The notes under the pieces are model-generated. The model ran no database searches and was not told the DNA's origin. It worked only from the letters and a program-made list of their open reading frames with translations. From the NCBI RefSeq assembly GCF_020991455.1, contig NZ_JAJMOX010000002.1, positions 434,001 through 498,000 of the forward strand: a stretch of 64,000 nucleotides of DNA, written 5' to 3'. The translations under genes and the position numbers were made by a program. How positions within the stretch are numbered: the first letter of the stretch is position 1; every line of letters begins with the position of its first letter. Below, one piece after another: positions 1-64,000 of the stretch. The DNA comes from Flavobacterium sp. JAS. Lineage in GTDB: Bacteria > Bacteroidota > Bacteroidia > Flavobacteriales > Flavobacteriaceae.

Positions 1-424
1 TTACATTGGATGCTACATAAATGCAGCCTTCCATAATCTGACCAACTTCAGGTAAAGTTTCTCTGATAATCTCTTTAGCATTTACCACATTTTGCAAAGT
101 AATTATAATCGTTTCAGCATTTATGCAATCTTTATAAGTGTTTAATATATCGCTTATAGAATAGGATTTAGAAGTAAGAATTAATACATCCAGAATTCCA
201 ATTTCTGTTGGATTATCAGATACTAAATCCGGAAATATTGTTTCTTTTTCACCTTTAGATTCAAATAATAAACCGTTGTTTTGTATGGCAGTTTTAGTTT
301 CGCCTCTGCAAATAAAGATGATTTTGGCAGCACTGTTTTTATATTTTTTAGCCAGTGGAGCACCAACAAATCCGCCGATTCCACCAATCCCTAAAATTCC
401 TATTTTTATTGTATCTGAGTTCAT
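1..424 (-). CDS. 2-dehydropantoate 2-reductase-like protein (partial, 3' end outside window)
   Basis: The first ~141 residues are read from an ATG at 424 on the minus strand; the rest runs off the window. The N-terminus carries a Rossmann dinucleotide motif (GILGIGGIGGFVG), followed by a segment ending in TLQNVVNA, which resembles the TLQNG region of ketopantoate reductases (ApbA/PanE family). Family members reduce ketopantoate to pantoate with NADPH on the way to pantothenate and CoA. Many Bacteroidota carry several paralogues, so the true substrate may be another 2-oxo acid. It is divergent from the AraC regulator at 525, with about 100 bp between the two starts. The fold is fairly sure; the exact substrate is not. 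Confidence 0.7.
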   Translation of the reverse strand, partial: MNSDTIKIGILGIGGIGGFVGAPLAKKYKNSAAKIIFICRGETKTAIQNNGLLFESKGEKETIFPDLVSDNPTEIGILDVLILTSKSYSISDILNTYKDCINAETIIITLQNVVNAKEIIRETLPEVGQIMEGCIYVASNV

Positions 425-501
425 ATTGTGTATTTGAGATTTTAATTTATAGATGCAAAGTAAATAGGTTCACGATCATTAATTGATGTAAAAATATAGG
501 T

Positions 502-509
502 TATATTTG
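502..509 (+). promoter_or_regulatory. Candidate -7 box for the AraC gene
   Basis: TATATTTG matches the Bacteroidota -7 consensus TAnnTTTG and lies 15 bp before the ATG at 525. A TTG at 483-485 could serve as the -33 element, with a shorter than usual spacer of 16 bp. Confidence 0.4.
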
Positions 510-524
510 TAAAAATTAAGGATT

Positions 525-1361
525 ATGAAAGACACTTTTTTTATTTACAAAGATTTTGAGATTTATTCTGTCGAAGAATTAACATGGAAGAAAGAAGTGC
601 ACCGACATAATTTTTTCGAACTATTATATATTGAATACGGAACCGGAAATCATATCCTGAATTCGATTCCTCATAACTATAAAGAGCACGATATTTATTT
701 GCTTACGCCAAAAGATTATCATTCGTTTAAAACATTAGAGCCTACAAAGTTTCATTGCCTTCGTTTTCTGCCTAATTTTTTTTCGAACAAAAAAGAAATT
801 GAAGAAATTGAAAAGCTGTTTTATTACCACAATCAAACTAGTGGAAATTTGATTTTTCTCGAAGATGATAAAACTTTCTGCGAAATGGTTATTCTAAAAA
901 TTCTTGATGAAGTAGCCAAACCAAAAGGTCAAAACGAAATCATAATCAAAAGTTTGATGCTATCACTGATTCATATAATTAGAAGAAACGCCACACTATA
1001 TGAAAGCGATGTAAATCTAAAAACTACTGAGGTTTTAAAGATTGATACTATTTTAAGTTACATTAGGTCGAATATTGCCAATCCGCATTTGCTAAAGAAA
1101 AAAGAAATGGCCAGTTATTTTAATGTTTCGATCAATTACATTGGCGAGTATTTTAAAACCCATCTAAACATTACTTTAAGAGATTATATCGAGCAAACGA
1201 AACTCAAAGTTGTAACAGAGAAACTAAGTAAAAGCAATCTGACTTTTTCAGAAATCAGTAATGATTTAGGTTTTATTGATAGCAGTCATTTTAATAAATT
1301 CATCATGCGCAGTACCGGAAGTTCACCTTCAGAATTTAAAAAATCATTAAGTATTTCTTAG
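525..1361 (+). CDS. AraC family transcriptional regulator
   Basis: A 278-residue cytoplasmic DNA-binding protein. The N-terminal part has cupin-like sensor features (EVHRHNFFELLYIE, then a YLLTPKDYHSF segment). The last ~100 residues form the double helix-turn-helix of the AraC/XylS family, with MASYFNVSINYIGEYF as the first helix pair and FSEISNDLGFIDSSHFNKF as the second. It faces away from the ketopantoate reductase-like gene at 424 and may regulate it. It ends at a hairpin shared with the convergent GNAT gene. The inducer cannot be read from sequence. Family call is secure, target unknown. Confidence 0.85.
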   Translation: MKDTFFIYKDFEIYSVEELTWKKEVHRHNFFELLYIEYGTGNHILNSIPHNYKEHDIYLLTPKDYHSFKTLEPTKFHCLRFLPNFFSNKKEIEEIEKLFYYHNQTSGNLIFLEDDKTFCEMVILKILDEVAKPKGQNEIIIKSLMLSLIHIIRRNATLYESDVNLKTTEVLKIDTILSYIRSNIANPHLLKKKEMASYFNVSINYIGEYFKTHLNITLRDYIEQTKLKVVTEKLSKSNLTFSEISNDLGFIDSSHFNKFIMRSTGSSPSEFKKSLSIS

Positions 1362-1390
1362 TAGGAGTTGTTTTTACTACCAAGAAATAC
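1351..1390. terminator. Bidirectional terminator hairpin
   Basis: GTATTTCTT (1351-1359) pairs with AAGAAATAC (1382-1390), with extra pairing GTAG/CTAC inside. It overlaps the end of the AraC gene and lies just before the end of the convergent GNAT gene. Confidence 0.5.
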
Positions 1391-1400
1391 CTTTTGAATA

Positions 1401-1871
1401 TTATTTTACAAAATCCATTTCTACATGCTCAATTCCCGCATCCAGGAAATAATTATCAGTTTGTCTGAATCCGTTTTTAATATAGAACGAACTTGCATTT
1501 ACTTGTGCGTATAGATAAATTTTCTTTTCGGTTTTTAAATCGGCTAATATTTTTTGCAGAATTGCTTCACCAATTCGTTGTCCACGATAGCTACTCAATA
1601 CTGCAATTCTCTCAATTTTAGCACCTTTTTCCATTTTTCTATATCGCGCAGCTCCAGCAGGTAAACCATCAACTGTTGCCAAATAATGAATCGCCTGATC
1701 ATCATCCATAGATTCGCGTTCTTGGGATACGTTTTGTTCTTCTACAAAAACTTTTCTTCTGATGGTAAATGCAATTTCGATTTGCTTTGAATCTTCAATT
1801 CTTTCAATTTTAATCGTGTTTCCTAATGTGTTTTGGGGAGTATTGTTTTCCATTTGTTGTTTTTTTTGCAT
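1401..1871 (-). CDS. GNAT family N-acetyltransferase
   Basis: A 156-residue single-domain acetyltransferase. The acetyl-CoA pyrophosphate-binding motif is visible as YRGQRIGEAIL, preceded by the strand IERIAVLSS. The segment IRRKVFVEEQNV near residue 40 is typical of the ElaA/GNAT branch. Substrate is unknown; relatives acetylate small amines or peptide N-termini. A second in-frame ATG lies six codons downstream (1853), and either start is possible because no clear ribosome site distinguishes them. It converges with the AraC gene upstream. The family is secure; function beyond acetyl transfer is not. Confidence 0.85.
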   Translation of the reverse strand: MQKKQQMENNTPQNTLGNTIKIERIEDSKQIEIAFTIRRKVFVEEQNVSQERESMDDDQAIHYLATVDGLPAGAARYRKMEKGAKIERIAVLSSYRGQRIGEAILQKILADLKTEKKIYLYAQVNASSFYIKNGFRQTDNYFLDAGIEHVEMDFVK

Positions 1872-2068
1872 TTCAAACGCTATGAAGTTTAATAATATCA
1901 GTGCGTGAGAACAATTTTACGCAAATTTACGTAGTTAACTACATATATTCAAAACGAAATTTAAAATTTATGATTTATTTATATTCTTAAGCTTTCACTA
2001 TAGAGCGTTTTTAATTTTTGGAGCAGAGCAATTTGGTTTTTTAAGAACAGTTGTCCGCTGTCCATTAT

Positions 2069-2127
2069 ATCTTTTTTAGGGCAAAGAAAAATTGCCCTAA
2101 AAAAAGATGCCTCCCGAAGTCTCGGAA
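2069..2127. repeat. Long hairpin plus TCCCGA palindrome (dispersed repeat-like)
   Basis: The arms at 2069-2084 and 2092-2108 form a near-perfect 16-bp stem with GGGCAA/TTGCCC at the apex. Directly after it lies TCCCGAAGTCTCGGAA (2112-2127), an imperfect palindrome resembling those at 29206, 50698 and 53201. It sits in the 419-bp space between the GNAT gene and the MDR gene. It looks like a dispersed intergenic element of Flavobacterium; it could also act as a terminator. Confidence 0.45.
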
Positions 2128-2201
2128 CCATCAGGGCTTGGTGAGAGCTTTAGTAATTTTAATAACCTTATATTAAAGCAATAAATTAAAAACGATAAAG
2201 A

Positions 2202-2259
2202 TGTACAAAATCATAGTGTATTTGTACAATTCTAAGAATCGTCGTTGTGCGTATCTTTG
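2202..2259 (+). promoter_or_regulatory. Paired TGTACA sites and -7 box before the MDR gene
   Basis: TGTACA occurs at 2202-2207 and again at 2223-2228 (inside the palindrome TTGTACAA), 21 bp apart, which is two helical turns. TATCTTTG at 2252-2259 fits TAnnTTTG. The arrangement looks like an upstream operator pair for an oxidoreductase regulator; no such regulator is adjacent. Confidence 0.35.
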
Positions 2260-2290
2260 TAATATAAGTTTAAATCAAAAGATAAAAAAG

Positions 2291-3304
2291 ATGAAAGCAA
2301 TAGGATTTAAAACCTCATTATCAATAGAAAAGGAAGATAGTTTTATTGAATTTGAAACTCCAAAACCAATTTCGGGACCACAGGATTTATTAGTTAAAAT
2401 TCAGGCTGTTTCAGTGAATCCTGTAGATTTTAAAATACGCCAGAACAGCGCCAAAGATGCCGTTCTTGAAACACCAAAAATTATAGGTTGGGATGCCGTA
2501 GGAATTGTTGAAGCCATTGGCGAGAACGCAAGTTTGTTTAAAGCGGGCGATGAAGTTTTTTACGCCGGAGATCTTACCAAACAAGGCAGTAATGCCCAAT
2601 ATCAAATTATTGACGAACGAATTGTTGGCCATAAACCAAAGTCAATCTCTGTAGAACAAGCCGCTGCAATGCCATTAACAGGATTAACAGCCTGGGAAAT
2701 ATTATTCGATAGAATTCGTATCGATCCTGAAAAAGATAAAGGCAAAACTATTTTGATAATTGGCGGAGCAGGAGGAGTAGGATCAATTGCCATTCAGCTG
2801 GCTAAGAAAATTGCGGGATTAACTGTAATTGCCACAGCTTCACGTCCTGAATCTATCGAATGGTGTAAAGAACAAGGTGCTGATTTTGTCGTAAACCATA
2901 AAAATTTAATAGAAGAAGTTCGTAATGCAGGTTTTCAGCAGGTTGATTTTATTTTAGATTTTGTCGATGTAAATCAATATTGGGATGCGTTTGTAGAGTT
3001 GATAAAACCTCAGGGACATATTGGTTCTATAAGTGATCCTGTAGAAAGTGTAAATCTTCGTCAGTTAAAAGGTAAAAGCGCCAGTTTCCATTGGGAATTA
3101 ATGTTTACGCGTTCTATGTTTCAAACAGAGGACATGATCGAGCAACATCATATTTTGAACCAATTAGCCAATTTACTGGATAACGGAACAATTCAATCTA
3201 CCTTAAAAACAACATTGAATGGTTTTACGGCTGCAAATTTCAAAGAAGCACATCAGTTGTTAGAATCCGGAAAAACAATTGGTAAGATTGCGATTAAGTT
3301 TTAA
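2291..3304 (+). CDS. Zinc-type alcohol dehydrogenase-like / quinone oxidoreductase (MDR family)
   Basis: A 337-residue NAD(P)H-dependent oxidoreductase of the medium-chain superfamily. The GroES-like N-terminal part contains VNPVDFKIR and GWDAVGIVEAIG. The Rossmann part contains IIGGAGGVGSIAIQLAK, the dinucleotide-binding motif. Catalytic zinc ligands are not evident, as in the quinone oxidoreductase branch, where enzymes reduce quinones or unsaturated carbonyls. The start at 2291 was preferred over an upstream in-frame ATG at 2201, because the 30 extra codons overlap the likely promoter and the protein then begins like its family (MKAIGF). A terminator hairpin follows. Confidence 0.85.
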   Translation: MKAIGFKTSLSIEKEDSFIEFETPKPISGPQDLLVKIQAVSVNPVDFKIRQNSAKDAVLETPKIIGWDAVGIVEAIGENASLFKAGDEVFYAGDLTKQGSNAQYQIIDERIVGHKPKSISVEQAAAMPLTGLTAWEILFDRIRIDPEKDKGKTILIIGGAGGVGSIAIQLAKKIAGLTVIATASRPESIEWCKEQGADFVVNHKNLIEEVRNAGFQQVDFILDFVDVNQYWDAFVELIKPQGHIGSISDPVESVNLRQLKGKSASFHWELMFTRSMFQTEDMIEQHHILNQLANLLDNGTIQSTLKTTLNGFTAANFKEAHQLLESGKTIGKIAIKF

Positions 3305-3323
3305 AATAAAAAACGAACAAATG

Positions 3324-3363
3324 ATAAAAGTCTTTAAAAACGTTGGTTCTTAAAGACTTTTAT
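3324..3363. terminator. Bidirectional terminator
   Basis: A perfect 14-bp inverted repeat (ATAAAAGTCTTTAA at 3324-3337 and its complement at 3350-3363) with a 12-nt loop lies between the convergent MDR and cupin genes. T-rich flanks occur on both strands. Confidence 0.75.
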
Positions 3364-3382
3364 AATTTTAATCTAGTTATCA

Positions 3383-3727
3383 TTACTTCAAAATAACCAC
3401 TTCTTCGGGAATATTAAATAATAAAGTGCAGCCCGTTTTTGAGAACACAGAATGCGAACTTCCTGGTGGCATGTATAAATAATCCCCTTTTTTTAATTCA
3501 TCTTTTCCAGAGCGAACCTCACCATCGAGAACAAAGATTTCTTCTCCGGCAGGATGAACGTGATTTGGATACGAAGCTCCGGGTTCGAATTTTAATAAAA
3601 ACGTAGGGGGCCTTTTTGTTGCTTGATCAAAACGTAGAATTTTAACATAAATCCCTTCGGTTTTAATTCCTTCCTCTTTAAGAGGTTTCCAATCTATTTC
3701 GCTGCTTTTTGTGATTTGTCTTTCCAT
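3383..3727 (-). CDS. Cupin domain protein (ChrR-like cupin)
   Basis: A 114-residue single-domain cupin. The metal-binding motif 1 is visible as NHVHPAGEEIFVLDGE (two His and a Glu) and motif 2 as YLYMPPGSSHSVFS with a His. Such proteins resemble the C-terminal cupin of the anti-sigma factor ChrR and often act as small dioxygenases or metal-dependent sensors. It lies 12 bp downstream of the DoxX gene and is very likely co-transcribed with it, perhaps under the AraC gene at 5052. The metal and substrate cannot be told. Confidence 0.8.
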   Translation of the reverse strand: MERQITKSSEIDWKPLKEEGIKTEGIYVKILRFDQATKRPPTFLLKFEPGASYPNHVHPAGEEIFVLDGEVRSGKDELKKGDYLYMPPGSSHSVFSKTGCTLLFNIPEEVVILK

Positions 3728-3739
3728 TTTTTCTGATTT

Positions 3740-4171
3740 TTAATTTGTTTTATTTTTCGAAATTATTTCATCTAAACTCCATCTGTATTTCTCTGTAGTT
3801 GCCAAAAGAAAAGCAGCCATAGAAAACACAAATACCGAATAATCCAGTGGATCTTTTACCCCAAAAGAATACGTCATGGCAAGGGCAAACACAAAAGTCA
3901 AAATTGCGGCCGCTACTGAAACTATTTTTGTTTGATAACCAATAAATAGGAGTAAACCCAAAAGTGATTCGGCAATAGTTGCAAGGATTGCGATTGTGGG
4001 AATAGCGTTTTTTGGAGCAAAAGAATTTACTTTTGCGGTATAATCCAGAAAGTTTTCCCAGCCTGAAGAATGACTTCCCCAGAATCCTAACCGACTTGAA
4101 ACGGCCGATAGAAATCCTGTTGCTAAGGCAATTCGCAAAAGCAAAACTGCATAATCCTGATATCTTTTCAT
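3740..4171 (-). CDS. DoxX family membrane protein
   Basis: A 143-residue inner-membrane protein with four hydrophobic helices. The first begins near residue 8 (AVLLLRIALATGFLSAVSSR). A later segment, ATIAESLLGLLLFIGYQTK, is typical of the DoxX/DoxD-like family. The role is uncertain; related proteins take part in redox or sulfur chemistry. It is followed after 12 bp by the cupin gene and preceded by an AraC regulator on the same strand, so the three may form a regulated unit. Topology is well supported, function weakly. Confidence 0.75.
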   Translation of the reverse strand: MKRYQDYAVLLLRIALATGFLSAVSSRLGFWGSHSSGWENFLDYTAKVNSFAPKNAIPTIAILATIAESLLGLLLFIGYQTKIVSVAAAILTFVFALAMTYSFGVKDPLDYSVFVFSMAAFLLATTEKYRWSLDEIISKNKTN

Positions 4172-4257
4172 ACACTAATTTGTTAGTAATTATTATGATA
4201 CAAAGATGTTGCAAGTAGGCTTGCTAAAGAATAGAGAATCTTAGAAAAAGCATGTAA

Positions 4258-5052
4258 TTATGAAGAAACTACTTTTTCTTTATACGATTTTGGAGAAGTA
4301 TTGGTGTGTTTCTTAAAGAAGTTTGAGAAATAAAAAGGATCATTAAAACCTAAGGCATAACCAACTTCTTTTACCGATAGTTTCTCGTAGGTAAAAAGAC
4401 GTTTAGCTTCAGAAATAATCAATCCAAAAATTACGTTTTGAGCTGTTTTATTGGTGTGTAATTTCGAAAGTTCGTTTAGTTTTGATTCGGTAGTTCCAAT
4501 TAAAACCGCAATTTCGTTTACCGAAAGATTCTTTTGGAAATTTTTTAAAACTGCATCGAGAAAATGAAGAAACACAGCATCTGGTTTGTAGATTTCGTCG
4601 CCACGATTAATTTTGGTGCGATTGATTTCAATTAGTATTAATTCAATTCGGCTGTGAATTGAAATCTGATATTGGTAAGGAGTTTCAATGAGTTCTTTTT
4701 TAATCTCTTCTAATTGCTGTACTATAAGCTTTGGATTATCAACCCTAATCATTTCATTCATTGCAAAATGACAGAACAATCCGTTATGGAAAATTAATTC
4801 CATGTCGTTATCATCTTTGCAGAAGAAATCATAAGTAAATTCCAAAATATAGCCCTTTGCGTTTTGTATGTTTTGAAAATAATGAATCTGTCCCGAAGTG
4901 ATGGTAATGACAGAATTTTCAGTCAATATAAATTCATTTTCATCTACAGAAATAGTCGTTGAACCCGAGGTGCAAAAGATTAAAACGTATTTTAAAACAC
5001 GTCTGGGATTCTCTAAATCTGTAGCTTGGTCAAATGGTTTTATATCAATCAT
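4258..5052 (-). CDS. AraC family transcriptional regulator
   Basis: A 264-residue regulator. The N-terminal ~160 residues form a cupin-like sensor (SGSTTISVDENEFILTENS, then ITSGQIHYFQ). The C-terminus has the two AraC helix-turn-helix motifs, LSVNEIAVLIGTTESKLNEL and KEVGYALGFNDPFYFSNFFK. The DoxX-cupin pair lies immediately downstream on the same strand, 86 bp away, and is the natural candidate target. A possible promoter is suggested by CATCTTTG on the minus strand in that gap. Family secure; ligand unknown. Confidence 0.85.
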   Translation of the reverse strand: MIDIKPFDQATDLENPRRVLKYVLIFCTSGSTTISVDENEFILTENSVITITSGQIHYFQNIQNAKGYILEFTYDFFCKDDNDMELIFHNGLFCHFAMNEMIRVDNPKLIVQQLEEIKKELIETPYQYQISIHSRIELILIEINRTKINRGDEIYKPDAVFLHFLDAVLKNFQKNLSVNEIAVLIGTTESKLNELSKLHTNKTAQNVIFGLIISEAKRLFTYEKLSVKEVGYALGFNDPFYFSNFFKKHTNTSPKSYKEKVVSS

Positions 5053-5183
5053 AATAAAAAAACTTAATCAAAAATAAGATTTTTTTGTGAATCTAGGAAG
5101 TTAGTTTTCAATGTTGATTTTTGAGAAGTTTTTTACTTTAGTTGTAAAGAGAATCTGTTGAGTTTTGTTGGATTAAAAAAAAA

Positions 5184-5207
5184 CCGTAAAGTCAGAAGAC
5201 TTTACGG
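5184..5207 (-). terminator. Intrinsic terminator after the ELWxxDGT gene
   Basis: A perfect 10-bp stem, CCGTAAAGTC / GACTTTACGG, with a 4-nt loop is followed on the minus strand by nine T residues. It lies 34 bp past the stop of the gene that ends at 5241. Confidence 0.85.
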
Positions 5208-5240
5208 AGTGGGTTATTTGATGTATTTTAAATTATTGGA

Positions 5241-8237
5241 CTAATGATTCACCATTAGCTTTACATTATTTATTTGACCATTTGAGAGCGTTGCTTTAAT
5301 GTAATAAATTCCTGTAGATAAATTACTTACATCATATTTGATTTCGTTTTTTAAGTCTTTATTTAATTGTTCATGAATTTTTTTCCCTGTTAAATCCCAT
5401 AATTCAAATTTAGTAATTTCAAAATGATCAAGAGATTTGAGATTTACTAATTTATTTGCAGGATTTGGATAAAGAGTTATTCTTTTTAGATCACTACTTT
5501 CAGGATTGAAATGATCGGAGATACCTAACGAGGAATCTTTTATCTTAGTGATGTAAAGTTCATTTCCACTAAAATCATTATTCGCTTGAAGATATAAATG
5601 ATTAGTAGTAGATCCTAATTCAGATATAGAATTATATCCTTCAAAATTTGGACCATTTACAACATTTATATCTAGATCTAGTGGTTTGCTCATATTGTTA
5701 TTGATAAACCATATTTTATGAGGAAACATTTCGGCTAGATACAATAAATTGTTATTATAGCAAGTTAAATTTCTTATTGCTAAAAAATCTGCGGTATCTG
5801 ATCCAGCTATTTTTTCAGTTATTTTACCATTAGTTCTCCACAATTCTTTTTCGGTTCTATAAAAGTCCTGAACAGGAAAATACAGATAATCTCCACATGC
5901 TAAAAACTCATTAATATTGAGATCAGGCATTATTGGATGATTTGCTCCATCAAATAATAAAATTGTACCAGCAATAGTTCCATCTGTTTTGTAAACGGCT
6001 TTTCTATAGCTATCAGGATTTCTGGCAACAAAATAGAGTTCATTATTAAAAGTTGTGGTGATTCGAATATCACTATCTATATTGTCTCCAAAAGATTTTA
6101 AATGTTTTGTTCCAGATGCAGTTCCATCAGAGACCCATAAATCATGTGGGCCATATGATGTGCCGGATGTTTCTGCAAAAAGGAATAATTTATTGTTGGC
6201 GGCTCTTAAAACTCTAATATCGTTTAAACTTATTATTTTAACAGTCCCGAATTGAGTTCCATCGGTTTTCCATAAACTTGAACCACTATTATCTTTAGCA
6301 ATAAAATAGATTACATTATTTAGTAAAGTAAAGTTTCCGGGATAACTACCATCGTTTAAAGCTCCACTTTCTGCTTTTATATTTTTTATCATATAAGTCC
6401 CGGATTCCGTTCCATCACTTCTCCATAATTCAAAACCATTTATTCCATCATTAGCATTAAAATACAAAATGTCATTAATTACGGTAAATGACTGTTTGTC
6501 ATTATAATTTTGCATGCTGCTGTTTTTACCTGGATTAATGTCTTTTACCATAACTGTACCACTTTCAGTTCCATCGCTTTTCCATAATTCGTAGCCATGA
6601 GTATCATCAACTGCACTAAAAAATAAAGTTCCATTTATTGCTTTCATTTCAGAAAGGTTATCAATGGCATCGTAACCTGGGTTTATATCTTTAACTAATT
6701 GAGTGCCAGAAATAGTCCCGTCGCTTTTATATAACTGATTTCCATATTCTTTCCCACGAGCTCTAAAAAATACATTCCCATTAACATCGGTAAATTTAGA
6801 TGGGCTGCTGCTATTGGAATAATTAAGATCTGCAAAAAAAGATGTTCCAGCTACTGTTCCATCGGTACTCCATAGTTCAATTCCATTTGTTTCATTTTCA
6901 CCAGTAAAAATTGTAATATTATTAATTGTGACAAAACTTTGTACGAATCCTGTGTTATTACTAGCTTTAACATTTGCCAACTCTAATGTACCATTTGCAG
7001 TGCCATCACTAGACCAAATTTTTCTTTCCGAATAATTAGTAGTGGATGCATAAAACAAAAGTTTATTGTTTATTTTATCAACATAAAAATTTTCTAGGCT
7101 TGACGATGCCCCCCCATTATTAATATCCTTTAATAAAATTGTGCCATTTGATGTCCCATCGGTTTTCCATATTTCGAAACCATGGATGTCATCGCTTGCA
7201 GTAAAGTAGATTTCATTATTAAATTTGATGAATATACTATTATATTGTATGCTGCTGTTCGTTGTGTTATTAATGTCACGAATCATAGAAGTTCCAGATT
7301 CTGTTCCGTCACTTTTCCATATTTCAGAACCATTAATTCCATCATTAGCTTCAAAGATTATCAAATTATTTAAGACAGCCCCTTTTAAAGAATACGAGCT
7401 GGAATTGAAACCTGTTTTTATATCTTTTACCATTACAGTTCCAGATTCAGTCCCATTACTTTTCCATAATTCAAAGCCTTTTATTCCGTCATTTGCGAAA
7501 AAATAAAAATTATCATTCATAATTAAGAACTGATTTATATTCGAGAATGAAGAATAATTTTGATTAATTTTAATTATCATTTTAGTTTCAGATTCAGTTC
7601 CATCCGTTTTCCATAATTGAAATCCATTTACTCCATCATTTGCTGTAAAATATAGATTATCTTTAAAAACAAATAAATTACCTGGGCTACTACTTCCATT
7701 AGGATTTATATCTTTTATTATGTGAGTCCCGGATTCCGTACCATCACTGGTCCATAGTTCAGATCCATTGGTGTCGGTAGTAGCGACAAAATATAATTTT
7801 CCATTAAAATTTAATAAACCTGCCGGTCCATAATACTCATCATTATTATTTGGTCTTATGTCTTTTACTATTACAGTTCCAGATTCAGTCCCGTCACTTT
7901 TCCATAGTTCGGTTCCATGTATACCATCAGAAGCAGTAAAGTATAGAATGTCATTAATGAAAACTAATGAGCTTGGGTTCGAAGAATTTTGCCCGGATTT
8001 AATATCCTTAATTAATCTTGTTCCTTCTTTTGTACCATCAGAGTACCATAATTCTTGGCCAAATTTTTTATAGTAACCATCTGTGGCTGTAAAATAAAAT
8101 CCGGACTTAGCAGTTGTGAGATTCTGAGGATTACTATCTTCTTGGAAGTTTAGTTCTACTAAAGTAGCATCTATAGTTTGAGCAGTTGTAAAATTAAAAA
8201 GAGCGATGATAAGAATAAGAGTAAAATTGTATTTCAT
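5241..8237 (-). CDS. Secreted ELWxxDGT-repeat protein with type IX secretion C-terminal signal
   Basis: A 998-residue exported protein. It starts with a Sec signal peptide (LILIIALFNFTTAQ). About sixteen units of the form ELW-K/S-DGT-x-x-GT follow, spaced roughly 45-65 residues apart, as in the ELWxxDGT repeat family. Most units end in a VKDI-like strand, so a beta-propeller or solenoid is likely. The last ~80 residues carry a sorting domain of the type IX system (LYPNPANKLVNL, ending in NVKLMVNH), which predicts transport across the outer membrane and surface attachment or release. No catalytic motif is evident. It stands alone, with a strong terminator downstream. Likely a surface or adhesion-related protein, though no binding partner can be inferred. 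Confidence 0.85.
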   Translation of the reverse strand: MKYNFTLILIIALFNFTTAQTIDATLVELNFQEDSNPQNLTTAKSGFYFTATDGYYKKFGQELWYSDGTKEGTRLIKDIKSGQNSSNPSSLVFINDILYFTASDGIHGTELWKSDGTESGTVIVKDIRPNNNDEYYGPAGLLNFNGKLYFVATTDTNGSELWTSDGTESGTHIIKDINPNGSSSPGNLFVFKDNLYFTANDGVNGFQLWKTDGTESETKMIIKINQNYSSFSNINQFLIMNDNFYFFANDGIKGFELWKSNGTESGTVMVKDIKTGFNSSSYSLKGAVLNNLIIFEANDGINGSEIWKSDGTESGTSMIRDINNTTNSSIQYNSIFIKFNNEIYFTASDDIHGFEIWKTDGTSNGTILLKDINNGGASSSLENFYVDKINNKLLFYASTTNYSERKIWSSDGTANGTLELANVKASNNTGFVQSFVTINNITIFTGENETNGIELWSTDGTVAGTSFFADLNYSNSSSPSKFTDVNGNVFFRARGKEYGNQLYKSDGTISGTQLVKDINPGYDAIDNLSEMKAINGTLFFSAVDDTHGYELWKSDGTESGTVMVKDINPGKNSSMQNYNDKQSFTVINDILYFNANDGINGFELWRSDGTESGTYMIKNIKAESGALNDGSYPGNFTLLNNVIYFIAKDNSGSSLWKTDGTQFGTVKIISLNDIRVLRAANNKLFLFAETSGTSYGPHDLWVSDGTASGTKHLKSFGDNIDSDIRITTTFNNELYFVARNPDSYRKAVYKTDGTIAGTILLFDGANHPIMPDLNINEFLACGDYLYFPVQDFYRTEKELWRTNGKITEKIAGSDTADFLAIRNLTCYNNNLLYLAEMFPHKIWFINNNMSKPLDLDINVVNGPNFEGYNSISELGSTTNHLYLQANNDFSGNELYITKIKDSSLGISDHFNPESSDLKRITLYPNPANKLVNLKSLDHFEITKFELWDLTGKKIHEQLNKDLKNEIKYDVSNLSTGIYYIKATLSNGQINNVKLMVNH

Positions 8238-8688
8238 TTAGTTTTTTAAGTGTATTAAATGTTTTTGTTGTTTTTAATCTATTAAAATTTTTGTTTTAGA
8301 TATTTTTTCAGCAAACGAATATATGAATTAAATGGATAGATTTATTGAAGTGTTAATTGATTAATCAAGTTTTATAAATGTTAGTTTTTTTCTAATTCTA
8401 GTTTGAAAGTTTTATAACCTTTGCAGAATTATTATTGTTTAACCCAATTTCACACTATAAAAAATGACGACACTTTATTTGCTATCGTCATTTTATAGAA
8501 ATTTTTATTTATTTAGTCTTGTAATGTAAATCTGTGCTTAATATAACTTTGAAACGAAAATTTTTTAAATTTTCCACTAAAATGACTTCTAAATTGTACA
8601 TACTTTTCTGTATTTCCGTTAAAGAGCATATAAAGGATTAATAATAGCAATAATTTTAGATTTTTAATTGTATATTGTCTCTTACAAA
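8238..8688. other. Intergenic region, 451 bp
   Basis: AT-rich spacer between the ELWxxDGT gene and the SRPBCC gene, both on the minus strand. It must hold the promoter of the former. Apart from the hairpin at 8455-8498, I see no convincing gene or RNA structure. Confidence 0.5.
8455..8498 (-). terminator. Terminator-like hairpin
   Basis: AATGACGA and TCGTCATT form the upper stem, extended by CTATAA/TTATAG with a two-A bulge. A T run follows the stem on the minus strand. It lies about 190 bp downstream of the SRPBCC gene. Confidence 0.6.
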
Positions 8689-9189
8689 TTATTTTCGAAC
8701 TAAAGTTTCTAATAGTTTTTCTAAGTTATAGATTGACATTGTAAAACCTTCTTTGAAACCCATTTCAATCATTTTCTCCAAACGTTCAAGCGATTCGTTA
8801 AAAATGGTAATACTTACTTTTGTCACGCCATTTTGTTCGCTAAAAGTATGATCCCAATCAGAACCTGGCATTTCGCGATTTTCGTTTTCATCAGCAAAAG
8901 TGTTGTACATTTTAAAATTAGTTTTTGGCGTAATGGAAGTATATTCCTGAACCGACCAGCGCTCTTGTCCTTCGGGACTTACCATGGCGTAGAATCGTCG
9001 TCCGCCAACTTCAAAATTCATGTGCTTTGTTTTAGACGACCATGGTTTTGGTGCAACCCATTGATCCAGAAGTTCCGGTTTAGTAAATGCATCCCAAACC
9101 AGCGGTAGTTCTGCGGCAAATTCTCTTGTTATGAATACCGTTTTTGTGGCTTTGTCAACGGTAAAATCAAATTGCAAATCATTTTTCAT
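8689..9189 (-). CDS. SRPBCC / AHSA1-like domain protein
   Basis: A 166-residue protein of the START-like SRPBCC fold, AHSA1 branch. Supporting motifs are [20 protein letters not shown] near the N-terminus, then QWVAPKPW, and near the C-terminus [16 protein letters not shown]. Proteins of this type bind small hydrophobic ligands or act in stress tolerance, and are very often encoded right after an ArsR repressor. Here the start overlaps the ArsR stop by 4 bp, so the two are translationally coupled. The ligand is unknown. Confidence 0.85.
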
Positions 9190-9506
9190 TTGTTCTGTTT
9201 TTTCATTGTTAATAATAATTTATCAAGCTGATTAAATTTGGTTTCCCAAATTTTTCTAAATTGGTTAATCCATTTGTCGATCTCTTTCATTTTTTCAATT
9301 TCAAGTGAATAATAAATTTCTCTGCCCTGCTGTTCTTGTTTTACCAGATCGCATTCTACAAGTATACGAAGGTGTTTAGAAACAGATTGTCGGGTAGTAT
9401 TAAAGTTCTCTGCAATGGCATTTGGAGTCATTGCCTGTACTGCGATTAAGGCAATAATGGACCGCCTTGTTGGGTCGGCTATTGCCTGAAAAATGTCTCG
9501 TCTCAT
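9186..9506 (-). CDS. ArsR family winged-helix regulator
   Basis: A 106-residue metal- or ligand-type ArsR repressor. The recognition helix region reads [19 protein letters not shown], and the start ([21 protein letters not shown]) is typical of the ArsR branch paired with AHSA1/SRPBCC genes. The usual cysteine metal-binding box is absent, so a non-metal signal is likely. It shares an operon with the SRPBCC gene (4-bp overlap). A palindrome over its own -7 box (9538-9557) suggests autorepression. Confidence 0.88.
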
Positions 9507-9537
9507 AATGTTTTAGTTTTAATTACGAAGCCAATCG

Positions 9538-9573
9538 GTTGCAAATATACATGCAACTATTTGGTTTCGCAAA
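9538..9573 (-). promoter_or_regulatory. arsR promoter with overlapping palindrome
   Basis: On the minus strand, TTTG (9573-9570), a 20-bp spacer and TATATTTG (9549-9542) fit the Bacteroidota promoter. The inverted repeat GTTGCA (9538-9543) and TGCAAC (9552-9557) covers the -7 box, a placement that suits autorepression by the ArsR protein. Confidence 0.6.
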
Positions 9574-9726
9574 TTTTTTGATGATTATTTTTAGAAATAA
9601 TGCTATAAAGTTTCTAGTATACAGGGTTTTATAGTTGTTTTATTTCCGATTTAACGTCTTTGTGAGATTAATTCACAAGCTTTGAAACAATACTTATCGA
9701 GTCTATGCGACACTATAAAAACAAAA

Positions 9727-9755
9727 AAGGACGATACTTTAAAAGCATCGTCCTT
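9727..9755 (-). terminator. Intrinsic terminator of the RND operon
   Basis: AAGGACGAT and ATCGTCCTT form a perfect 9-bp stem with an 11-nt loop, followed on the minus strand by a T run. It lies ~107 bp after the adaptor gene. Confidence 0.8.
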
Positions 9756-9861
9756 AAGGCAAATTTTGATTTACATTTTAAAACCAAACCTAATTTTAAA
9801 ATGTCGCATTTAATAATTGCGTACAGTTTTTGGTAAACTACTATAGATAGCTAAACGCAGG

Positions 9862-10950
9862 TTATTCGTTTATGATATCGCCTTCTTTAGTTTCTTCACT
9901 GGCAATTTTCACCAGTTTATCTTTAAGGTTTAAATCTCCGAAGATTTCAATTTTATCGTCAATTTCTCTTCCTTTTTTTACATCAACTCTTGTTGCTTTA
10001 TGGTTTACTACTTTAATCACAAACATACCTTCGGCAGAACTCACCAAAGCCGATTTTGGAACTACAAATGTGCTGTCTTTTGCGTTAAGCGGTAAAAGAA
10101 CTTCGGCTACCATTCCTGGGAGTAAATTTCCTTTTGTGTTGTGTACGTCCATTTCTACACGTTCAGAACGAAGTTTTAGATCTAAAGCTCCTGACATTCT
10201 TGTAATTGTAGCTTTGAAAGTTTCCGGTAATGATTTTACGTTAAAACTCATTTGGTCGCCATTGTGTAAATATCCAGTGTACAATTCCGGCACAGAAACT
10301 GCCAAACGCAATTTATCTTGTTGCTGAATGGTTAATAAAGGCAAATCTGAACCTTTTCCTGCCGGACCAACAAATGTTCCTAAATTGACATTTCTAGAGG
10401 CTACAACTCCGTCAAAAGGAGCACGGATTTCAAGATAACCTCTTATAATCGAGACTTCTTTGTGCGCCGCAATTGCAGCCTGGTATTGCGCGTAATCAGA
10501 GTTTTTCTTTCCGCTTGCCATTTCTAAATCATTTTTAGAAATAGTTCCTTCCACTTTGCTGGTTTCGTACAAACGGTTGTAAGTGCTTTTACTTGTTGCA
10601 TAAATAGCTTCCATCGATTTTAATCTTGATTCGGCGCCAGCTAGTTGCGAGCTGATTTCAGGCGCTTCCAAAACAATCAAAAGCTGTCCTTTTTTTACTT
10701 TTGTACCAATATCTACTTTTAGTAATTTTACAAAACTGCTTACTTTAGCATATAAATCTACTTGTTGAAAACCAGTTAATTCAGCTGGTAAACGCAACTC
10801 TGTAGATAGTTTTTCTTTCTCTAAAAGAAACGTTTCTGTTTTAGGTTCTAGTTCAGCAACAGGAGCTTCTTCTTTCTTAGAATTACAACCGGTTAGAAAA
10901 AATACGGCTACAAACAATAATGCGGTCGATTGTATAATTTTATTTTTCAT
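9862..10950 (-). CDS. RND efflux periplasmic adaptor (membrane fusion lipoprotein)
   Basis: A 362-residue adaptor linking an inner-membrane RND pump to an outer-membrane channel. It has a lipoprotein signal (FFLTGCNSKK; Cys22 is the lipidation site). The lipoyl half-motif LYAKVSSFVKLLKVDIGTKV and its partner IRAPFDGVVASRNVNLGTFV flank a helical hairpin (residues ~85-160). A beta-barrel domain and membrane-proximal domain follow (LLPGMVAEVLLP). It is the second gene of the operon after the pump in a minus-strand reading, its start overlapping the pump's end by 11 bp. Confidence 0.92.
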   Translation of the reverse strand: MKNKIIQSTALLFVAVFFLTGCNSKKEEAPVAELEPKTETFLLEKEKLSTELRLPAELTGFQQVDLYAKVSSFVKLLKVDIGTKVKKGQLLIVLEAPEISSQLAGAESRLKSMEAIYATSKSTYNRLYETSKVEGTISKNDLEMASGKKNSDYAQYQAAIAAHKEVSIIRGYLEIRAPFDGVVASRNVNLGTFVGPAGKGSDLPLLTIQQQDKLRLAVSVPELYTGYLHNGDQMSFNVKSLPETFKATITRMSGALDLKLRSERVEMDVHNTKGNLLPGMVAEVLLPLNAKDSTFVVPKSALVSSAEGMFVIKVVNHKATRVDVKKGREIDDKIEIFGDLNLKDKLVKIASEETKEGDIINE

Positions 10951-13900
10951 TTTTTGGATTTAATGATGAGATATAATGGATGCTTTCTTCGTCCTCAGGA
11001 TCTAAAGAAACAGATTGTGTTGTTGTTTTTTCTTGTGCCCATGCAAAAATTAATGGCAGGATAAGCAATACTGCAAAGGTGGAGAATAATAATCCACCAA
11101 TTACGGCTCTACCAAGGGGAGAAACCTGATCGCCACCTTCGCCATGACCAATTGCCATTGGCAACATTCCGGCAATCATCGCTACAGAAGTCATGATAAT
11201 CGGACGAAGACGTAACGCCGCTGCTTCACGCGCCGATTCTAAGGCGTTTCCGTTTCGTTTTCGAAGCTGCTCAGCATTGGTAACCAATAAAACGGCATTG
11301 GCAATGGATACCCCAACCGACATAATGATCCCCATATAGGATTGTAAGTTTAGCGTCGAACCAGTAATTGTAAGCATTAATAAAGCTCCTAAAACTACGG
11401 CCGGAACGGTGGTTAAAATTACTAACGATACTTTGAACGACTGGAAATTAGCGGCTAACATTAAGAAGATTACAAAGATGGCAACCAATAAACCGACTTG
11501 TAAACTGCTTAATGTTTCTACCAATACTTTACTCATACCAATAGGAGTGATGAATAACCCACGCGGTAATTCTCCCAATGAGTTTATCGTTGCATCTACA
11601 TCTTTTACTGCCGTCCCCAAATCGGTCTGGTTGATGTTTGCTGTAACGGTAATGTATGGCATAGCCCCTAAATTGTCATTTTCACCGCTTACATACGCTG
11701 GTGTAATTTTGGCAACGTCGCTCAAAACAGGACGAAGCGAGTTTTTTAATACCGGAATTTCTCCAATATCGGTTTTGCTTTTCATTTTGTTCAAAGGCAC
11801 CTGTACCTGAACGTTGTATGATAATCCGGCTCTTTCGTCGACCCAGGTATTTTTCTCGGTATATCTTGAGGATGAGGTCGATGCTACAAGTGATCGTGAT
11901 ATGTCGTTCATGTCAACCCCTAGTTCGGCTGCGCGGGTTCTGTCGATATCAATATTCATGGCCGGATAATGAATTGGCTGACCAATTTGTACGTCTCTGA
12001 AATAAGAGATTTTCTTTAGTTTCTCAACAATTTGATTGGCATATAATTCATTTCGTTTTTTGTCTTTTCCGGCAATTCGAACTTCAATTGGAGTAGGTGA
12101 TCCCTGACTTAGGACTTTATCTGTAAGTTCAATTGGCTCAAAAGAGAGTTTTACATCCGGAAGTGCTTTTTTAATTCGGGCTCTAAAGGCATCTTTAAAG
12201 TCATCCATATCTACGTGATATTCTTTTAAACTCACCTGAAACACCGCTTCATGCGAACCTGCCATGAACAAATAAATAGGGTTAATCGAGAACAGCGACG
12301 GGTGCTGACCCACATATACAGAAGAGATTCCGATATGTTCTTTACCCACCATTTTTTGCAATTCTTTCAAAACTACAATTGCTTTTTCTTCGGTACGTTC
12401 TAAACGAGTCCCATCAGGAGCACGCATTCTTAATTGAAACTGACTTGAGTTTACTTTGGGAAAAACATCTTTTCCAATGAAATTAATAAAGACAACCGCT
12501 AGAAGTGTAATTACAATTAGATACGTTAAACCTGCTGCTTTTTTATAAGGGAATAAACGATCCAGCGTTCGCATAAAACGAATTCTAAAACGCTCAAAAG
12601 CACCAATTTTTCCGTCGTTATTCGAATCTTCTTTTTCAATCATTACCTTTTTCTGTGTGATCAAATCTTTTTCAGATTCCGGCGTTAATCCGCAGGCGTT
12701 GAATTCTGCTTCGTCATCTGTAATGGTTGGAGCATGTTCGTGTTTCGGATGCGCTTTCATCAACCAGTTGGCCATTACGGGCACAAAAGTCTGAGACAGT
12801 AAAAACGAAATTACCATTGAAAAACCAATGGCTAAAGCCAAAGGTAAGAATAGTGCTCCGGGAATTCCGACCATGGTAAATGCCGGGGCAAATACAGCCA
12901 AAATACAAAGTAAGATCAATAATTTAGGCAAAGCAATTTCCTGACAAGCGTCCCAAATGGCCAGCGCCTTGGGTTTTCCCATGTCGAGATGCTGGTGAAT
13001 GTTTTCGATTGTTACCGTACTCTCATCCACCAAAATTCCAATTGCCAAAGCCAATCCGCTTAAAGACATTAAGTTGATGGTTTGCCCGAATAATTTCAGA
13101 AATAAAACTCCCGAGATAATAGAAATAGGAATGGTTAAAATTACAATTAATGCTGCACGTCTGTCGCCAAGGAAAAGTAAAACCATTAATCCGGTTAAAA
13201 CTGCTCCGATAATACCTTCGGTAATCAAACTCTTAACCGAATTAATTACATAAACCGATTGGTCAAATTCATAAGATAATTTTACGTCTTCAGGAAGTGT
13301 ACTTTGAATTTTAGGAAGTTCCGCTTTTAATTTCTGGACCACATCCCAGGTCGATGCGTCTCCGGCTTTTGCAATACTAATATAAACCGAACGTTTTCCG
13401 TTTACCAAAGCATATCCAGCGGTAATATCAGCGCCGTCTTTTACAGTGGCAACATCGCCTAATTTTAAATTTTGAACGCTTCCTTTAAAGAGTGGAATAT
13501 TTTCAAAATCTTTAACTTCTTTAATGGTGTTGTTGGTTGGGGTAATATAGTTGATATCGCCCATTCTAACATTTCCTGATGGAGCCGTTTGATTGTTGAT
13601 ACGAATGGCTTCTACAATTTGATCAGGAGTCATATTATGCGAACGCAATAAATCAGGATCTACGTTAACCTCAATAGTTCTTGGGCTTCCGCCAAAGGGA
13701 GCCGGAGAGAGTAAACCGGGAATCGAAGTAAACGAAGCACGAACATAAACGTTGGCCAAATCCTGCAATTCATTGTTTGATCTTATTTTACTGCTCAAAA
13801 CCAATTGTCCAATTGGCAATGAAGAAGCATCAAAGCGAATAATAAATGGAGGCTGGGTTCCCGGAGGAAATGCCGCCTGAATCCTGTTCGAGAGTGAACT

Positions 13901-14224
13901 TAATTCGGCTGCAGCCTGCGCCATATTTGTGTTTTCATAATAGGTTAATTTCATGATCATTAACCCTTGGATATTTTTGGTTTCTACCGATTTTACACCG
14001 TTGGCAAAAGGTAAAATGTTGACGTAAGTCTTAGCAAAATAAGCCTCCATCTGGTCTGGTGTGTAACCTCCAAAAGGATGCGCAATATAGATAACCGGCA
14101 AGTTCATTTTAGGCAGGATATCTACCTTAATGTCCTTGATGGCACCAATTCCGAAGAAAAATAGACCCGCAACCAATACTAATATGGAGATGGGTTTGCG
14201 GAGTGCAAAACGTATTAAATTCAT
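10940..14224 (-). CDS. RND efflux pump, inner-membrane transporter (AcrB/HAE1-like)
   Basis: A 1094-residue proton-driven transporter. It begins MNLIRFALRKPISILVLVAGL with the first membrane helix, has the two large periplasmic loops, and carries the RND signature with acidic helix-4 residues in GLALAIGILVDESTVTIENI. The second bundle repeats the pattern (YMGIIMSVGVSIANAVLLV, then LRPIIMTSVAMIAGMLPMAIG). It is somewhat longer than AcrB, with an acidic insert around residues 500-540 between helix bundles. Co-transcribed with the TolC-like channel (12 bp apart) and the adaptor. Substrate could be drugs, lipids or metals; helix-4 motifs resemble the hydrophobe efflux rather than the metal branch. 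Confidence 0.92.
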   Translation of the reverse strand: MNLIRFALRKPISILVLVAGLFFFGIGAIKDIKVDILPKMNLPVIYIAHPFGGYTPDQMEAYFAKTYVNILPFANGVKSVETKNIQGLMIMKLTYYENTNMAQAAAELSSLSNRIQAAFPPGTQPPFIIRFDASSLPIGQLVLSSKIRSNNELQDLANVYVRASFTSIPGLLSPAPFGGSPRTIEVNVDPDLLRSHNMTPDQIVEAIRINNQTAPSGNVRMGDINYITPTNNTIKEVKDFENIPLFKGSVQNLKLGDVATVKDGADITAGYALVNGKRSVYISIAKAGDASTWDVVQKLKAELPKIQSTLPEDVKLSYEFDQSVYVINSVKSLITEGIIGAVLTGLMVLLFLGDRRAALIVILTIPISIISGVLFLKLFGQTINLMSLSGLALAIGILVDESTVTIENIHQHLDMGKPKALAIWDACQEIALPKLLILLCILAVFAPAFTMVGIPGALFLPLALAIGFSMVISFLLSQTFVPVMANWLMKAHPKHEHAPTITDDEAEFNACGLTPESEKDLITQKKVMIEKEDSNNDGKIGAFERFRIRFMRTLDRLFPYKKAAGLTYLIVITLLAVVFINFIGKDVFPKVNSSQFQLRMRAPDGTRLERTEEKAIVVLKELQKMVGKEHIGISSVYVGQHPSLFSINPIYLFMAGSHEAVFQVSLKEYHVDMDDFKDAFRARIKKALPDVKLSFEPIELTDKVLSQGSPTPIEVRIAGKDKKRNELYANQIVEKLKKISYFRDVQIGQPIHYPAMNIDIDRTRAAELGVDMNDISRSLVASTSSSRYTEKNTWVDERAGLSYNVQVQVPLNKMKSKTDIGEIPVLKNSLRPVLSDVAKITPAYVSGENDNLGAMPYITVTANINQTDLGTAVKDVDATINSLGELPRGLFITPIGMSKVLVETLSSLQVGLLVAIFVIFLMLAANFQSFKVSLVILTTVPAVVLGALLMLTITGSTLNLQSYMGIIMSVGVSIANAVLLVTNAEQLRKRNGNALESAREAAALRLRPIIMTSVAMIAGMLPMAIGHGEGGDQVSPLGRAVIGGLLFSTFAVLLILPLIFAWAQEKTTTQSVSLDPEDEESIHYISSLNPKNEK

Positions 14225-14236
14225 TAGGATCTATAA

Positions 14237-15619
14237 TTAAAATTCATTTATAAATAAGTCAAAATTGCCCGTAGCGGCTACTTTTAGCAAATAGGATTGC
14301 CATACATTATTGTTGACAATATCACGGTCAATTTCGGCGCGATTTAGTGTATATAAGGTTTGGGTTATATCTGTTAAATCAGTCAGTCCGTTTTTGTACA
14401 AAGTTGATTTTTGTATGTACGCTCTTTTTGCAGCATCAACCTGAATTGGTGCTTCAGCAAAGTTGTCAAGGGTAATTTTTATTTTATCATCGGCCAATGC
14501 CAATTGTGACTTTAATTCTCTGTCAGCCTGATTGTATTCTTCTTGCAGACCTTGTGAAACAAATTTTTGAGCACTTACTTGTTTGCTTGCTCTAAAAGGA
14601 GTGGTAAGGTTCCAGCTAATTCCAATTCCGACTAAATAATTGGTACGATCCGGATTTACGCCATCCCAATAATTTCTGTTGAAAGAATTTTGATTGGTAA
14701 CATAATCGCTATTAAACCCAGAAGCACGCGTTTGCAAAACACCAAAAGCGCTCATGGTTGGATAATAAAAACGCTTGTATAATTTCGTTTGTTGATTGCT
14801 GTAATCAATCTTCGTTTTATAATATTGAAGTAATGGATGCAGACTGTCTGAAGCGATTCCTGTCAGAATTTCTTTTGGAATTTGATTTACAAATAAAGTG
14901 TCTGTAACAAAATCCTGAGGAGCAACGCCCATCAAATCAACTAATTTGTTGTTTTGCTCTTTGACGAAATTCTTAGCCAGATTCAGCGCAATTTTAGCTT
15001 TAGAAACTTCCGCCGTAGCCAAAGTAGAATCTACGCCCGCCAACAATCCGTTTTTAACTCGTGCAACGGCAGTTTTCTTGAAAACCTCTGCACGGCTTAA
15101 ATTCTTTTGCTGGGAAATTAGTAAACGCTGGCTTGCTAACAAGTTTAAATAAGCAGCAGAAATTTTAATTTCTTGTTGAAATTGTTCTTGTTTTAAATCG
15201 TTTTCTTTGGTTCGAACGTCGATTTTAGCCAAATTGATTTTCTCCTGAATTTTTCCGAAGGTGAAAAAATCCCAGTTCATATTGACTAAATACAATGCAC
15301 CAAAGGCAGAGTTCCAGTTTTGTTCGGCTAGTGCAGGTCCGGAAGAAGCAGTTCCTAAACCATTAAAACCATAAAGAGCACCATTTTGCCCATTGATGGT
15401 TCCGTAATCTTGTTGCGCCGATAAATTAAGATTTGGCAGATAATCACGCTTGGATTGTTTGAGCGTTTCGCGCGATGCATTGGTGTAATTGCTTTTTGCC
15501 TTGATAGAACCGTAGTTTTCTAAACCTGTTTTAATAGCTTCTTTTAAAGACAAGGTTTGTGCATAACTACCGCTGGCAAAAATCAAGAAAACTAACAAAG
15601 TAATTTTTTTGAAGTACAT
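14237..15619 (-). CDS. TolC family outer membrane channel
   Basis: A 460-residue outer membrane efflux channel. A signal peptide (ITLLVFLIFASGSYAQ) follows the ATG at 15619, which is the preferred start; a longer in-frame reading to 15712 places 31 charged residues before the signal peptide and runs into the promoter region. Two internal repeats typical of OEP proteins are seen: LSLKEAIKTGLENYGSI at the N-terminus and long coiled helices (AEVFKKTAVARVKNGLLAGVD). It is the first gene of the three-gene pump operon, and it is divergent from the histidine kinase at 15785. Confidence 0.9.
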   Translation of the reverse strand: MYFKKITLLVFLIFASGSYAQTLSLKEAIKTGLENYGSIKAKSNYTNASRETLKQSKRDYLPNLNLSAQQDYGTINGQNGALYGFNGLGTASSGPALAEQNWNSAFGALYLVNMNWDFFTFGKIQEKINLAKIDVRTKENDLKQEQFQQEIKISAAYLNLLASQRLLISQQKNLSRAEVFKKTAVARVKNGLLAGVDSTLATAEVSKAKIALNLAKNFVKEQNNKLVDLMGVAPQDFVTDTLFVNQIPKEILTGIASDSLHPLLQYYKTKIDYSNQQTKLYKRFYYPTMSAFGVLQTRASGFNSDYVTNQNSFNRNYWDGVNPDRTNYLVGIGISWNLTTPFRASKQVSAQKFVSQGLQEEYNQADRELKSQLALADDKIKITLDNFAEAPIQVDAAKRAYIQKSTLYKNGLTDLTDITQTLYTLNRAEIDRDIVNNNVWQSYLLKVAATGNFDLFINEF

Positions 15620-15784
15620 AAAATTAGTGGTATGAATTTGATCTCCCAAAATTATTTCTCTTCTGCCGATAAAAGCCTTCTTAAATGATGTAATACGGTT
15701 ATAAATGACCAATTGAATTTGTCATTTAATGGAAATAAAAACTAAAAATTTGTGGTTAATTTGTAAACTATTTAAGTTTTAAAA

Positions 15785-16825
15785 ATGAATAAAAAATTCG
15801 ATAACATACTAGACAACAAATGGTGGCAGGAAATTGCCGTTGTTGCCTTTTCATTTACAATCTATACATTAAAAAATGACTGGATGTTATTTAGTTCTTT
15901 TACATCCATTTTAATGGGCATTTTTTTCTACCTTATTCTCTATATGCATGCCCAATTCAACCGATTTTTTTTATTACCAATTCTTTTTAAAACCCAACGT
16001 CCTTTAACTTATATATTCTTAACGCTTTTTGGAGTATTTGTCTTTTCGCTCATCTTATATGAAATTACGAGGCTTGATATCTTTAGCAATTGCCGCTTGT
16101 ATCAAAACTCGCATCAACGAAGTTATGTCTATCAATTGGCGAGTGTTTTAGGGACTTTGGTTTGTATTTTGAGCCCGATAATTGTTTTTAAATTCTATAG
16201 AATTAACAGAAAAAAAACCGAAGAAACGTTATTGTTTAACGAAATGCAGATGAATTCTTTGAAAGGACAACTCAATCCGCATTTTTTATTCAATACCTTT
16301 AATACACTTTACGGCATTAGTTTGGAGTTTCCTGAAAGAACGCCGGATTTGATTATGAAAGTTTCGCAATTAATGCGATATCAGCTCGAGAGTAATAGCA
16401 AAAAATGTGTATCGCTTGAAGACGAACTGGAGTTTATAAACAGTTATGTTCAGTTAGAGAAAGAACGTGTTGGTTATCGTTGTGAAATTACTTATGATTG
16501 CAAAATCGATAATGAAAATGCCTATAAGATTTCGCCAATGTTGTTGATTGCATTTATTGAAAATGCCTTTAAACACGGAACTTGCGCTATTGAAAAATGT
16601 TACGTTAGAATTTTTATTACCGTTGAAAAAGGACAATTACACCTTCATCTTGTAAATTCGATTCCGACTAAAAAAACAGATGTTGTTTCCACTAAAATAG
16701 GTTTAAAAAACACCATAGAACGCCTGAACCTGATTTACGGAAAAGACTACAAATTAGACATTCAGGACGATAAAAATACTTATATTGTAGATTTGAAATT
16801 GCAATTGAAAAAGTTTGTAGAATGA
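15785..16825 (+). CDS. LytS/YehU-type sensor histidine kinase
   Basis: A 346-residue membrane kinase. Four hydrophobic segments occupy residues ~15-140. The His_kinase domain follows, with the phosphoacceptor in QLNPHFLFNTFN (His166), then LMRYQLES and LEDELEFINSYVQLEKERVG. The ATPase N-box is seen as LIAFIENAFKHGT; the C-terminal G-box is short, as is common in this family. It phosphorylates the LytTR regulator encoded next, whose start overlaps the kinase stop by 4 bp. Its position opposite the RND operon makes control of that pump plausible but unproven. Confidence 0.92.
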   Translation: MNKKFDNILDNKWWQEIAVVAFSFTIYTLKNDWMLFSSFTSILMGIFFYLILYMHAQFNRFFLLPILFKTQRPLTYIFLTLFGVFVFSLILYEITRLDIFSNCRLYQNSHQRSYVYQLASVLGTLVCILSPIIVFKFYRINRKKTEETLLFNEMQMNSLKGQLNPHFLFNTFNTLYGISLEFPERTPDLIMKVSQLMRYQLESNSKKCVSLEDELEFINSYVQLEKERVGYRCEITYDCKIDNENAYKISPMLLIAFIENAFKHGTCAIEKCYVRIFITVEKGQLHLHLVNSIPTKKTDVVSTKIGLKNTIERLNLIYGKDYKLDIQDDKNTYIVDLKLQLKKFVE

Positions 16826-17520
16826 GAGAACCCAAAAAATGTATAATTGTAGATGATGAACCCGCAGCGCATTATGTGTTGGCGAATTATATCAAGCAAA
16901 ATCCACAATTAGAGTTGGTTTTCCAAGGTTATAATGGCATCGAAGCAATGGATTACTTGCGGGATAATCCTGTTGATTTGATGTTTTTGGATATCAATAT
17001 GCCAGAGATTTCAGGAATGGAGTTATTGAAGATTATTCCAACACATCCCAAAACGATTCTAACGACTGCTTATTCTGAATATGCACTTGAAAGTTATGAT
17101 TATGGTGTGATAGATTATCTTTTGAAACCTATTTATTTTCCGAGATTCTTAAAAGCTGTTGACCGTTTTTTCGCTGCTGAAAGCGTAAAATTAAAAACAG
17201 AAGAAGCGATTGTAAATTCAGTTAGTGTTAAAGTCGATGGTTATTTTATGGACATCGAATTAGAGCAGCTTTTGTTTGCACAGAGTTTCGGAAATTATGT
17301 AAAAATACACACAATTAAGAGGACTTATCTGGCTTCGATAACCACAAGTGAATTAGAAAAATGCCTGCCAGAGAAGAATTTCATGCGTATTCATAAATCA
17401 TATATAGTGGCGCTGGATAAAATTGATAGTACTGAAAAGGATTTTGTGATCATTAAAAATGAAAAGCTGCCAATAGGTATTACTTATAAGAGAGAATTGT
17501 CTGATAGATTAAAAAAATAA
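16822..17520 (+). CDS. LytTR-family response regulator
   Basis: A 232-residue regulator. The receiver domain (residues 1-~120) has the acidic pair in IIVDDEP, phosphoacceptor Asp57 in LMFLDINMPE, the conserved Thr in TILTTAYSEYAL, and the Lys in YLLKPI. The C-terminal LytTR DNA-binding domain covers ~130-232 (FAQSFGNYVKIHT, then FMRIHKSYIVALDKI). Its cognate kinase is encoded directly upstream. Likely targets are the divergent RND operon or the secreted PepSY-like gene at 17599. Confidence 0.93.
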   Translation: MREPKKCIIVDDEPAAHYVLANYIKQNPQLELVFQGYNGIEAMDYLRDNPVDLMFLDINMPEISGMELLKIIPTHPKTILTTAYSEYALESYDYGVIDYLLKPIYFPRFLKAVDRFFAAESVKLKTEEAIVNSVSVKVDGYFMDIELEQLLFAQSFGNYVKIHTIKRTYLASITTSELEKCLPEKNFMRIHKSYIVALDKIDSTEKDFVIIKNEKLPIGITYKRELSDRLKK

Positions 17521-17598
17521 ATTTATATTTAAAAGTTCTTTTTTCTTGTTAAAAATAATGTAATTTTAGTGAAATATTATTAATGTAAAATCGGACTT

Positions 17599-18072
17599 AT
17601 GAAAAAAGCATTTTTAATTTTATTTCTTCTCTGCAGTTGCCTTTTAACAGCACAGAATCAAATTGCACCAAGTAGTGTAGTTACCCCACCAGAGAAAGTC
17701 TTGTTTACTTTTCAAAAAGAATATCCGGGAAAAGTTGCAGTCTGGGCGTTAAAATATGTTGGGGATGATGATGACGAAATCAGATATGAAGGAAAGTTTA
17801 AAACCAATGAAAATACAGAATCGTTAGCGGTTTATGATAATTTGGGAGTTTTAAAAGCTTTTGAAACACAAATTCCGCTAAGTATGCTTCCGCTAAAAGC
17901 TCAAGGGTATTTAAAGAAGAATTATCCGGCAAAAGCCATTCGTGAGGTTGCTATGGTTGTAGACGATAAAAACAAAATAACGTATGAAGTTGGAGTAGAA
18001 AAAGACTCAAAATTTTACGATGTTGTCTTTGATAAAAATGGCGGTTTTGACGTCATAGTTCAGAAAGATTAA
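17599..18072 (+). CDS. Secreted PepSY-like (PF11396-type) protein
   Basis: A 157-residue exported protein with a clear signal peptide (FLILFLLCSCLLTAQ). The mature part has two repeats of about 60 residues, each with a Phe/Tyr-x-K-x-Y-P pattern (FTFQKEYPGKVAVWALKYV and GYLKKNYPAKAIREVAMVV), as in PepSY-like putative beta-lactamase-inhibitor-fold proteins. Its function is unknown. It stands 78 bp after the LytTR regulator on the same strand and may be its target, since small secreted proteins of this type often follow two-component genes in Bacteroidota. Confidence 0.7.
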   Translation: MKKAFLILFLLCSCLLTAQNQIAPSSVVTPPEKVLFTFQKEYPGKVAVWALKYVGDDDDEIRYEGKFKTNENTESLAVYDNLGVLKAFETQIPLSMLPLKAQGYLKKNYPAKAIREVAMVVDDKNKITYEVGVEKDSKFYDVVFDKNGGFDVIVQKD

Positions 18073-18106
18073 AGAAGACTTACTAATTCAATATATTTGA
18101 AATGAG

Positions 18107-18140
18107 AAACCCGACCTGTTTATTTAAACTTGTCGGGTTT
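18107..18140 (+). terminator. Terminator hairpin
   Basis: AAACCCGAC and GTCGGGTTT form a 9-bp stem with a 16-nt loop, followed by a T-rich stretch, 35 bp after the PepSY-like gene. It may also serve the convergent SDR gene. Confidence 0.65.
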
Positions 18141-18231
18141 TGATTTATTTAGTATGTTGCAGGCATCCAAAAGCAGATAGATTTAACCTTTTTAAGAGAA
18201 TTACCATTTAACTTTTTACAACTCGTAAGTA

Positions 18232-18996
18232 TTATAACATCATTCCGCCAGAAACCTCTATGCGTTGCGCATTTACCCAACGCGCCTCTTGGGTGCATAA
18301 AAAAGCAACAACTCCGCCAATATCATCAGGTAAGCCAACTCTTGCTAAAGCGGTTAGAGAAGCTATCTGTTTGTTCATTTGCTCATTGTCACGAACAACT
18401 CCACCACCAAAATCAGTTTCGATTGCACCCGGAGCCACTACGTTTACTCTGATTTTTCTTTCGCCCAATTCCTTTGCCTGATATTTAGTCAACGTTTCAA
18501 TAGCACCTTTCATAGAAGCATAAGCCGCATAACCTGGGAAAGAAAATCTCGCTAGACCAGTTGAAATATTGACAATTCCGCCGCCGTCATTCATTACATT
18601 AAGCGCTTTTTGCGTTAAAAAGAAAGGCCCTTTGAACTGAATATTAGTCAATTGATCAAACTCAGCTTCAGTTGTCCCAATGAATGAATTATGAATTCCG
18701 ATTCCGGCATTGTTTACCAGAAAATCGAATTTATCGGTTTTAAAAGTGTCTTTTAAAGCCTCAGAAACACTTTTGAAAAAGCCATCAAATGTTCCCGAAT
18801 CCGCAACGTTCAATTGAAGTGAAGCTGCTTTTTGTCCTAAACTTTCGATTTCTTTGACAACTGAATCAGCTTCTTCTTTTTTACTGTTGTAGGTAATAAT
18901 TACATCGATTCCTTTTTTGGCAATTGCGATTGCCATATTTTTTCCTAAACCTCTGCTACCACCTGTAACAAGAGCTATTTTTGTATTTACTGCCAT
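18232..18996 (-). CDS. Short-chain dehydrogenase/reductase
   Basis: A 254-residue NAD(P)-dependent oxidoreductase of the classical SDR type. The cofactor loop is TGGSRGLG, the structural motif NNAG is present, and the catalytic Tyr and Lys lie in YAAYASMKG. The C-terminus has PGAIETDFGG. It resembles FabG-like 3-oxoacyl reductases, although in this setting it is more likely a general ketone or sugar dehydrogenase. It is followed by another SDR and an AraC regulator on the same strand, which suggests a small regulated set; a hairpin lies between the two SDR genes. Confidence 0.85.
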   Translation of the reverse strand: MAVNTKIALVTGGSRGLGKNMAIAIAKKGIDVIITYNSKKEEADSVVKEIESLGQKAASLQLNVADSGTFDGFFKSVSEALKDTFKTDKFDFLVNNAGIGIHNSFIGTTEAEFDQLTNIQFKGPFFLTQKALNVMNDGGGIVNISTGLARFSFPGYAAYASMKGAIETLTKYQAKELGERKIRVNVVAPGAIETDFGGGVVRDNEQMNKQIASLTALARVGLPDDIGGVVAFLCTQEARWVNAQRIEVSGGMML

Positions 18997-19050
18997 TTTA
19001 GTATGATCTTTATTGTTTGTTATCTGTGAAATGTTCGATGTGAGAATGTT

Positions 19051-19108
19051 AAATGTTAGATGTAAAAAGCAAAAAAGTAAGACATATTACTTCCCATATC
19101 TAACATTT
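19051..19108. terminator. Inverted repeat between the two SDR genes
   Basis: AAATGTTAGAT (19051-19061) pairs with ATCTAACATTT (19098-19108), an 11-bp stem with a long loop. Nearby, ATGTTcGATGT/ATGTTaGATGT also repeats directly. It may terminate the upstream SDR transcript. Confidence 0.5.
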
Positions 19109-19113
19109 CATAT

Positions 19114-19836
19114 TTAAGAGTGCATTGCATTAAAATGATTTCTCAAATCTTCTGCGCTTGCATGTAATCTGGTTTCGCTGGTTCCGAAAGTAAGTTCATT
19201 TTTTGCGTCTTTTAATTGTTCAAAAATTGAAAGGATAAAATCACTCACACTTGGATGTGCGTCGTGTAAACCAATACCTCCAAGATCTGTGTTCAAGGCC
19301 GGAGGAATGATTTCGATTACTTCGATATTTTTCTCTTTTAATAAATGACGAAGTGTTAAGGTAAACGAACGGAAGAATGCTTTTGTAGCCGAATAAACCG
19401 GAACTTTTGCAAAAGGCGAAAATGCCAATCCCGATGTTACATTCATTACGGTAGTAAGCGATTTTAATTGAATAAATAATGAGGTTAAATGCAGTGGAGC
19501 TTCAATATTGGTAGCGATTTCGGTTTTTGCACTTTGGTAGAAATCAGCATCGTTAACCGAAACCCATTTTTGAATTCCTGCATTATTAATTAAAACATTC
19601 AAATCACTGTGATTTTCTGCAATCCATTTATAAAGCGCAACGCGTTGTGTTTCACTCGATAAGTCACATACTTTTGTAATTACAGTTGGAAACTTTGCTT
19701 TAACTTCTTGCAAAACAGATTCACGTCTGCCAACGATAATTACAGTATTGTTTTCTTGTATAAATCTTTCAGTAAGTCCAAGCCCGATACCGCTTGCGCC
19801 ACCTGTTATTAAAATTTTGTTGTTTGATAAGTTCAT
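19114..19836 (-). CDS. SDR family oxidoreductase (DltE-like)
   Basis: A 240-residue short-chain dehydrogenase. The cofactor motif is ITGGASGIGLGL, NNAG occurs in the middle, and the catalytic motif is YSATK. The segment FRSFTLTLRHLLKEKNIEVIEIIPPALNTDL is typical of the DltE-like branch. The ATG at 19836 was preferred because the protein then begins directly before the Rossmann strand (MNLSNNKILITGG); a longer reading from 19866 adds ten basic residues. The AraC gene at 20910 lies upstream on the same strand and probably controls it. Confidence 0.85.
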   Translation of the reverse strand: MNLSNNKILITGGASGIGLGLTERFIQENNTVIIVGRRESVLQEVKAKFPTVITKVCDLSSETQRVALYKWIAENHSDLNVLINNAGIQKWVSVNDADFYQSAKTEIATNIEAPLHLTSLFIQLKSLTTVMNVTSGLAFSPFAKVPVYSATKAFFRSFTLTLRHLLKEKNIEVIEIIPPALNTDLGGIGLHDAHPSVSDFILSIFEQLKDAKNELTFGTSETRLHASAEDLRNHFNAMHS

Positions 19837-19986
19837 CTTTTTCGATCTTTTAAATTGATAGTACAAAGGTAGGAGCGAAGTAGAAGTGGGGAGTTGTAAA
19901 TATCAAACCGATGTTTGCAAAATTCAAATCACGAAAAAATAAATTCCAATTAATAAATTCCAAATTGAAAAATCTACAATCTAAAA

Positions 19987-20910
19987 TTAACTTCGGAATG
20001 CTAAAGGCGTAAAGGAAGTTTGTTTTTTAAAGAAATTAGAGAAATGTGCCAATTCTTCAAAACCTAAAGAAAAAGCGATTTCAGAGATGTTCCAATCTGT
20101 TTGTTTTAAAAGGATTTTGGCCTCGTTAGTTAATCTGCTACTGATTAATTCGGTGGTTGTTTTTCCGGTGTTTTCTTTTAAAACTTTGTTTAAATGATTA
20201 ACATGAACCGATAATCTTTCGGCAAAATCTTTGGCAGTTCTAAGCTCTAAACGTTGGTTTGGTGATTCTATTGGGAATTGCCTTTCTAGTAATTCAGCAA
20301 ATAAAGAAGAAACTCTCGCAGCCGAATTATGTTTAGAATACAACGCCGTTATAGGCTGTAATTTTTGTCCAAAGTGAATTAATTCAGCAACATAATTCCG
20401 AATCAAATCATATTTATAAATATAATCGGAGTTGATTTCTTTTTGTATTTTGTTGAAAATCAATTCTGCTTCTGCAACTTCTTCATCGGTAAGCTGAAAA
20501 ATAGGGTATCCGTCTGAAGCAAAAATAGGAAGTTCGTCCAGGTCAATTCCGCTTTTGTTTTTGGATAAAAATTCACTGGTAAACACACAAAACTGCCCAG
20601 ACTGATTCATGTCTTGTGGCAGATAATTATAAGGAATTTTAGGTGTAGCAAATAAAAGCCCTTGTTTTTCAATTTCGATTATTTTATCGGCATATTCGGC
20701 TCTATTTTTACCCTTTATCAAACTTATTTTATAATAAGCCCGTCGGTCATAAGGCATATTAGGTTTCTCTTTTAGTCTTTCATAAAGTTCTTTTATATCA
20801 AAAACATTAAAGTGACCTATTTCTTTTTTGATGCCGTTGGGTAATAATGAACTTGGTTCGACAGTGGTACCTTTGGTGATATCTTCGTAAAATGAATCTA
20901 GTGATTTCAT
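19987..20910 (-). CDS. AraC family transcriptional regulator
   Basis: A 307-residue regulator with an N-terminal ligand-sensing region (FNVFDIKELYERL, then FCVFTSEFLSK) and a C-terminal AraC domain: LSVHVNHLNKVLKENTGKTT and WNISEIAFSLGFEELAHFSNFF. It belongs to the branch commonly encoded beside short-chain dehydrogenases in Flavobacteria. The SDR gene at 19836 starts 150 bp downstream on the same strand, and is its likely target. The inducing signal is unknown. Confidence 0.87.
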   Translation of the reverse strand: MKSLDSFYEDITKGTTVEPSSLLPNGIKKEIGHFNVFDIKELYERLKEKPNMPYDRRAYYKISLIKGKNRAEYADKIIEIEKQGLLFATPKIPYNYLPQDMNQSGQFCVFTSEFLSKNKSGIDLDELPIFASDGYPIFQLTDEEVAEAELIFNKIQKEINSDYIYKYDLIRNYVAELIHFGQKLQPITALYSKHNSAARVSSLFAELLERQFPIESPNQRLELRTAKDFAERLSVHVNHLNKVLKENTGKTTTELISSRLTNEAKILLKQTDWNISEIAFSLGFEELAHFSNFFKKQTSFTPLAFRS

Positions 20911-21004
20911 GAGAGAGGAATTGTAAAATTCAAATATACGAAAATTAAAAAGAATGTTTTTTTAGTTTCAGGTTTTCTTTGTTTCAGGTTTATAACGTTG
21001 TCTA

Positions 21005-21188
21005 AATTTAACCGCAAAGTGCGCTAGGATTTTAATTAAAGAATACTAGCTTATTTCTCAAAGTCGCAAGGACACAAAGTTTATTTTCTTTGCGCCTTAG
21101 CGAGATTAAATAAAAGCAACTTTGCGAACCTTGCATACAGCCCTGGCGTGCTTTGTGGTTAAAACAAACTTCCCTGAACAAGCTCAGG
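21005..21188. repeat. Dispersed repeat-like intergenic DNA
   Basis: Contains phrases such as CGCAAAGTGCGC, GTCGCAAGGACACAAAG and CTTTGCGCCTTAGCG, which have the look of repeats scattered between Flavobacterium genes. It ends in the short palindrome CCTGAACAAGCTCAGG (21173-21188), which runs into the 3' end of the 2'-5' RNA ligase-like gene. This rests on pattern recall, not on a search. Confidence 0.4.
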
Positions 21189-21719
21189 TTGAGGATTACT
21201 GCCAAAAGGAAAAGTATCAATTAAAAAAAACTGTTTCTTAATTGGATCAAATTCTCTTAGAACAATAGTATCACACAAAAAGTCCATATCGATTGTTGTA
21301 AAAAGTTTAGAAGCTATTTTAATACTTTCGGGCGTTAATCTTCGTCCGATAGAAATATGAGGGTCATTGCTTTTTGTTAGTTTTGAAAGTTGCAATGCAT
21401 CCTGAGTTTTTTTCATGATGGGCTTTAAATTTGCTTTCGAATCTTCACTTGGAGCAATGAAAAAAGCGCCACTATCATAAGAATCATAATGATCTAAATA
21501 TACCTGAAAAGGCATAAAAGTATCACAGATTTTAATGAGTTTCTGTTTGAATTTATCGATTTGAGATTCTTCAATTGTGAATTCGCAAATCGTGATATGT
21601 GCCACAGAATTCTTGCTGTTAAACCAACCAACTTTATCCGCTAAAAGTTCTTTCATTGTTTTGATCGAATCAATTGCAGCTTGCGAAGGATGAATCACAA
21701 CGGAATATTTCTTTTCCAT
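21159..21719 (-). CDS. 2'-5' RNA ligase superfamily protein
   Basis: A 186-residue protein of the 2H phosphoesterase superfamily. The two HxT/S motifs are seen as AHITICEF and PHISIGR, separated by about 80 residues as expected. Family members hydrolyse or ligate 2',5' or cyclic phosphodiester bonds in RNA or small nucleotides. The last ~10 residues (PQPELVQGSLF) are encoded by a repeat-like palindrome, so the C-terminus may have been replaced by inserted DNA. It is followed by dispersed repeats and has no operon partner in sight. Confidence 0.85.
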   Translation of the reverse strand: MEKKYSVVIHPSQAAIDSIKTMKELLADKVGWFNSKNSVAHITICEFTIEESQIDKFKQKLIKICDTFMPFQVYLDHYDSYDSGAFFIAPSEDSKANLKPIMKKTQDALQLSKLTKSNDPHISIGRRLTPESIKIASKLFTTIDMDFLCDTIVLREFDPIKKQFFLIDTFPFGSNPQPELVQGSLF

Positions 21720-21770
21720 TTTTTAGATTGGTTTATTTGCTTAGAAAATAGTTTTACTTAACGTGTTGAT

Positions 21771-22013
21771 CTATGTCTTTTTTGAAACGAATTTTCTTAG
21801 TAGTAAATAAATTAAAACAAGGAATAATATAATTCCTAAATAAAAAGATATAATAACTGCAAAATAAGATATATAATATATTAAAATTCCAAAAGGATTG
21901 TTATAAAGATCAAATTTATCGAGCAAAATAAATAAAAACCATGAAAGTAAAATCACGAACAGGCATCCTAAAAATAATTTGAATACACGCGTTATTTTCT
22001 TATCGTTCATCAT
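21771..22013 (-). CDS. Small two-helix membrane protein
   Basis: An 80-residue hydrophobic protein with two predicted membrane helices (residues ~14-31 and ~42-70) and basic ends. I do not recognise a family. It begins 3 bp after the stop... of nothing on its own strand: the CocE-type hydrolase gene (22017-24278) lies immediately upstream in transcription, and its stop is only 3 bp before this start. The two are therefore surely on one transcript, which supports this as a real gene. Confidence 0.55.
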   Translation of the reverse strand: MMNDKKITRVFKLFLGCLFVILLSWFLFILLDKFDLYNNPFGILIYYISYFAVIISFYLGIILFLVLIYLLLRKFVSKKT

Positions 22014-22016
22014 TAA

Positions 22017-24278
22017 TTACTGTTTTAAAATTGGGAGCGTAATAGAACTGTTTGTGTACCACTTTATTTTAAGAGGTTCTTTGGCGTCGGCGATTGTTTC
22101 AGAACTAACATCTTTACCGGAACCATAATTAACTTCCCAATTTGGATTTTTATTTGCACCCATTACAATTACAATTGAACTTCCTTTTTGTAGTTCTTTC
22201 GAAATGATAAAGGTTTGATTAATGTTGATCGTTTCAATTTTGTTTGGAGTCAATAATTGTCTTTTAGTTCTGTCTTTGGCAAGGCTGGCTCTTTGTATAT
22301 TGTTGGTCAAAGCAAAATATTTACCATTAGCAGTTTTTTCGTAAAGCTGCACTTCCATATCGATATCTTTTTTGTTGGTGCTTATTTTTAAAGAAGCTTT
22401 TAATGAACCACTAATAATTAATGGTTCTGTGATAGGATCACTTTCAAAAACCAATAGCTGTTTTTCAGGTTTTAAAACAGAATCGATAACCCTTGGGAAA
22501 CCATTTACATAATCATCAGTATAGATATTAATCTCAGAGCGATCTGTAAAATCAACAATCTGATCAAAAGAAGTCACTTTTTTGGAAGCTGTTTTTTGCA
22601 GTGAATATTTCTTATCGTTATTGGCCAGATAAAAAGTAAGATCCTGATTGTGCATTTTATCTAAAGAAGCAACGCTTTTCCATTTGTTTTTGCCCATGAT
22701 TTCAAAATTTACTTTATCTTTTAAAATCTCCGGACGTTTAGCGTCTTTTAAAATATAATCAAACCATTGAAAAACAATCGCATTTATCGGAATTATAGCG
22801 GCTTCATCTATGGTGTATCCTCCTAATTCTTTTTTTGGAGATCTTTGCGATCCTCCGTGATCGTAAGGTCCAATGATTAGGTAATAATTGTCTGTTTTAT
22901 TGTATTTCTGATATTGATTATAATAATACATTGCACCAAGCTGATCGTCATCGTAATATCCTGTCGTGCTTAAAATGGGAATATTTATATTGGCAAAAGC
23001 TTCTTTTTGAGGCGTCATATCTTGCCAATATTTATCATAAGCGGGATGATCTAACCATCTTTGAAACAGGGGTGAAGGATTACCTTCTATTTGATCTAAA
23101 GTTCTAAAACTACTTCCTGTTTTGTAATATTGGGCAAAAACTTCATCCCATTTTTTACTGTTTTGAAAATCATTGAAATCTGTTAATTTATTATTTGCTA
23201 CAAAATGAATCCATCTTAAAGAGTAACTCATAAAGATACCATTTTGCATAGGAAAATCAATTCCTGCACCAACAGAAACCTGTGGTACAATTGTTTTTAA
23301 GGCAGGATGTACTTTTTTCATGGCACTCCATTGTGCAAATCCTAAATAACTTCCACCGTATAAACCTATTTTGCCATTACACCAGGATTGTTTACTTATC
23401 CAATCCAGAATATGATAAGCGTCATCGCCATCGTGTTCATAAGGTTCAATTTGATCATTACTTAAACGTTTACCTCTTGTATTAGCCACAAAACCTACAT
23501 AACCCATATTGGCAATTTCTTTGCATTGACTTAATTCATTTCCGGCATAAATATTATATCTCATGACCACGGGTTGTGGCTCAGATACATTTTTCTTTTT
23601 AACCATAGTGCCAGAAACGGTGCTTCCGTTTGGTAATGTAATAATGATGTCTTTATCAATGATATAAGTGTCGGCCTCTATTTGTGCAATTATTTTGCTT
23701 GCAATAGAAAGTGTTTTGCTATATATAAAATATCGGGAATACTGTCTGCATAAAACTGCTGCATCTTCGATACTAATGCTATCATTTTCTTGAGCAACTT
23801 TTAATTTAGATTCGTAGTTGTTTTTTATTTCATCAAATTTTATTTCATAATAGCCTTCGGCCCAGGTTTTTCCATCGTTGTCTAAACTATTGTATAATTT
23901 GTAAAATTCAAAAGTATAGATGTTTTCAAAATCTGTTTTTGATTTTGGTTCTTTTGTAATTGTTCTGGCATAGGTTTTATAGATAAATCCCATCGGTCTG
24001 TTTACAATACTGTCACCCAATATTTCTTGTGAATAGGTGACAAAATTTTGTTGCATTGCTTTGTATTCTCCGGCAACAAATTGTATTCTTGCGTAGCTGT
24101 CTAAAAAAGTACCTTTATTATCGTTTTTGTAAACCGGTAATAGTTTTTTTGCTAATAAAGGCAAGCTTTTACTAAGTGTCAAGCTATCCTTATAGTTGCT
24201 TTTATCGAAATATATTTTTTGTGAAGTTCCTATTTGAAAGCAGAAACAGACTAATAGTGCAATGATACTTTTTTTCAT
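22017..24278 (-). CDS. CocE/NonD family hydrolase (X-Pro dipeptidyl-peptidase S15-like)
   Basis: A 753-residue exported serine hydrolase with an N-terminal signal peptide (IIALLVCFCFQIGTS). Residues ~30-210 form an extra N-terminal helical region. The alpha/beta hydrolase core follows, with the nucleophile in GLYGGSYLGFAQW, an Asp-rich YYDDDQ segment and the His in IGPYDHGGSQ, which complete the Ser-Asp-His triad. The last ~200 residues match the beta-sandwich C-terminal domain of this family (LIISGSLKASLKIS, ITIDMEV-like strand). Relatives cleave X-Pro dipeptides, glutaryl-cephalosporins or cocaine esters. The natural substrate here is not clear. Its last codons abut the small membrane protein gene at 22013. 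Confidence 0.88.
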   Translation of the reverse strand: MKKSIIALLVCFCFQIGTSQKIYFDKSNYKDSLTLSKSLPLLAKKLLPVYKNDNKGTFLDSYARIQFVAGEYKAMQQNFVTYSQEILGDSIVNRPMGFIYKTYARTITKEPKSKTDFENIYTFEFYKLYNSLDNDGKTWAEGYYEIKFDEIKNNYESKLKVAQENDSISIEDAAVLCRQYSRYFIYSKTLSIASKIIAQIEADTYIIDKDIIITLPNGSTVSGTMVKKKNVSEPQPVVMRYNIYAGNELSQCKEIANMGYVGFVANTRGKRLSNDQIEPYEHDGDDAYHILDWISKQSWCNGKIGLYGGSYLGFAQWSAMKKVHPALKTIVPQVSVGAGIDFPMQNGIFMSYSLRWIHFVANNKLTDFNDFQNSKKWDEVFAQYYKTGSSFRTLDQIEGNPSPLFQRWLDHPAYDKYWQDMTPQKEAFANINIPILSTTGYYDDDQLGAMYYYNQYQKYNKTDNYYLIIGPYDHGGSQRSPKKELGGYTIDEAAIIPINAIVFQWFDYILKDAKRPEILKDKVNFEIMGKNKWKSVASLDKMHNQDLTFYLANNDKKYSLQKTASKKVTSFDQIVDFTDRSEINIYTDDYVNGFPRVIDSVLKPEKQLLVFESDPITEPLIISGSLKASLKISTNKKDIDMEVQLYEKTANGKYFALTNNIQRASLAKDRTKRQLLTPNKIETININQTFIISKELQKGSSIVIVMGANKNPNWEVNYGSGKDVSSETIADAKEPLKIKWYTNSSITLPILKQ

Positions 24279-24412
24279 GCCCGGAAATTTATTTTTGAGG
24301 TATTGGTTTAAATTTGTTTTCCCAAAAATACTATAAATTTCTTATTAATCGATCTGTCTTATTTTGAATTTAAATTCAAATAAAAAGGAATTGAATCTAC
24401 GATTCTTTACAA

Positions 24413-25780
24413 TTAGAATTTAAATTGTGCCGTTAAAGCTGCATAAAAATAATCTTTTCCTGTTCCAACTTCTTTTAAGAATGCTCCGGGATCAAACCAG
24501 CCAGTTTCTAATGTAAAGGATAGAAAAGCATTGGCAGTGTAATCTAAATTTGCAATTAATTGAGAACCGATAAAACGCTCAGTTGTATCTTTTCCCGAAT
24601 ACAATAATTGCATATTTGGCGCGTATAAGCCATCGCTTAAAGATTGTCTCCAGAAAATATCATAATCTAATCCGAGCCCTAATTTTTCAGTTAAAGTAAA
24701 ATTAATCGAAGGATGAATATCAATTAAATTGGATGGACCAATTAAAGCGACTAATCCAAAATAAGCACCTCTTGGATATAAGGGATTAAAGGTTTGTAAA
24801 TGATTATCATCTGAATGTTTATCTCCTGAGATAATTTCTGTTTTAAGTCCGATTTCGGGACTGAATTTTATATTTTCGAAAGTATAACAAGCAAAAGAGG
24901 AAAGTGTCCAGGCTGAGATTGTTTTCTGATTTAGGGTTCCGAATTGATATAATCCTTCGAAATCATATTTCCAGTTTCCTTTGTTTTTCCAAATTCTAGT
25001 TCCAATAGATTGTCTGTTTTCCTGGCCGATTGCATCGTCAAAAACGGCTCTTTTTTTCCATAAACCTAAATAATAGAAATCGATATTCTGAATAAATGGT
25101 ACTTTATGAAGTACGGTATAATTTCCCCAGAATTGAGCATTTTCATTAAAACTATCATTAAAAGTTCCGGTTTTATTGGCAATTGGATGGGTGTAAAAAG
25201 CATCTGTTTGCCAGTTGTTGTTTTTATAAAATAATTTAAGGGCATCAAAAGCAAGTCGGCTGTTAGGACCTTCACGAACTGCTATTAAACGCTGCGAACC
25301 ATATGACATTTCCTGTCTTCCGGAGCGTAATGTAAATCGTTGGTTTTGAGTTTTGATAAAATCAATATCTAAAAAAGCCTGATGAAAATCCAGTTGGTTT
25401 TCGTCAACGGGACTTGGATCAATCTTACTGTTGGCTAAACTGCTTTGCAATTCAACAAAAGTTCTGAAAATTCCCAAATGAACATCCCCATGAAGCAGAT
25501 AACGGGAGAGTAAATATCCGTCGCCTTCATCCGAATCATCACCCCATTTATCATTTACCGTGTAGGTATATTGCAATCTTGCTTCACCGCCAATTGTAGC
25601 GTAATAGTTATCGTTTTTCCCTAAGGGAATATACTTGATTTTCTCGTACCAATTTCTGGTAGAATCCTTTAAATAGGTCAAATCATCGTCATATCGCAGC
25701 TTTTGAAAAACTGGTCTTTGCTGTGCATTTGCAGAAAAAATAATTCCCAAAAGCAACAATAATCGCAATGGCGTTTTCAT
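24413..25780 (-). CDS. Alginate-export-like outer membrane porin
   Basis: A 455-residue outer membrane protein with a signal peptide (LLLLGIIFSANAQQ), alternating beta strands, and an aromatic C-terminus (YFYAALTAQFKF) typical of barrels inserted by the BAM machinery. Segments such as GEARLQYTYTVNDKWG and LRSGRQEMSYGSQRLIAVREGPNSR resemble the alginate_exp family (PF13372). It lies 3 bp after the amidohydrolase gene on the same transcript, so it may take up the substrate or release the product of that enzyme. Confidence 0.78.
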   Translation of the reverse strand: MKTPLRLLLLLGIIFSANAQQRPVFQKLRYDDDLTYLKDSTRNWYEKIKYIPLGKNDNYYATIGGEARLQYTYTVNDKWGDDSDEGDGYLLSRYLLHGDVHLGIFRTFVELQSSLANSKIDPSPVDENQLDFHQAFLDIDFIKTQNQRFTLRSGRQEMSYGSQRLIAVREGPNSRLAFDALKLFYKNNNWQTDAFYTHPIANKTGTFNDSFNENAQFWGNYTVLHKVPFIQNIDFYYLGLWKKRAVFDDAIGQENRQSIGTRIWKNKGNWKYDFEGLYQFGTLNQKTISAWTLSSFACYTFENIKFSPEIGLKTEIISGDKHSDDNHLQTFNPLYPRGAYFGLVALIGPSNLIDIHPSINFTLTEKLGLGLDYDIFWRQSLSDGLYAPNMQLLYSGKDTTERFIGSQLIANLDYTANAFLSFTLETGWFDPGAFLKEVGTGKDYFYAALTAQFKF

Positions 25781-25783
25781 AGC

Positions 25784-27568
25784 TTAGTTTTTTTGATATC
25801 CACCAAAATAGTTTACTGGGCTCCAATCCGGAATTGCTTTTGGAGTTGGCGCGGCAAATGTTCTAAAATCATTATCGGCATAAACAACTTTTCCGTTTAC
25901 CACCGTAAGTTTCGATTCAATATTTAGGATTTTCTCTTCTGCGGTGTTGAAATAATCATCAGAAAGAATTGCAAAATCGGCAAGATTGTTTTCTTTTAGC
26001 ATTCCACGATCTTTTTCTAAGTTAATTAATTGCGCGCTTCCGTAAGTGAATAGTTTTAAAGCCGTTGTTCTGTCCTGAATATTCTCGTCCAGCATGTATT
26101 TTGTACCGCCTAGTGTTTTCCCTGTTGTTAACCAATATAAACCAACCCACGGATTGTAACTGGCAACACGGGTTCCGTCGGTTCCCATTCCAACTTTGAT
26201 TCCCATAGCAAGGATTTTCTTTAGCGGAACTGTATTTGCAGCTGCAGTTTTACCATATCTTTTGATAAAACTTTCTCCCTGATACGCCATTCTATGCTGA
26301 ATTGCCAAACCTCCATTTAAAGCTTTTATGCGTTGTAAGTTTTCTACAGAAACGGTTTCTCCGTGATCGAAAAACCATAAAAGTCCATTTAGTGGTGTTT
26401 CTTTATTGATGTCTTCAATAACATTCAAAAAACGGCTAATACTTTCGTTATAAGTGGCATGAATTCTAAAAGGCCATTTGTTTTTAATCAATAATGATAA
26501 AACTTCTTTTAGCTGGCCTTCCATTGCCGGACTTAATTCTGGTCTTGGTTTATCGAAATTTTCAAAATCTCCTGCGCTCATCACCAAATTTTCTCCGGCA
26601 CCTTGTGCATGATATTCTACTTTATCGGAATCATGATCGTCACAGCCCTCGCCAATTTCTACTGTGCTAACCCATTTTGAATAGTCATTTAATTCACTTC
26701 CGGCTTTTTGAGCAAATAAATAATACGGCATTCTAATTGTAAGTCCGTTGTCTTTGCACAAAGCGTTTGTTACGCCGTAGTCGCCTGGGAAGTTTTGAAA
26801 TCCACCGCCGGCATCAATAATGGCTGTTACGCCAAGACGATTCATTTCGGTCATAAATTGCTTGGTTGAATTTACTTTTTCCTCAGGAGTTAATTCAGGT
26901 AATTTTGAAAGTGTTGAGTATAAAATAAAAGCATTTGGTTCCGCCACTAATAATCCCGTTGGGTTTCCGGCAGCATCTTTTTCTACAAGTCCGCCATTTG
27001 GATTTGGAGTATTAGCATCAATTTTTAAGGCTTCTAAACCAGCTTTATTCAAATAAGCGTGACCGTATAAATGAAGAACGAATGTAGGAACATCACCAGT
27101 TGCTTGGTTTATTTCTTCTAAAGTTGGTAGTCTTTTTTCTTCAAACTGATAGGCATTCCATCCGCCAACAACGCGAACCCATTGTCCTTTTGGTGTTCTT
27201 TGTGCTTGTTCTTTCAGCATTGCCAAAGCTCTTTTTAAGGAACGAACGCCGTCCCAGCGTAATTCGGTATTAAAGAATCTTCCGCCGCGGATTATATGCA
27301 TGTGAGAATCAAATATTCCCGGAATAATCACTTTTCCTTTGGCATCGATTAGGGTTGTGTTTTTGTTTTTTAGTTTTAAAACATCGCTGTTTTTTCCGGT
27401 TTTCAGGATTTTTCCATCGGCCAGAGCCATAGCTTCAACAATTGTGTTTTTATCATCAAGGGTATGAATAAGTGCATGATGAACGATAAGTGTGGCACTT
27501 TTGCCTTGAGCGAAAATAGGGAGGGAGAGAATTAAAAGTAATGCTGGTAATATGGTTTTTAGTTTCAT
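25784..27568 (-). CDS. Exported amidohydrolase (YtcJ-like, Amidohydro_3)
   Basis: A 594-residue metal-dependent amidohydrolase. A signal peptide (ILPALLLILSLPIFAQG) puts it in the periplasm; the ATG at 27568 fits this, while the upstream reading to 27616 adds 16 residues before it. The N-terminal beta strand and IFDSHMHI metal motif, a later RIHATYNES strand, and MGTDGTRVASYNPW near the C-terminal end match the amidohydrolase superfamily, YtcJ branch. The substrate is unknown; relatives act on amides, imidazolones or formamides. Next gene, 3 bp away, is the porin. Confidence 0.87.
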   Translation of the reverse strand: MKLKTILPALLLILSLPIFAQGKSATLIVHHALIHTLDDKNTIVEAMALADGKILKTGKNSDVLKLKNKNTTLIDAKGKVIIPGIFDSHMHIIRGGRFFNTELRWDGVRSLKRALAMLKEQAQRTPKGQWVRVVGGWNAYQFEEKRLPTLEEINQATGDVPTFVLHLYGHAYLNKAGLEALKIDANTPNPNGGLVEKDAAGNPTGLLVAEPNAFILYSTLSKLPELTPEEKVNSTKQFMTEMNRLGVTAIIDAGGGFQNFPGDYGVTNALCKDNGLTIRMPYYLFAQKAGSELNDYSKWVSTVEIGEGCDDHDSDKVEYHAQGAGENLVMSAGDFENFDKPRPELSPAMEGQLKEVLSLLIKNKWPFRIHATYNESISRFLNVIEDINKETPLNGLLWFFDHGETVSVENLQRIKALNGGLAIQHRMAYQGESFIKRYGKTAAANTVPLKKILAMGIKVGMGTDGTRVASYNPWVGLYWLTTGKTLGGTKYMLDENIQDRTTALKLFTYGSAQLINLEKDRGMLKENNLADFAILSDDYFNTAEEKILNIESKLTVVNGKVVYADNDFRTFAAPTPKAIPDWSPVNYFGGYQKN

Positions 27569-27596
27569 GATCTTGGTTTTATGAGTTTTGTAATAA

Positions 27597-27624
27597 AAAG
27601 GGCTGTGACTCCGCACAGCCCTTT
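27597..27624 (-). terminator. Intrinsic terminator after the isochorismatase gene
   Basis: AAAGGGCTGTG and CACAGCCCTTT form a perfect 11-bp stem with a 6-nt loop. On the minus strand a T run follows. It lies between the isochorismatase gene and the amidohydrolase gene, so the two are probably separate transcription units. Confidence 0.85.
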
Positions 27625-27652
27625 AGGTAACCAATTAAGAGAAATCTATGAA

Positions 27653-28342
27653 TTAGTGTTTAAGCATTTCGTGCGCATATTGAATACCTACGCCATAAGC
27701 ACCACCATATTTTTTAGCAAGATCAGTAACGGCAACATAAGTTTCCTGACGTGCCCAATCACGTTGTAATTCTAGTAAATATTGTAATGAAGTTATTGGG
27801 TGAGCACCTGCCTGTACCATACGTGTAATAGCCATTTCGTGTGCTTCTTTAGAAACGTCAGCACTTGCATCTGTAATTACATACACATCATAACCTTCGC
27901 TGATTGCTGATAATGTTGGTCCAACGATACAAACGCTTGTCCATAAACCTCCAAAAACAATTTTCTTTTTGCCTTTTTCAGTGATTGCTTTGTAAGCAGG
28001 AACATCTTCCCAAGTGTTCATTGAGGTACGATCGATATAGTTTGAAGTTTTTTGTGGATAAAACTCTTCGATTTCACGGAAAACAGGTCCGCTAAATGAT
28101 TTTTCGGCAACTGTTGTTACAATTGTTGGGACTTTAAAGATTTTTGAAGCTCCGGCCACTAAAGCGGTATTGTTGCGAAGTTGATCAATTGGCGTGCTTC
28201 CTACGGCAAATGCCATTTGGCTTTCATAATCAATAAGAACCAAAGTATGGTTTGTTGGATTTAATAATGCAGGACTTGGTTTTTGAGCAAAACCGATAAA
28301 TGTTGCTACTACTAAAACTGTTGTTAAGATTAATTTTTTCAT
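27653..28342 (-). CDS. Exported isochorismatase-family hydrolase (YcaC-like)
   Basis: A 229-residue cysteine hydrolase with a signal peptide (TTVLVVATFIGFAQ), unusual for a family that is mostly cytoplasmic. The catalytic Asp lies in LVLIDYESQMAF, and the nucleophile Cys in LWTSVCIVGPTLSA; the middle Lys is in TTVAEKSF. Relatives cleave amides, nicotinamide or isochorismate ethers; the YcaC-like branch has no settled substrate. It is separated from the amidohydrolase by a terminator, and from the receiver-like gene by 220 bp. Confidence 0.83.
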   Translation of the reverse strand: MKKLILTTVLVVATFIGFAQKPSPALLNPTNHTLVLIDYESQMAFAVGSTPIDQLRNNTALVAGASKIFKVPTIVTTVAEKSFSGPVFREIEEFYPQKTSNYIDRTSMNTWEDVPAYKAITEKGKKKIVFGGLWTSVCIVGPTLSAISEGYDVYVITDASADVSKEAHEMAITRMVQAGAHPITSLQYLLELQRDWARQETYVAVTDLAKKYGGAYGVGIQYAHEMLKH

Positions 28343-28562
28343 GATAATGTAAATTTGTGTGTTAATAAAAAGGTTTTTAAAATTTGTATTGAGTTTGATT
28401 TTCAGTTTATTGCGTTCAAAAGCAGTGCCTTGTTTGTAAGGCGTTGATTTATAACGAATTTTTAAAAAAAGGCAATAGTGATTTTAACGATATATCGTCA
28501 ATGATTAGGCGATCTTCGTAATTGTGTTAATGAAATGGCATTGATGCGAAAAATTCTAGTAC

Positions 28563-28877
28563 CTAAATTTTTCCTTTAAGATATAATCTGTGTTCTATTT
28601 CTGATTTTAGTAAACCACTTCCCCCGCCAAAATGCTCTATTACTTCGACATTGGGTTGCTGTTTTAAGCAGAAAATGGTAAACTCTTTTTCGAGATGATC
28701 TTCGATTCCGGAACTCAAAAGAACAATATCGATTTTGTGATTTTGAAAATATTCTTCCGCTAGCTTTTGATCACTAAAGCCAACTGCATTCCAATTTTCG
28801 TATGCATTTACCAATCTAAGTAAGATCTCCAAAATAGGCTGGTTTTTTCCGAGTATTAAGAATTCAAATGTTTTCAT
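28563..28877 (-). CDS. Receiver-like protein lacking the phosphoacceptor
   Basis: A 104-residue protein starting at the ATG at 28877 (MKTFEFLILGKNQPIL). The longer reading to 28934 runs into the tandem repeat. The alternating strand-helix pattern suits a CheY-like receiver fold, and DIVLLSSGIEDHLEK occupies the place of the canonical DLVLLDxxMP phosphorylation loop, with Ser in place of Asp. The first-strand acidic pair is also missing. So it is probably a pseudo-receiver or an unrelated fold. Its function is not known. A short linker and the glycine-rich stretch EHFGGGSGLL lie near the end. Confidence 0.55.
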   Translation of the reverse strand: MKTFEFLILGKNQPILEILLRLVNAYENWNAVGFSDQKLAEEYFQNHKIDIVLLSSGIEDHLEKEFTIFCLKQQPNVEVIEHFGGGSGLLKSEIEHRLYLKGKI

Positions 28878-28910
28878 TGTTTTTTTTATTTTAAGTTTCT
28901 TAGTTGTCAA

Positions 28911-29252
28911 AAGAACTTCTAATTTACTTGACAAATTTATTAGTTATAAAACTAGTTCAACTTAATCTAGAATAAGAAATCTTAGCAACTTAGTATCTTA
29001 GACATTTAGCGACTTTAAAAAAGAACTTCTAATTTACTTGACAAATTTATTAGTTATAAAACTAGTTCAACTTAATCTAGAATAAGAAATCTTAACGACT
29101 TAGTATCTTAGAACCTTAGCGACTTTAAAAAAGAACTTCTAATTTACTTGACAAACTTATTAGTTATAAAACTAGTTCAACTTAACCTAGAATAAGAAAT
29201 CTTAGTCCCGATAGGTTCGGGATAGTATCTTAGAAACTTAGCAACGATATAA
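28911..29252. repeat. Three tandem copies of a 110-bp repeat
   Basis: Copies start at 28911, 29021 and 29131. Each starts with AAGAACTTCTAATTTACTTG and carries ATAAAACTAGTTCAACTTAA in its middle. Each ends in a series of CTTAG-type heptamers (for example CTTAGtATCTTAGA). Copies 1 and 2 differ at a few bases only; copy 3 has one 5-bp stretch replaced by TCCCGATAGGTTCGGGA. The repeat is non-coding. Close identity points to recent duplication. Confidence 0.92.
29206..29222. repeat. TCCCGA palindrome inside the third tandem copy
   Basis: TCCCGA-N5-TCGGGA replaces CAACT of copy 1. The arms resemble palindromes at 2112, 50698 and 53201. Confidence 0.7.
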
Positions 29253-29630
29253 AATAACAATAAATTAAAACCTTAATAACCTAGCGCCTTATTTCAGTGG
29301 CTTAAGGGCGGTATTCTAAAAAAAAGTTTTAGTAAAAAAGTATTTGTAAATTGATATAAAACAGTTGATTAGAGTTTTTGGGGAATGAAAAGCGATTTTT
29401 TTTTAGTAAAATGAGGAAACCCGTAATGAAGTCATCAAAGTTGCTTGTAGTTTTGCGCTATAGAAGTAAGAGAATATGATGATTTTGCCTTTTTAAACAT
29501 CATATTTTATTCTATGATAAACTGTTTTTGGAGAAACATTTTTTTATTACAATGAAAATTGGGCGTATTCATTTGATCGTGGGTAGGTTTGTATAAATTT
29601 GCAAGAGTACAAGACCGTCTAATTTTTATT
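29253..29630. other. Intergenic region without genes, 378 bp
   Basis: AT-rich. It contains a 9-bp inverted repeat AATATGATG (29473-29481) and CATCATATT (29498-29506). I see no coding potential and no recognisable RNA family. Confidence 0.5.
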
Positions 29631-29672
29631 GGGTTTTTAGAGTTGGTTTTTTTTAACTGATTCTAAAAACCC
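29631..29672. terminator. Terminator after the esterase gene
   Basis: GGGTTTTTAGA (29631-29641) and TCTAAAAACCC (29662-29672) form an 11-bp stem with a 20-nt loop, with T runs on both strands. It lies 12 bp after the stop of the minus-strand esterase gene. Confidence 0.75.
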
Positions 29673-29684
29673 TTTTTTTTTGGC

Positions 29685-30626
29685 TTAGTTTTTATAATGG
29701 TTGCTTTTTAACCACTCTTCAAGATCTCTGGTCCAGTATTTACTAGTATCGTTAACGCCTAAACCAAAACCGTGTCCGCCTTTTTCATATATATGCATTT
29801 CTGCAGAAACTCCATTGTTTTTAAGTGCTAGATAGTAATTAATTGAGTTTTCTGGTAAAACCACCGTATCGTCTGTAGCATGAATCAAAAATGTTGGCGG
29901 TGTTTGAGCGGTTACTTTCTTTTCGTTAGAAAAAGAATCGATTAATTCCTGTGATGGATTATTGCCCAATAAACTGGTTTGTGAGCCTTTGTGCGTAATA
30001 TCATTTTGCATCGAAATTACAGGATAAATCAAAAGTGAGAAATCTGGTCTTGCACTTACTTTTGAGTTGGTTTCATATATTTTATCGTCATAATGAGTTG
30101 CAATAGTAGAAGCTAAATGTCCGCCAGCAGAGAATCCTAAGACGCCAATTTTATTTGGATCAATATTCCATTTTGCAGCATTTTGACGAACATAACGCAC
30201 AGCTTCCTGCGCATCTTGTAAAGGACCAATGTTTTTATTCTTCATGATTAAATCGTTTGGTAATCTGTATTTTAATACAAATGCAGCAATCCCTAGACTA
30301 TTGAACCATTGGGCTACTTTAGTTCCTTCTTTATCAATAGCTAAATGCTGATATCCTCCGCCGGGCAGAATAATCACAGCGCTTTGAATTGTCTTTTTTT
30401 CTTTTGGCAAAAAGATACTTAAAGTAGGTATTGTAACCTGACTTGTACTTTGCACTTTTGCGTTTTCGATCAATTCTTTTTCAGTATAATCTGTGGCTTT
30501 TATTTCTCCTGGAATTTTGCTCCAAAGTGGTATTACATTTTGTGCTTGTACCGAATTTATAAGTGCTAAGAATAGTATGGCAATTAGGAGTGCTTTTTTA
30601 GAAAGATGTTTTTTTGAAGTTTTCAA
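29685..30626 (-). CDS. Exported alpha/beta hydrolase, acetyl esterase-like
   Basis: A 313-residue serine esterase. The oxyanion motif is ILPGGGYQHLA, the nucleophile lies in GVLGFSAGGHLAS, and the His in EKGGHGFGLG near the end. These are features of BD-FAE/acetylxylan-type esterases. No ATG precedes the signal peptide (ALLIAILFLALINSVQAQ). I place the start at a TTG (30626) four codons before the basic n-region; another TTG at 30716 would put ~35 residues in front of it. It lies divergent from the hexuronate transporter, at the border of the pectin locus, so removal of acetyl groups from pectin is a plausible but unproven role. Confidence 0.75.
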   Translation of the reverse strand: MKTSKKHLSKKALLIAILFLALINSVQAQNVIPLWSKIPGEIKATDYTEKELIENAKVQSTSQVTIPTLSIFLPKEKKTIQSAVIILPGGGYQHLAIDKEGTKVAQWFNSLGIAAFVLKYRLPNDLIMKNKNIGPLQDAQEAVRYVRQNAAKWNIDPNKIGVLGFSAGGHLASTIATHYDDKIYETNSKVSARPDFSLLIYPVISMQNDITHKGSQTSLLGNNPSQELIDSFSNEKKVTAQTPPTFLIHATDDTVVLPENSINYYLALKNNGVSAEMHIYEKGGHGFGLGVNDTSKYWTRDLEEWLKSNHYKN

Positions 30627-30907
30627 TTTAAAAGTATTTAAGGTTGTTGTAATCGGGCTGTAATTTACTTTATAAAAGTTGATTTGAGTTGTTAAATCTT
30701 TAAAAAGTAGTATCAACTTTCGAATATAAAAAAATAGATTAAACCAAGCCCGAAAAAGATTTATTTAAGCGTAGTTTTTCGATAATATATTATAGTTTTT
30801 CATGAAACATACATTTAACAAATATATTGTTTAATATGTAATTATGGTTTAAGTTTTTTGTGTGATGTGTTTATTTATAGACTTAAATTAATTTTTTATA
30901 CAAATTA
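30627..30907. other. Divergent intergenic region, upper part
   Basis: AT-rich upstream sequence between the esterase gene and the hexuronate transporter promoter (30908-30952). It should contain the esterase promoter, but I cannot place it with confidence. Nothing else is seen. Confidence 0.4.
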
Positions 30908-30952
30908 TTTGGAATATAAAGATTTAAAAGTATATTTGTGCAATCGATTACA
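30908..30952 (+). promoter_or_regulatory. Transporter promoter with LacI-type operator
   Basis: TTTG (30908-30911), a 19-bp spacer and TATATTTG (30931-30938) form a near-ideal Bacteroidota promoter. TGCAATCGATTACA (30939-30952) starts directly at the end of the -7 box. It differs by one base from the perfect palindrome at 42258. A repressor there would cover the transcription start. The transporter ATG is 107 bp downstream. Confidence 0.85.
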
Positions 30953-31058
30953 TTATTTGATTTTTTATTTGATTTGAATCTATTAGATTTAATGATTCCT
31001 TGAAGAAATAATGAAATTGAAAGGCCAAAAATTATAAATTTTATAATAAACCATTACC

Positions 31059-32528
31059 ATGAACCAAACCGATGCAGTTATTATGAGCCAAACCACTAAA
31101 ACTACAGGAAAGTACCGTTGGAGTATTTGCGCATTGCTATTTTTTGCAACCACAATCAATTATTTAGACAGACAAGTGCTTTCTTTGACGTGGAGCGATT
31201 TTATTGCGCCTGAATTTCATTGGACTAATAATGATTACGGAAATATCACAGCATTGTTTTCTATATTTTATGCAGTTTCTTTATTATTTGCCGGACGTTT
31301 TGTAGATTGGTTAGATACTAAAAAAGGATTTCTTTGGGCAATCGGTATTTGGTCTTTGGGAGCTTGTTTGCATGCATTTTGCGGTATTGCAACAGCTGGA
31401 ATTATTACAGGAAACTGGTTTGTAGGTTTTCAAGGCGCTAAAGAAGCGATTCATCTGGTAAAAGATACCGCGATGGTGATTAATGTAAGTGTTACCTTGT
31501 TCATTTTTGCGCGATTTGTTTTGGCAATTGGTGAGGCGGGAAATTTTCCTGCGGCAATTAAAACAACAGCCGAATATTTTCCTAAAAAAGACAGAGCATT
31601 TTCAACTAGTATATTTAATGCCGGCGCTACTGTTGGTGCCTTGGCAGCACCAATATCAATACCATTTATCGCTGAAGCTTTTGGTTGGGAAATGGCATTT
31701 ATTATCATCGGTGCGCTTGGTTTTGTCTGGATGGGATTTTGGGTTTTTATGTATGATAAACCAGAGAAGCATCCAAAAGTTAGCGCTGCCGAATTAGAGT
31801 ATATTCAACAAGACGATATTGCTGATAGTAAATTAGTTGGATATATTGCGGAGACTAAAACCAAAGTTTCCTTAGTAGATTGTTTTAAATACAAACAAAC
31901 CTGGGCTTTTGCTTTTGGTAAATTTATGACAGATGGTGTTTGGTGGTTCTTTTTGTTCTGGACTCCGGCCTATTTAAGCTCTGTTTACGGAATGGATTCT
32001 ACACAAGCCGCTTTGCCTTTGTTTGTATTATATATGATCACTTTGCTTTCTATTATTGGTGGCTGGCTTCCAACTTATTTTGTCGAAAAGAAAGGAATGA
32101 ATCCGTACGAAGGAAGAATGAGAGCAATGTTAATTTTTGCATTTTTCCCTTTATTAGCACTCGTTGCGCAGCCTTTAGGTCATTATAGTTATTGGCTTCC
32201 GGTAATTATAATTGGGATTGCAGGTGCGGCACATCAATCGTGGTCGGCAAATATTTTTACTACAGTTGGAGATATGTTTCCTAAAAAAGCAATTGCCACA
32301 ATTACAGGAATTGGAGGTTTAGCCGGAGGTGTTGGTTCTACTTTAATCAACAAAGGTTCAGGATTATTATTCGATCACGCAAAACAAACCAATATGGCTT
32401 TCATGGGTTTTAAAGGAATTGAAGCCGGATACTTTATCATTTTCTCTATTTGCGCCGTTTGTTACTTAACAGGTTGGTGTGTCATGAAAACGTTGGTTCC
32501 AAAATACCGTCCAATCACAGATTTATAA
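31059..32528 (+). CDS. exuT: Hexuronate MFS transporter (ExuT-like)
   Basis: A 489-residue major facilitator permease with ~12 hydrophobic helices. Evidence for the anion:cation symporter branch is INYLDRQVLSLTW at helix 1, then FARFVLAIGEAGNFPAAIK in helix 4. It should import galacturonate or related uronic acids with protons across the inner membrane. It is the first gene of the catabolic cluster and has its own LacI-type operator. An in-frame ATG at 31083 (eight codons in) is an alternative start. The symbol is by analogy; substrate is inferred from neighbours. Confidence 0.88.
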   Translation: MNQTDAVIMSQTTKTTGKYRWSICALLFFATTINYLDRQVLSLTWSDFIAPEFHWTNNDYGNITALFSIFYAVSLLFAGRFVDWLDTKKGFLWAIGIWSLGACLHAFCGIATAGIITGNWFVGFQGAKEAIHLVKDTAMVINVSVTLFIFARFVLAIGEAGNFPAAIKTTAEYFPKKDRAFSTSIFNAGATVGALAAPISIPFIAEAFGWEMAFIIIGALGFVWMGFWVFMYDKPEKHPKVSAAELEYIQQDDIADSKLVGYIAETKTKVSLVDCFKYKQTWAFAFGKFMTDGVWWFFLFWTPAYLSSVYGMDSTQAALPLFVLYMITLLSIIGGWLPTYFVEKKGMNPYEGRMRAMLIFAFFPLLALVAQPLGHYSYWLPVIIIGIAGAAHQSWSANIFTTVGDMFPKKAIATITGIGGLAGGVGSTLINKGSGLLFDHAKQTNMAFMGFKGIEAGYFIIFSICAVCYLTGWCVMKTLVPKYRPITDL

Positions 32529-32577
32529 GATTTTTATTTTTTTTGAGGAAACTAAAAGGTATTTTAAAATAAAAATC

Positions 32578-32599
32578 TAATTTTGTGCAATCGATTACA
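32578..32599 (+). promoter_or_regulatory. kduI promoter box with LacI-type operator
   Basis: TAATTTTG (32578-32585) fits TAnnTTTG and runs directly into TGCAATCGATTACA (32586-32599), the same arrangement as before the transporter. No well-placed -33 TTTG is seen, so this promoter may be weaker or help boost transcription from upstream. The kduI ATG is 13 bp downstream. Confidence 0.8.
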
Positions 32600-32612
32600 T
32601 TAAAATAAAATT

Positions 32613-33452
32613 ATGACAAAATATAGTTCAAGATACGCGTCAAGTCCGGAAGCTGTTAAAAAATATGATACTCAGGAATTAAGATCTGAATTCTTAATTG
32701 AGGATCTTATGCAGGAAGATGAAATTGTATTAACCTATTCGCATTACGACAGATATATTGCGGGATCTGCAGTTCCGGTAAAAGGTGATTTATTACTGGA
32801 AAGTATCGATCCGCTTAAAGCAAGTTATTTTCTGGAAAGAAGAGAAATAGGAATTATTAATGTTGGCGCGAAAGGTTCTGTTGTTGTCGAAGGAAAATCT
32901 TTCGAACTTGATTTCAAAGATGCTCTATACATCGGCAGCGGAAATAAAGAAGTAATTTTTAAAAGTGACGATCCCCAAAATCCTGCTAAATACTATATTA
33001 ATTCCGCTCCGGCACATACAACGTATCCAACAGTAAAAGTGAGTTTGGCCCAGGCCAATAAATTACAACTGGGAACTATGGAAACGGCAAATCACAGAAC
33101 CGTTAACCAAATGATTATTGGCAGTGTTGTTACTACTTGCCAATTGCAAATGGGAATGACAGAGTTAAAACCCGGAAGTGTTTGGAATACGATGCCGGCA
33201 CACGTTCACGATCGTCGTATGGAAGTTTATTTTTATTTGGATATTCCCGAGAATCAGGCGGTTTGTCATTTTATGGGACAACCTCAGGAAACAAGACATA
33301 TCTGGATGAACAATCATCAAGCGGTAATTTCTCCGCCTTGGTCGATTCACTCAGGTTCAGGAACCAGTAACTATACTTTTATCTGGGGAATGGCCGGTGA
33401 GAACTTGGATTACGGAGATATGGACGTTTGTAAAATCACAGATTTAAGATAA
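32613..33452 (+). CDS. kduI: 5-dehydro-4-deoxy-D-glucuronate isomerase
   Basis: A 279-residue cytoplasmic isomerase, matching the usual length of KduI. It converts 5-keto-4-deoxyuronate, formed from unsaturated galacturonate after pectate lyase action, to 2,5-diketo-3-deoxygluconate. The zinc site is visible in PAHVHDRRMEVYFY (two His, one Glu) with a further His in PPWSIHSGSGT. KduD is encoded 5 bp downstream and takes the product. Strongly supported by length, motifs and context. Confidence 0.96.
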   Translation: MTKYSSRYASSPEAVKKYDTQELRSEFLIEDLMQEDEIVLTYSHYDRYIAGSAVPVKGDLLLESIDPLKASYFLERREIGIINVGAKGSVVVEGKSFELDFKDALYIGSGNKEVIFKSDDPQNPAKYYINSAPAHTTYPTVKVSLAQANKLQLGTMETANHRTVNQMIIGSVVTTCQLQMGMTELKPGSVWNTMPAHVHDRRMEVYFYLDIPENQAVCHFMGQPQETRHIWMNNHQAVISPPWSIHSGSGTSNYTFIWGMAGENLDYGDMDVCKITDLR

Positions 33453-33457
33453 GAATC

Positions 33458-34249
33458 ATGATAGATTTATTTGATATAAAAGGAAAAATAGCCCTTATCA
33501 CAGGAAGTACGCACGGACTTGGAATGGCAATGGCAAAAGGTTTAGGTGAGGCTGGAGCCATAATTATCGTAAACGGAAACTCCTCTGAGCAAAAAATTGA
33601 TGATGCTGTAAAAGAACTTCAAAGCGAAGGAATAAATGCTGTTGGTTATAAATTTAATGTAACCGATGAAAAAGAAGTGATTAGCGCCATTGAGAAAATT
33701 GAAAGTGAAGTTGGACCAATTGCGATCCTGATTAATAACGCAGGAATTATCAAAAGAATTCCGCTTATCGAAATGGAAGTTGCCGATTTTAAAGAAGTAA
33801 TTGATATCGATTTGGTTTCTCCCTTTATCGTTTCAAAACATGTTGCCAAAGCAATGATCGAGAGACGACAAGGAAAAATCATCAACATTTGCTCGATGAT
33901 GAGCGAATTAGGTAGAAATACCGTTGGCGCTTATGCTGCCGCAAAAGGCGGTCTTAAGATGCTGACCAAAAATATGGCAACAGAATGGGCAAAATACAAC
34001 CTGCAGATCAACGCAATTGGTCCGGGATATTTTGCTACTGAACAAACAAAACCGATTAGAGTTGACGGACATCCGTTTAACGATTTTATAATCAGCAGAA
34101 CTCCTGCCGCAAAATGGGGCGATCCGGGTGATTTAGCCGGAGCAGCAATATTTTTATCTTCAAAAGCTAGTGACTTTGTAAACGGTCATATTTTGTATGT
34201 CGATGGAGGAATTCTGGCCACAATTGGCAAACCATCAAACGAGGTATAA
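33458..34249 (+). CDS. kduD: 2-deoxy-D-gluconate 3-dehydrogenase / 2,5-diketo-3-deoxygluconate reductase
   Basis: A 263-residue SDR enzyme that reduces 2,5-diketo-3-deoxygluconate to 2-keto-3-deoxygluconate (KDG) with NAD(P)H. It has the cofactor loop TGSTHGLGMAMA, NNAGIIKR, and the catalytic motif YAAAKGG. The segment INAIGPGYFATEQTKPIR is characteristic of the KduD branch. It lies between kduI and uxaC, so KDG made here joins that from altronate. Very secure. Confidence 0.95.
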   Translation: MIDLFDIKGKIALITGSTHGLGMAMAKGLGEAGAIIIVNGNSSEQKIDDAVKELQSEGINAVGYKFNVTDEKEVISAIEKIESEVGPIAILINNAGIIKRIPLIEMEVADFKEVIDIDLVSPFIVSKHVAKAMIERRQGKIINICSMMSELGRNTVGAYAAAKGGLKMLTKNMATEWAKYNLQINAIGPGYFATEQTKPIRVDGHPFNDFIISRTPAAKWGDPGDLAGAAIFLSSKASDFVNGHILYVDGGILATIGKPSNEV

Positions 34250-34272
34250 GTCTCAATTATAATAAAAAAAAC

Positions 34273-35679
34273 ATGAGCGCAAATCAAAGTTTTATAAACG
34301 ATAATTTTTTACTTGAAAATAAATTCGCGGAAGAATTATATCATAACTATTCTAAGAATCAACCCATAATAGATTACCACAATCATTTGAGTCCGCAGTT
34401 TATTGCCCAGGATAAAATCTTTGACAACATCACGCAGGTTTGGATAAATGGAGATCACTACAAATGGCGCGCAATGCGTACTTTGGGGGTTAACGAACAA
34501 TTTGTTACTGGAAACGGATCTGATAAAGACAAGTTTTTAAACTGGGGAAAAACCGTTCCGTATACGATGCGTAATCCTTTATATCATTGGACGCACTTAG
34601 AATTGGCGCGTTATTTTGATATCTATGATTTATTGAATGAAAAATCGGCAGAGAAAATATATATCGAAACTTCAGAAAAAATTAATTCTGAAGCTTATAG
34701 CACGCAAAACCTGCTTAAAAAAGTAAATGCTGAAGTGGTTTGTACCACCGAAGATCCAATTGATAGTTTGGAGTTTCATCAGAAACTGATAAAAAATCCA
34801 ATTGGAATCAAAATGAGTACGGCTTTCAGACCTGATAAAGCCATCTTAATTTCTAATGATGGTTATAATGCATATCTGGACACATTAGGGGATGTGTCCG
34901 GAATTGCAATTAATACGTATGTCGATTTATGCAATGCATTAAAAAAGCGAGTGGAGTATTTCAATCAAAACGGTTGTAAACTTAGTGATCACGGTTTAGA
35001 CCAGATTTACTTTGAAAATTTTACCCAGAGTGAAATCAATTCGATCTTCAAAAAGAAAAGAGAAAATCAAACGATAACCTCTGAAGAAGGGCTGAAATTT
35101 CAAAGTGCAATTTTATTGTTTTTATCCGAAACGTATCATGAATTTGGCTGGGTGCAACAATTTCATTTAGGCGCTTTGAGAAATAACAATGCGCGTATGC
35201 ACAGAATTTTAGGTCCTGATACAGGTTGGGATTCTATTAGTGATTTTCCGCAGGCACAAAAATTATCGAGCTTTTTAAATGCACTAGACAGTAAAGATAA
35301 ATTGACAAAAACGATCATTTACAATCTGAATCCGTCTGATAATGAAGTGATGGCGACGATGATTGGAAATTTCAATGACGGAAGTGTTAAAGGGAAAGTA
35401 CAATTTGGTTCAGGATGGTGGTTTTTAGACCAGAAAGACGGAATGACAAAGCAATTAAATGCGCTTTCGAATATGGGTTTAATTAGCTGTTTCGTTGGAA
35501 TGTTAACAGATTCTAGAAGCTTTTTATCTTTTCCAAGACACGAATATTTCAGACGTATTTTATGTAATCTTTTAGGAGACGAGATCAAACGTGGTGAACT
35601 TCCAAACGACATGGAATGGATAGGAAAAATGGTTCAGGATATTTCATACAACAACGCAAAAGAATATTTCAAATTTTAG
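34273..35679 (+). CDS. uxaC: Uronate isomerase
   Basis: A 468-residue enzyme of the amidohydrolase-fold uronate isomerase family; E. coli UxaC has about 470. It converts D-galacturonate to D-tagaturonate, and D-glucuronate to D-fructuronate. The N-terminal metal motif is IIDYHNHLSPQFIA; WTHLELARYFDI, VCTTEDPIDSL and the C-terminal GWWFLDQKDGM and LTDSRSFLSFPRHEYFRR are family hallmarks. No UxuA or UxuB is seen in the window, so the galacturonate arm is the one served here. Confidence 0.96.
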   Translation: MSANQSFINDNFLLENKFAEELYHNYSKNQPIIDYHNHLSPQFIAQDKIFDNITQVWINGDHYKWRAMRTLGVNEQFVTGNGSDKDKFLNWGKTVPYTMRNPLYHWTHLELARYFDIYDLLNEKSAEKIYIETSEKINSEAYSTQNLLKKVNAEVVCTTEDPIDSLEFHQKLIKNPIGIKMSTAFRPDKAILISNDGYNAYLDTLGDVSGIAINTYVDLCNALKKRVEYFNQNGCKLSDHGLDQIYFENFTQSEINSIFKKKRENQTITSEEGLKFQSAILLFLSETYHEFGWVQQFHLGALRNNNARMHRILGPDTGWDSISDFPQAQKLSSFLNALDSKDKLTKTIIYNLNPSDNEVMATMIGNFNDGSVKGKVQFGSGWWFLDQKDGMTKQLNALSNMGLISCFVGMLTDSRSFLSFPRHEYFRRILCNLLGDEIKRGELPNDMEWIGKMVQDISYNNAKEYFKF

Positions 35680-35792
35680 TTAAGAAGAAAGAGGAAAGAA
35701 GAAAGAGGAAAGAATATAGAAGAAAGAAGAAAGAATTTTAGCATTGCTTAATTTTTTTAATCATTTAGAATCTGTGGCAAAAAAATATTTAT
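35680..35792 (+). other. Purine-rich spacer before kdgK
   Basis: 113 bp with six imperfect repeats of GAAGAAAGA or GAGGAAAGA between uxaC and kdgK. It is unlike the tight spacings elsewhere in the cluster. It could be a slippage tract. I see no terminator or promoter in it that I trust. Confidence 0.5.
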
Positions 35793-36815
35793 ATGAATAA
35801 AGTAGTTGCATTTGGAGAAATTATGTTGCGTCTTTCGACGGAAAGGCATTTGCGTTTTTCACAAGCTAAGGAATTTGGAGCTTCTTATGGAGGCGGGGAA
35901 TTTAATGTTTGTGTGTCTTTGGCAAATTATGGTTTGAATGCAGAATTTGTAACAAGATTGCCTGAAAACGAAATTGGTTTTTCGGCTTTAAAAGAAATGC
36001 GAAAAATGAATGTCGAATCCAAAAACATCATTTATGGAGGCGAACGTTTAGGAATCTATTTTTTGGAAACCGGTGCAGGAACCCGTGGAAGTAATGTGGT
36101 TTACGACAGAGCGCACAGTTCAATGGCAACTATTGAAAAAGGAAATATTAACTGGGAAAAAGTTCTGGAAGGCGCCAACTGGTTTCACTGGAGTGGAATT
36201 ACTCCGGCAATTTCTGAAACAGCTGCCGAAGCTTGTTTAGAAGCGATTAAAGTAGCTCATAAACTAGGAATCACGATTTCATGCGACTTAAATTACAGAT
36301 CAAAATTGTGGCAATATGGCAAAACTCCAAGTGATGTTATGCCGGAAATGTTGAAATACAGCAATGTTATTTTGGGAGATATTGATACCGCTTATTTCAT
36401 GTTGGGAATTCCGAAAGTAAACCCGAATTATCAGGATGAGAAATCGCTTCCGGTTTTGTACTCGAAGTTGTTTGATTTGATGCCGAATTTAAAAACGGTT
36501 GCGACGACTTTGCGTTATTCTGTAAGCGCCTCACATCAACGAATTGGTGGTGTTTTGTTTGACGGAAAAGCAATTTATCATGCTGTAGTTAAAGAAGTTA
36601 CTCCGGTTGTAGATCGAGTAGGAAGTGGGGATGCATTTATGGGAGGATTGATTTACGGATTATTAGAATATCAAAATAACAACCAGAAAGCTTTAGATTT
36701 TGCAGTTGCGGCTTGTTGTTTAAAACATACAATTGCAGGTGATTATAATTTGGTAAGTTTAAAAGAAGTTGAAAATATGATTGATGGTAATTTGGCAGGA
36801 TTAGTATCGAGATAA
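35793..36815 (+). CDS. kdgK: 2-keto-3-deoxygluconate kinase (PfkB family)
   Basis: A 340-residue sugar kinase that phosphorylates KDG to KDPG using ATP. The N-terminal FGEIMLRLSTERHLRFSQA and GGGEFNVCVSLANYG resemble KdgK, and the PfkB signature 2 is visible as DRVGSGDAFMGGLIYG, with the catalytic Asp. It is followed 10 bp later by the KDPG aldolase gene. It is somewhat longer than the ~310 residues of E. coli KdgK, with an extra loop near residues 200-230. Confidence 0.93.
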   Translation: MNKVVAFGEIMLRLSTERHLRFSQAKEFGASYGGGEFNVCVSLANYGLNAEFVTRLPENEIGFSALKEMRKMNVESKNIIYGGERLGIYFLETGAGTRGSNVVYDRAHSSMATIEKGNINWEKVLEGANWFHWSGITPAISETAAEACLEAIKVAHKLGITISCDLNYRSKLWQYGKTPSDVMPEMLKYSNVILGDIDTAYFMLGIPKVNPNYQDEKSLPVLYSKLFDLMPNLKTVATTLRYSVSASHQRIGGVLFDGKAIYHAVVKEVTPVVDRVGSGDAFMGGLIYGLLEYQNNNQKALDFAVAACCLKHTIAGDYNLVSLKEVENMIDGNLAGLVSR

Positions 36816-36825
36816 TTAATAATAT

Positions 36826-37497
36826 ATGGCAAAATATTCAAGAATAGAAGTGGCTTTAACGATGAAGGAAAACGGAATGGTTCCGCTGTTTTTTCATTCA
36901 GATTTAGAAATTAGTAAAAAAGTACTGAAAGCGTGTTATGATGGTGGCGCTCGTTTAATGGAATTTACCAGCAGAGGCGATTTTGCACATGAAGTTTTTG
37001 GAGCTTTAAACAAATATGCTTTGGCCGAATTACCGGGAATGATCTTGGGAGTTGGTTCAATTACAGATGCTGGGGCAGCGTCATTGTATATGAGTTTGGG
37101 CGCTAATTTTATTGTAACGCCAGTTTTTAGAGAAGATATTGCAATTGCCTGTAATCGCCGTAAAGTATTATGGTCACCAGGATGCGGGACGCTAACAGAA
37201 ATTGCCAGAGCAGAAGAATTAGGTTGCGAAATTGTAAAATTATTTCCCGGAGATATTTACGGTCCTGAATTTATAAAAGCTATAAAGGGTCCGTGTCCGT
37301 GGACGAATATTATGCCAACAGGCGGCGTTTTGCCAACGGTAGAAAGTTTAACTTCTTGGTTTAATGCCGGTGCGTATTGCGTGGGAATAGGATCGCAATT
37401 GATATCAAAAGATATTCTGGATAATAATGATTTTAAGGGATTAAAAACTAAAGTAAGTCAGGTTCTTGAGATCATAAATAATATTAAAAATAAATAA
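36826..37497 (+). CDS. eda: KDPG/KHG aldolase
   Basis: A 223-residue class I aldolase that cleaves KDPG to pyruvate and glyceraldehyde 3-phosphate. The general acid-base Glu46 lies in LMEFTSRGDF, and the Schiff-base Lys138 in EIVKLFPGDIYGPEF. The phosphate-binding MPTGGV loop is also present. The 3' end merges into a terminator hairpin, so transcription from the first part of the cluster may drop here. Confidence 0.95.
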   Translation: MAKYSRIEVALTMKENGMVPLFFHSDLEISKKVLKACYDGGARLMEFTSRGDFAHEVFGALNKYALAELPGMILGVGSITDAGAASLYMSLGANFIVTPVFREDIAIACNRRKVLWSPGCGTLTEIARAEELGCEIVKLFPGDIYGPEFIKAIKGPCPWTNIMPTGGVLPTVESLTSWFNAGAYCVGIGSQLISKDILDNNDFKGLKTKVSQVLEIINNIKNK

Positions 37498-37538
37498 GGA
37501 GTAATCATGCCAATTCCTTATTTAATTGCGTTTTTTTT
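37492..37538 (+). terminator. Terminator after eda
   Basis: AAATAAGGA (37492-37500, overlapping the stop) and TCCTTATTT (37515-37523) form a 9-bp stem, and a run of T follows at 37531. It divides the catabolic cluster into exuT-kduID-uxaC-kdgK-eda and uxaBA. Confidence 0.75.
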
Positions 37539-37716
37539 TAGATTTTAGATTGTAATTGAACATTACGCTTGAAAAAATAATACTTGTCATTCCTCACAGC
37601 AAGTTTCTATTTATCATAAACAAGTGTAATGTTTCTTTTACAAGTTAGAAATCCTTTGATAAAGAAACGAATAAGGTATTTATTGTGGTTATTTATAACA
37701 CTTTAAAGAAATTATA
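37539..37716 (+). other. Leader region before uxaB
   Basis: This 178-bp spacer should contain a separate promoter for uxaBA. I find no good TTTG-N19-TAnnTTTG match and no LacI-type palindrome, in contrast to the transporter and kduI. Confidence 0.4.
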
Positions 37717-39165
37717 ATGGAAAAAATAAACAGATCAAACACGGAATTTTCAAAGAAACTTCCAATTAAAATAGTGCAATTTGGCGAAGGTAATTTCTTA
37801 AGAGCCTTTGTAGAATTTGCTTTTCAAAAATTAAATCAAAAAGCAGATTTTAATGCCGGAATTGCCCTTGTGCAGCCAATTGATAAAGGTTTGGTCAATA
37901 TGATAAATGCTCAGGACGGTTTGTATACTTTGTTCATGAAAGGGGTGAAAAAGGGCGAAGAAATTCAGGAAAAAGAGTTAATCACCAATATTGTAAAAGC
38001 GGTTGATCCTTATGCTTCTTTTCAGGAATTTTTGGCTTTAGCCAAAGAAGAAGAGTTGGCTTTTATAATCTCAAATACAACAGAAGCCGGTATTGAATAT
38101 ATCGAATCTGATCGCGTAACAATGCAGCCGCCAGTTTCATTTCCTGCAAAATTAACCGTACTTTTATATGAAAGATTTAAGCATTTTAAAGGTGATAAAT
38201 CAAAAGCGCTGACAATTATACCATGTGAGTTAATAAATTACAATTCAGATACTTTGAAGGAAATTGTTTTAAAGTATTGTGCAGATTGGAATCTGGAGGC
38301 TGATTTTAAATTATGGCTGATAAATGATTGTTCTTTCCACAATACTTTGGTGGATAGAATTGTACCGGGATATCCAAAAGATCAGATTGAAGAATATAAC
38401 AGTCAGTTAGAATATAAAGATGATTTGATTGTAAGCGCCGAAAGTTTCTTTTTGTGGGTAATTGAAGGTGATGATAAACTCAAAGCGAAACTTCCGTTTG
38501 AAAAAACAGATTTGGATGTAAAAATAGTGGCTGATATGCAGCCTTATCGCACACGAAAAGTTCGAATTTTAAATGGAGCACATACTGCAATGGTTCCGTT
38601 TTCGTTGCTTTATGGAAATGAAACCGTTAAAGAAACTGTTGATAATGCCTTTACAGGAGAATTTGTAAACAAGGCAGTTTTTGAGGAAATTAATGAAACT
38701 TTAAACATGGATAAAGCGGAATTAACAAGTTTCGCCGAAGAAATATTAGACCGTTTTAGAAACCCGTTTATCAAGCATTTATTGTCTTCAATTGCTTTAA
38801 ATTCAGTTTCGAAATTCAAAGTACGTGTATTGCCAAGTTTAACCCGATATGTTGACATTCATCATAAACTTCCAGTTCATTTAACCTTTGCGTTTGCATG
38901 TTTAATTCGTTTTTACAAAGGAACATGGAAAGGTGAAAATTTGCCTGTAAATGACAGTGAAGATATTACATCTTTTTTCGATGGACTTTGGACATCAGAT
39001 GATTATACTAAAATAGCAAGACTTACTTTGCAGAATAAAAGTTTCTGGGATGAAGATTTAACAACGATTCCAGGATTGACAGATGCAATTGCAAAAGCGC
39101 TCGAAGAAATTGATGCAAATGGAGTAGAACAGGGCTTTGTCAATTTTCAAAAACAACTAAATTAA
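37717..39165 (+). CDS. uxaB: Tagaturonate reductase (altronate oxidoreductase)
   Basis: A 482-residue NAD-dependent polyol dehydrogenase of the mannitol dehydrogenase family, as long as E. coli UxaB (483). It reduces D-tagaturonate to D-altronate. The cofactor motif is VQFGEGNFLRAFVEFAFQ, and the catalytic region contains QPYRTRKVRILNGAHTAM (Lys, Asn and His). Followed after 20 bp by uxaA, which uses the product. Alternative mannonate oxidoreductase (UxuB) is less likely given the neighbour. Confidence 0.95.
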   Translation: MEKINRSNTEFSKKLPIKIVQFGEGNFLRAFVEFAFQKLNQKADFNAGIALVQPIDKGLVNMINAQDGLYTLFMKGVKKGEEIQEKELITNIVKAVDPYASFQEFLALAKEEELAFIISNTTEAGIEYIESDRVTMQPPVSFPAKLTVLLYERFKHFKGDKSKALTIIPCELINYNSDTLKEIVLKYCADWNLEADFKLWLINDCSFHNTLVDRIVPGYPKDQIEEYNSQLEYKDDLIVSAESFFLWVIEGDDKLKAKLPFEKTDLDVKIVADMQPYRTRKVRILNGAHTAMVPFSLLYGNETVKETVDNAFTGEFVNKAVFEEINETLNMDKAELTSFAEEILDRFRNPFIKHLLSSIALNSVSKFKVRVLPSLTRYVDIHHKLPVHLTFAFACLIRFYKGTWKGENLPVNDSEDITSFFDGLWTSDDYTKIARLTLQNKSFWDEDLTTIPGLTDAIAKALEEIDANGVEQGFVNFQKQLN

Positions 39166-39185
39166 AGAACTTACATACGATAGTT

Positions 39186-40808
39186 ATGACAACGCAAAAG
39201 AAATTAATAAAAGTTCATCCTACTGATAATGTTGCGGTAGCCTTAGTAAATCTTGAGGCCGGAGAGGTAATTAACTTTGAAGGAGAAGATATTGCTATTG
39301 AGACGGATGTAAAGATGAAACATAAAATCGCAATGGTTCCTTTTAATGTAGGAGACAGGATTATTATGTACGGTGTTTTGGTTGGAAAAGCCAGTGATAG
39401 AATTGAAAAAGGCGGTTTGCTTTCTACTTCAAATGTAAAACACGAAAGTGATAAAGTAACCGGTAAAACCGAAACTATTGGTTGGACCGCTCCAAATATC
39501 GACAAGTGGAAAGACAGAACTTTCCTGGGGTATCACAGAGAGGATGGTCAAGTTGGAACCGAGAATGTATGGTTGTTTTTTCCGTTAGTTTTCTGTGAAA
39601 ACAGAAATATCGAAATCCTAAAAGATATTTTTGAGAAAGAATTAATGAAACCAAAAGAGAATGATTATCAATTGTTGCTGCGTTCTTTGGTGAAATCAGA
39701 AACTGGTGGCCACGGAAATGAAGCGGCTTCAAACGATGCTAATTTATTCAATAATATTGAAGTAAAATTCATCACGCATCAAGGTGGCTGTGGCGGAATT
39801 CGTCAGGATTCGCATAGTCTGGCTAAATTATTGGCGGGTTATGTAAACAACCCGAATGTTGCGGGCGCGACGGTTTTGAGTTTAGGCTGTCAGAATCTTC
39901 AAATTCAGATCTTTAAAGATGCATTAGACGAGATAAATCCGAACAGTAAAAAGCCAGTTCTAATTTACGATCAACAACAAATTGGTACGATTGAAACGAT
40001 GTTAAGCAGTGTTGTAAAAGATACCTTCGAAGCGATTAAAAAAGCAAACGAACTCAAGAGAACTCCTGCGCCATTATCTAAACTGAAAATTGGTTTAGAA
40101 TGTGGTGGTTCTGATGGATTCTCGGGAATTTCGGCAAATCCAACATTGGGAGTAACCTCAGATTTATTGGCTGCTTTGGGCGGAACTACAATACTTTCTG
40201 AATTTCCTGAATTATGCGGTGTGGAACAGGAGTTAGTAAATCGCTGTGTTGAAGATGAAGGAGGAGAACGTTTCCTGCAATTGATGAAATGGTATGAAAA
40301 AACCGTTGTCGATGCAGGTTCGGGATTTGATATGAATCCGTCTCCGGGAAATATTAAAGACGGTTTAATTACAGATGCCATGAAATCTGCTGGAGCGGCC
40401 AAAAAAGGTGGGACTTCACCAATTGTAGGTGTTTCGGATTATGGTGAATATATTACAAAACCGGGATTAAACTTGCTTTGTACGCCAGGAAATGATGTTG
40501 AATGTACGACTGCAATGGTAGGCTCAGGAGCAAATATGGTTTTGTTTACAACAGGACTTGGAACACCAACAGGAAATCCAATTGCGCCGGTTGTGAAGAT
40601 TTCATCAAACTCTGATTTGGCTAAGAAAATGTCAGATATTATCGATATTGACACTGGAGGAATTATCACTGGCGAAAAATCAATAGATCAAATGGCAGAC
40701 GAAATGTTAGAATTTATTATAGATGTTGCTAGCGGAACCATTAAAACCAAAGCAGCAATCCTAAACCAAAACGATTTTATTCCTTGGAAAAGAGGAGTTT
40801 CGTTATAA
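39186..40808 (+). CDS. uxaA: Altronate dehydratase
   Basis: A 540-residue enzyme converting D-altronate to KDG. It has a SAF-type N-terminal domain (residues ~1-95; HPTDNVAVALVNLEAGE) and a long C-terminal catalytic part with THQGGCGGIRQDS and GLECGGSDGFSGISANP, including the conserved Cys and His that bind the metal. Slightly longer than E. coli UxaA (about 495). It ends at a strong terminator; the LacI regulator converges from the other side. Confidence 0.95.
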   Translation: MTTQKKLIKVHPTDNVAVALVNLEAGEVINFEGEDIAIETDVKMKHKIAMVPFNVGDRIIMYGVLVGKASDRIEKGGLLSTSNVKHESDKVTGKTETIGWTAPNIDKWKDRTFLGYHREDGQVGTENVWLFFPLVFCENRNIEILKDIFEKELMKPKENDYQLLLRSLVKSETGGHGNEAASNDANLFNNIEVKFITHQGGCGGIRQDSHSLAKLLAGYVNNPNVAGATVLSLGCQNLQIQIFKDALDEINPNSKKPVLIYDQQQIGTIETMLSSVVKDTFEAIKKANELKRTPAPLSKLKIGLECGGSDGFSGISANPTLGVTSDLLAALGGTTILSEFPELCGVEQELVNRCVEDEGGERFLQLMKWYEKTVVDAGSGFDMNPSPGNIKDGLITDAMKSAGAAKKGGTSPIVGVSDYGEYITKPGLNLLCTPGNDVECTTAMVGSGANMVLFTTGLGTPTGNPIAPVVKISSNSDLAKKMSDIIDIDTGGIITGEKSIDQMADEMLEFIIDVASGTIKTKAAILNQNDFIPWKRGVSL

Positions 40809-40829
40809 AAAGTTTACCATATAAATTAT

Positions 40830-40860
40830 ATAAGCTCATTTAACAATGAGCTTATTTTTT
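40830..40860 (+). terminator. Intrinsic terminator after uxaA
   Basis: ATAAGCTCATT and AATGAGCTTAT form a perfect 11-bp stem with a TAAC tetraloop and six T residues behind it, about 20 bp past the uxaA stop. Confidence 0.92.
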
Positions 40861-40884
40861 TTGCCATAGATAAAAAAGATTTTT

Positions 40885-40955
40885 TAGCCACGAATTCACG
40901 AATTATTCTAATTTATTATGCGCAATCATTCGTGAATTCGTGGCTATTTTTTTTT
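40885..40955. terminator. 19-bp inverted repeat, bidirectional terminator
   Basis: TAGCCACGAATTCACGAAT (40885-40903) and its exact complement at 40928-40946 form a 19-bp stem with a 24-nt loop. A nine-T run follows on plus, and a T-rich flank on minus. It lies between convergent uxaA and the LacI gene. The CACGAATTCACGAAT arm looks like a dispersed Flavobacterium element. Confidence 0.8.
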
Positions 40956-40999
40956 AGTGCAGTCTTATATTTGCTTATATAACTTATATGGTGAAAAAC

Positions 41000-42028
41000 T
41001 TAAGAGGTAGTTCTTGAAGACGATTTGCGAATGTGTAATTCCGGAGCGAGTACTACCTTTTTTTCGATTTTGATTGTATTGGTTTTATCGACTTGTTCTA
41101 AGAAAACACGTGCTGACATTTTACCCATTTCAAGTGGAGACTGATCAACAGAAGTTATAGACAATTCCATGAATTTGGTAAAAGGTTCGTTACTGAAACC
41201 CGCTACACAAAAGTCTTTAGGAATACTGATATTGCGTTCTTTTAACTCCTGAATGGCACCTAAAGCCGCAAAATCACTCGCCGAAAATATAGCATCTGGC
41301 GGAGTTTCTAATTTTAATAAAGTATCAATAGCTTGTTTTCCGGCATCAACACTACTTTTAGTATGAATAACGTACTCTTCCTTAAAAGTCATTCCGTTAT
41401 CCAGTAAAGCTTGTTTGTAACCTAAGAAACGATTTTTGAATATTTCAAGAGACTGATCTCCAGAGAAGTGAGCAATACAACGGCAACCTTCATCAATTAA
41501 ATGTTTTGTTGTGATGTAGCCGCCTTTAAAATCATTGATTGTTACAGAGCTAACACCTTCAATATGTTTGCTTCTGTCAAAAAAGATTAGTGGAACATTT
41601 TTCTCTAAAACATTATGAAAAGCACCATCATTCTCGTTAGTCACATCTGTAACCGACATAATGATTCCGTCTACTTGGGCATCAATTAAAGTATATAGAT
41701 TTTCATTTTCTCTTTTTGGATCTTCATGAGTCTGGCAAATAATAACCTGATAACCATGGGGATGAAGTTCTTCTTCAACGCCTCTAATTACAGAGGCAAA
41801 GAAGTTACTATCAATACGAGGAACAATTACACCTATATTGTTGCTACGACCGCTTTTTAAGGCTAAGGCAAGTTTGTTTTGCTTATAGTTCATCGATGCA
41901 GCGGTTTTTAGAACCAGCTCTCGTGTACTCTCTTTTATCTTGGGATTGTTATTTAAGGCTCTTGAAACAGTAGCAGCAGTGATATTTAATTTCTCGGCAA
42001 TATCATAAATGGTTATTTTTTCGCTCAT
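41000..42028 (-). CDS. LacI family transcriptional regulator of the galacturonate/pectin locus
   Basis: A 342-residue repressor. The N-terminal helix-turn-helix and hinge read TIYDIAEKLNITAATVSRAL and ALALKSGRSNNIGVIV; the rest is the periplasmic-binding-like effector domain (FFASVIRGVEEEL, DGIIMSV, FDRSKHIEGVSSV). LacI hinge proteins bind ~14-20 bp palindromes centred on CG. TGTAATCGATTACA before three promoters in this window fits exactly, and a weaker copy lies upstream of its own start. The probable inducer is a uronate such as galacturonate, KDG or a related intermediate. The regulon assignment is inference from position and sequence; the family is certain. Confidence 0.92.
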   Translation of the reverse strand: MSEKITIYDIAEKLNITAATVSRALNNNPKIKESTRELVLKTAASMNYKQNKLALALKSGRSNNIGVIVPRIDSNFFASVIRGVEEELHPHGYQVIICQTHEDPKRENENLYTLIDAQVDGIIMSVTDVTNENDGAFHNVLEKNVPLIFFDRSKHIEGVSSVTINDFKGGYITTKHLIDEGCRCIAHFSGDQSLEIFKNRFLGYKQALLDNGMTFKEEYVIHTKSSVDAGKQAIDTLLKLETPPDAIFSASDFAALGAIQELKERNISIPKDFCVAGFSNEPFTKFMELSITSVDQSPLEMGKMSARVFLEQVDKTNTIKIEKKVVLAPELHIRKSSSRTTS

Positions 42029-42057
42029 TCAAAAAGTGTTTCAAATTAATTGTTAGA

Positions 42058-42107
42058 CAAAAATACATTTTTTTTTATTATCAAAATATAAAATGTTATC
42101 GATTACT
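42058..42107 (-). promoter_or_regulatory. LacI-gene promoter and weak operator
   Basis: On the minus strand TATTTTTG (42065-42058) fits the -7 box, with TTTG at 42085-42082 and a 16-bp spacer. The palindrome TGTTATCGATTACT (42094-42107, two mismatches from consensus) lies upstream of it, a place more suited to modest autoregulation or to looping with the divergent operator 150 bp away. Confidence 0.55.
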
Positions 42108-42226
42108 ATTATAGGCTAGCTAAAACGTTTTCTATCCTATTATGATAAATAATTAGGAACATTTTTATATTAAATGTAAATATAATTCATAATAAAAATT
42201 AAATATATAAATATTTTCGAAATAAA

Positions 42227-42271
42227 TTTGCTGTATTAAAAAATTTTTCTACTTTCGTGTAATCGATTACA
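42227..42271 (+). promoter_or_regulatory. Promoter and perfect operator of the GH28-susCD operon
   Basis: TTTG (42227-42230), a 19-bp spacer and TACTTTCG (42250-42257, one mismatch from TAnnTTTG) are followed at once by TGTAATCGATTACA (42258-42271), a perfect 14-bp palindrome. Geometry is identical to the transporter promoter. The GH28 ATG is 45 bp downstream. Confidence 0.87.
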
Positions 42272-42315
42272 TAAATATTAATTTTATGTTTGAAAAACCA
42301 AAAAACTAACTGCAA

Positions 42316-43755
42316 ATGATTATAAATAAGTCTATAGCGTCAAAATCAGTTGTGATTTGTAGTTTGCTTGCAATGTTATTTTTTTCTTGTGGAAAACAAG
42401 TTTCTAATGTTTCTAAAGCTGATCCGTGGAAAAAAATGGATTTAATTGTAAAAAGCATTCCACAAACGCACTTTTTAGACAAGACTTATAATGTTATGGA
42501 TTATGGCGCTGTAGCGGATGGGAAAACATCGAATACTGCCGTTTTTGAAAAAGCGATTAAAGCTTGTGCTGAAAATGGCGGTGGTAAAGTTCTTGTACCA
42601 AATGGAAAATACCTGACAGGACCTATACATCTGGAAAGTAATGTCAATTTACATCTGGATGATCAAGCGGAGATCCTCTTTAGTATCGATTCAAAAGAAT
42701 ATCCTTTAGTGCATACTTCATTTGAAGGAACAGAATTAATGAATCATTCGCCTCTTATTTATGTAAAAAATAAAACCAATGTTGCCATAACCGGAAAAGG
42801 AACATTAAACGGACAAGCAAATAATAGCAATTGGTGGATTTGGGCAGGAAGTAAAATGTACGGTTGGGAAAAAGGAATTCCTTCACAAAATGATCCTCTT
42901 AATCGTATTGCTTTAATTGAAATGGCTGAAAAAGGAATTTCGGTTTCTGACAGAGTTTTTGGAGAAGGACATTATTTACGCCCCAATTTTATTGAGTTTT
43001 TTCAGTGTAACACGGTTTTAGTAAAAGATATTACGGTGATTAATGCTCCGTTTTGGATTTTACATCCAATAAAGTCCAATAATGTAATTGTAGACGGAAT
43101 AACAGTCAATAGCCACGGACCTAATAATGATGGTTGTGATCCTGAGTATTCTCAAAATGTAATCATCAGAAACTGCACTTTTAATACCGGAGATGATTGC
43201 ATTGCTATAAAATCGGGCAGAGATGCAGACGGAAGACGAGTTGGGATTCCGAGTAAAAACATCATTGTTCAGAATTGTAAAATGATTGACGGTCACGGTG
43301 GCGTAGTGATGGGAAGCGAAATATCTGGGGGAGTAAACAATGTTTTTGTTGAAAATTGTGTAATGGACAGTCCAAATCTGGAAAGAGCCATCAGAATTAA
43401 AACCAACTCTAAACGTGGCGGAACCACAGAGGATATTTATGTTCGAAATCTTGAAGTTGGAACCGTAAAAGAATGTGTTTTGAGAGCCACTATGTTTTAT
43501 GATGTATATGGCAGTCAGTTGGGAAATTTTATACCCGCAATCAAAAATATCAGCCTTGAAAATATAAAAGTAAAAAATGGTGGAAAATATGGAATTCTCG
43601 CCGATGGTTACAAAGAATCTCCTATAGAAAATATCACGTTTAAAGATGTCGTAATCGAAAAAGTAGACTCTGTTTACTCTTTAAAAAACGTAAAAAATAT
43701 AAATTTTATAAGCACTTATATCAATGGAAAGAAAGTAGAATCGATTAAAAATTAA
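42316..43755 (+). CDS. Glycoside hydrolase family 28, exo-polygalacturonase-like lipoprotein
   Basis: A 479-residue pectin-degrading enzyme. A lipoprotein signal (LLAMLFFSCGKQ) predicts membrane anchoring. The right-handed beta-helix core has the family's catalytic motifs: NNDGCD, the Asp pair in TGDDCIAIKSGRD, DGHGGVVMGSE with the His, and RAIRIKT. The length and N-terminal fibronectin-free start resemble the exo-acting branch that trims galacturonate from oligogalacturonides. It is the first gene behind the perfect operator and probably co-transcribed with susC, 39 bp away. Confidence 0.93.
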   Translation: MIINKSIASKSVVICSLLAMLFFSCGKQVSNVSKADPWKKMDLIVKSIPQTHFLDKTYNVMDYGAVADGKTSNTAVFEKAIKACAENGGGKVLVPNGKYLTGPIHLESNVNLHLDDQAEILFSIDSKEYPLVHTSFEGTELMNHSPLIYVKNKTNVAITGKGTLNGQANNSNWWIWAGSKMYGWEKGIPSQNDPLNRIALIEMAEKGISVSDRVFGEGHYLRPNFIEFFQCNTVLVKDITVINAPFWILHPIKSNNVIVDGITVNSHGPNNDGCDPEYSQNVIIRNCTFNTGDDCIAIKSGRDADGRRVGIPSKNIIVQNCKMIDGHGGVVMGSEISGGVNNVFVENCVMDSPNLERAIRIKTNSKRGGTTEDIYVRNLEVGTVKECVLRATMFYDVYGSQLGNFIPAIKNISLENIKVKNGGKYGILADGYKESPIENITFKDVVIEKVDSVYSLKNVKNINFISTYINGKKVESIKN

Positions 43756-43794
43756 AAAAGAAAACTATCAATTAACCAAACCATTAACCTAACT

Positions 43795-46700
43795 ATGAAT
43801 ATTAGACAATTATCAAAGAAAAAAATAAAATACAATCTTGTGTTTTTATTTTTCCTCAATTTCCTTTTGAGTACTACTATGAACGCTCAGTCGACGGTGG
43901 TAGAAGGAAAGATTACTGATGCTGCAGGATTATCACTTCCGGGAGTGAATATCCAGGAAAAAGGGACTAAAAACGGAACTTCGACAGATTTTGAAGGAAG
44001 TTTTAAAATAAATGTTACAAGTAATAAAGCAATTTTGGTGATAAGCTATTTGGGTTTTCAGACTCAGGAAGTTAGCATTGCAGGAAAATCTAAAGTAAAC
44101 GTAAGTCTTTCAGAACAATCCAATTCGCTTAACGAAGTTGTGGTTGTAGGTTACGGATCTGTAAAAAAGACAGATTTGACCGGAGCTGTAAACACTTTAT
44201 CAGCGGCAAAAATCACCGAAAGAAATGTTACCAACCCAATGGAAGCTATCCAGGGAGGTATTGCCGGGGTTCAGGTAACTTCAAACTCTGGACGTATTGG
44301 TGATGGTTTCAACGTTATTATTAGAGGAGCAAACTCTATTAATAAAGATGGATCTAAGCCACTTTTTGTTGTCGATGGCGTTCCAACAGATAATATCGAC
44401 TTTTTGAATCCGCAGGATATTGCCAGAATGGACGTCTTGAAAGATGCTTCTTCGGCTGCAATTTACGGTTCAAGAGGAGGAAGCGGGGTTATCATTGTTA
44501 CAACTAAAAGCGGTACAAATGCTAAAGCTGGAGTAACGGTTTCCTTTGACAGCTCTTATGGAAACAAACAGGCGGTGAGATTGCCTAAATTAATGAGCCC
44601 TGAAAAGTGGTGGTATTACCATCAATCAGCATTTTTAGCCACTACAATTTCAGGCACAAACCCAACTTATAATGATATCGATGCGACTGAATTGAATACT
44701 GCCGTAGGTCAGGCAGGAACCAATCCGGTTTTGTTTCAAAGAGTGGCAAATAATAAAAGTTACAATTGGCAGGATGCCGTTCTAAAAGGCGGAATGACTC
44801 GGAATAATTACCTGAATGTTTCGGGTCGTGCCGATAATGGTTTGTCTTATAACATAGGTCTTGGTGCACAAAAAGAAACCGGAGTTATTGATAATGAAGG
44901 TATCGATAAATACAACTTTAAAGCAGGTTTGAATCATAAAGTAAACGATAAAATTTCATTTGGAGTAAATCTTACCATGTCTAAAACCGACGAACAATTA
45001 GGAAGCGCAACTGCCATGCAGGAAGCTTTTAGACAAAATCCTTATACTTCGCCTTGGGCAATTGATGCTGCTGGAAACGAGATTGTCGGGACGTATGCAC
45101 AACAGCCGGGAACATTAAGATATCCAAATGGAAATCTTGCAATCAATAAAACAGGTTCTTATAATCCGCTTTTAGAAATTGCAAATTCTGCCGATGAAAT
45201 CAAAAGATTTACCACAATTGGTAATTTATTCGGAGAATATAAATTTACAAATTGGCTGTCTTTCAAAACGACTTTCTCAGCAGGTTCAATAAGTGCAAGA
45301 GAAGGAAGATCTCTTGGCGCTCAGACAGATTTTGGACTTAAAAACAAAAGTTTACCCTCTGGAGATGTGACCAATGTTCAAAACTTCAATTATACTTGGG
45401 ACAATCAGTTTAATATCAATTATACTTTAAAAGAGAATCACGTTTTTAATGTTTTATTACTTCAGAGTTTTTATTCAAATACTACTGAAACTTATTTCCA
45501 ATCTTCAAGAGAAAATCCTTTCGAAACAGGATTTTACAATTTGGGTTCAGGAGCACAGCCAACTTACAATTTAACACCTTCAGGATCTATTGCAATAATT
45601 CCCTCAGGAGTATTTATTCCATATTCTAAAAATACACTTGAATCTTATGCAGCTCGTTTAAACTATACTTACAAAGGACGTTATTTATTGACTGCATCGG
45701 TACGTTACGACGGTTCATCTGTTTTAGCTGACAGTAATAAATGGACAGCTTTCCCTTCTGTAGCTGTGGGTTGGAATATCAATCAGGAATCATTTTTGAA
45801 GAATGTATCTTTTATTTCTAATTTAAAATTAAGAGCAAGTGTTGGTTATACCGGAAACGATAACGTTGCGCCCTATTCAAGTTTAAGTGTTTTAAAAGTG
45901 CCAACTTATTATGATTTTAATGGTACTCCGGCAAACGGTTATACTTCTTCAAGCCTGGGAAATACAGATCTTACCTGGGAGAAAACAAGAGAGGTGAATT
46001 TAGGTTTAGACTTTGGATTTGCTAAAAACAGAATCTCAGGAAGTGTAGATGTTTACGATCGTTTATCAAAAGATTTATTGTTTCAACAAGCATTACCACT
46101 GGAAATTGGAGTTCCTACAATTACTTCAAATGTTGGGTCTATCAGCAATAAAGGTATTGAGGTTGCTTTAGTTACTAAAAATATTCAAACGAAAAATGTG
46201 TCTTGGGAAACCAGCTTTACTTTCACTAAAAACGTAAACAAATTAGAGTCTATTTATGGACAAGATAAGGTGGATGATGTTGGAAATAATTTATTTATTG
46301 GCGAGAACATTCACTCTTATTACAATTATGTTTTTGATGGCGTATGGCAGGAAAGTGAGGCTGCAAAAGCGCTTTCTTATGGTCAGAAACCTGGGGAAGC
46401 CAAAGTAAAAGATTTGAATAATGATGGTAAAATTGATGCTAATAATGACAGAGCAATTTTAGGAAATTACGATCCTAAATGGTCAGGAAGTTTTTCTACA
46501 ACATTAAAAGTAAAACAATTTGATTTGTCTATGTCATTGATCACCAATCAGGGAATGACCGTATTTAGTGGTTTCCACGATAATTTTGCCGATGTTACAG
46601 ATAGAGGTCGTCAAAAATTAGATCTTGATGATTGGTACATTCCAGCAAATGGAGCTGGTATTGCGCCTCAATATTCAAACACAAATCCACTGCCACGTGG

Positions 46701-46968
46701 AGCAGGAGTTTATTATGATACCAATAATGTTGCTTTTTACAAAAATGCATCATTTGTCAAAGTACAAAACATAGCGTTAGGATACAGTTTTGACAATGAT
46801 TTAATAAATAAATTGAAACTTAAAAGCATGCGTTTATACATTAATGTATTGAATCCGTTTGTAATTACATCTTATGAAGGGTACGATCCGGAATGGGCAA
46901 CTGCAGCTTTAGCAGTGAATCGTGTCTCGACAATGACAGTTCAAATGGGATTAAGTTTAAAATTTTAA
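43795..46968 (+). CDS. susC: SusC/RagA family TonB-linked outer membrane transporter
   Basis: A 1057-residue outer membrane transporter. It begins with a signal peptide (IKYNLVFLFFLNFLLSTTMNA is close to the cleavage site), then a carboxypeptidase-like regulatory domain (VEGKITDAAGLSLPGVNI), the TonB box region SLNEVVVVGYG, and the plug domain (VFVVDGVPTDNID-like segment). The remaining ~800 residues form a 22-stranded barrel with an aromatic C-terminus (VQMGLSLKF). It imports pectin-derived oligosaccharides with energy from TonB. The SusD partner begins 10 bp later. The symbol names the family; the substrate is from context. Confidence 0.95.
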   Translation: MNIRQLSKKKIKYNLVFLFFLNFLLSTTMNAQSTVVEGKITDAAGLSLPGVNIQEKGTKNGTSTDFEGSFKINVTSNKAILVISYLGFQTQEVSIAGKSKVNVSLSEQSNSLNEVVVVGYGSVKKTDLTGAVNTLSAAKITERNVTNPMEAIQGGIAGVQVTSNSGRIGDGFNVIIRGANSINKDGSKPLFVVDGVPTDNIDFLNPQDIARMDVLKDASSAAIYGSRGGSGVIIVTTKSGTNAKAGVTVSFDSSYGNKQAVRLPKLMSPEKWWYYHQSAFLATTISGTNPTYNDIDATELNTAVGQAGTNPVLFQRVANNKSYNWQDAVLKGGMTRNNYLNVSGRADNGLSYNIGLGAQKETGVIDNEGIDKYNFKAGLNHKVNDKISFGVNLTMSKTDEQLGSATAMQEAFRQNPYTSPWAIDAAGNEIVGTYAQQPGTLRYPNGNLAINKTGSYNPLLEIANSADEIKRFTTIGNLFGEYKFTNWLSFKTTFSAGSISAREGRSLGAQTDFGLKNKSLPSGDVTNVQNFNYTWDNQFNINYTLKENHVFNVLLLQSFYSNTTETYFQSSRENPFETGFYNLGSGAQPTYNLTPSGSIAIIPSGVFIPYSKNTLESYAARLNYTYKGRYLLTASVRYDGSSVLADSNKWTAFPSVAVGWNINQESFLKNVSFISNLKLRASVGYTGNDNVAPYSSLSVLKVPTYYDFNGTPANGYTSSSLGNTDLTWEKTREVNLGLDFGFAKNRISGSVDVYDRLSKDLLFQQALPLEIGVPTITSNVGSISNKGIEVALVTKNIQTKNVSWETSFTFTKNVNKLESIYGQDKVDDVGNNLFIGENIHSYYNYVFDGVWQESEAAKALSYGQKPGEAKVKDLNNDGKIDANNDRAILGNYDPKWSGSFSTTLKVKQFDLSMSLITNQGMTVFSGFHDNFADVTDRGRQKLDLDDWYIPANGAGIAPQYSNTNPLPRGAGVYYDTNNVAFYKNASFVKVQNIALGYSFDNDLINKLKLKSMRLYINVLNPFVITSYEGYDPEWATAALAVNRVSTMTVQMGLSLKF

Positions 46969-46978
46969 ATTAGAAAAA

Positions 46979-48670
46979 ATGAAAAAATTAATAATAGCTA
47001 CACTAATACTGACAACGACACTTAATTCTTGCTCCAATTATATTGAAGAAGACAATCGTTCCTACGGTTCTGCAGAGCAATACTTTTTGACTTCTGCAGG
47101 TTTTGAGTCTTTAATAAATACAAATTACGCGACATTAAAAGATATTTACGGAGGAGATCCGTGGTTGTTTGAAGCAGGAACAGATATGTATTCTGAAGGA
47201 AGAAATCAGGAACCGGAAGGACTTGCAAAATACTTGACCTTATCATCGTCATCTGCAGGAGTGGATCAATTGTACAGAACTTGTTATATCGCCATTCAGC
47301 AAGCCAATAAAGGATTGTATTATTCGACTATTACAGAGAAATCAAGTACACTCGATACCAGAATTGGAGAGCTTAAATTTTTAAGAGCAAACGCTTATTT
47401 TCTGCTGGTTCAGACTTATGGAGGAGTTCCGCTTGTTTTGGATAATATCAATACGGCAGTAACTTCATTTGACAGAAATACTGCTGAAGAAATATATACT
47501 CAGGTTTTAAAAGATCTTAACGAAGCGCTTGGGGCAGTAAGTACCGCAGCTTATACAGGCAGAGTTAATAAAAGAGCCGTTCAGGATTTATTGGCAAAAG
47601 TATATTTGACAAGAGGTTATGAAACTTTTGGAACTCCGGCTGATTTTACAACAGCTGCGGCATTGGCAGATCAGGTAATTGGCGGACAGGCATTAGCGGT
47701 GTCTTTTGATAATGTTGTAAAACCAGGGAACGAAATGAATACTGAAACGATCTTTTCAGTTCAGTTTTCGATCGCTTCAAATGCAACGGGAACTACAGCT
47801 TTAGGAAGTTCACAAAACTATTGGTTCAGTTCGTATTTAGGAGCTGCTGCGGCAGGAAATCCATATCCAAACAGAAGTTACACACTTTGTCCTACGGTTT
47901 ATGCTTTGTCATTATATGAAAAAGGAGATAAACGTTGGGAAGGAACTTTTATGAACGAAATCTACAGCAGATATTATGATTATTACGATGTAGCGGATAA
48001 AACTGCTTTGAAAATTACAGATTTCTACGAGCCAAAATGGTTTACAACAGCCGACAGAGACGCGTGGAAATTAGCCAATACTGCAAGAATGGTAAACCCT
48101 GCAACTTTCAGATACCACAATTGGGGAACTTATTCCTCAGCAGCAGCTTCAGGAGGAGATTACAACCTTATTCCGGTTCGTAAATTCGATGATCCAAAAG
48201 CTCCTTACAGTGGCGCAACAAGTGCAAATTACAATACAACACCAATAACGCCAGCCACAAACAGAAGCAGCACGCGTGATTTCATTATATCAAGACTTGG
48301 AGAAACGTATCTAATTGCTGCCGAAGCTTATTTTAAAGCAGGAAATACAGGAACTGCACTAGCACGTTTAAACGAAGTAAGAAGAAGAGCAGGAGGCGGA
48401 GTAGCAGGAACAATTCCGGTGGTAAGCTCAATTGATATCAACACTATATTAGACGAAAGAGGTAGAGAATTATTGGGCGAATACCATCGTTGGTTTGACC
48501 TAAAACGTACAGGAACATTGGTGGAGAGAACCGTTTTATACAACCCAAAGGTGACAACAGCAAATGCTTTTGCAGGAAAAGATGGTAATCTTAAAATTTT
48601 AAGACCAATACCACAATCAGCATTAGATTTGAACAGAAGTAAAAATTATCCTCAAAACCCTGCATATTAG
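46979..48670 (+). CDS. susD: SusD/RagB family surface glycan-binding lipoprotein
   Basis: A 563-residue partner of the SusC transporter. Its lipoprotein signal is ATLILTTTLNSCSNYIEE (Cys18). The TPR-like helical fold is suggested by ELKFLRANAYFLLVQTYGG, and the C-terminal part has the SusD motif YLIAAEAYFKAG, LNEVRRRAGG and ERGRELLGEYHRWFDLKR. It caps SusC and binds the pectin oligosaccharide. A strong hairpin follows the gene (48713-48743). Confidence 0.96.
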   Translation: MKKLIIATLILTTTLNSCSNYIEEDNRSYGSAEQYFLTSAGFESLINTNYATLKDIYGGDPWLFEAGTDMYSEGRNQEPEGLAKYLTLSSSSAGVDQLYRTCYIAIQQANKGLYYSTITEKSSTLDTRIGELKFLRANAYFLLVQTYGGVPLVLDNINTAVTSFDRNTAEEIYTQVLKDLNEALGAVSTAAYTGRVNKRAVQDLLAKVYLTRGYETFGTPADFTTAAALADQVIGGQALAVSFDNVVKPGNEMNTETIFSVQFSIASNATGTTALGSSQNYWFSSYLGAAAAGNPYPNRSYTLCPTVYALSLYEKGDKRWEGTFMNEIYSRYYDYYDVADKTALKITDFYEPKWFTTADRDAWKLANTARMVNPATFRYHNWGTYSSAAASGGDYNLIPVRKFDDPKAPYSGATSANYNTTPITPATNRSSTRDFIISRLGETYLIAAEAYFKAGNTGTALARLNEVRRRAGGGVAGTIPVVSSIDINTILDERGRELLGEYHRWFDLKRTGTLVERTVLYNPKVTTANAFAGKDGNLKILRPIPQSALDLNRSKNYPQNPAY

Positions 48671-48712
48671 TAATTTTAAAATTTTTGAGATTGTTTTTTT
48701 TGAAGTAGTTAA

Positions 48713-48743
48713 AAAGGAGTTTGATCGCATATCAAACTCCTTT
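48713..48743 (+). terminator. Stem-loop after susD
   Basis: AAAGGAGTTTGAT and ATCAAACTCCTTT form a perfect 13-bp stem with a 5-nt loop, followed by TTTC. As the enzyme genes downstream have no operator of their own, it may act as a partial terminator or mRNA 3'-end stabiliser that keeps susCD levels above those genes. Confidence 0.8.
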
Positions 48744-48770
48744 CTTAACTAATAATTGAAGTTTAACAGA

Positions 48771-49706
48771 ATGAATAAAATAGTATTGTTTTTGGTATTG
48801 TATGCAACGGCGATTTCTGCACAAGACAAGTTTGCGGTCGATACTTCCTATACCATAGAGAGTACTTACAATAAACTAATTAAGCAGTATCCATTTATCA
48901 CAATTGCTAAATCAGAAAAGAAGGAGAATGTTGCTGAAATTTATGATCTTGTTTATAATCAAAAGCAAAATAGAGCACTGCATTTAGATGCTTATTTTTA
49001 TAAAAAAGAAAAACTAAATCCGGCTGTAATCATGATTCATGGCGGTGGATGGCGATCAGGAAATAAAAGTCAGATGCAGGTTATGGCACAGGAAATTGCG
49101 TCAAAAGGATATTCTTGTTTTGCAATTCAATACAGCTTATCGCTTGAGGCGAAATATCCAGAGGGGATTTATGATATTAAAAATGCCATTAAATTTATAA
49201 AAGATAATGCTAAAAAACTTCATGTAGATCCAAACAAAATTGCGATTTTAGGATGCTCTTCGGGAGGTCAAATGGCAGCTTTGATTGGTACAACAAATAA
49301 AGATTTAGCTTTTGAAGATGCGCTCAATACGAGTAAATCTTCATCAAAAGTAAATGCAATTATCGATATAGATGGAATTTTAGCCTTTAAACATCCCCAG
49401 TCAAAAGAAGCAGAAATGGCGTCATTTTGGTTAAAAGGGAGTTATGAAGAAAATTCGGAGAACTGGAAAAATGCTTCGGCTCTGAGCCATACCAATAAAA
49501 ATACGCCGCCTATATTATTTATAAACAGTAGTTTTGATAGGTTTCATGCCGGAAGAGATGATATGATTACTATTTTAAATGAGAATGGAATTTATAACCA
49601 GGTAAAAACAATCGAAAACTCGCCACATTCTTTTTGGTTTTTCCAGCCTTGGTTTGATGAAATGATACAGTATACAACACAATTTTTAAACAAAATATTT
49701 AAATAA
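48771..49706 (+). CDS. Exported alpha/beta hydrolase (esterase/lipase-like)
   Basis: A 311-residue serine hydrolase beginning at ATG 48771 with a signal peptide (IVLFLVLYATAISAQ); the upstream TTG at 48756 gives five extra residues and is less likely. The oxyanion motif is MIHGGGWRSG, the nucleophile lies in ILGCSSGGQMAA, and the Asp and His are in SSFDRFHAGRDDM and ENSPHSFWF. The family contains acetyl and feruloyl esterases. In this locus it most probably removes acetyl groups from pectin; this is inference. Confidence 0.82.
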   Translation: MNKIVLFLVLYATAISAQDKFAVDTSYTIESTYNKLIKQYPFITIAKSEKKENVAEIYDLVYNQKQNRALHLDAYFYKKEKLNPAVIMIHGGGWRSGNKSQMQVMAQEIASKGYSCFAIQYSLSLEAKYPEGIYDIKNAIKFIKDNAKKLHVDPNKIAILGCSSGGQMAALIGTTNKDLAFEDALNTSKSSSKVNAIIDIDGILAFKHPQSKEAEMASFWLKGSYEENSENWKNASALSHTNKNTPPILFINSSFDRFHAGRDDMITILNENGIYNQVKTIENSPHSFWFFQPWFDEMIQYTTQFLNKIFK

Positions 49707-49715
49707 ATTTATAAA

Positions 49716-50684
49716 ATGAAAATAGTAATAACCCTATCAGCGGTATTGTTTTTTGGACTCTCAGCTTGTAAAGCACAAAATAAATACGATATTAAAACGG
49801 CTAAAACCTACGCCGAATTATCGGTAAAAACAGATGGAAAATGGGAAGGCAGAAAATACATTGGAGGAACTGTTTTTAAAAACGTTGATAAACTAAAATT
49901 GGCTCCGGAACATACAGATCATTCCTTTGATATTCGTTATGAAGGCCCGGGTTGGGAAAACAACAGAATTGGATATCGTTTGTATTTAGACTGGAGAAAT
50001 GCCATTGATATTTTCGGAAAAAAGACATCAGCAATAGTTTTACCGCAAGTTGGGCAGGATAATTTTGATTCGTATCATGAAATGAGCCATTGGGGAGCTG
50101 ATATTTTGAAAGCCGGAAAAGGAATCGGAATTGGGTCAATTGATCGTTATGTAAATAATGAAAAATTACACTTTCATCAGGTAGATTCAACTTTGGCAAA
50201 TGTCGAGAATAAAGTAAATGAATCCAGGGTAAAAGTTCGTTATTACGGATGGAAAACAGCTTCTGATAAAATTGATTTCACTACAGAATTAACCATTAAA
50301 CCGGATCAGCTTTATACAGAACATAAAATTCAGGCTTCAAAAGAAATTAAAGGAATCTGCACCGGAATTGTAAAACAAAAAAATGCAGAACTAATTAAAA
50401 AAGAAAGCAAGAATAAAAAATGGGCTTATCTGGCAACTTATGGCGAGCAGTCTTTAGTTCCGGATAAATTAGGAATGGCAATTTTTTATGAAACGAATGA
50501 AATTGAAAATGTTGCCGATACGGATTTAGATTATCTTATAGTATTTAAACCAACAACTAAAACACATTCTTTTTACTTTTTAGGCGCCTGGGAACAAGAG
50601 AAAAACGGAATTAAATCAAAAGAGGAATTTGTAAAGTACTTAGATGAAAAGCTGGAAGTACTGAACAAAAAAGGTAAAATGTAA
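49716..50684 (+). CDS. DUF4861 family protein
   Basis: A 322-residue exported protein with a signal or lipoprotein-like start (ITLSAVLFFGLSACKAQ; Cys18 might be lipidated). Central segments YEGPGWENNRIGYRLYLDWRNAIDIFGK and HEMSHWGADILKAGKGIGIGS agree with DUF4861, a family found beside GH105 and pectate lyase genes in Bacteroidota. Its role is not established. The beta-rich sequence, with several Trp and His, suits a glycan-active or glycan-binding domain. It sits 8 bp before the next coding start region, with GH105 next. Confidence 0.75.
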   Translation: MKIVITLSAVLFFGLSACKAQNKYDIKTAKTYAELSVKTDGKWEGRKYIGGTVFKNVDKLKLAPEHTDHSFDIRYEGPGWENNRIGYRLYLDWRNAIDIFGKKTSAIVLPQVGQDNFDSYHEMSHWGADILKAGKGIGIGSIDRYVNNEKLHFHQVDSTLANVENKVNESRVKVRYYGWKTASDKIDFTTELTIKPDQLYTEHKIQASKEIKGICTGIVKQKNAELIKKESKNKKWAYLATYGEQSLVPDKLGMAIFYETNEIENVADTDLDYLIVFKPTTKTHSFYFLGAWEQEKNGIKSKEEFVKYLDEKLEVLNKKGKM

Positions 50685-50697
50685 ATTTTGTTTTGCC

Positions 50698-50719
50698 ACT
50701 CTCGATAGCTATCGGGAGT
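50698..50719. repeat. 22-bp near-perfect palindrome with TCGATAG-CTATCGGGA arms
   Basis: ACTCTCGATAG and CTATCGGGAGT differ at a single pair. It lies in the short spacer between DUF4861 and the first GH105 gene. Its arms resemble the TCCCGA palindromes at 2112, 29206 and 53201. Confidence 0.6.
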
Positions 50720-50743
50720 AGCAAAAAGAAACAAATAGATCCT

Positions 50744-51946
50744 ATGCTAAAAAATCTTTCCATAAAATACACCAATTGGATAATTGTTTTGCTTCTCTTA
50801 AGCAGTAGTTTAATAATGGCTCAAAATAAACATGTCATTTCTAAAGATTTAAAGTGGTCTGAAAAAACAGCACTTTCTATTTTAAACAATTACCCAAAAG
50901 CCTGGCAAATTGATGGAAACCAAAAACCAAAATGGGATTATAAAATGGGCTTTTTATTGTTTTCTTTGGAGAAATTATATCAAAAAACAAATGAGCCAAG
51001 ATACCTGAATTACATAAAAGAGTATGCCGATGAAATGATCGACAGTTCAGGGAATATTGAGAAGTATGACCAGAAAGAATACAATATTGATTATGTAAAT
51101 CCGGGCAAAATTCTGTTTCATTTATATGATATAACAAAAGACAACCGCTATGAAAAAGTAATTGTTCAATTAAGAAAACAACTCGAGAACCAACCCAGAA
51201 CAGAGAGTGGCGGATTTTGGCACAAACAAATTTATCCCAATCAAATGTGGATTGACGGACTCTATATGGCAGAACCTTTTTATACGCAATATACTCTGAG
51301 GTATGAAAATGGAAAAAGTCTGGATGATATTGCCAAACAATTCGAATTGGTTCAGAACCATTTAGTAGACAAAAAAACAGGTTTGGTTTATCAATGTTGG
51401 GATCAAAGCAAACAAATTGCATGGGCAAATCCTAAAACGGGAACATCGCCAACAATTTGGGGACGAGGAATTGGCTGGTATATGATGGCTTTAGTAGAAA
51501 CATTAGATTATTATCCAAAATCACATCCAAAATACAAAACGTTAGTGGGTTATTTGAACCAGATCTCAAAAAGTGCAGTGCAATATAAAAGTTCTTCGGG
51601 ATTATGGTATCAAGTGGCAGATAAACCGCAATTAAAGGGAAATTATTTGGAACCTTCGGCTTCAGCCATGATTATTTATGCTTTGGCAAAAGGCAGTGAT
51701 AAAGGTTATTTAGCGTCAAATTATAAAAAAACGGCACAAAAATCATTTGATGCTTTTGTAAAAGAATTTGTGAAAGTTGGAGAAACGGGTGAAGTAAATA
51801 TTCTAAAGGTATCACCAAGTGTTGGTCTGGGAGGAAAACCTTTTAGAGATGGTACAAACGAGTATTATATTAGCGGAAAAACAAAAGATAATGGTTCGCC
51901 GGCTTTAGCGGCATTTTTACTCAGTGCGCTTGAATTAGATAAGTAG
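50744..51946 (+). CDS. Glycoside hydrolase family 105, unsaturated uronyl hydrolase (paralogue 1)
   Basis: A 400-residue exported (alpha/alpha)6-barrel enzyme. It begins at ATG 50744, which is followed by the signal peptide IIVLLLLSSSLIMAQ; 17 further upstream codons would run through a palindrome. It removes the unsaturated galacturonate end of pectin oligosaccharides made by lyases. The core motifs match GH105: FWHKQIYPNQMWIDGLYMAEPF (Asp171, likely general acid) and YQCWDQSKQIAWAN. At the site where the second paralogue has His223, this protein has Gln217. It is closely similar to the next gene, and 19 bp separate the two. Confidence 0.92.
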   Translation: MLKNLSIKYTNWIIVLLLLSSSLIMAQNKHVISKDLKWSEKTALSILNNYPKAWQIDGNQKPKWDYKMGFLLFSLEKLYQKTNEPRYLNYIKEYADEMIDSSGNIEKYDQKEYNIDYVNPGKILFHLYDITKDNRYEKVIVQLRKQLENQPRTESGGFWHKQIYPNQMWIDGLYMAEPFYTQYTLRYENGKSLDDIAKQFELVQNHLVDKKTGLVYQCWDQSKQIAWANPKTGTSPTIWGRGIGWYMMALVETLDYYPKSHPKYKTLVGYLNQISKSAVQYKSSSGLWYQVADKPQLKGNYLEPSASAMIIYALAKGSDKGYLASNYKKTAQKSFDAFVKEFVKVGETGEVNILKVSPSVGLGGKPFRDGTNEYYISGKTKDNGSPALAAFLLSALELDK

Positions 51947-51965
51947 AAATAAAAATATATTTGAA

Positions 51966-53186
51966 ATGAAAAATAATAAAAAACAAGGTTATCTAGCAGC
52001 TGTTTTACTGATCTGCGCAATGACATTTACCAGTTGTAAAGTAACTTCGCAAGAACCTGCAAAGAGCAATATTGTTATTTCTAAAGATATGAAATGGTCC
52101 GATAGAATGGCTTTAACGATCATGAAACGTCATCCTGAAGCTTATATGATCGACGATGCGAAGACACCAAAATGGGATTACGTTCATGGTTTGGTTTTGC
52201 ATTCCATTGAAGAATTGTATAAACAAAATCCAGATCCAAGATATGGGGTTTACATAAAAGGATATGTAGATTCTTTTGTTGAGAATGACGGAAGTATCAA
52301 AACGTATGATCTTGATAATTATAATATTGACATGGTGGTTTCCGGTCGTTTGCTTTTTAAGATTTACCAAACTACTAAAGAAGAAAAATACCTAAAAGCA
52401 TTACAATTGTTGCGCAAACAATTGGCTGAACAACCCAGAACAGAGAGCGGCGGATTCTGGCACAAAAAAATCTATCCGAACCAAATGTGGTTAGATGGTT
52501 TGTATATGGGAGAACCATTTTATGCCCAGTACACAACAGCTTTCGAAAACGCAAAACAATTAGACGACGTTGCAAAACAATTCGAATTGATTCAAAAACA
52601 CGCGACAGATCCAAAAACAGGATTATTGTATCACGCTTGGGATGAAAGCAAACAAATGGCCTGGGCAAATAAAGAAACCGGAACTTCGCCAAATTTCTGG
52701 TCAAGAGCGTTGGGATGGTACGTTATGGCCCTTGTGGATGTGTTGGATTATTTCCCAAAAGAGCATCCCAAACAAAAAGAACTTGTGGGATATTTGAATA
52801 GTGTTTCTGAAGCTTTGGCCAAATATCAGGATAAATCGGGTTTATGGTATCAGGTAACTGATAAAGGAAATAAGGAAGGAAATTATCTTGAAGCGTCTGG
52901 TTCATCGATGTTTGCTTATGCTTTTGCTAAAGGAGCAAACAAAGGATATTTACCTTCAAAATACAAAAAGTTAGCCAATAAAGCCTTTGAGGGTTTAACC
53001 AAAGAATTGATAAAAGTCGATGCAGATGGAGGAATTACCTTAACGCAAGCTTGCGCCGTAGCTGGTCTGGGCGGAAAACCATATCGTGATGGTTCTTATG
53101 AGTATTACGTTAAGGAAAGAAAAAAAGACAACGATCCTAAAGCAACCGGACCATTTATTTTGGCTGCTTTAGAATTGAATCGATAG
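51966..53186 (+). CDS. Glycoside hydrolase family 105, unsaturated rhamnogalacturonyl hydrolase-like (paralogue 2)
   Basis: A 406-residue lipoprotein (ALLLICAMTFTSCKVTS-like signal, lipidated Cys near residue 24). It is a close paralogue of the preceding protein, and shares its motifs FWHKKIYPNQMWLDGLYMGEPF (Asp177) and YHAWDESKQMAWAN with His223. The latter is the His expected in YteR/YesR-type rhamnogalacturonyl hydrolases, while the first paralogue has Gln as in some other unsaturated uronyl hydrolases. So the two may differ in substrate preference. It releases 4-deoxy-unsaturated galacturonate, which KduI and KduD then process. Confidence 0.92.
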   Translation: MKNNKKQGYLAAVLLICAMTFTSCKVTSQEPAKSNIVISKDMKWSDRMALTIMKRHPEAYMIDDAKTPKWDYVHGLVLHSIEELYKQNPDPRYGVYIKGYVDSFVENDGSIKTYDLDNYNIDMVVSGRLLFKIYQTTKEEKYLKALQLLRKQLAEQPRTESGGFWHKKIYPNQMWLDGLYMGEPFYAQYTTAFENAKQLDDVAKQFELIQKHATDPKTGLLYHAWDESKQMAWANKETGTSPNFWSRALGWYVMALVDVLDYFPKEHPKQKELVGYLNSVSEALAKYQDKSGLWYQVTDKGNKEGNYLEASGSSMFAYAFAKGANKGYLPSKYKKLANKAFEGLTKELIKVDADGGITLTQACAVAGLGGKPYRDGSYEYYVKERKKDNDPKATGPFILAALELNR

Positions 53187-53200
53187 AAATAGGATGTTAG

Positions 53201-53284
53201 TCCTGAAGACTCGGGATAAAACCTGTTGGGTTTAATTACCCAAAAAGTAGCCACAAAGTTTGTCATTTCGACGGAGGAGAAATC
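53201..53284. repeat. Dispersed repeat-like elements before the GH43 gene
   Basis: TCCTGAAGACTCGGGA (53201-53216) is a palindrome of the TCCCGA type; TTGGGT/ACCCAA (53226-53243) forms a short hairpin; and GTCATTTCGACGGAGGAGAAATC (53262-53284) resembles a widely scattered Flavobacteriia element. The last point is from recall and needs a genome search. Confidence 0.45.
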
Positions 53285-53324
53285 AGAGTAAAACAACCTA
53301 CTAGAAAAATAATTGTCTAAAAAA

Positions 53325-54923
53325 ATGAAAAACACAAAAGTCCTTTTCCTTTTATGGTCAGTATTTGTGATGCAAAATATTTTTGCTCAGGTTTGGGTAC
53401 CCGATAATGGAGATGGAACTTATACAAATCCTATAATTCATGCCGATTATTCGGACCCTGATGTGGTTCGGGTGGGAGATGATTTTTATATGACGGCATC
53501 GTCTTTTAATTGCATTCCGGGATTACCTATTTTGCATTCTAAAGATTTGGTGAATTGGAAGATTATAGGGTATGCACTTAGCAAACAACCGCCATTTGAA
53601 ACCTACAATAAAGTACAGCATGGAAATGGCCTTTGGGCTCCAAGTATTACTTTTCATAACAATGAATTTTACATTTATTACCCGGATCCTGACTTTGGAA
53701 TTTATAGGATAAAAGCCAAAAAAGCCCAAGGACCTTGGTCAGAACCACTTTTGGTAAAAGCCGGAGTAGGACTAATAGATCCAAGTCCGTTATGGGATGA
53801 TGATGGGAAAAATTATTTGGTTCATGCTTTTGCAGGAAGTCGGGCACAAATTAAAAGTCTCTTGGTTGTTTGCTCAATGAATGCTGATGGAACTGTTATC
53901 AATAATGATGAGGTAATGATAATTGACGGACATGAAAGTGAAGGGACTATTGAAGGACCAAAATTCTATAAACGAAATAAGTACTACTATATTTTTGCTC
54001 CTGCTGGCGGGGTTGCTACAGGATGGCAAACGGTTTTAAGATCAAAAAATGTCTTTGGTCCTTACCAAAAGAAGAAAGTTCTTGAACAGGGAAAAACAGC
54101 TATAAACGGTCCGCATCAAGGTGCCTGGGTGCAAACAAAAGCGGGTGAAGATTGGTTTATTCATTTTCAGGATAAAGGGGCTTATGGCAGAATTGTACAT
54201 CTCGAGCCTATGAAATGGGTGAATGATTGGCCAATTATGGGAGAGGATTTCGATAAAAACGCAATTGGAGAACCCGTTACAAGATTCAAAAAGCCAAATG
54301 TAGGAGGGGAATATCCAACAGAAATTCCGGCAACATCAGATGAATTTAACGAACCTAAATTAGGCATGCAATGGCAATGGCAGGCAAATTCTCAAATTAA
54401 TTGGGGATTTGTAACGAGTTTGGGATATTTGAATTTGTTTTGTTTGCCAACCATTAAGAACGATCAGAAGATATTTGATGCACCAAATTTAGTATTGCAA
54501 AAATTCCCTGCTGAAGAATTTTCCGCTACAGCCAAATTAACTTTCAATACGAGAATAAATGGCGAATCGACCGGACTTATAATCATGGGATTGGACTATA
54601 GTTATTTGTGCTTGAAGAATGAGAACGCAAAATTATATCTGAGTCAGAAAACAGGAACCTTCGATAAAAAAGTTTGGGAAACCCAGACAACACCAGTTTC
54701 GATAAAAGATAATATAATCTATCTCAGGGTAAAAGTTAAAAAAGGAGGTATTTGCAGTTTCTTTTATAGCTTAGACGATAAAAAATATCAATCTATAGGA
54801 AATGAATTTGTAGCCAAAGAAGGAAAATGGATTGGCGCTAAAGTTGGACTTTTTGCCTTGAGTGAAAAAACTACAAATGATTCTGGAAATGTTGCCGTGG
54901 ATTGGTTTAGAGTAACAAACTAG
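53325..54923 (+). CDS. Glycoside hydrolase family 43 (arabinosidase/xylosidase-like)
   Basis: A 532-residue exported five-bladed propeller enzyme with a signal peptide (VLFLLWSVFVMQNIFAQ). The start at 53325 is ATG; an in-frame TTG lies twelve bases upstream. The catalytic base is Asp44 in HADYSDPDVVRVGDDFYM, the central Asp lies near GLIDPSPLWDDDG, and the acid Glu lies in SEGTIEGPKFY. Residues ~345-532 form a GH43 C-terminal beta-sandwich domain (EFSATAKLTFN). It probably cuts arabinose or xylose side chains from pectin. Exact bond unknown. Confidence 0.9.
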   Translation: MKNTKVLFLLWSVFVMQNIFAQVWVPDNGDGTYTNPIIHADYSDPDVVRVGDDFYMTASSFNCIPGLPILHSKDLVNWKIIGYALSKQPPFETYNKVQHGNGLWAPSITFHNNEFYIYYPDPDFGIYRIKAKKAQGPWSEPLLVKAGVGLIDPSPLWDDDGKNYLVHAFAGSRAQIKSLLVVCSMNADGTVINNDEVMIIDGHESEGTIEGPKFYKRNKYYYIFAPAGGVATGWQTVLRSKNVFGPYQKKKVLEQGKTAINGPHQGAWVQTKAGEDWFIHFQDKGAYGRIVHLEPMKWVNDWPIMGEDFDKNAIGEPVTRFKKPNVGGEYPTEIPATSDEFNEPKLGMQWQWQANSQINWGFVTSLGYLNLFCLPTIKNDQKIFDAPNLVLQKFPAEEFSATAKLTFNTRINGESTGLIIMGLDYSYLCLKNENAKLYLSQKTGTFDKKVWETQTTPVSIKDNIIYLRVKVKKGGICSFFYSLDDKKYQSIGNEFVAKEGKWIGAKVGLFALSEKTTNDSGNVAVDWFRVTN

Positions 54924-55007
54924 TGAATAATAAAACAAAGTAAATTGGCAAAATGTTTTGGCACTTGGAAAAAGGAGCTAAAACATCAAGTTTAAAAACC
55001 TATTAAA

Positions 55008-57017
55008 ATGATTCGAATAAAAAAATACATATCCCTGGTTGTATTTGGCATAAGTTTTATGGCAAATGCACAGAATACCTTTAAGAATTGGCCGGATATT
55101 ATTCGTAAAAACGATGCGACCTGGTTTGCTTCGGCGCAAGCCAAAGATATTGCGGAGAATGTTTTGCTTTATCAAAGAAATATTGGAGGATGGCCAAAGA
55201 ATATCCAGATGCAAAATCCACTTAGTGATACAGAGAAACAAAAACTTATTGCTTTAAAAAGTGATTTGCATGAGATTACAACAGATAACGGTGCAACTTG
55301 TCAGGAAATGCTTTTTATGTCTAAAATGTATGCACAGGTTAAGGATCAGAGATACAGAGATTCTTTTTTAAAAGGGTTAAATTATTTGTTTGAAGCCCAA
55401 TACAAAAACGGTGGATGGCCTCAGTTTTACCCTCTTAAAAAAGGCTATTATACCCATATTACGTACAATGATGATTCGATGGTTCATATATTGAATATCA
55501 TCAAACAAGTGAGTGAAGAAACTGATTTTTACAGTATTAAACCATCGAGGGAAATTGTTGAAAAAGCCAAAAAATCTTTTGATAAAGGAATTGATTGTAT
55601 TCTAAAATCGCAATACAAACAAAATGGAGTTTTAACTGCTTGGTGTGCCCAACATGATGAGAATACTTTGGCTCCGGCCAAAGCACGAGCCTATGAATTA
55701 CCTTCGCTAAGCGGAAAAGAATCGGCTAAAATTGTTTTGCTTTTAATGTCCATCGAGAAACCTTCTGCGGAGATCATTACAGCTGTTAAAAGTGCTCAGG
55801 CTTGGTTTGAAAAAACTAAAATTACAAATCTTGAAGAGAAACGAGTTTTAAATGACCAGGGAAAAATCATTGACAAAAAAATGATTGTCACCCAGAATGC
55901 TGCGCCAATTTGGGCAAGATTTATGGAGTTAGACACCAATGAACCCTTTTTTTGCGATCGTGACGGGATAAAGGAGAAAGCACTGGAGCAGATTGGGGCA
56001 GAACGTAGAAATGGATATGCCTGGTATAGTGATGAACCAAAAGAAGTTCTTAAAAAGTATCCTGCCTGGGCCATTAAAAATGGTGTAAAAGTCTCTTTAA
56101 AAGAAACCTCGGATAAAAAAAAAGATAATTTAATAAGAGTTGCTTTAGACGGTTCGGGAGATTTTACAAAAATTCAGGATGCTATAAATGCATGTCCGTC
56201 ATTTCCGTATGAAAAAGTCACGGTTTTTATAAAAAACGGAATCTACAATGAAAAAGTTCGGATTCCCCAGTGGAACACCCATTTGGCTTTAATTGGAGAA
56301 AGTAAGGAGAATACCATTATTAGTTTTGATGATAATTTTTCAAGAATTAACTCAGGTAGAAACAGTACTTTTTTTACCTATACGATCTTAGTAGAAGGTG
56401 ATGATTTTTCGGTTTCCAATTTAACCATTAAAAATGCTTCTGGGGATAACGGTCAGGCCATTGCACTGTCTTTGGTGGCAAATCGGGCTCAGGTTCTAAA
56501 CTGTAATATTCTGGGAAATCAGGATACTTTGTACGTATCGGGAAAAGACGCAAAACAATACTTTAAAGAGTGTTATATCGAGGGTACAACCGATTTTATT
56601 TTTGGAAGTGCAACTGTTTTATTTGAAAATTGTGTGATTCACAGTCTTAAAAATTCCTATATCACAGCGGCTTCAACCCCTGAGGATACGGTCTTTGGAT
56701 TTGTTTTTAAAAATTGCAAACTCACCGCAAATCCATCAACAACTGCAGTTTATTTAGGAAGACCCTGGCGTATTTATGCAAAAACGGTCTACATCAATTG
56801 CGATATGGGAAAACATATAAGGGCTGAAGGCTGGGAAAACTGGTCGAAACCCGAAGCAGAAAAAACTGCTTTTTACGCCGAGTATAATTGCAAAGGCGAA
56901 GGTTTTCAGCCTGCAAAAAGAGTTGCTTGGTCGCATCAGCTTCAAGAGAATCAAGTAGAGAAATATACAATCGAAAACATTCTAAAAGACTCAATTGCAA
57001 ATTGGTATTCGAGGTAA
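55008..57017 (+). CDS. Bifunctional pectate lyase (PL10) - pectin methylesterase (CE8)
   Basis: A 669-residue exported fusion. After the signal peptide (ISLVVFGISFMANAQ), residues ~25-350 are a PL10 pectate lyase: NIGGWPKNIQM, ATCQEMLFMSKMY, NGGWPQFYP, YNDDSMVHIL and TAWCAQHDENTL. Residues ~372-669 are a CE8 pectin methylesterase: VALDGSGDFTKIQDAIN, GNQDTLY (Gln505 and Asp506), GTTDFIFGSA (Asp529, nucleophile) and LGRPWR (Arg585). The esterase would strip methyl groups, and the lyase then cuts the demethylated chain by beta-elimination. Covalent joining would couple the two steps. Confidence 0.94.
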   Translation: MIRIKKYISLVVFGISFMANAQNTFKNWPDIIRKNDATWFASAQAKDIAENVLLYQRNIGGWPKNIQMQNPLSDTEKQKLIALKSDLHEITTDNGATCQEMLFMSKMYAQVKDQRYRDSFLKGLNYLFEAQYKNGGWPQFYPLKKGYYTHITYNDDSMVHILNIIKQVSEETDFYSIKPSREIVEKAKKSFDKGIDCILKSQYKQNGVLTAWCAQHDENTLAPAKARAYELPSLSGKESAKIVLLLMSIEKPSAEIITAVKSAQAWFEKTKITNLEEKRVLNDQGKIIDKKMIVTQNAAPIWARFMELDTNEPFFCDRDGIKEKALEQIGAERRNGYAWYSDEPKEVLKKYPAWAIKNGVKVSLKETSDKKKDNLIRVALDGSGDFTKIQDAINACPSFPYEKVTVFIKNGIYNEKVRIPQWNTHLALIGESKENTIISFDDNFSRINSGRNSTFFTYTILVEGDDFSVSNLTIKNASGDNGQAIALSLVANRAQVLNCNILGNQDTLYVSGKDAKQYFKECYIEGTTDFIFGSATVLFENCVIHSLKNSYITAASTPEDTVFGFVFKNCKLTANPSTTAVYLGRPWRIYAKTVYINCDMGKHIRAEGWENWSKPEAEKTAFYAEYNCKGEGFQPAKRVAWSHQLQENQVEKYTIENILKDSIANWYSR

Positions 57018-57084
57018 AAAAAAGGATTCACGGATTAAAGGTGTTTAACCTGCTGAATTTTTGGGCTAAAAAATAGTAACAATT

Positions 57085-58434
57085 ATGAATTTGAAATATT
57101 TAATTTTTCTGTTGATCTCCTGTATTTCTTTTGCTCAAAATAGTGATTTTCCCTCTGCAAGAGTAGATTCGATTGTCAATAGAATTCAGCTTCCCGTCTT
57201 TGGGTCTTATCAAATTAATGTGGCTCAATTAGGTGCAAAAGGAGATTCTATTACCAATAACAAATCCTATTTTGATAAAGCAATGGCCTTGTGTAAAAGC
57301 AATAATGGCGGAACTATTATTGTACCAAAAGGGGTTTATAAAATCAAGGGCCCAATTCATTTTGTAAGTAATGTAAATCTGAGAATTGAGAAAGGGGCAA
57401 AACTTAGCTTTAGTGATAATCCCAAGGACTATCTGCCAATGGTTTTAACCAGTTGGGAAGGAACAATGCTCTATAATTATAGCCCGTTAATTTACGCTTA
57501 CAATTGTACTAATATTGCCATTACCGGCGAAGGAATTATTGATGGAGAAGGAGCTGGGACCTGGAAAGGTTTTAAAGCTAAGGAAGAGGCGGGGAAAAAC
57601 AGAAGCCGCGAAATGAATCATAATAAGATTGCTTTAAAAGACAGAAAATTTGGAGAAGGTTACTTTTTACGCCCACAAATGATTCAGTTTTTTAATTGCA
57701 GGAATATTTTGGTTGAAAATATCCGCATTGAGAATTCACCTTTTTGGTGTTTGCATTTACTCAAATCGCAAAGTATCACCGTTCGCGGAATTAGTTATAA
57801 ATCTTTAAATTATAACAATGACGGTATTGATCCCGAGTATGCAAAAGACGTTTTAATCGAGAATGTAACCTTTGATAATGGCGATGATAATGTGGCAATT
57901 AAGGCAGGAAGAGATCATGAAGGAAGAGCAAATTCGGCTACACCAAGTGAGCATATAGTAATTAGAAATTGTAATTTCAAAGGACTACATGGCGTTGTTA
58001 TCGGAAGCGAAATGTCAGCGGGAGTTCAGAATGTTTATGTAGAGAATTGCAAAACAGTTGGCTATTTAAAAAGAGGAATCTATCTAAAGACCAATGCCGA
58101 CAGAGGAGGTTTTATTAAAAATGTTTTTGTTCGAAATATAAAACTCGATACGGTAGAGGATTGTTTATATATCACGGCAAATTATCACGGTGAAGGAAAT
58201 GGCTTTCAATCGGACATATCAAATATTCATTTTTCGAATATCACCTGTAATCAAGCCACAGAATCCGCAATTGTAATTCAAGGTTTTCAAGACAAGAAAA
58301 TTCGCAATATCACCTTTAATAATATTGAAATTAAATCGGCAAAAAATGCCATTTCAAATCAAAATGCAGAGAATGTTTTAATGACAGATGTTTTTATCGG
58401 AGAAAAAGCAACAGTGCCCACAGCGGCGAAATAA
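57085..58434 (+). CDS. Glycoside hydrolase family 28 (second copy)
   Basis: A 449-residue exported beta-helix protein (signal LKYLIFLLISCISFAQ). It has YNNDGIDPEY and the Asp pair in NGDDNVAIKAGRD. In place of the GHG and RIK motifs of the first copy, it shows KGLHGVVIGSEMS and GIYLKTN. The His lies one residue later, and the Arg-Ile-Lys has become Tyr-Leu-Lys. It therefore probably has different substrate or activity, such as unsaturated or rhamnogalacturonan ends. The other flanks, such as NRSREMNHNKIALKDRKFGEGYFLRPQ, match the exo-polygalacturonase branch. Confidence 0.9.
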   Translation: MNLKYLIFLLISCISFAQNSDFPSARVDSIVNRIQLPVFGSYQINVAQLGAKGDSITNNKSYFDKAMALCKSNNGGTIIVPKGVYKIKGPIHFVSNVNLRIEKGAKLSFSDNPKDYLPMVLTSWEGTMLYNYSPLIYAYNCTNIAITGEGIIDGEGAGTWKGFKAKEEAGKNRSREMNHNKIALKDRKFGEGYFLRPQMIQFFNCRNILVENIRIENSPFWCLHLLKSQSITVRGISYKSLNYNNDGIDPEYAKDVLIENVTFDNGDDNVAIKAGRDHEGRANSATPSEHIVIRNCNFKGLHGVVIGSEMSAGVQNVYVENCKTVGYLKRGIYLKTNADRGGFIKNVFVRNIKLDTVEDCLYITANYHGEGNGFQSDISNIHFSNITCNQATESAIVIQGFQDKKIRNITFNNIEIKSAKNAISNQNAENVLMTDVFIGEKATVPTAAK

Positions 58435-58595
58435 TTTTTTTTTCAGGTTTAAAGCTGTAAAAGGTTTTACCCAGAAGGCACAGCACTGTGTCTATTGCAG
58501 GGACAAAGCAATCTGAGAAAGTAATTCGAGATATCAGGAACAAAAAAATAGAAAATAAAAACAGTGTAAGGAGTTTAAAGATCTAAAATAATAAA

Positions 58596-59339
58596 ATGAA
58601 ACACTATGTATTAATCCTCTTCTTAATCAGCGCAAGCTGTTTTGCTCAAAACCCTACAATATATACCATTGGAGACTCAACAATGGCGAACAAAAAGGAT
58701 CCCGAGCGCAATCCTGAGCATGGTTGGGCACAGGTACTTGGGTCATTTTTTAAAGAAAATATTACCCTTGAGAATAAGGCCGTAAATGGGCGAAGTACCA
58801 AAAGTTTCATCAATGAGAAACGTTGGGATTCCATTTATAAAAAGCTAAAAAAAGGAGATTATGTTTTTATTGAATTTGGGCATAATGATGAGAAAATCGA
58901 AGATTCAACCCGTTATACAAATCCACATACAGCATATCGTTACAATTTGATTCGGTTTGTAAAAGAAACCAGGGCAAAAGGCGCGACACCAATATTATTG
59001 AGCTCTATAGCCAGACGTAATTTTAATGAAAAAGGCGTTTTGGTACCAACCCATGGAGATTATCCTCTTGAAACCCGATTAGTAGCACAAGAGTATAAAG
59101 TGGCTTTTATCGATCTGGAATATTTTACAGAATTGCTCGAGGAATCTTATGGGCCCGAGAAATCAAAACAACTGCATTTGCACTTTAAAGCTGGTGAGAA
59201 TAGTTATTATGAGAAAGACAAGGCAGATGACACACACCTTTCTTTAAAAGGAGCCACAGCAATTGCGCAGATTGTAATCAATCAAATAAAACTCTTAGAG
59301 GATCCTTTATTTGAAAGGCTTAAAAAGGGGATTAAATAG
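58596..59339 (+). CDS. Rhamnogalacturonan acetylesterase (CE12, SGNH hydrolase)
   Basis: A 247-residue exported esterase with a signal peptide (YVLILFLISASCFAQ). The SGNH blocks are present: GDSTMANK (Ser28), a Gly in NKAVNGRSTKSF, EFGHNDEK, and DDTHLSLKG with Asp and His. CE12 enzymes release acetate from rhamnogalacturonan I, which opens the backbone to GH105 and others. It is the last gene of the polysaccharide locus, and its stop lies only 9 bp from the end of the opposing relaxase gene. Confidence 0.93.
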   Translation: MKHYVLILFLISASCFAQNPTIYTIGDSTMANKKDPERNPEHGWAQVLGSFFKENITLENKAVNGRSTKSFINEKRWDSIYKKLKKGDYVFIEFGHNDEKIEDSTRYTNPHTAYRYNLIRFVKETRAKGATPILLSSIARRNFNEKGVLVPTHGDYPLETRLVAQEYKVAFIDLEYFTELLEESYGPEKSKQLHLHFKAGENSYYEKDKADDTHLSLKGATAIAQIVINQIKLLEDPLFERLKKGIK

Positions 59340-59348
59340 AAAAAAAAC

Positions 59349-60443
59349 TTAAGGGATATGAATTTTTAAGAGTTTGTTTTTTTTATTCTCACCAGCAGGT
59401 CTTAATTGCTTATCATTGAGAAGAGCCAAATTGTATGGAGTATTTAACGAGTTGTCACTGATTATATTTTTTGTTTTATGATCGATATAGATAATCTGGG
59501 CAGTATCACCTGGGGAGTTTTTTTGTGTAACTACTGTGATGCCTTGTTTGTTGAGCTTTGCCTTTAAGTGGTTTAACGATAATGATTTGAGTTGGGATAT
59601 TTCCACCATTTTTTTCAGATGTATTTTCTCTTCTATGTTCTTTAAGGCATTGGCTTTGAATTTGTTTTCCAAAAAAGACAAAGTAGGTTTGTTCTCTATA
59701 AGACTTGCCTTGATGGGTTTGCCAATTGGTTTGCCTTGTTTATCGAGAATTTTATAGAGTAAGCCCCTGGATAGAAATACCTTTGAATTCTCCATGCCTC
59801 GATCTGCCATAACATTGTATTGGCCTAAGATTGCATTGAGCTGGGAAAAATTGGTATAATTGTATTGTGCGAGAATATAATTCACAACATTGCTTATGGC
59901 CTTTTTAGATTCCATTTTCCCATAATGTACTTTTTCAATATGGATGGGCTGGAGATAGGATTCTTCTTTTTTTATTGATTCTGCCCTGATTAGCCCAAAT
60001 GTTTTCTCAATTTCTTTTCTAGCGGGTTCTGATTTGTTGATGCCAATATTAAACAGATTGATACAGCTGCCGGTTTTCTCAATAGTGGTGGTAATCAGAT
60101 GCAGGTGTTGGTGGCCAGCATCATAATGCTGGTATATTAAATAGGGTTGATTTCCAAAGCCTATTTTTTGCATATAAATGTGGGCAATTGTAATGAGTTT
60201 TTCTTTGGGGTGATTCTCCAATGGCGAGAAATTTATGGAAATATGAACCGTATTGCGTTTGGCGAGTTCATTTAATTGCGCCCGCTTGGCAAAGCGTTTA
60301 AATTTGATGGTAAAACTTATTTTATCTAGATCCACAGGAAAGTTGCCTGCTGCTATACATTGGGCAGAACCTATTTTAACTTTATTTTCATTATAGGCAA
60401 GTGTTTGACCTATTGTGGCATTAGTTTTTATGATTGTGACCAT
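59349..60443 (-). CDS. mobB: Mobilization relaxase (MobB-like)
   Basis: A 364-residue HUH endonuclease of the relaxase type used by Bacteroidota mobilizable elements. The candidate nucleophile Tyr17 lies in QTLAYNENKV, and the metal-binding His cluster in HYDAGHQHLHLITTTIEK. The C-terminal half has coiled-coil-like stretches (KNIEEKIHLKKMVEISQLK). It should nick the oriT and pilot the strand into the recipient. Its start overlaps the mobA-like gene by 16 bp. Ends 9 bp from the acetylesterase gene. Confidence 0.88.
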   Translation of the reverse strand: MVTIIKTNATIGQTLAYNENKVKIGSAQCIAAGNFPVDLDKISFTIKFKRFAKRAQLNELAKRNTVHISINFSPLENHPKEKLITIAHIYMQKIGFGNQPYLIYQHYDAGHQHLHLITTTIEKTGSCINLFNIGINKSEPARKEIEKTFGLIRAESIKKEESYLQPIHIEKVHYGKMESKKAISNVVNYILAQYNYTNFSQLNAILGQYNVMADRGMENSKVFLSRGLLYKILDKQGKPIGKPIKASLIENKPTLSFLENKFKANALKNIEEKIHLKKMVEISQLKSLSLNHLKAKLNKQGITVVTQKNSPGDTAQIIYIDHKTKNIISDNSLNTPYNLALLNDKQLRPAGENKKNKLLKIHIP

Positions 60444-60844
60444 TGGTGTGTAATTTTTTCAATTTGTTTTTTAGTTTCTCCTATGATTTTGCACAGCTGA
60501 TTGATCTGTAATTCTAAAGTCTCTAACGATGGGGTTAAGGGATCGATTTGCTCTTGCAAAGAGAGTTTATCTAAGAGCTCAACGAGGCTATCTCGGACAC
60601 TGTTGATCTGATTGTTTAAAGGGACTATTTCTTCAATTAAATCCTCCAAAGACTGGTTTCTATAAATAATTGTAACGGGTTTACCCAATAGGAGCTTTCG
60701 AAGATATTCACTAAGACTATGGCAGGTGCTAGTTTTGTACTTGCGCTCTATTGTGTAATATTCGCCGTAGGTTAATCCCAGATAGACTGACCTGATTTTA
60801 GTCAAGTTATGGACATCTATTATTTTATGGTCACACTTAGGCAT
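60428..60844 (-). CDS. mobA: Relaxosome accessory protein (MobA/MbpA-like)
   Basis: A 138-residue small basic protein. The YYTIERKYKTSTCHSLSEYLRKLLLGKPVT segment is like the ribbon-helix-helix/accessory region of mobilization proteins (spanning residues ~27-56), and the second half is a likely coiled coil (LEDLIEEIVPLNNQINSVRD-like heptads). It would bind the transfer origin and assist the relaxase, whose start it overlaps by 16 bp. No name is certain; symbol is by gene order. Confidence 0.72.
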   Translation of the reverse strand: MPKCDHKIIDVHNLTKIRSVYLGLTYGEYYTIERKYKTSTCHSLSEYLRKLLLGKPVTIIYRNQSLEDLIEEIVPLNNQINSVRDSLVELLDKLSLQEQIDPLTPSLETLELQINQLCKIIGETKKQIEKITHQWSQS

Positions 60845-60979
60845 TTGTTTGATTTTAATACTAATTTAGAGATTTCTGTTTTTCTAGAAAATCATGCGCA
60901 TATTTTTACTGTTAAGTCATTTAAGAAAGAGCAACGGGTATTCAAGAAAACCAAAGTGATTTTAGCCCCTGGTTTTCTA
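60845..60979. other. 135-bp spacer in the mobilization cluster
   Basis: Separates the coupling protein gene from the mobA-like gene. No clear gene is seen on the minus strand. It may hold an oriT or a promoter, as relaxosome genes often lie beside it, but I identify no diagnostic inverted repeat. Confidence 0.35.
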
Positions 60980-62962
60980 TTATTTTCGTATGATCAGATA
61001 AGAGAGTTCGGGATCATTTGTAAGACGATTGATTTCCGAATAAATGATATCTTGAATGTCTTGTCTTATTTGCAGATAATTATTTTGCACCATTGTAGGA
61101 TCAAGTTTGCGCACTATGGGAATGGCACTGTAATTATCAGTTTCTCTTTCAAGGGCGGTATGATCATTTAGAATCTCACAATGGAAAGCCTTAAGTTCAA
61201 TTCTACAATTGGGATCATCAGCGATCAAACCAACGAATTCTCCTGAACTTAAAGAAGAAATTTTCGAAGCAGGAACCGCCAGTTCGAGTTGTTTGGAACG
61301 ACTAATGGAGATATCGGAGCTATTTATTGAAATATTTTCCCTGTTCTGCATAATCTTGCCAAAGCGCTCGGATAATTGTTTGGCAGTATCACCGGTAACT
61401 TGCCCGCTGATGATGTTTCCTGTTATGTTCATAATTACATCTGCCTGTTCACGCCCATAGTCTTTTCTTAGTTGGCTAAAGTCTTGTAGTCCCAAGCAAG
61501 TTGCTACTTTATTGCTTCTGGCTGTGGCAATAAGACTATCGATATTATTGAGATATAGGGTAGGGAATTCATCAAAAACAAGGCTGCTTTTTTGTTTGCC
61601 TTTTTGGTTTACCAATTTAAGCAGACGGTTGACATAGAGCGATAATACAGCGCCGTAAATTTGTATTTTTTGCGGATTATTTCCCATACAGATTATTTTA
61701 GGCTCTTGAGTATTATTAATATCCAGGGTAAAATCATTTCCTGATAATACATAGTAGAGCTGGGGAGAAGAAAGCCTTGCCATGGCTACTTTTGCAGAGG
61801 CAATTTGCCCTTCGAGTTGCTCCATGACATCGTTGAGGTAGGCATTAATAAAGGGATTAATGAGTACCTGAATTTCTTTTTCTGTTCGAAGTAAGGTAAA
61901 GAGATCGTCGTAGTCTACCTGCATGAGTTCAATAACATGGGGAAGGGTGCAAAATTGCCCCTGTTTATATTTTCGGAGGTACCAGATAATGGCTGTTAAA
62001 AAATTAATGGGTGATTCTACAAAAAAATCTCCCTGTCTTTTGATCCATTCTCTATTGAGCCCGAGTAAAATTGTTCTGGCTGATTCGGCAGAATCTGTAA
62101 TATCGATCATGGCTGAAGGCACTAAAGGATTGCAGCGATGTGAACGCGAGAGATCATCAAAGTTAATGCTAAAGAATTTAGGAGGGACCGCATAAGAGGA
62201 TTTACACTCGAGCCATGTGTTGTAAGCAATGGTGGTGAGGTCATCGAATTTGAAATCGTAAACAAACATGGCAAAACCTTTTTTTATGTGCTGGGTTATA
62301 ACATGGCGTATTACAAAATACGATTTACCCGAACCAGGAGTGCCTAGTACCATAAGGGCCCGAAATGGATTTATGATATTGATCCAGCTCTTTCGAATCT
62401 TATCCTTTAGATAGTATTGGGTGGGAAGGTTGATCGAGTATTCGTTTTCAATGAGTCTTTCTTCTTGGGGAAAGGTTTCGTTTTCTTTATTGAAGATATC
62501 ATCGGAGTTTATTCTCTTGGTTATTATGCGCGATAGTAATGTTCCCCCTGTTAGTATTGACAGATATCCAATTAGTGTTAGTGAGATATAGCAGAAGGTA
62601 ATGTAAGGGGAGGCTATTGTTAGATAAAATAAAAAACTACTGCTAAAGAAGACAAAGAGTCCAATGCATATATAGGAGAGGGCGGTTTTATAGTTGAGTT
62701 TTTCATTTTTTCTTCCTTTTACCCCCAAGAGCGAGATCAATAAAAAAACTAGAGAGAGGAGTTTGGATCGGTGAAAATGGGTAAAAAGACCCGTATGCTC
62801 AATATTGGCCAAGATCAGATTGCCAAATGTATTTGCAAGGCCCCATTGCAAGAAAGCCCCATAGGTGTAATAATAAAAATGGATCAACAGCACAAGGATA
62901 CTAATGAGTCTTGTCAGGTCAAGTATTTTTCGAAGTGCTTGTTCGTTCTCTCCGGTTTGCAT
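60980..62962 (-). CDS. mobC: VirD4/TraG-type conjugal coupling protein (MobC-like)
   Basis: A 660-residue inner-membrane ATPase. Hydrophobic helices at residues ~18-40, ~68-82, ~100-118 and ~125-150 are followed by Walker A in LGTPGSGKSYFVIR (residues 207-214) and Walker B in SLVFDEFPTLYL. It pumps the relaxase-bound strand to the type IV secretion channel. In Bacteroidota such proteins are called MobC or TraG. The secretion channel genes are not in the window, so the element could be mobilizable rather than self-transferring, or the remainder may lie beyond 64 kb. Confidence 0.9.
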   Translation of the reverse strand: MQTGENEQALRKILDLTRLISILVLLIHFYYYTYGAFLQWGLANTFGNLILANIEHTGLFTHFHRSKLLSLVFLLISLLGVKGRKNEKLNYKTALSYICIGLFVFFSSSFLFYLTIASPYITFCYISLTLIGYLSILTGGTLLSRIITKRINSDDIFNKENETFPQEERLIENEYSINLPTQYYLKDKIRKSWINIINPFRALMVLGTPGSGKSYFVIRHVITQHIKKGFAMFVYDFKFDDLTTIAYNTWLECKSSYAVPPKFFSINFDDLSRSHRCNPLVPSAMIDITDSAESARTILLGLNREWIKRQGDFFVESPINFLTAIIWYLRKYKQGQFCTLPHVIELMQVDYDDLFTLLRTEKEIQVLINPFINAYLNDVMEQLEGQIASAKVAMARLSSPQLYYVLSGNDFTLDINNTQEPKIICMGNNPQKIQIYGAVLSLYVNRLLKLVNQKGKQKSSLVFDEFPTLYLNNIDSLIATARSNKVATCLGLQDFSQLRKDYGREQADVIMNITGNIISGQVTGDTAKQLSERFGKIMQNRENISINSSDISISRSKQLELAVPASKISSLSSGEFVGLIADDPNCRIELKAFHCEILNDHTALERETDNYSAIPIVRKLDPTMVQNNYLQIRQDIQDIIYSEINRLTNDPELSYLIIRK

Positions 62963-63055
62963 GATGATGATCCTTAAGTGTTAATAGACTATAAAAAGAC
63001 TGCCGATTTGATGTACAATAAATTACAGACAAAGCGCTAAGAAGCGTTTTTTTTG

Positions 63056-63964
63056 CTAGAGTCTTGGCCTGTTTTTTATTTTTTTTAATTGGAGCTTCCC
63101 CTGGTTTACTACCCAAAGATTAAGGTCTTTATGGCCTTTGTATAAAAGGCTTTCATCTTTGTATTTCCTATCCCAACTTAAGGCGCGCTTCGTGGCGGTT
63201 TGTCCGGGCTGATCCCGATCGAGAAACAATCGGATTAATTGGTGTTTTTCCATGAACAAACGCGCTTTGTCTATAAAGGAAAGCGAATTGAGAATGATAA
63301 AATCCTGCTTTTTTGAAGCAGGGCTCCAATTGAGGGCCTTAAAGGATAAAAAGTCAAAAAAACCTTCAAAAACCAAAACTTCTTTAGCCTTAGAGTCATA
63401 ACTGGTGAAGCCTTTGGGAGAAGCGCTGGCCTTGAAGTAGCGATTTCTGATTTCAAATCCTCCTAAATCATTTTTAAACCCAATACCGTAATAGGTATGA
63501 TCATTTAGCCTATAATGGACCTCTTTGCAAAATTCAGCGGCAATTTCAAGAGGGATTTTTCGCTCTTCAAGGTATTTTAAAAGGGCATGAGATTGCAGTG
63601 GTATCTCGCGGAGAATTACCAGTTTTGAAGATTTGGATTCCAGCTGATTTTCGATGGGGAAAACCCGCGGGGGGCTCATCGCTAGAGCACCGGTGTAATT
63701 TTTGAGGAATTCGCCAAAGGAACATTGGAAAAAGAGCATTCCAAAATCAATTAGATTACCACCTCTTCCCATACCATGGTCGTACCACCTATTGATGCTG
63801 CGGTTGATTTTAAAAGACGCGGTATTTTCATTTCGCAAGGGAGAAAGATACCAATAATCCTCGCGCGATACTCTAGAGGGTTCAAATCCTAAGGAGGAAA
63901 GATAACAAACCATATCTATTGTCTTTATCTGGTCTATCGAAAGACTCTCGTTGCTGAAATTCAT
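63056..63964 (-). CDS. Toprim/primase-like protein with degenerate zinc finger
   Basis: A 302-residue protein. The first ~95 residues align with the CHC2 zinc finger of DNA primases (SPLRNENTASFKI, then HGMGRGGNLIDFGML), but the Cys/His zinc ligands have been replaced. A Toprim domain follows with VLVFEGFFDFLSF (Glu) and FLDRDQPGQTA (Asp-x-Asp), consistent with metal-dependent nucleotidyl transfer. It resembles primase-like proteins that convert transferred single strands on Bacteroidota mobile elements. Only 36 bp upstream are visible. It lies first in the gene order of the mobilization module. Confidence 0.83.
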   Translation of the reverse strand: MNFSNESLSIDQIKTIDMVCYLSSLGFEPSRVSREDYWYLSPLRNENTASFKINRSINRWYDHGMGRGGNLIDFGMLFFQCSFGEFLKNYTGALAMSPPRVFPIENQLESKSSKLVILREIPLQSHALLKYLEERKIPLEIAAEFCKEVHYRLNDHTYYGIGFKNDLGGFEIRNRYFKASASPKGFTSYDSKAKEVLVFEGFFDFLSFKALNWSPASKKQDFIILNSLSFIDKARLFMEKHQLIRLFLDRDQPGQTATKRALSWDRKYKDESLLYKGHKDLNLWVVNQGKLQLKKIKNRPRL

Positions 63965-64000
63965 TGTCCTATTGTATCAAGTTCATCATTCAGGTTCAGA

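Follow-up and report, generated by a model that had tools for sequence, protein, structure and literature searches.

The window, by which we mean the whole stretch of 64,000 nucleotides analyzed here, carries at its right-hand side the meeting point of a pectin locus on the plus strand and four mobilization genes on the minus strand (operon span 63964-59349). A gap of 9 bp separates the convergent stop codons of an SGNH/GDSL gene, the last of the pectin locus, and of a relaxase gene. The genome containing the window is designated G000 where several genomes are compared. The features of the region are as follows:

9862-42028, no strand assigned: left chromosomal neighbors of the pectin locus, in an order largely kept in seven relatives as far as these were fetched (least in G183, to 29685)
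42316-59339, plus strand: pectin locus proper, with genes for a GH28, TonB receptor, SusD, esterase, two GH88, GH43, pectate lyase-pectinesterase, GH28 and SGNH protein (Pfam)
58596-59339, plus strand: SGNH/GDSL esterase gene, 247 aa, final gene of the pectin locus (PF13472, 4.3e-16)
59340-59348, no strand: gap between the two convergent stops (ORF list and sequence)
59349-60443, minus strand: relaxase of the MobB type, 364 aa, lacking the basic C-terminal tail of its relatives, Y17 and HxDxxHxH kept (PF03432, 2.4e-25; alignments)
60428-60844, minus strand: MobA, NikA-like accessory protein, 138 aa (PF21983, 1.1e-6)
60845-60979, minus strand: mobC-mobA spacer, at the mobA side, where other modules have the hairpin element R1 (see below); no R1, and unconserved among the four modules compared
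60980-62962, minus strand: MobC coupling protein of the VirD4/TraG type, 660 aa, Walker A kept (NCBIfam NF041326, 1162.7 bits, cut-off 900)
63056-63964, minus strand: primase-like protein with Toprim and zinc-ribbon domains, 302 aa, Toprim motifs retained (PF13155, Toprim_2; PF01807, DnaG zinc ribbon)

The relaxase, accessory and coupling proteins all have Pfam matches of the Bacteroidota MobABC families; MobC scores above its NCBIfam cut-off and MobB below its own (NF041325, 207.5 bits, cut-off 400). In such systems MobA and MobB bind and nick the origin, MobC passes the strand to a type IV system and the primase primes the complement. We take Y17 and H-x-D-x-x-H-x-H to be the catalytic residues of this MobB class of relaxases. 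The position of mobC is unusual for the family: It lies upstream of mobA, not downstream of mobB.

An earlier note on this DNA had described a four-gene minus-strand mobilization module that ends 9 bp from the final pectin gene with no clear terminator between them, and both parts of this description are borne out, the first by the open reading frames and domain searches and the second by a terminator scan, which found none in the gap; the nearest lies at 59495-59514, within the relaxase gene (three terminator-like sites in all vs. 1.9 in shuffles). Following the assembly past 64 kb, as that note proposed, yielded 646 bp more: The contig stops at 498646 within a 16S rRNA gene, and the break is an rRNA operon, not a demonstrated element end. 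The four module genes are the only ones separating the pectin locus from the rRNA operon, and no integrase or recombinase is found among the genes from 59349 up to the rRNA gene where the contig ends. No tRNA that could serve as an attachment site was detected in the window, in the contig tail or in the joined stretches of seven relatives. A search for direct repeats (57000-64000) returned only short, imperfect repeats or repeat families, with the assembly ending in rRNA on the far side.

Distribution of the Junction in Flavobacterium

The same convergent neighbors are found in three further genomes (G278, G337, and G374). Assembly artefact or chance was rejected as the source of the junction, which recurs in four genomes. 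Judged from coordinates, the gap between relaxase and SGNH genes measures 100 bp in G278, 92 bp in G337, 13 bp in G374 and 9 bp in the window, so that the tightness of the junction is not conserved among them.

Pectin genes are common in the genus, with an SGNH relative at E ≤ 1e-80 encoded in 122 of 398 genomes. For the analysis of the right flank we took, from these 122 matches, 71 of the 72 with at least 77% identity covering at least 245 residues, leaving out G099, a partial match in G311 and all weaker ones. The module adjoins the SGNH gene in four of the 71 genomes, namely the window genome and the three named above. A search with the module proteins (E up to 1) of the first 8 kb of flank in the other 67 gave no more than two matches, both at chance level (E 0.78 and 0.41). 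It should be noted that three flanks are shorter than 1.5 kb (G162, 206 bp; G249, 566 bp; G063, 1085 bp) and that G162 hence says little; in G249 the first 242 bp of flank, which contain no mob gene, lead into an rRNA leader.

An rRNA leader also lies beyond the primase gene in the window genome and in G337, where it is followed by an 11-N gap and a 5S gene; in G278 and G374 the searched stretches past the primase gene yielded no rRNA. The leaders of the two former genomes (L008:1154-1468 and L090:14724-15037) are 83% identical, and in most genomes examined the right flank of the pectin locus is a different one; rearrangements at this place may have been mediated by rRNA operons.

Searching 398 genomes, we recognized no copy of the window-type module away from the pectin locus among the matches listed, and the closest plasmid relative of the relaxase (112 records) reaches 29.8% identity among the matches listed. 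Two relatives of the relaxase were recovered in the search of genome contigs, both from Flavobacterium and both in modules of standard gene order.

Seven relatives were read in long stretches, the shortest of about 27 kb (G183) and the longest of 49 kb (G374 and G103). In all of them the pectin locus and its left neighbors keep their order apart from minor gains and losses, and on the right-hand side, past the SGNH gene, the order varies among them. Three of the seven carry the module (G278, G337, and G374) and four do not (G103, G121, G114, and G183); locus and module are thus not present or absent together. This comparison, of the kind that the earlier note called for, gave the outcome named there as a refutation: The pectin locus occurs in an unchanged setting in relatives that lack the mobile module. 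Within the pectin locus of G121, a Flavo-1 RNA (RF01705, 50.1 bits) is predicted between a GH88 and a GH43 gene (L038:3571-3662). As a separate observation, eight genomes encode a standard mobC on the contig that also carries the pectin locus, at a distance of about 140-335 kb (G121:C2, G103:C1, G088:C35, G108:C4, G049:C16, G083:C31, G006:C9, and G091:C6), which may mark a second conserved chromosomal place for mob modules.

Module Lineage and a Candidate Origin of Transfer

Among the 35 loci listed, standard modules have mobA followed by mobB, often with a primase gene ahead; mobC comes directly after mobB in seven and farther downstream in one. The order primase-mobC-mobA-mobB is found in only three of these loci, all beside the pectin locus, and in the window, which thus departs from the standard mobA-mobB-(mobC). 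The four modules form one clade for MobC (100/99) and the primase (100/99), and also for MobB (SH-aLRT 97, in a quick tree with rows below 250 bits dropped and a long-branch warning attached). The basic C-terminal tail is missing from all four MobBs, which are 364-368 aa long compared with a median of 424 aa (range 286-444; 67 entries, duplicates included) for other MobBs. The four MobCs are 76-80% identical to one another, the primases 58-63% and the MobBs 43-55%. Three of the MobAs are 39-51% identical, leaving out that of G337, which is split over two frames; this broken gene suggests decay in that genome. All four carriers encode a TraG-type gene elsewhere in the genome.

Genes other than mob genes also recur beside standard modules. 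In L030:9262-15250 the module is accompanied by SusC/SusD-like genes and by genes for an S9 peptidase (about 880 aa), a DUF6520 protein (about 90 aa) and a protein with a MauE domain (about 500 aa). A set of similar gene sizes stands beside many standard modules (L033, L041, L044, L089, L091, L095, L099, and L100); the Pfam assignments cover L030 and, for the MauE protein, L044. The set may be recurrent cargo or mark a common insertion place.

Standard Flavobacterium modules possess a nested-stem element of 92-97 bp upstream of mobA, which we designate R1 (e.g., L043:11209-11301, L033:9413-9508, and L030:15996-16090, with 25 further distinct copies). Across the 28 distinct sequences, 3 of 19 pairs have changed on both sides with pairing kept, and an Rfam search of four R1 loci matched no family. 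From its position and symmetry R1 is probably the origin of transfer (oriT), though it may instead be a DNA or RNA element of another kind. A covariance model built from the 28 training rows locates R1 at 76 of 77 relaxase rows, 406-471 bp upstream of the relaxase in question, these rows being the relaxase matches listed that fall in 199 genomes (counted by hand, the 76 positives comprise 19 training rows and 57 others); the sole miss is the window relaxase. In total, 45 of the 199 genus genomes encode an R1.

Neither the window module (59000-64000, filters off, best 9.7 bits) nor the surroundings of the modules in G278, G337, and G374 (best 10.7 bits) gave an R1 match above noise. Elsewhere in the window genome R1 occurs at three places (C4, C11, and C65; 95-102 bits, all three being training rows), and G374 has one on another contig; none was found anywhere in G278 and G337 at E 0.001. 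A new hairpin common to the spacers of the four modules was rejected, as the alignment shows none conserved. About 60 bp upstream of the primase gene are alike among the four modules, and standard primases share these bp. A diverged oriT at the window module could be missed by the R1 model. The suggestion of the earlier note that the tight junction marks an element end or a deletion holds in part: The module is incomplete and rearranged, with the relaxase tail missing, mobC moved and the oriT-like element absent.

The Y17 and H-x-D-x-x-H-x-H residues are retained in all four MobBs, as are Walker A in MobC and the Toprim motifs in the primase in the module copies compared. Between carriers, pS is 0.70-0.80 and pN 0.11-0.16 for MobC, 0.61-0.78 and 0.20-0.25 for the primase, and 0.73-0.83 and 0.27-0.36 for MobB. 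For the same pairs, pS of the GH43, PL-CE8, GH28, and SGNH genes is 0.58-0.81; the mob genes average somewhat above GH43, PL-CE8, and GH28. The module is thus about as diverged as its pectin neighbors, in what is a weak test because all pS values are near saturation.

The kept motifs together with pN below pS argue for retained activity of the encoded proteins. It is conceivable, but on balance doubtful, that the module is a dead, not yet deleted piece of an old mobilizable element with no present function. The loss of the relaxase tail and the oriT-like element, with four genes left, the broken MobA frame in G337 and the absence of the module from the flanks of 67 of 71 relatives would all fit such decay; however, apart from that one MobA the reading frames are open in all four genomes despite near-saturated synonymous sites, pN is well below pS and the catalytic residues are kept in all copies.

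Origin of the Module and Relation to Known Systems

Carriers of the module are scattered on an rpoB tree of 30 genomes, in which a single carrier clade is rejected (AU p 2.6e-6); it is likewise rejected by the concatenated pectin genes (11 genomes, AU p 1.4e-8) and the backbone genes (8 genomes, 2.9e-16), and is not rejected by the SGNH tree alone (71 genomes, AU p 0.525). The pectin and backbone trees place the window genome with G121 and G103, G278 and G337 near G114, and G374 with G183. Within the module, the unrooted quartet pairs G000 with G374 and G278 with G337 (MobC 96/89, primase 95/93), as does the host quartet, a match expected by chance one time in three. We favor one ancestral arrival followed by many losses over repeated arrival at one place.

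We consider it likely that what we see in the four genes is a derived form of the Flavobacterium MobABC relaxase module residing in the chromosome, and that the pectin locus is not their cargo; the best reading of the module is that it is old, vertically inherited and often lost. This is consistent with the junction in four species, the single module lineage and a pectin locus that holds its place whether the module is there or not. Against it, only 4 of 71 genomes carry the module, so that vertical descent needs many losses, and the somewhat higher pS of the mob genes also fits separate arrival of already diverged copies.

Such separate arrival, in which an unsampled element family with the window gene order inserts repeatedly between the SGNH gene and its right neighbor, appears unlikely to us. 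It would account for the scattered carriers, for mob genes as diverged as, or somewhat more than, the neighboring genes, and for the variable right flank of the SGNH gene in the genomes examined, but no copy was recognized elsewhere in the 398 genomes and no plasmid relative above 29.8% identity was seen, among the matches listed in either case; moreover, no integrase stands beside the module, and its quartet equals that of the hosts. Very improbable, in our view, is a domesticated relaxase operon, selected after loss of its oriT to nick another chromosomal site and driving, with a type IV system borrowed from resident conjugative elements, Hfr-like transfer of the neighboring chromosome including the pectin locus. 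Least credible of all is a composite mobile element, an integrative and mobilizable element (IME) or an ICE, that would carry the module and the pectin locus jointly, a question raised by the earlier note: Adjacency in four genomes would fit, but we reject it on synteny and trees, with the same left neighbors of the pectin locus in genomes that lack the module, no module beside the SGNH gene in 67 of 71 genomes (among them G162 with its 206-bp flank) and a single carrier clade rejected by pectin and backbone genes.

Returning to the resident, vertically inherited module, an ancestor would have had it flanked by the pectin locus and an rRNA operon; there it would have lost its origin in cis, and with it the capacity to move itself, before being passed on vertically and lost in most lineages. 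Because the origin-like element of the family is missing, the present module is probably unable to move itself in cis. The genes would form a relaxosome-type operon, with MobA and MobB binding and nicking DNA, MobC coupling the strand to a type IV system provided by a resident conjugative element, and the primase priming the second strand. We lean, by a narrow margin, towards an operon that is kept under selection with no origin of its own, acting on a diverged, unrecognized site or in trans. Action on R1 elsewhere in the genome would be possible in G000 and G374 and is unlikely in G278 and G337, because no R1 was found there.

No title retrieved in a literature search deals with this locus, although it may still have been described in print. 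The closest known system is the MobA-MobB-MobC module of the Bacteroidota (NF041325, NF041326), widespread in Flavobacterium, which has the same families and catalytic motifs; the window module differs in its gene order, in a short MobB that falls under the NCBIfam cut-off and in lacking R1. Like IMEs, on which there is a review (PMC5704250), it combines relaxase, accessory and coupling genes without an adjacent type IV system. It differs in its fixed place in four species and in that no integrase (among the genes from 59349 to the contig end), attachment site or recognizable oriT was seen in the assembled sequence. In the same genome, the conjugative element on C11 encodes homologous MobA, MobB (45% identity), and MobC (74%) proteins, but has a TraG at 1-2340, the order mobA-mobB-mobC and an R1 at 37996-38090. 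Mobility genes beside a polysaccharide locus are, by this comparison, not in themselves evidence of co-transfer. The window module seems to be a natural case of a relaxase operon outliving its origin of transfer with the catalytic residues kept, and the sister modules that have the origin-like element offer a built-in control with which selection on such operons becomes testable.
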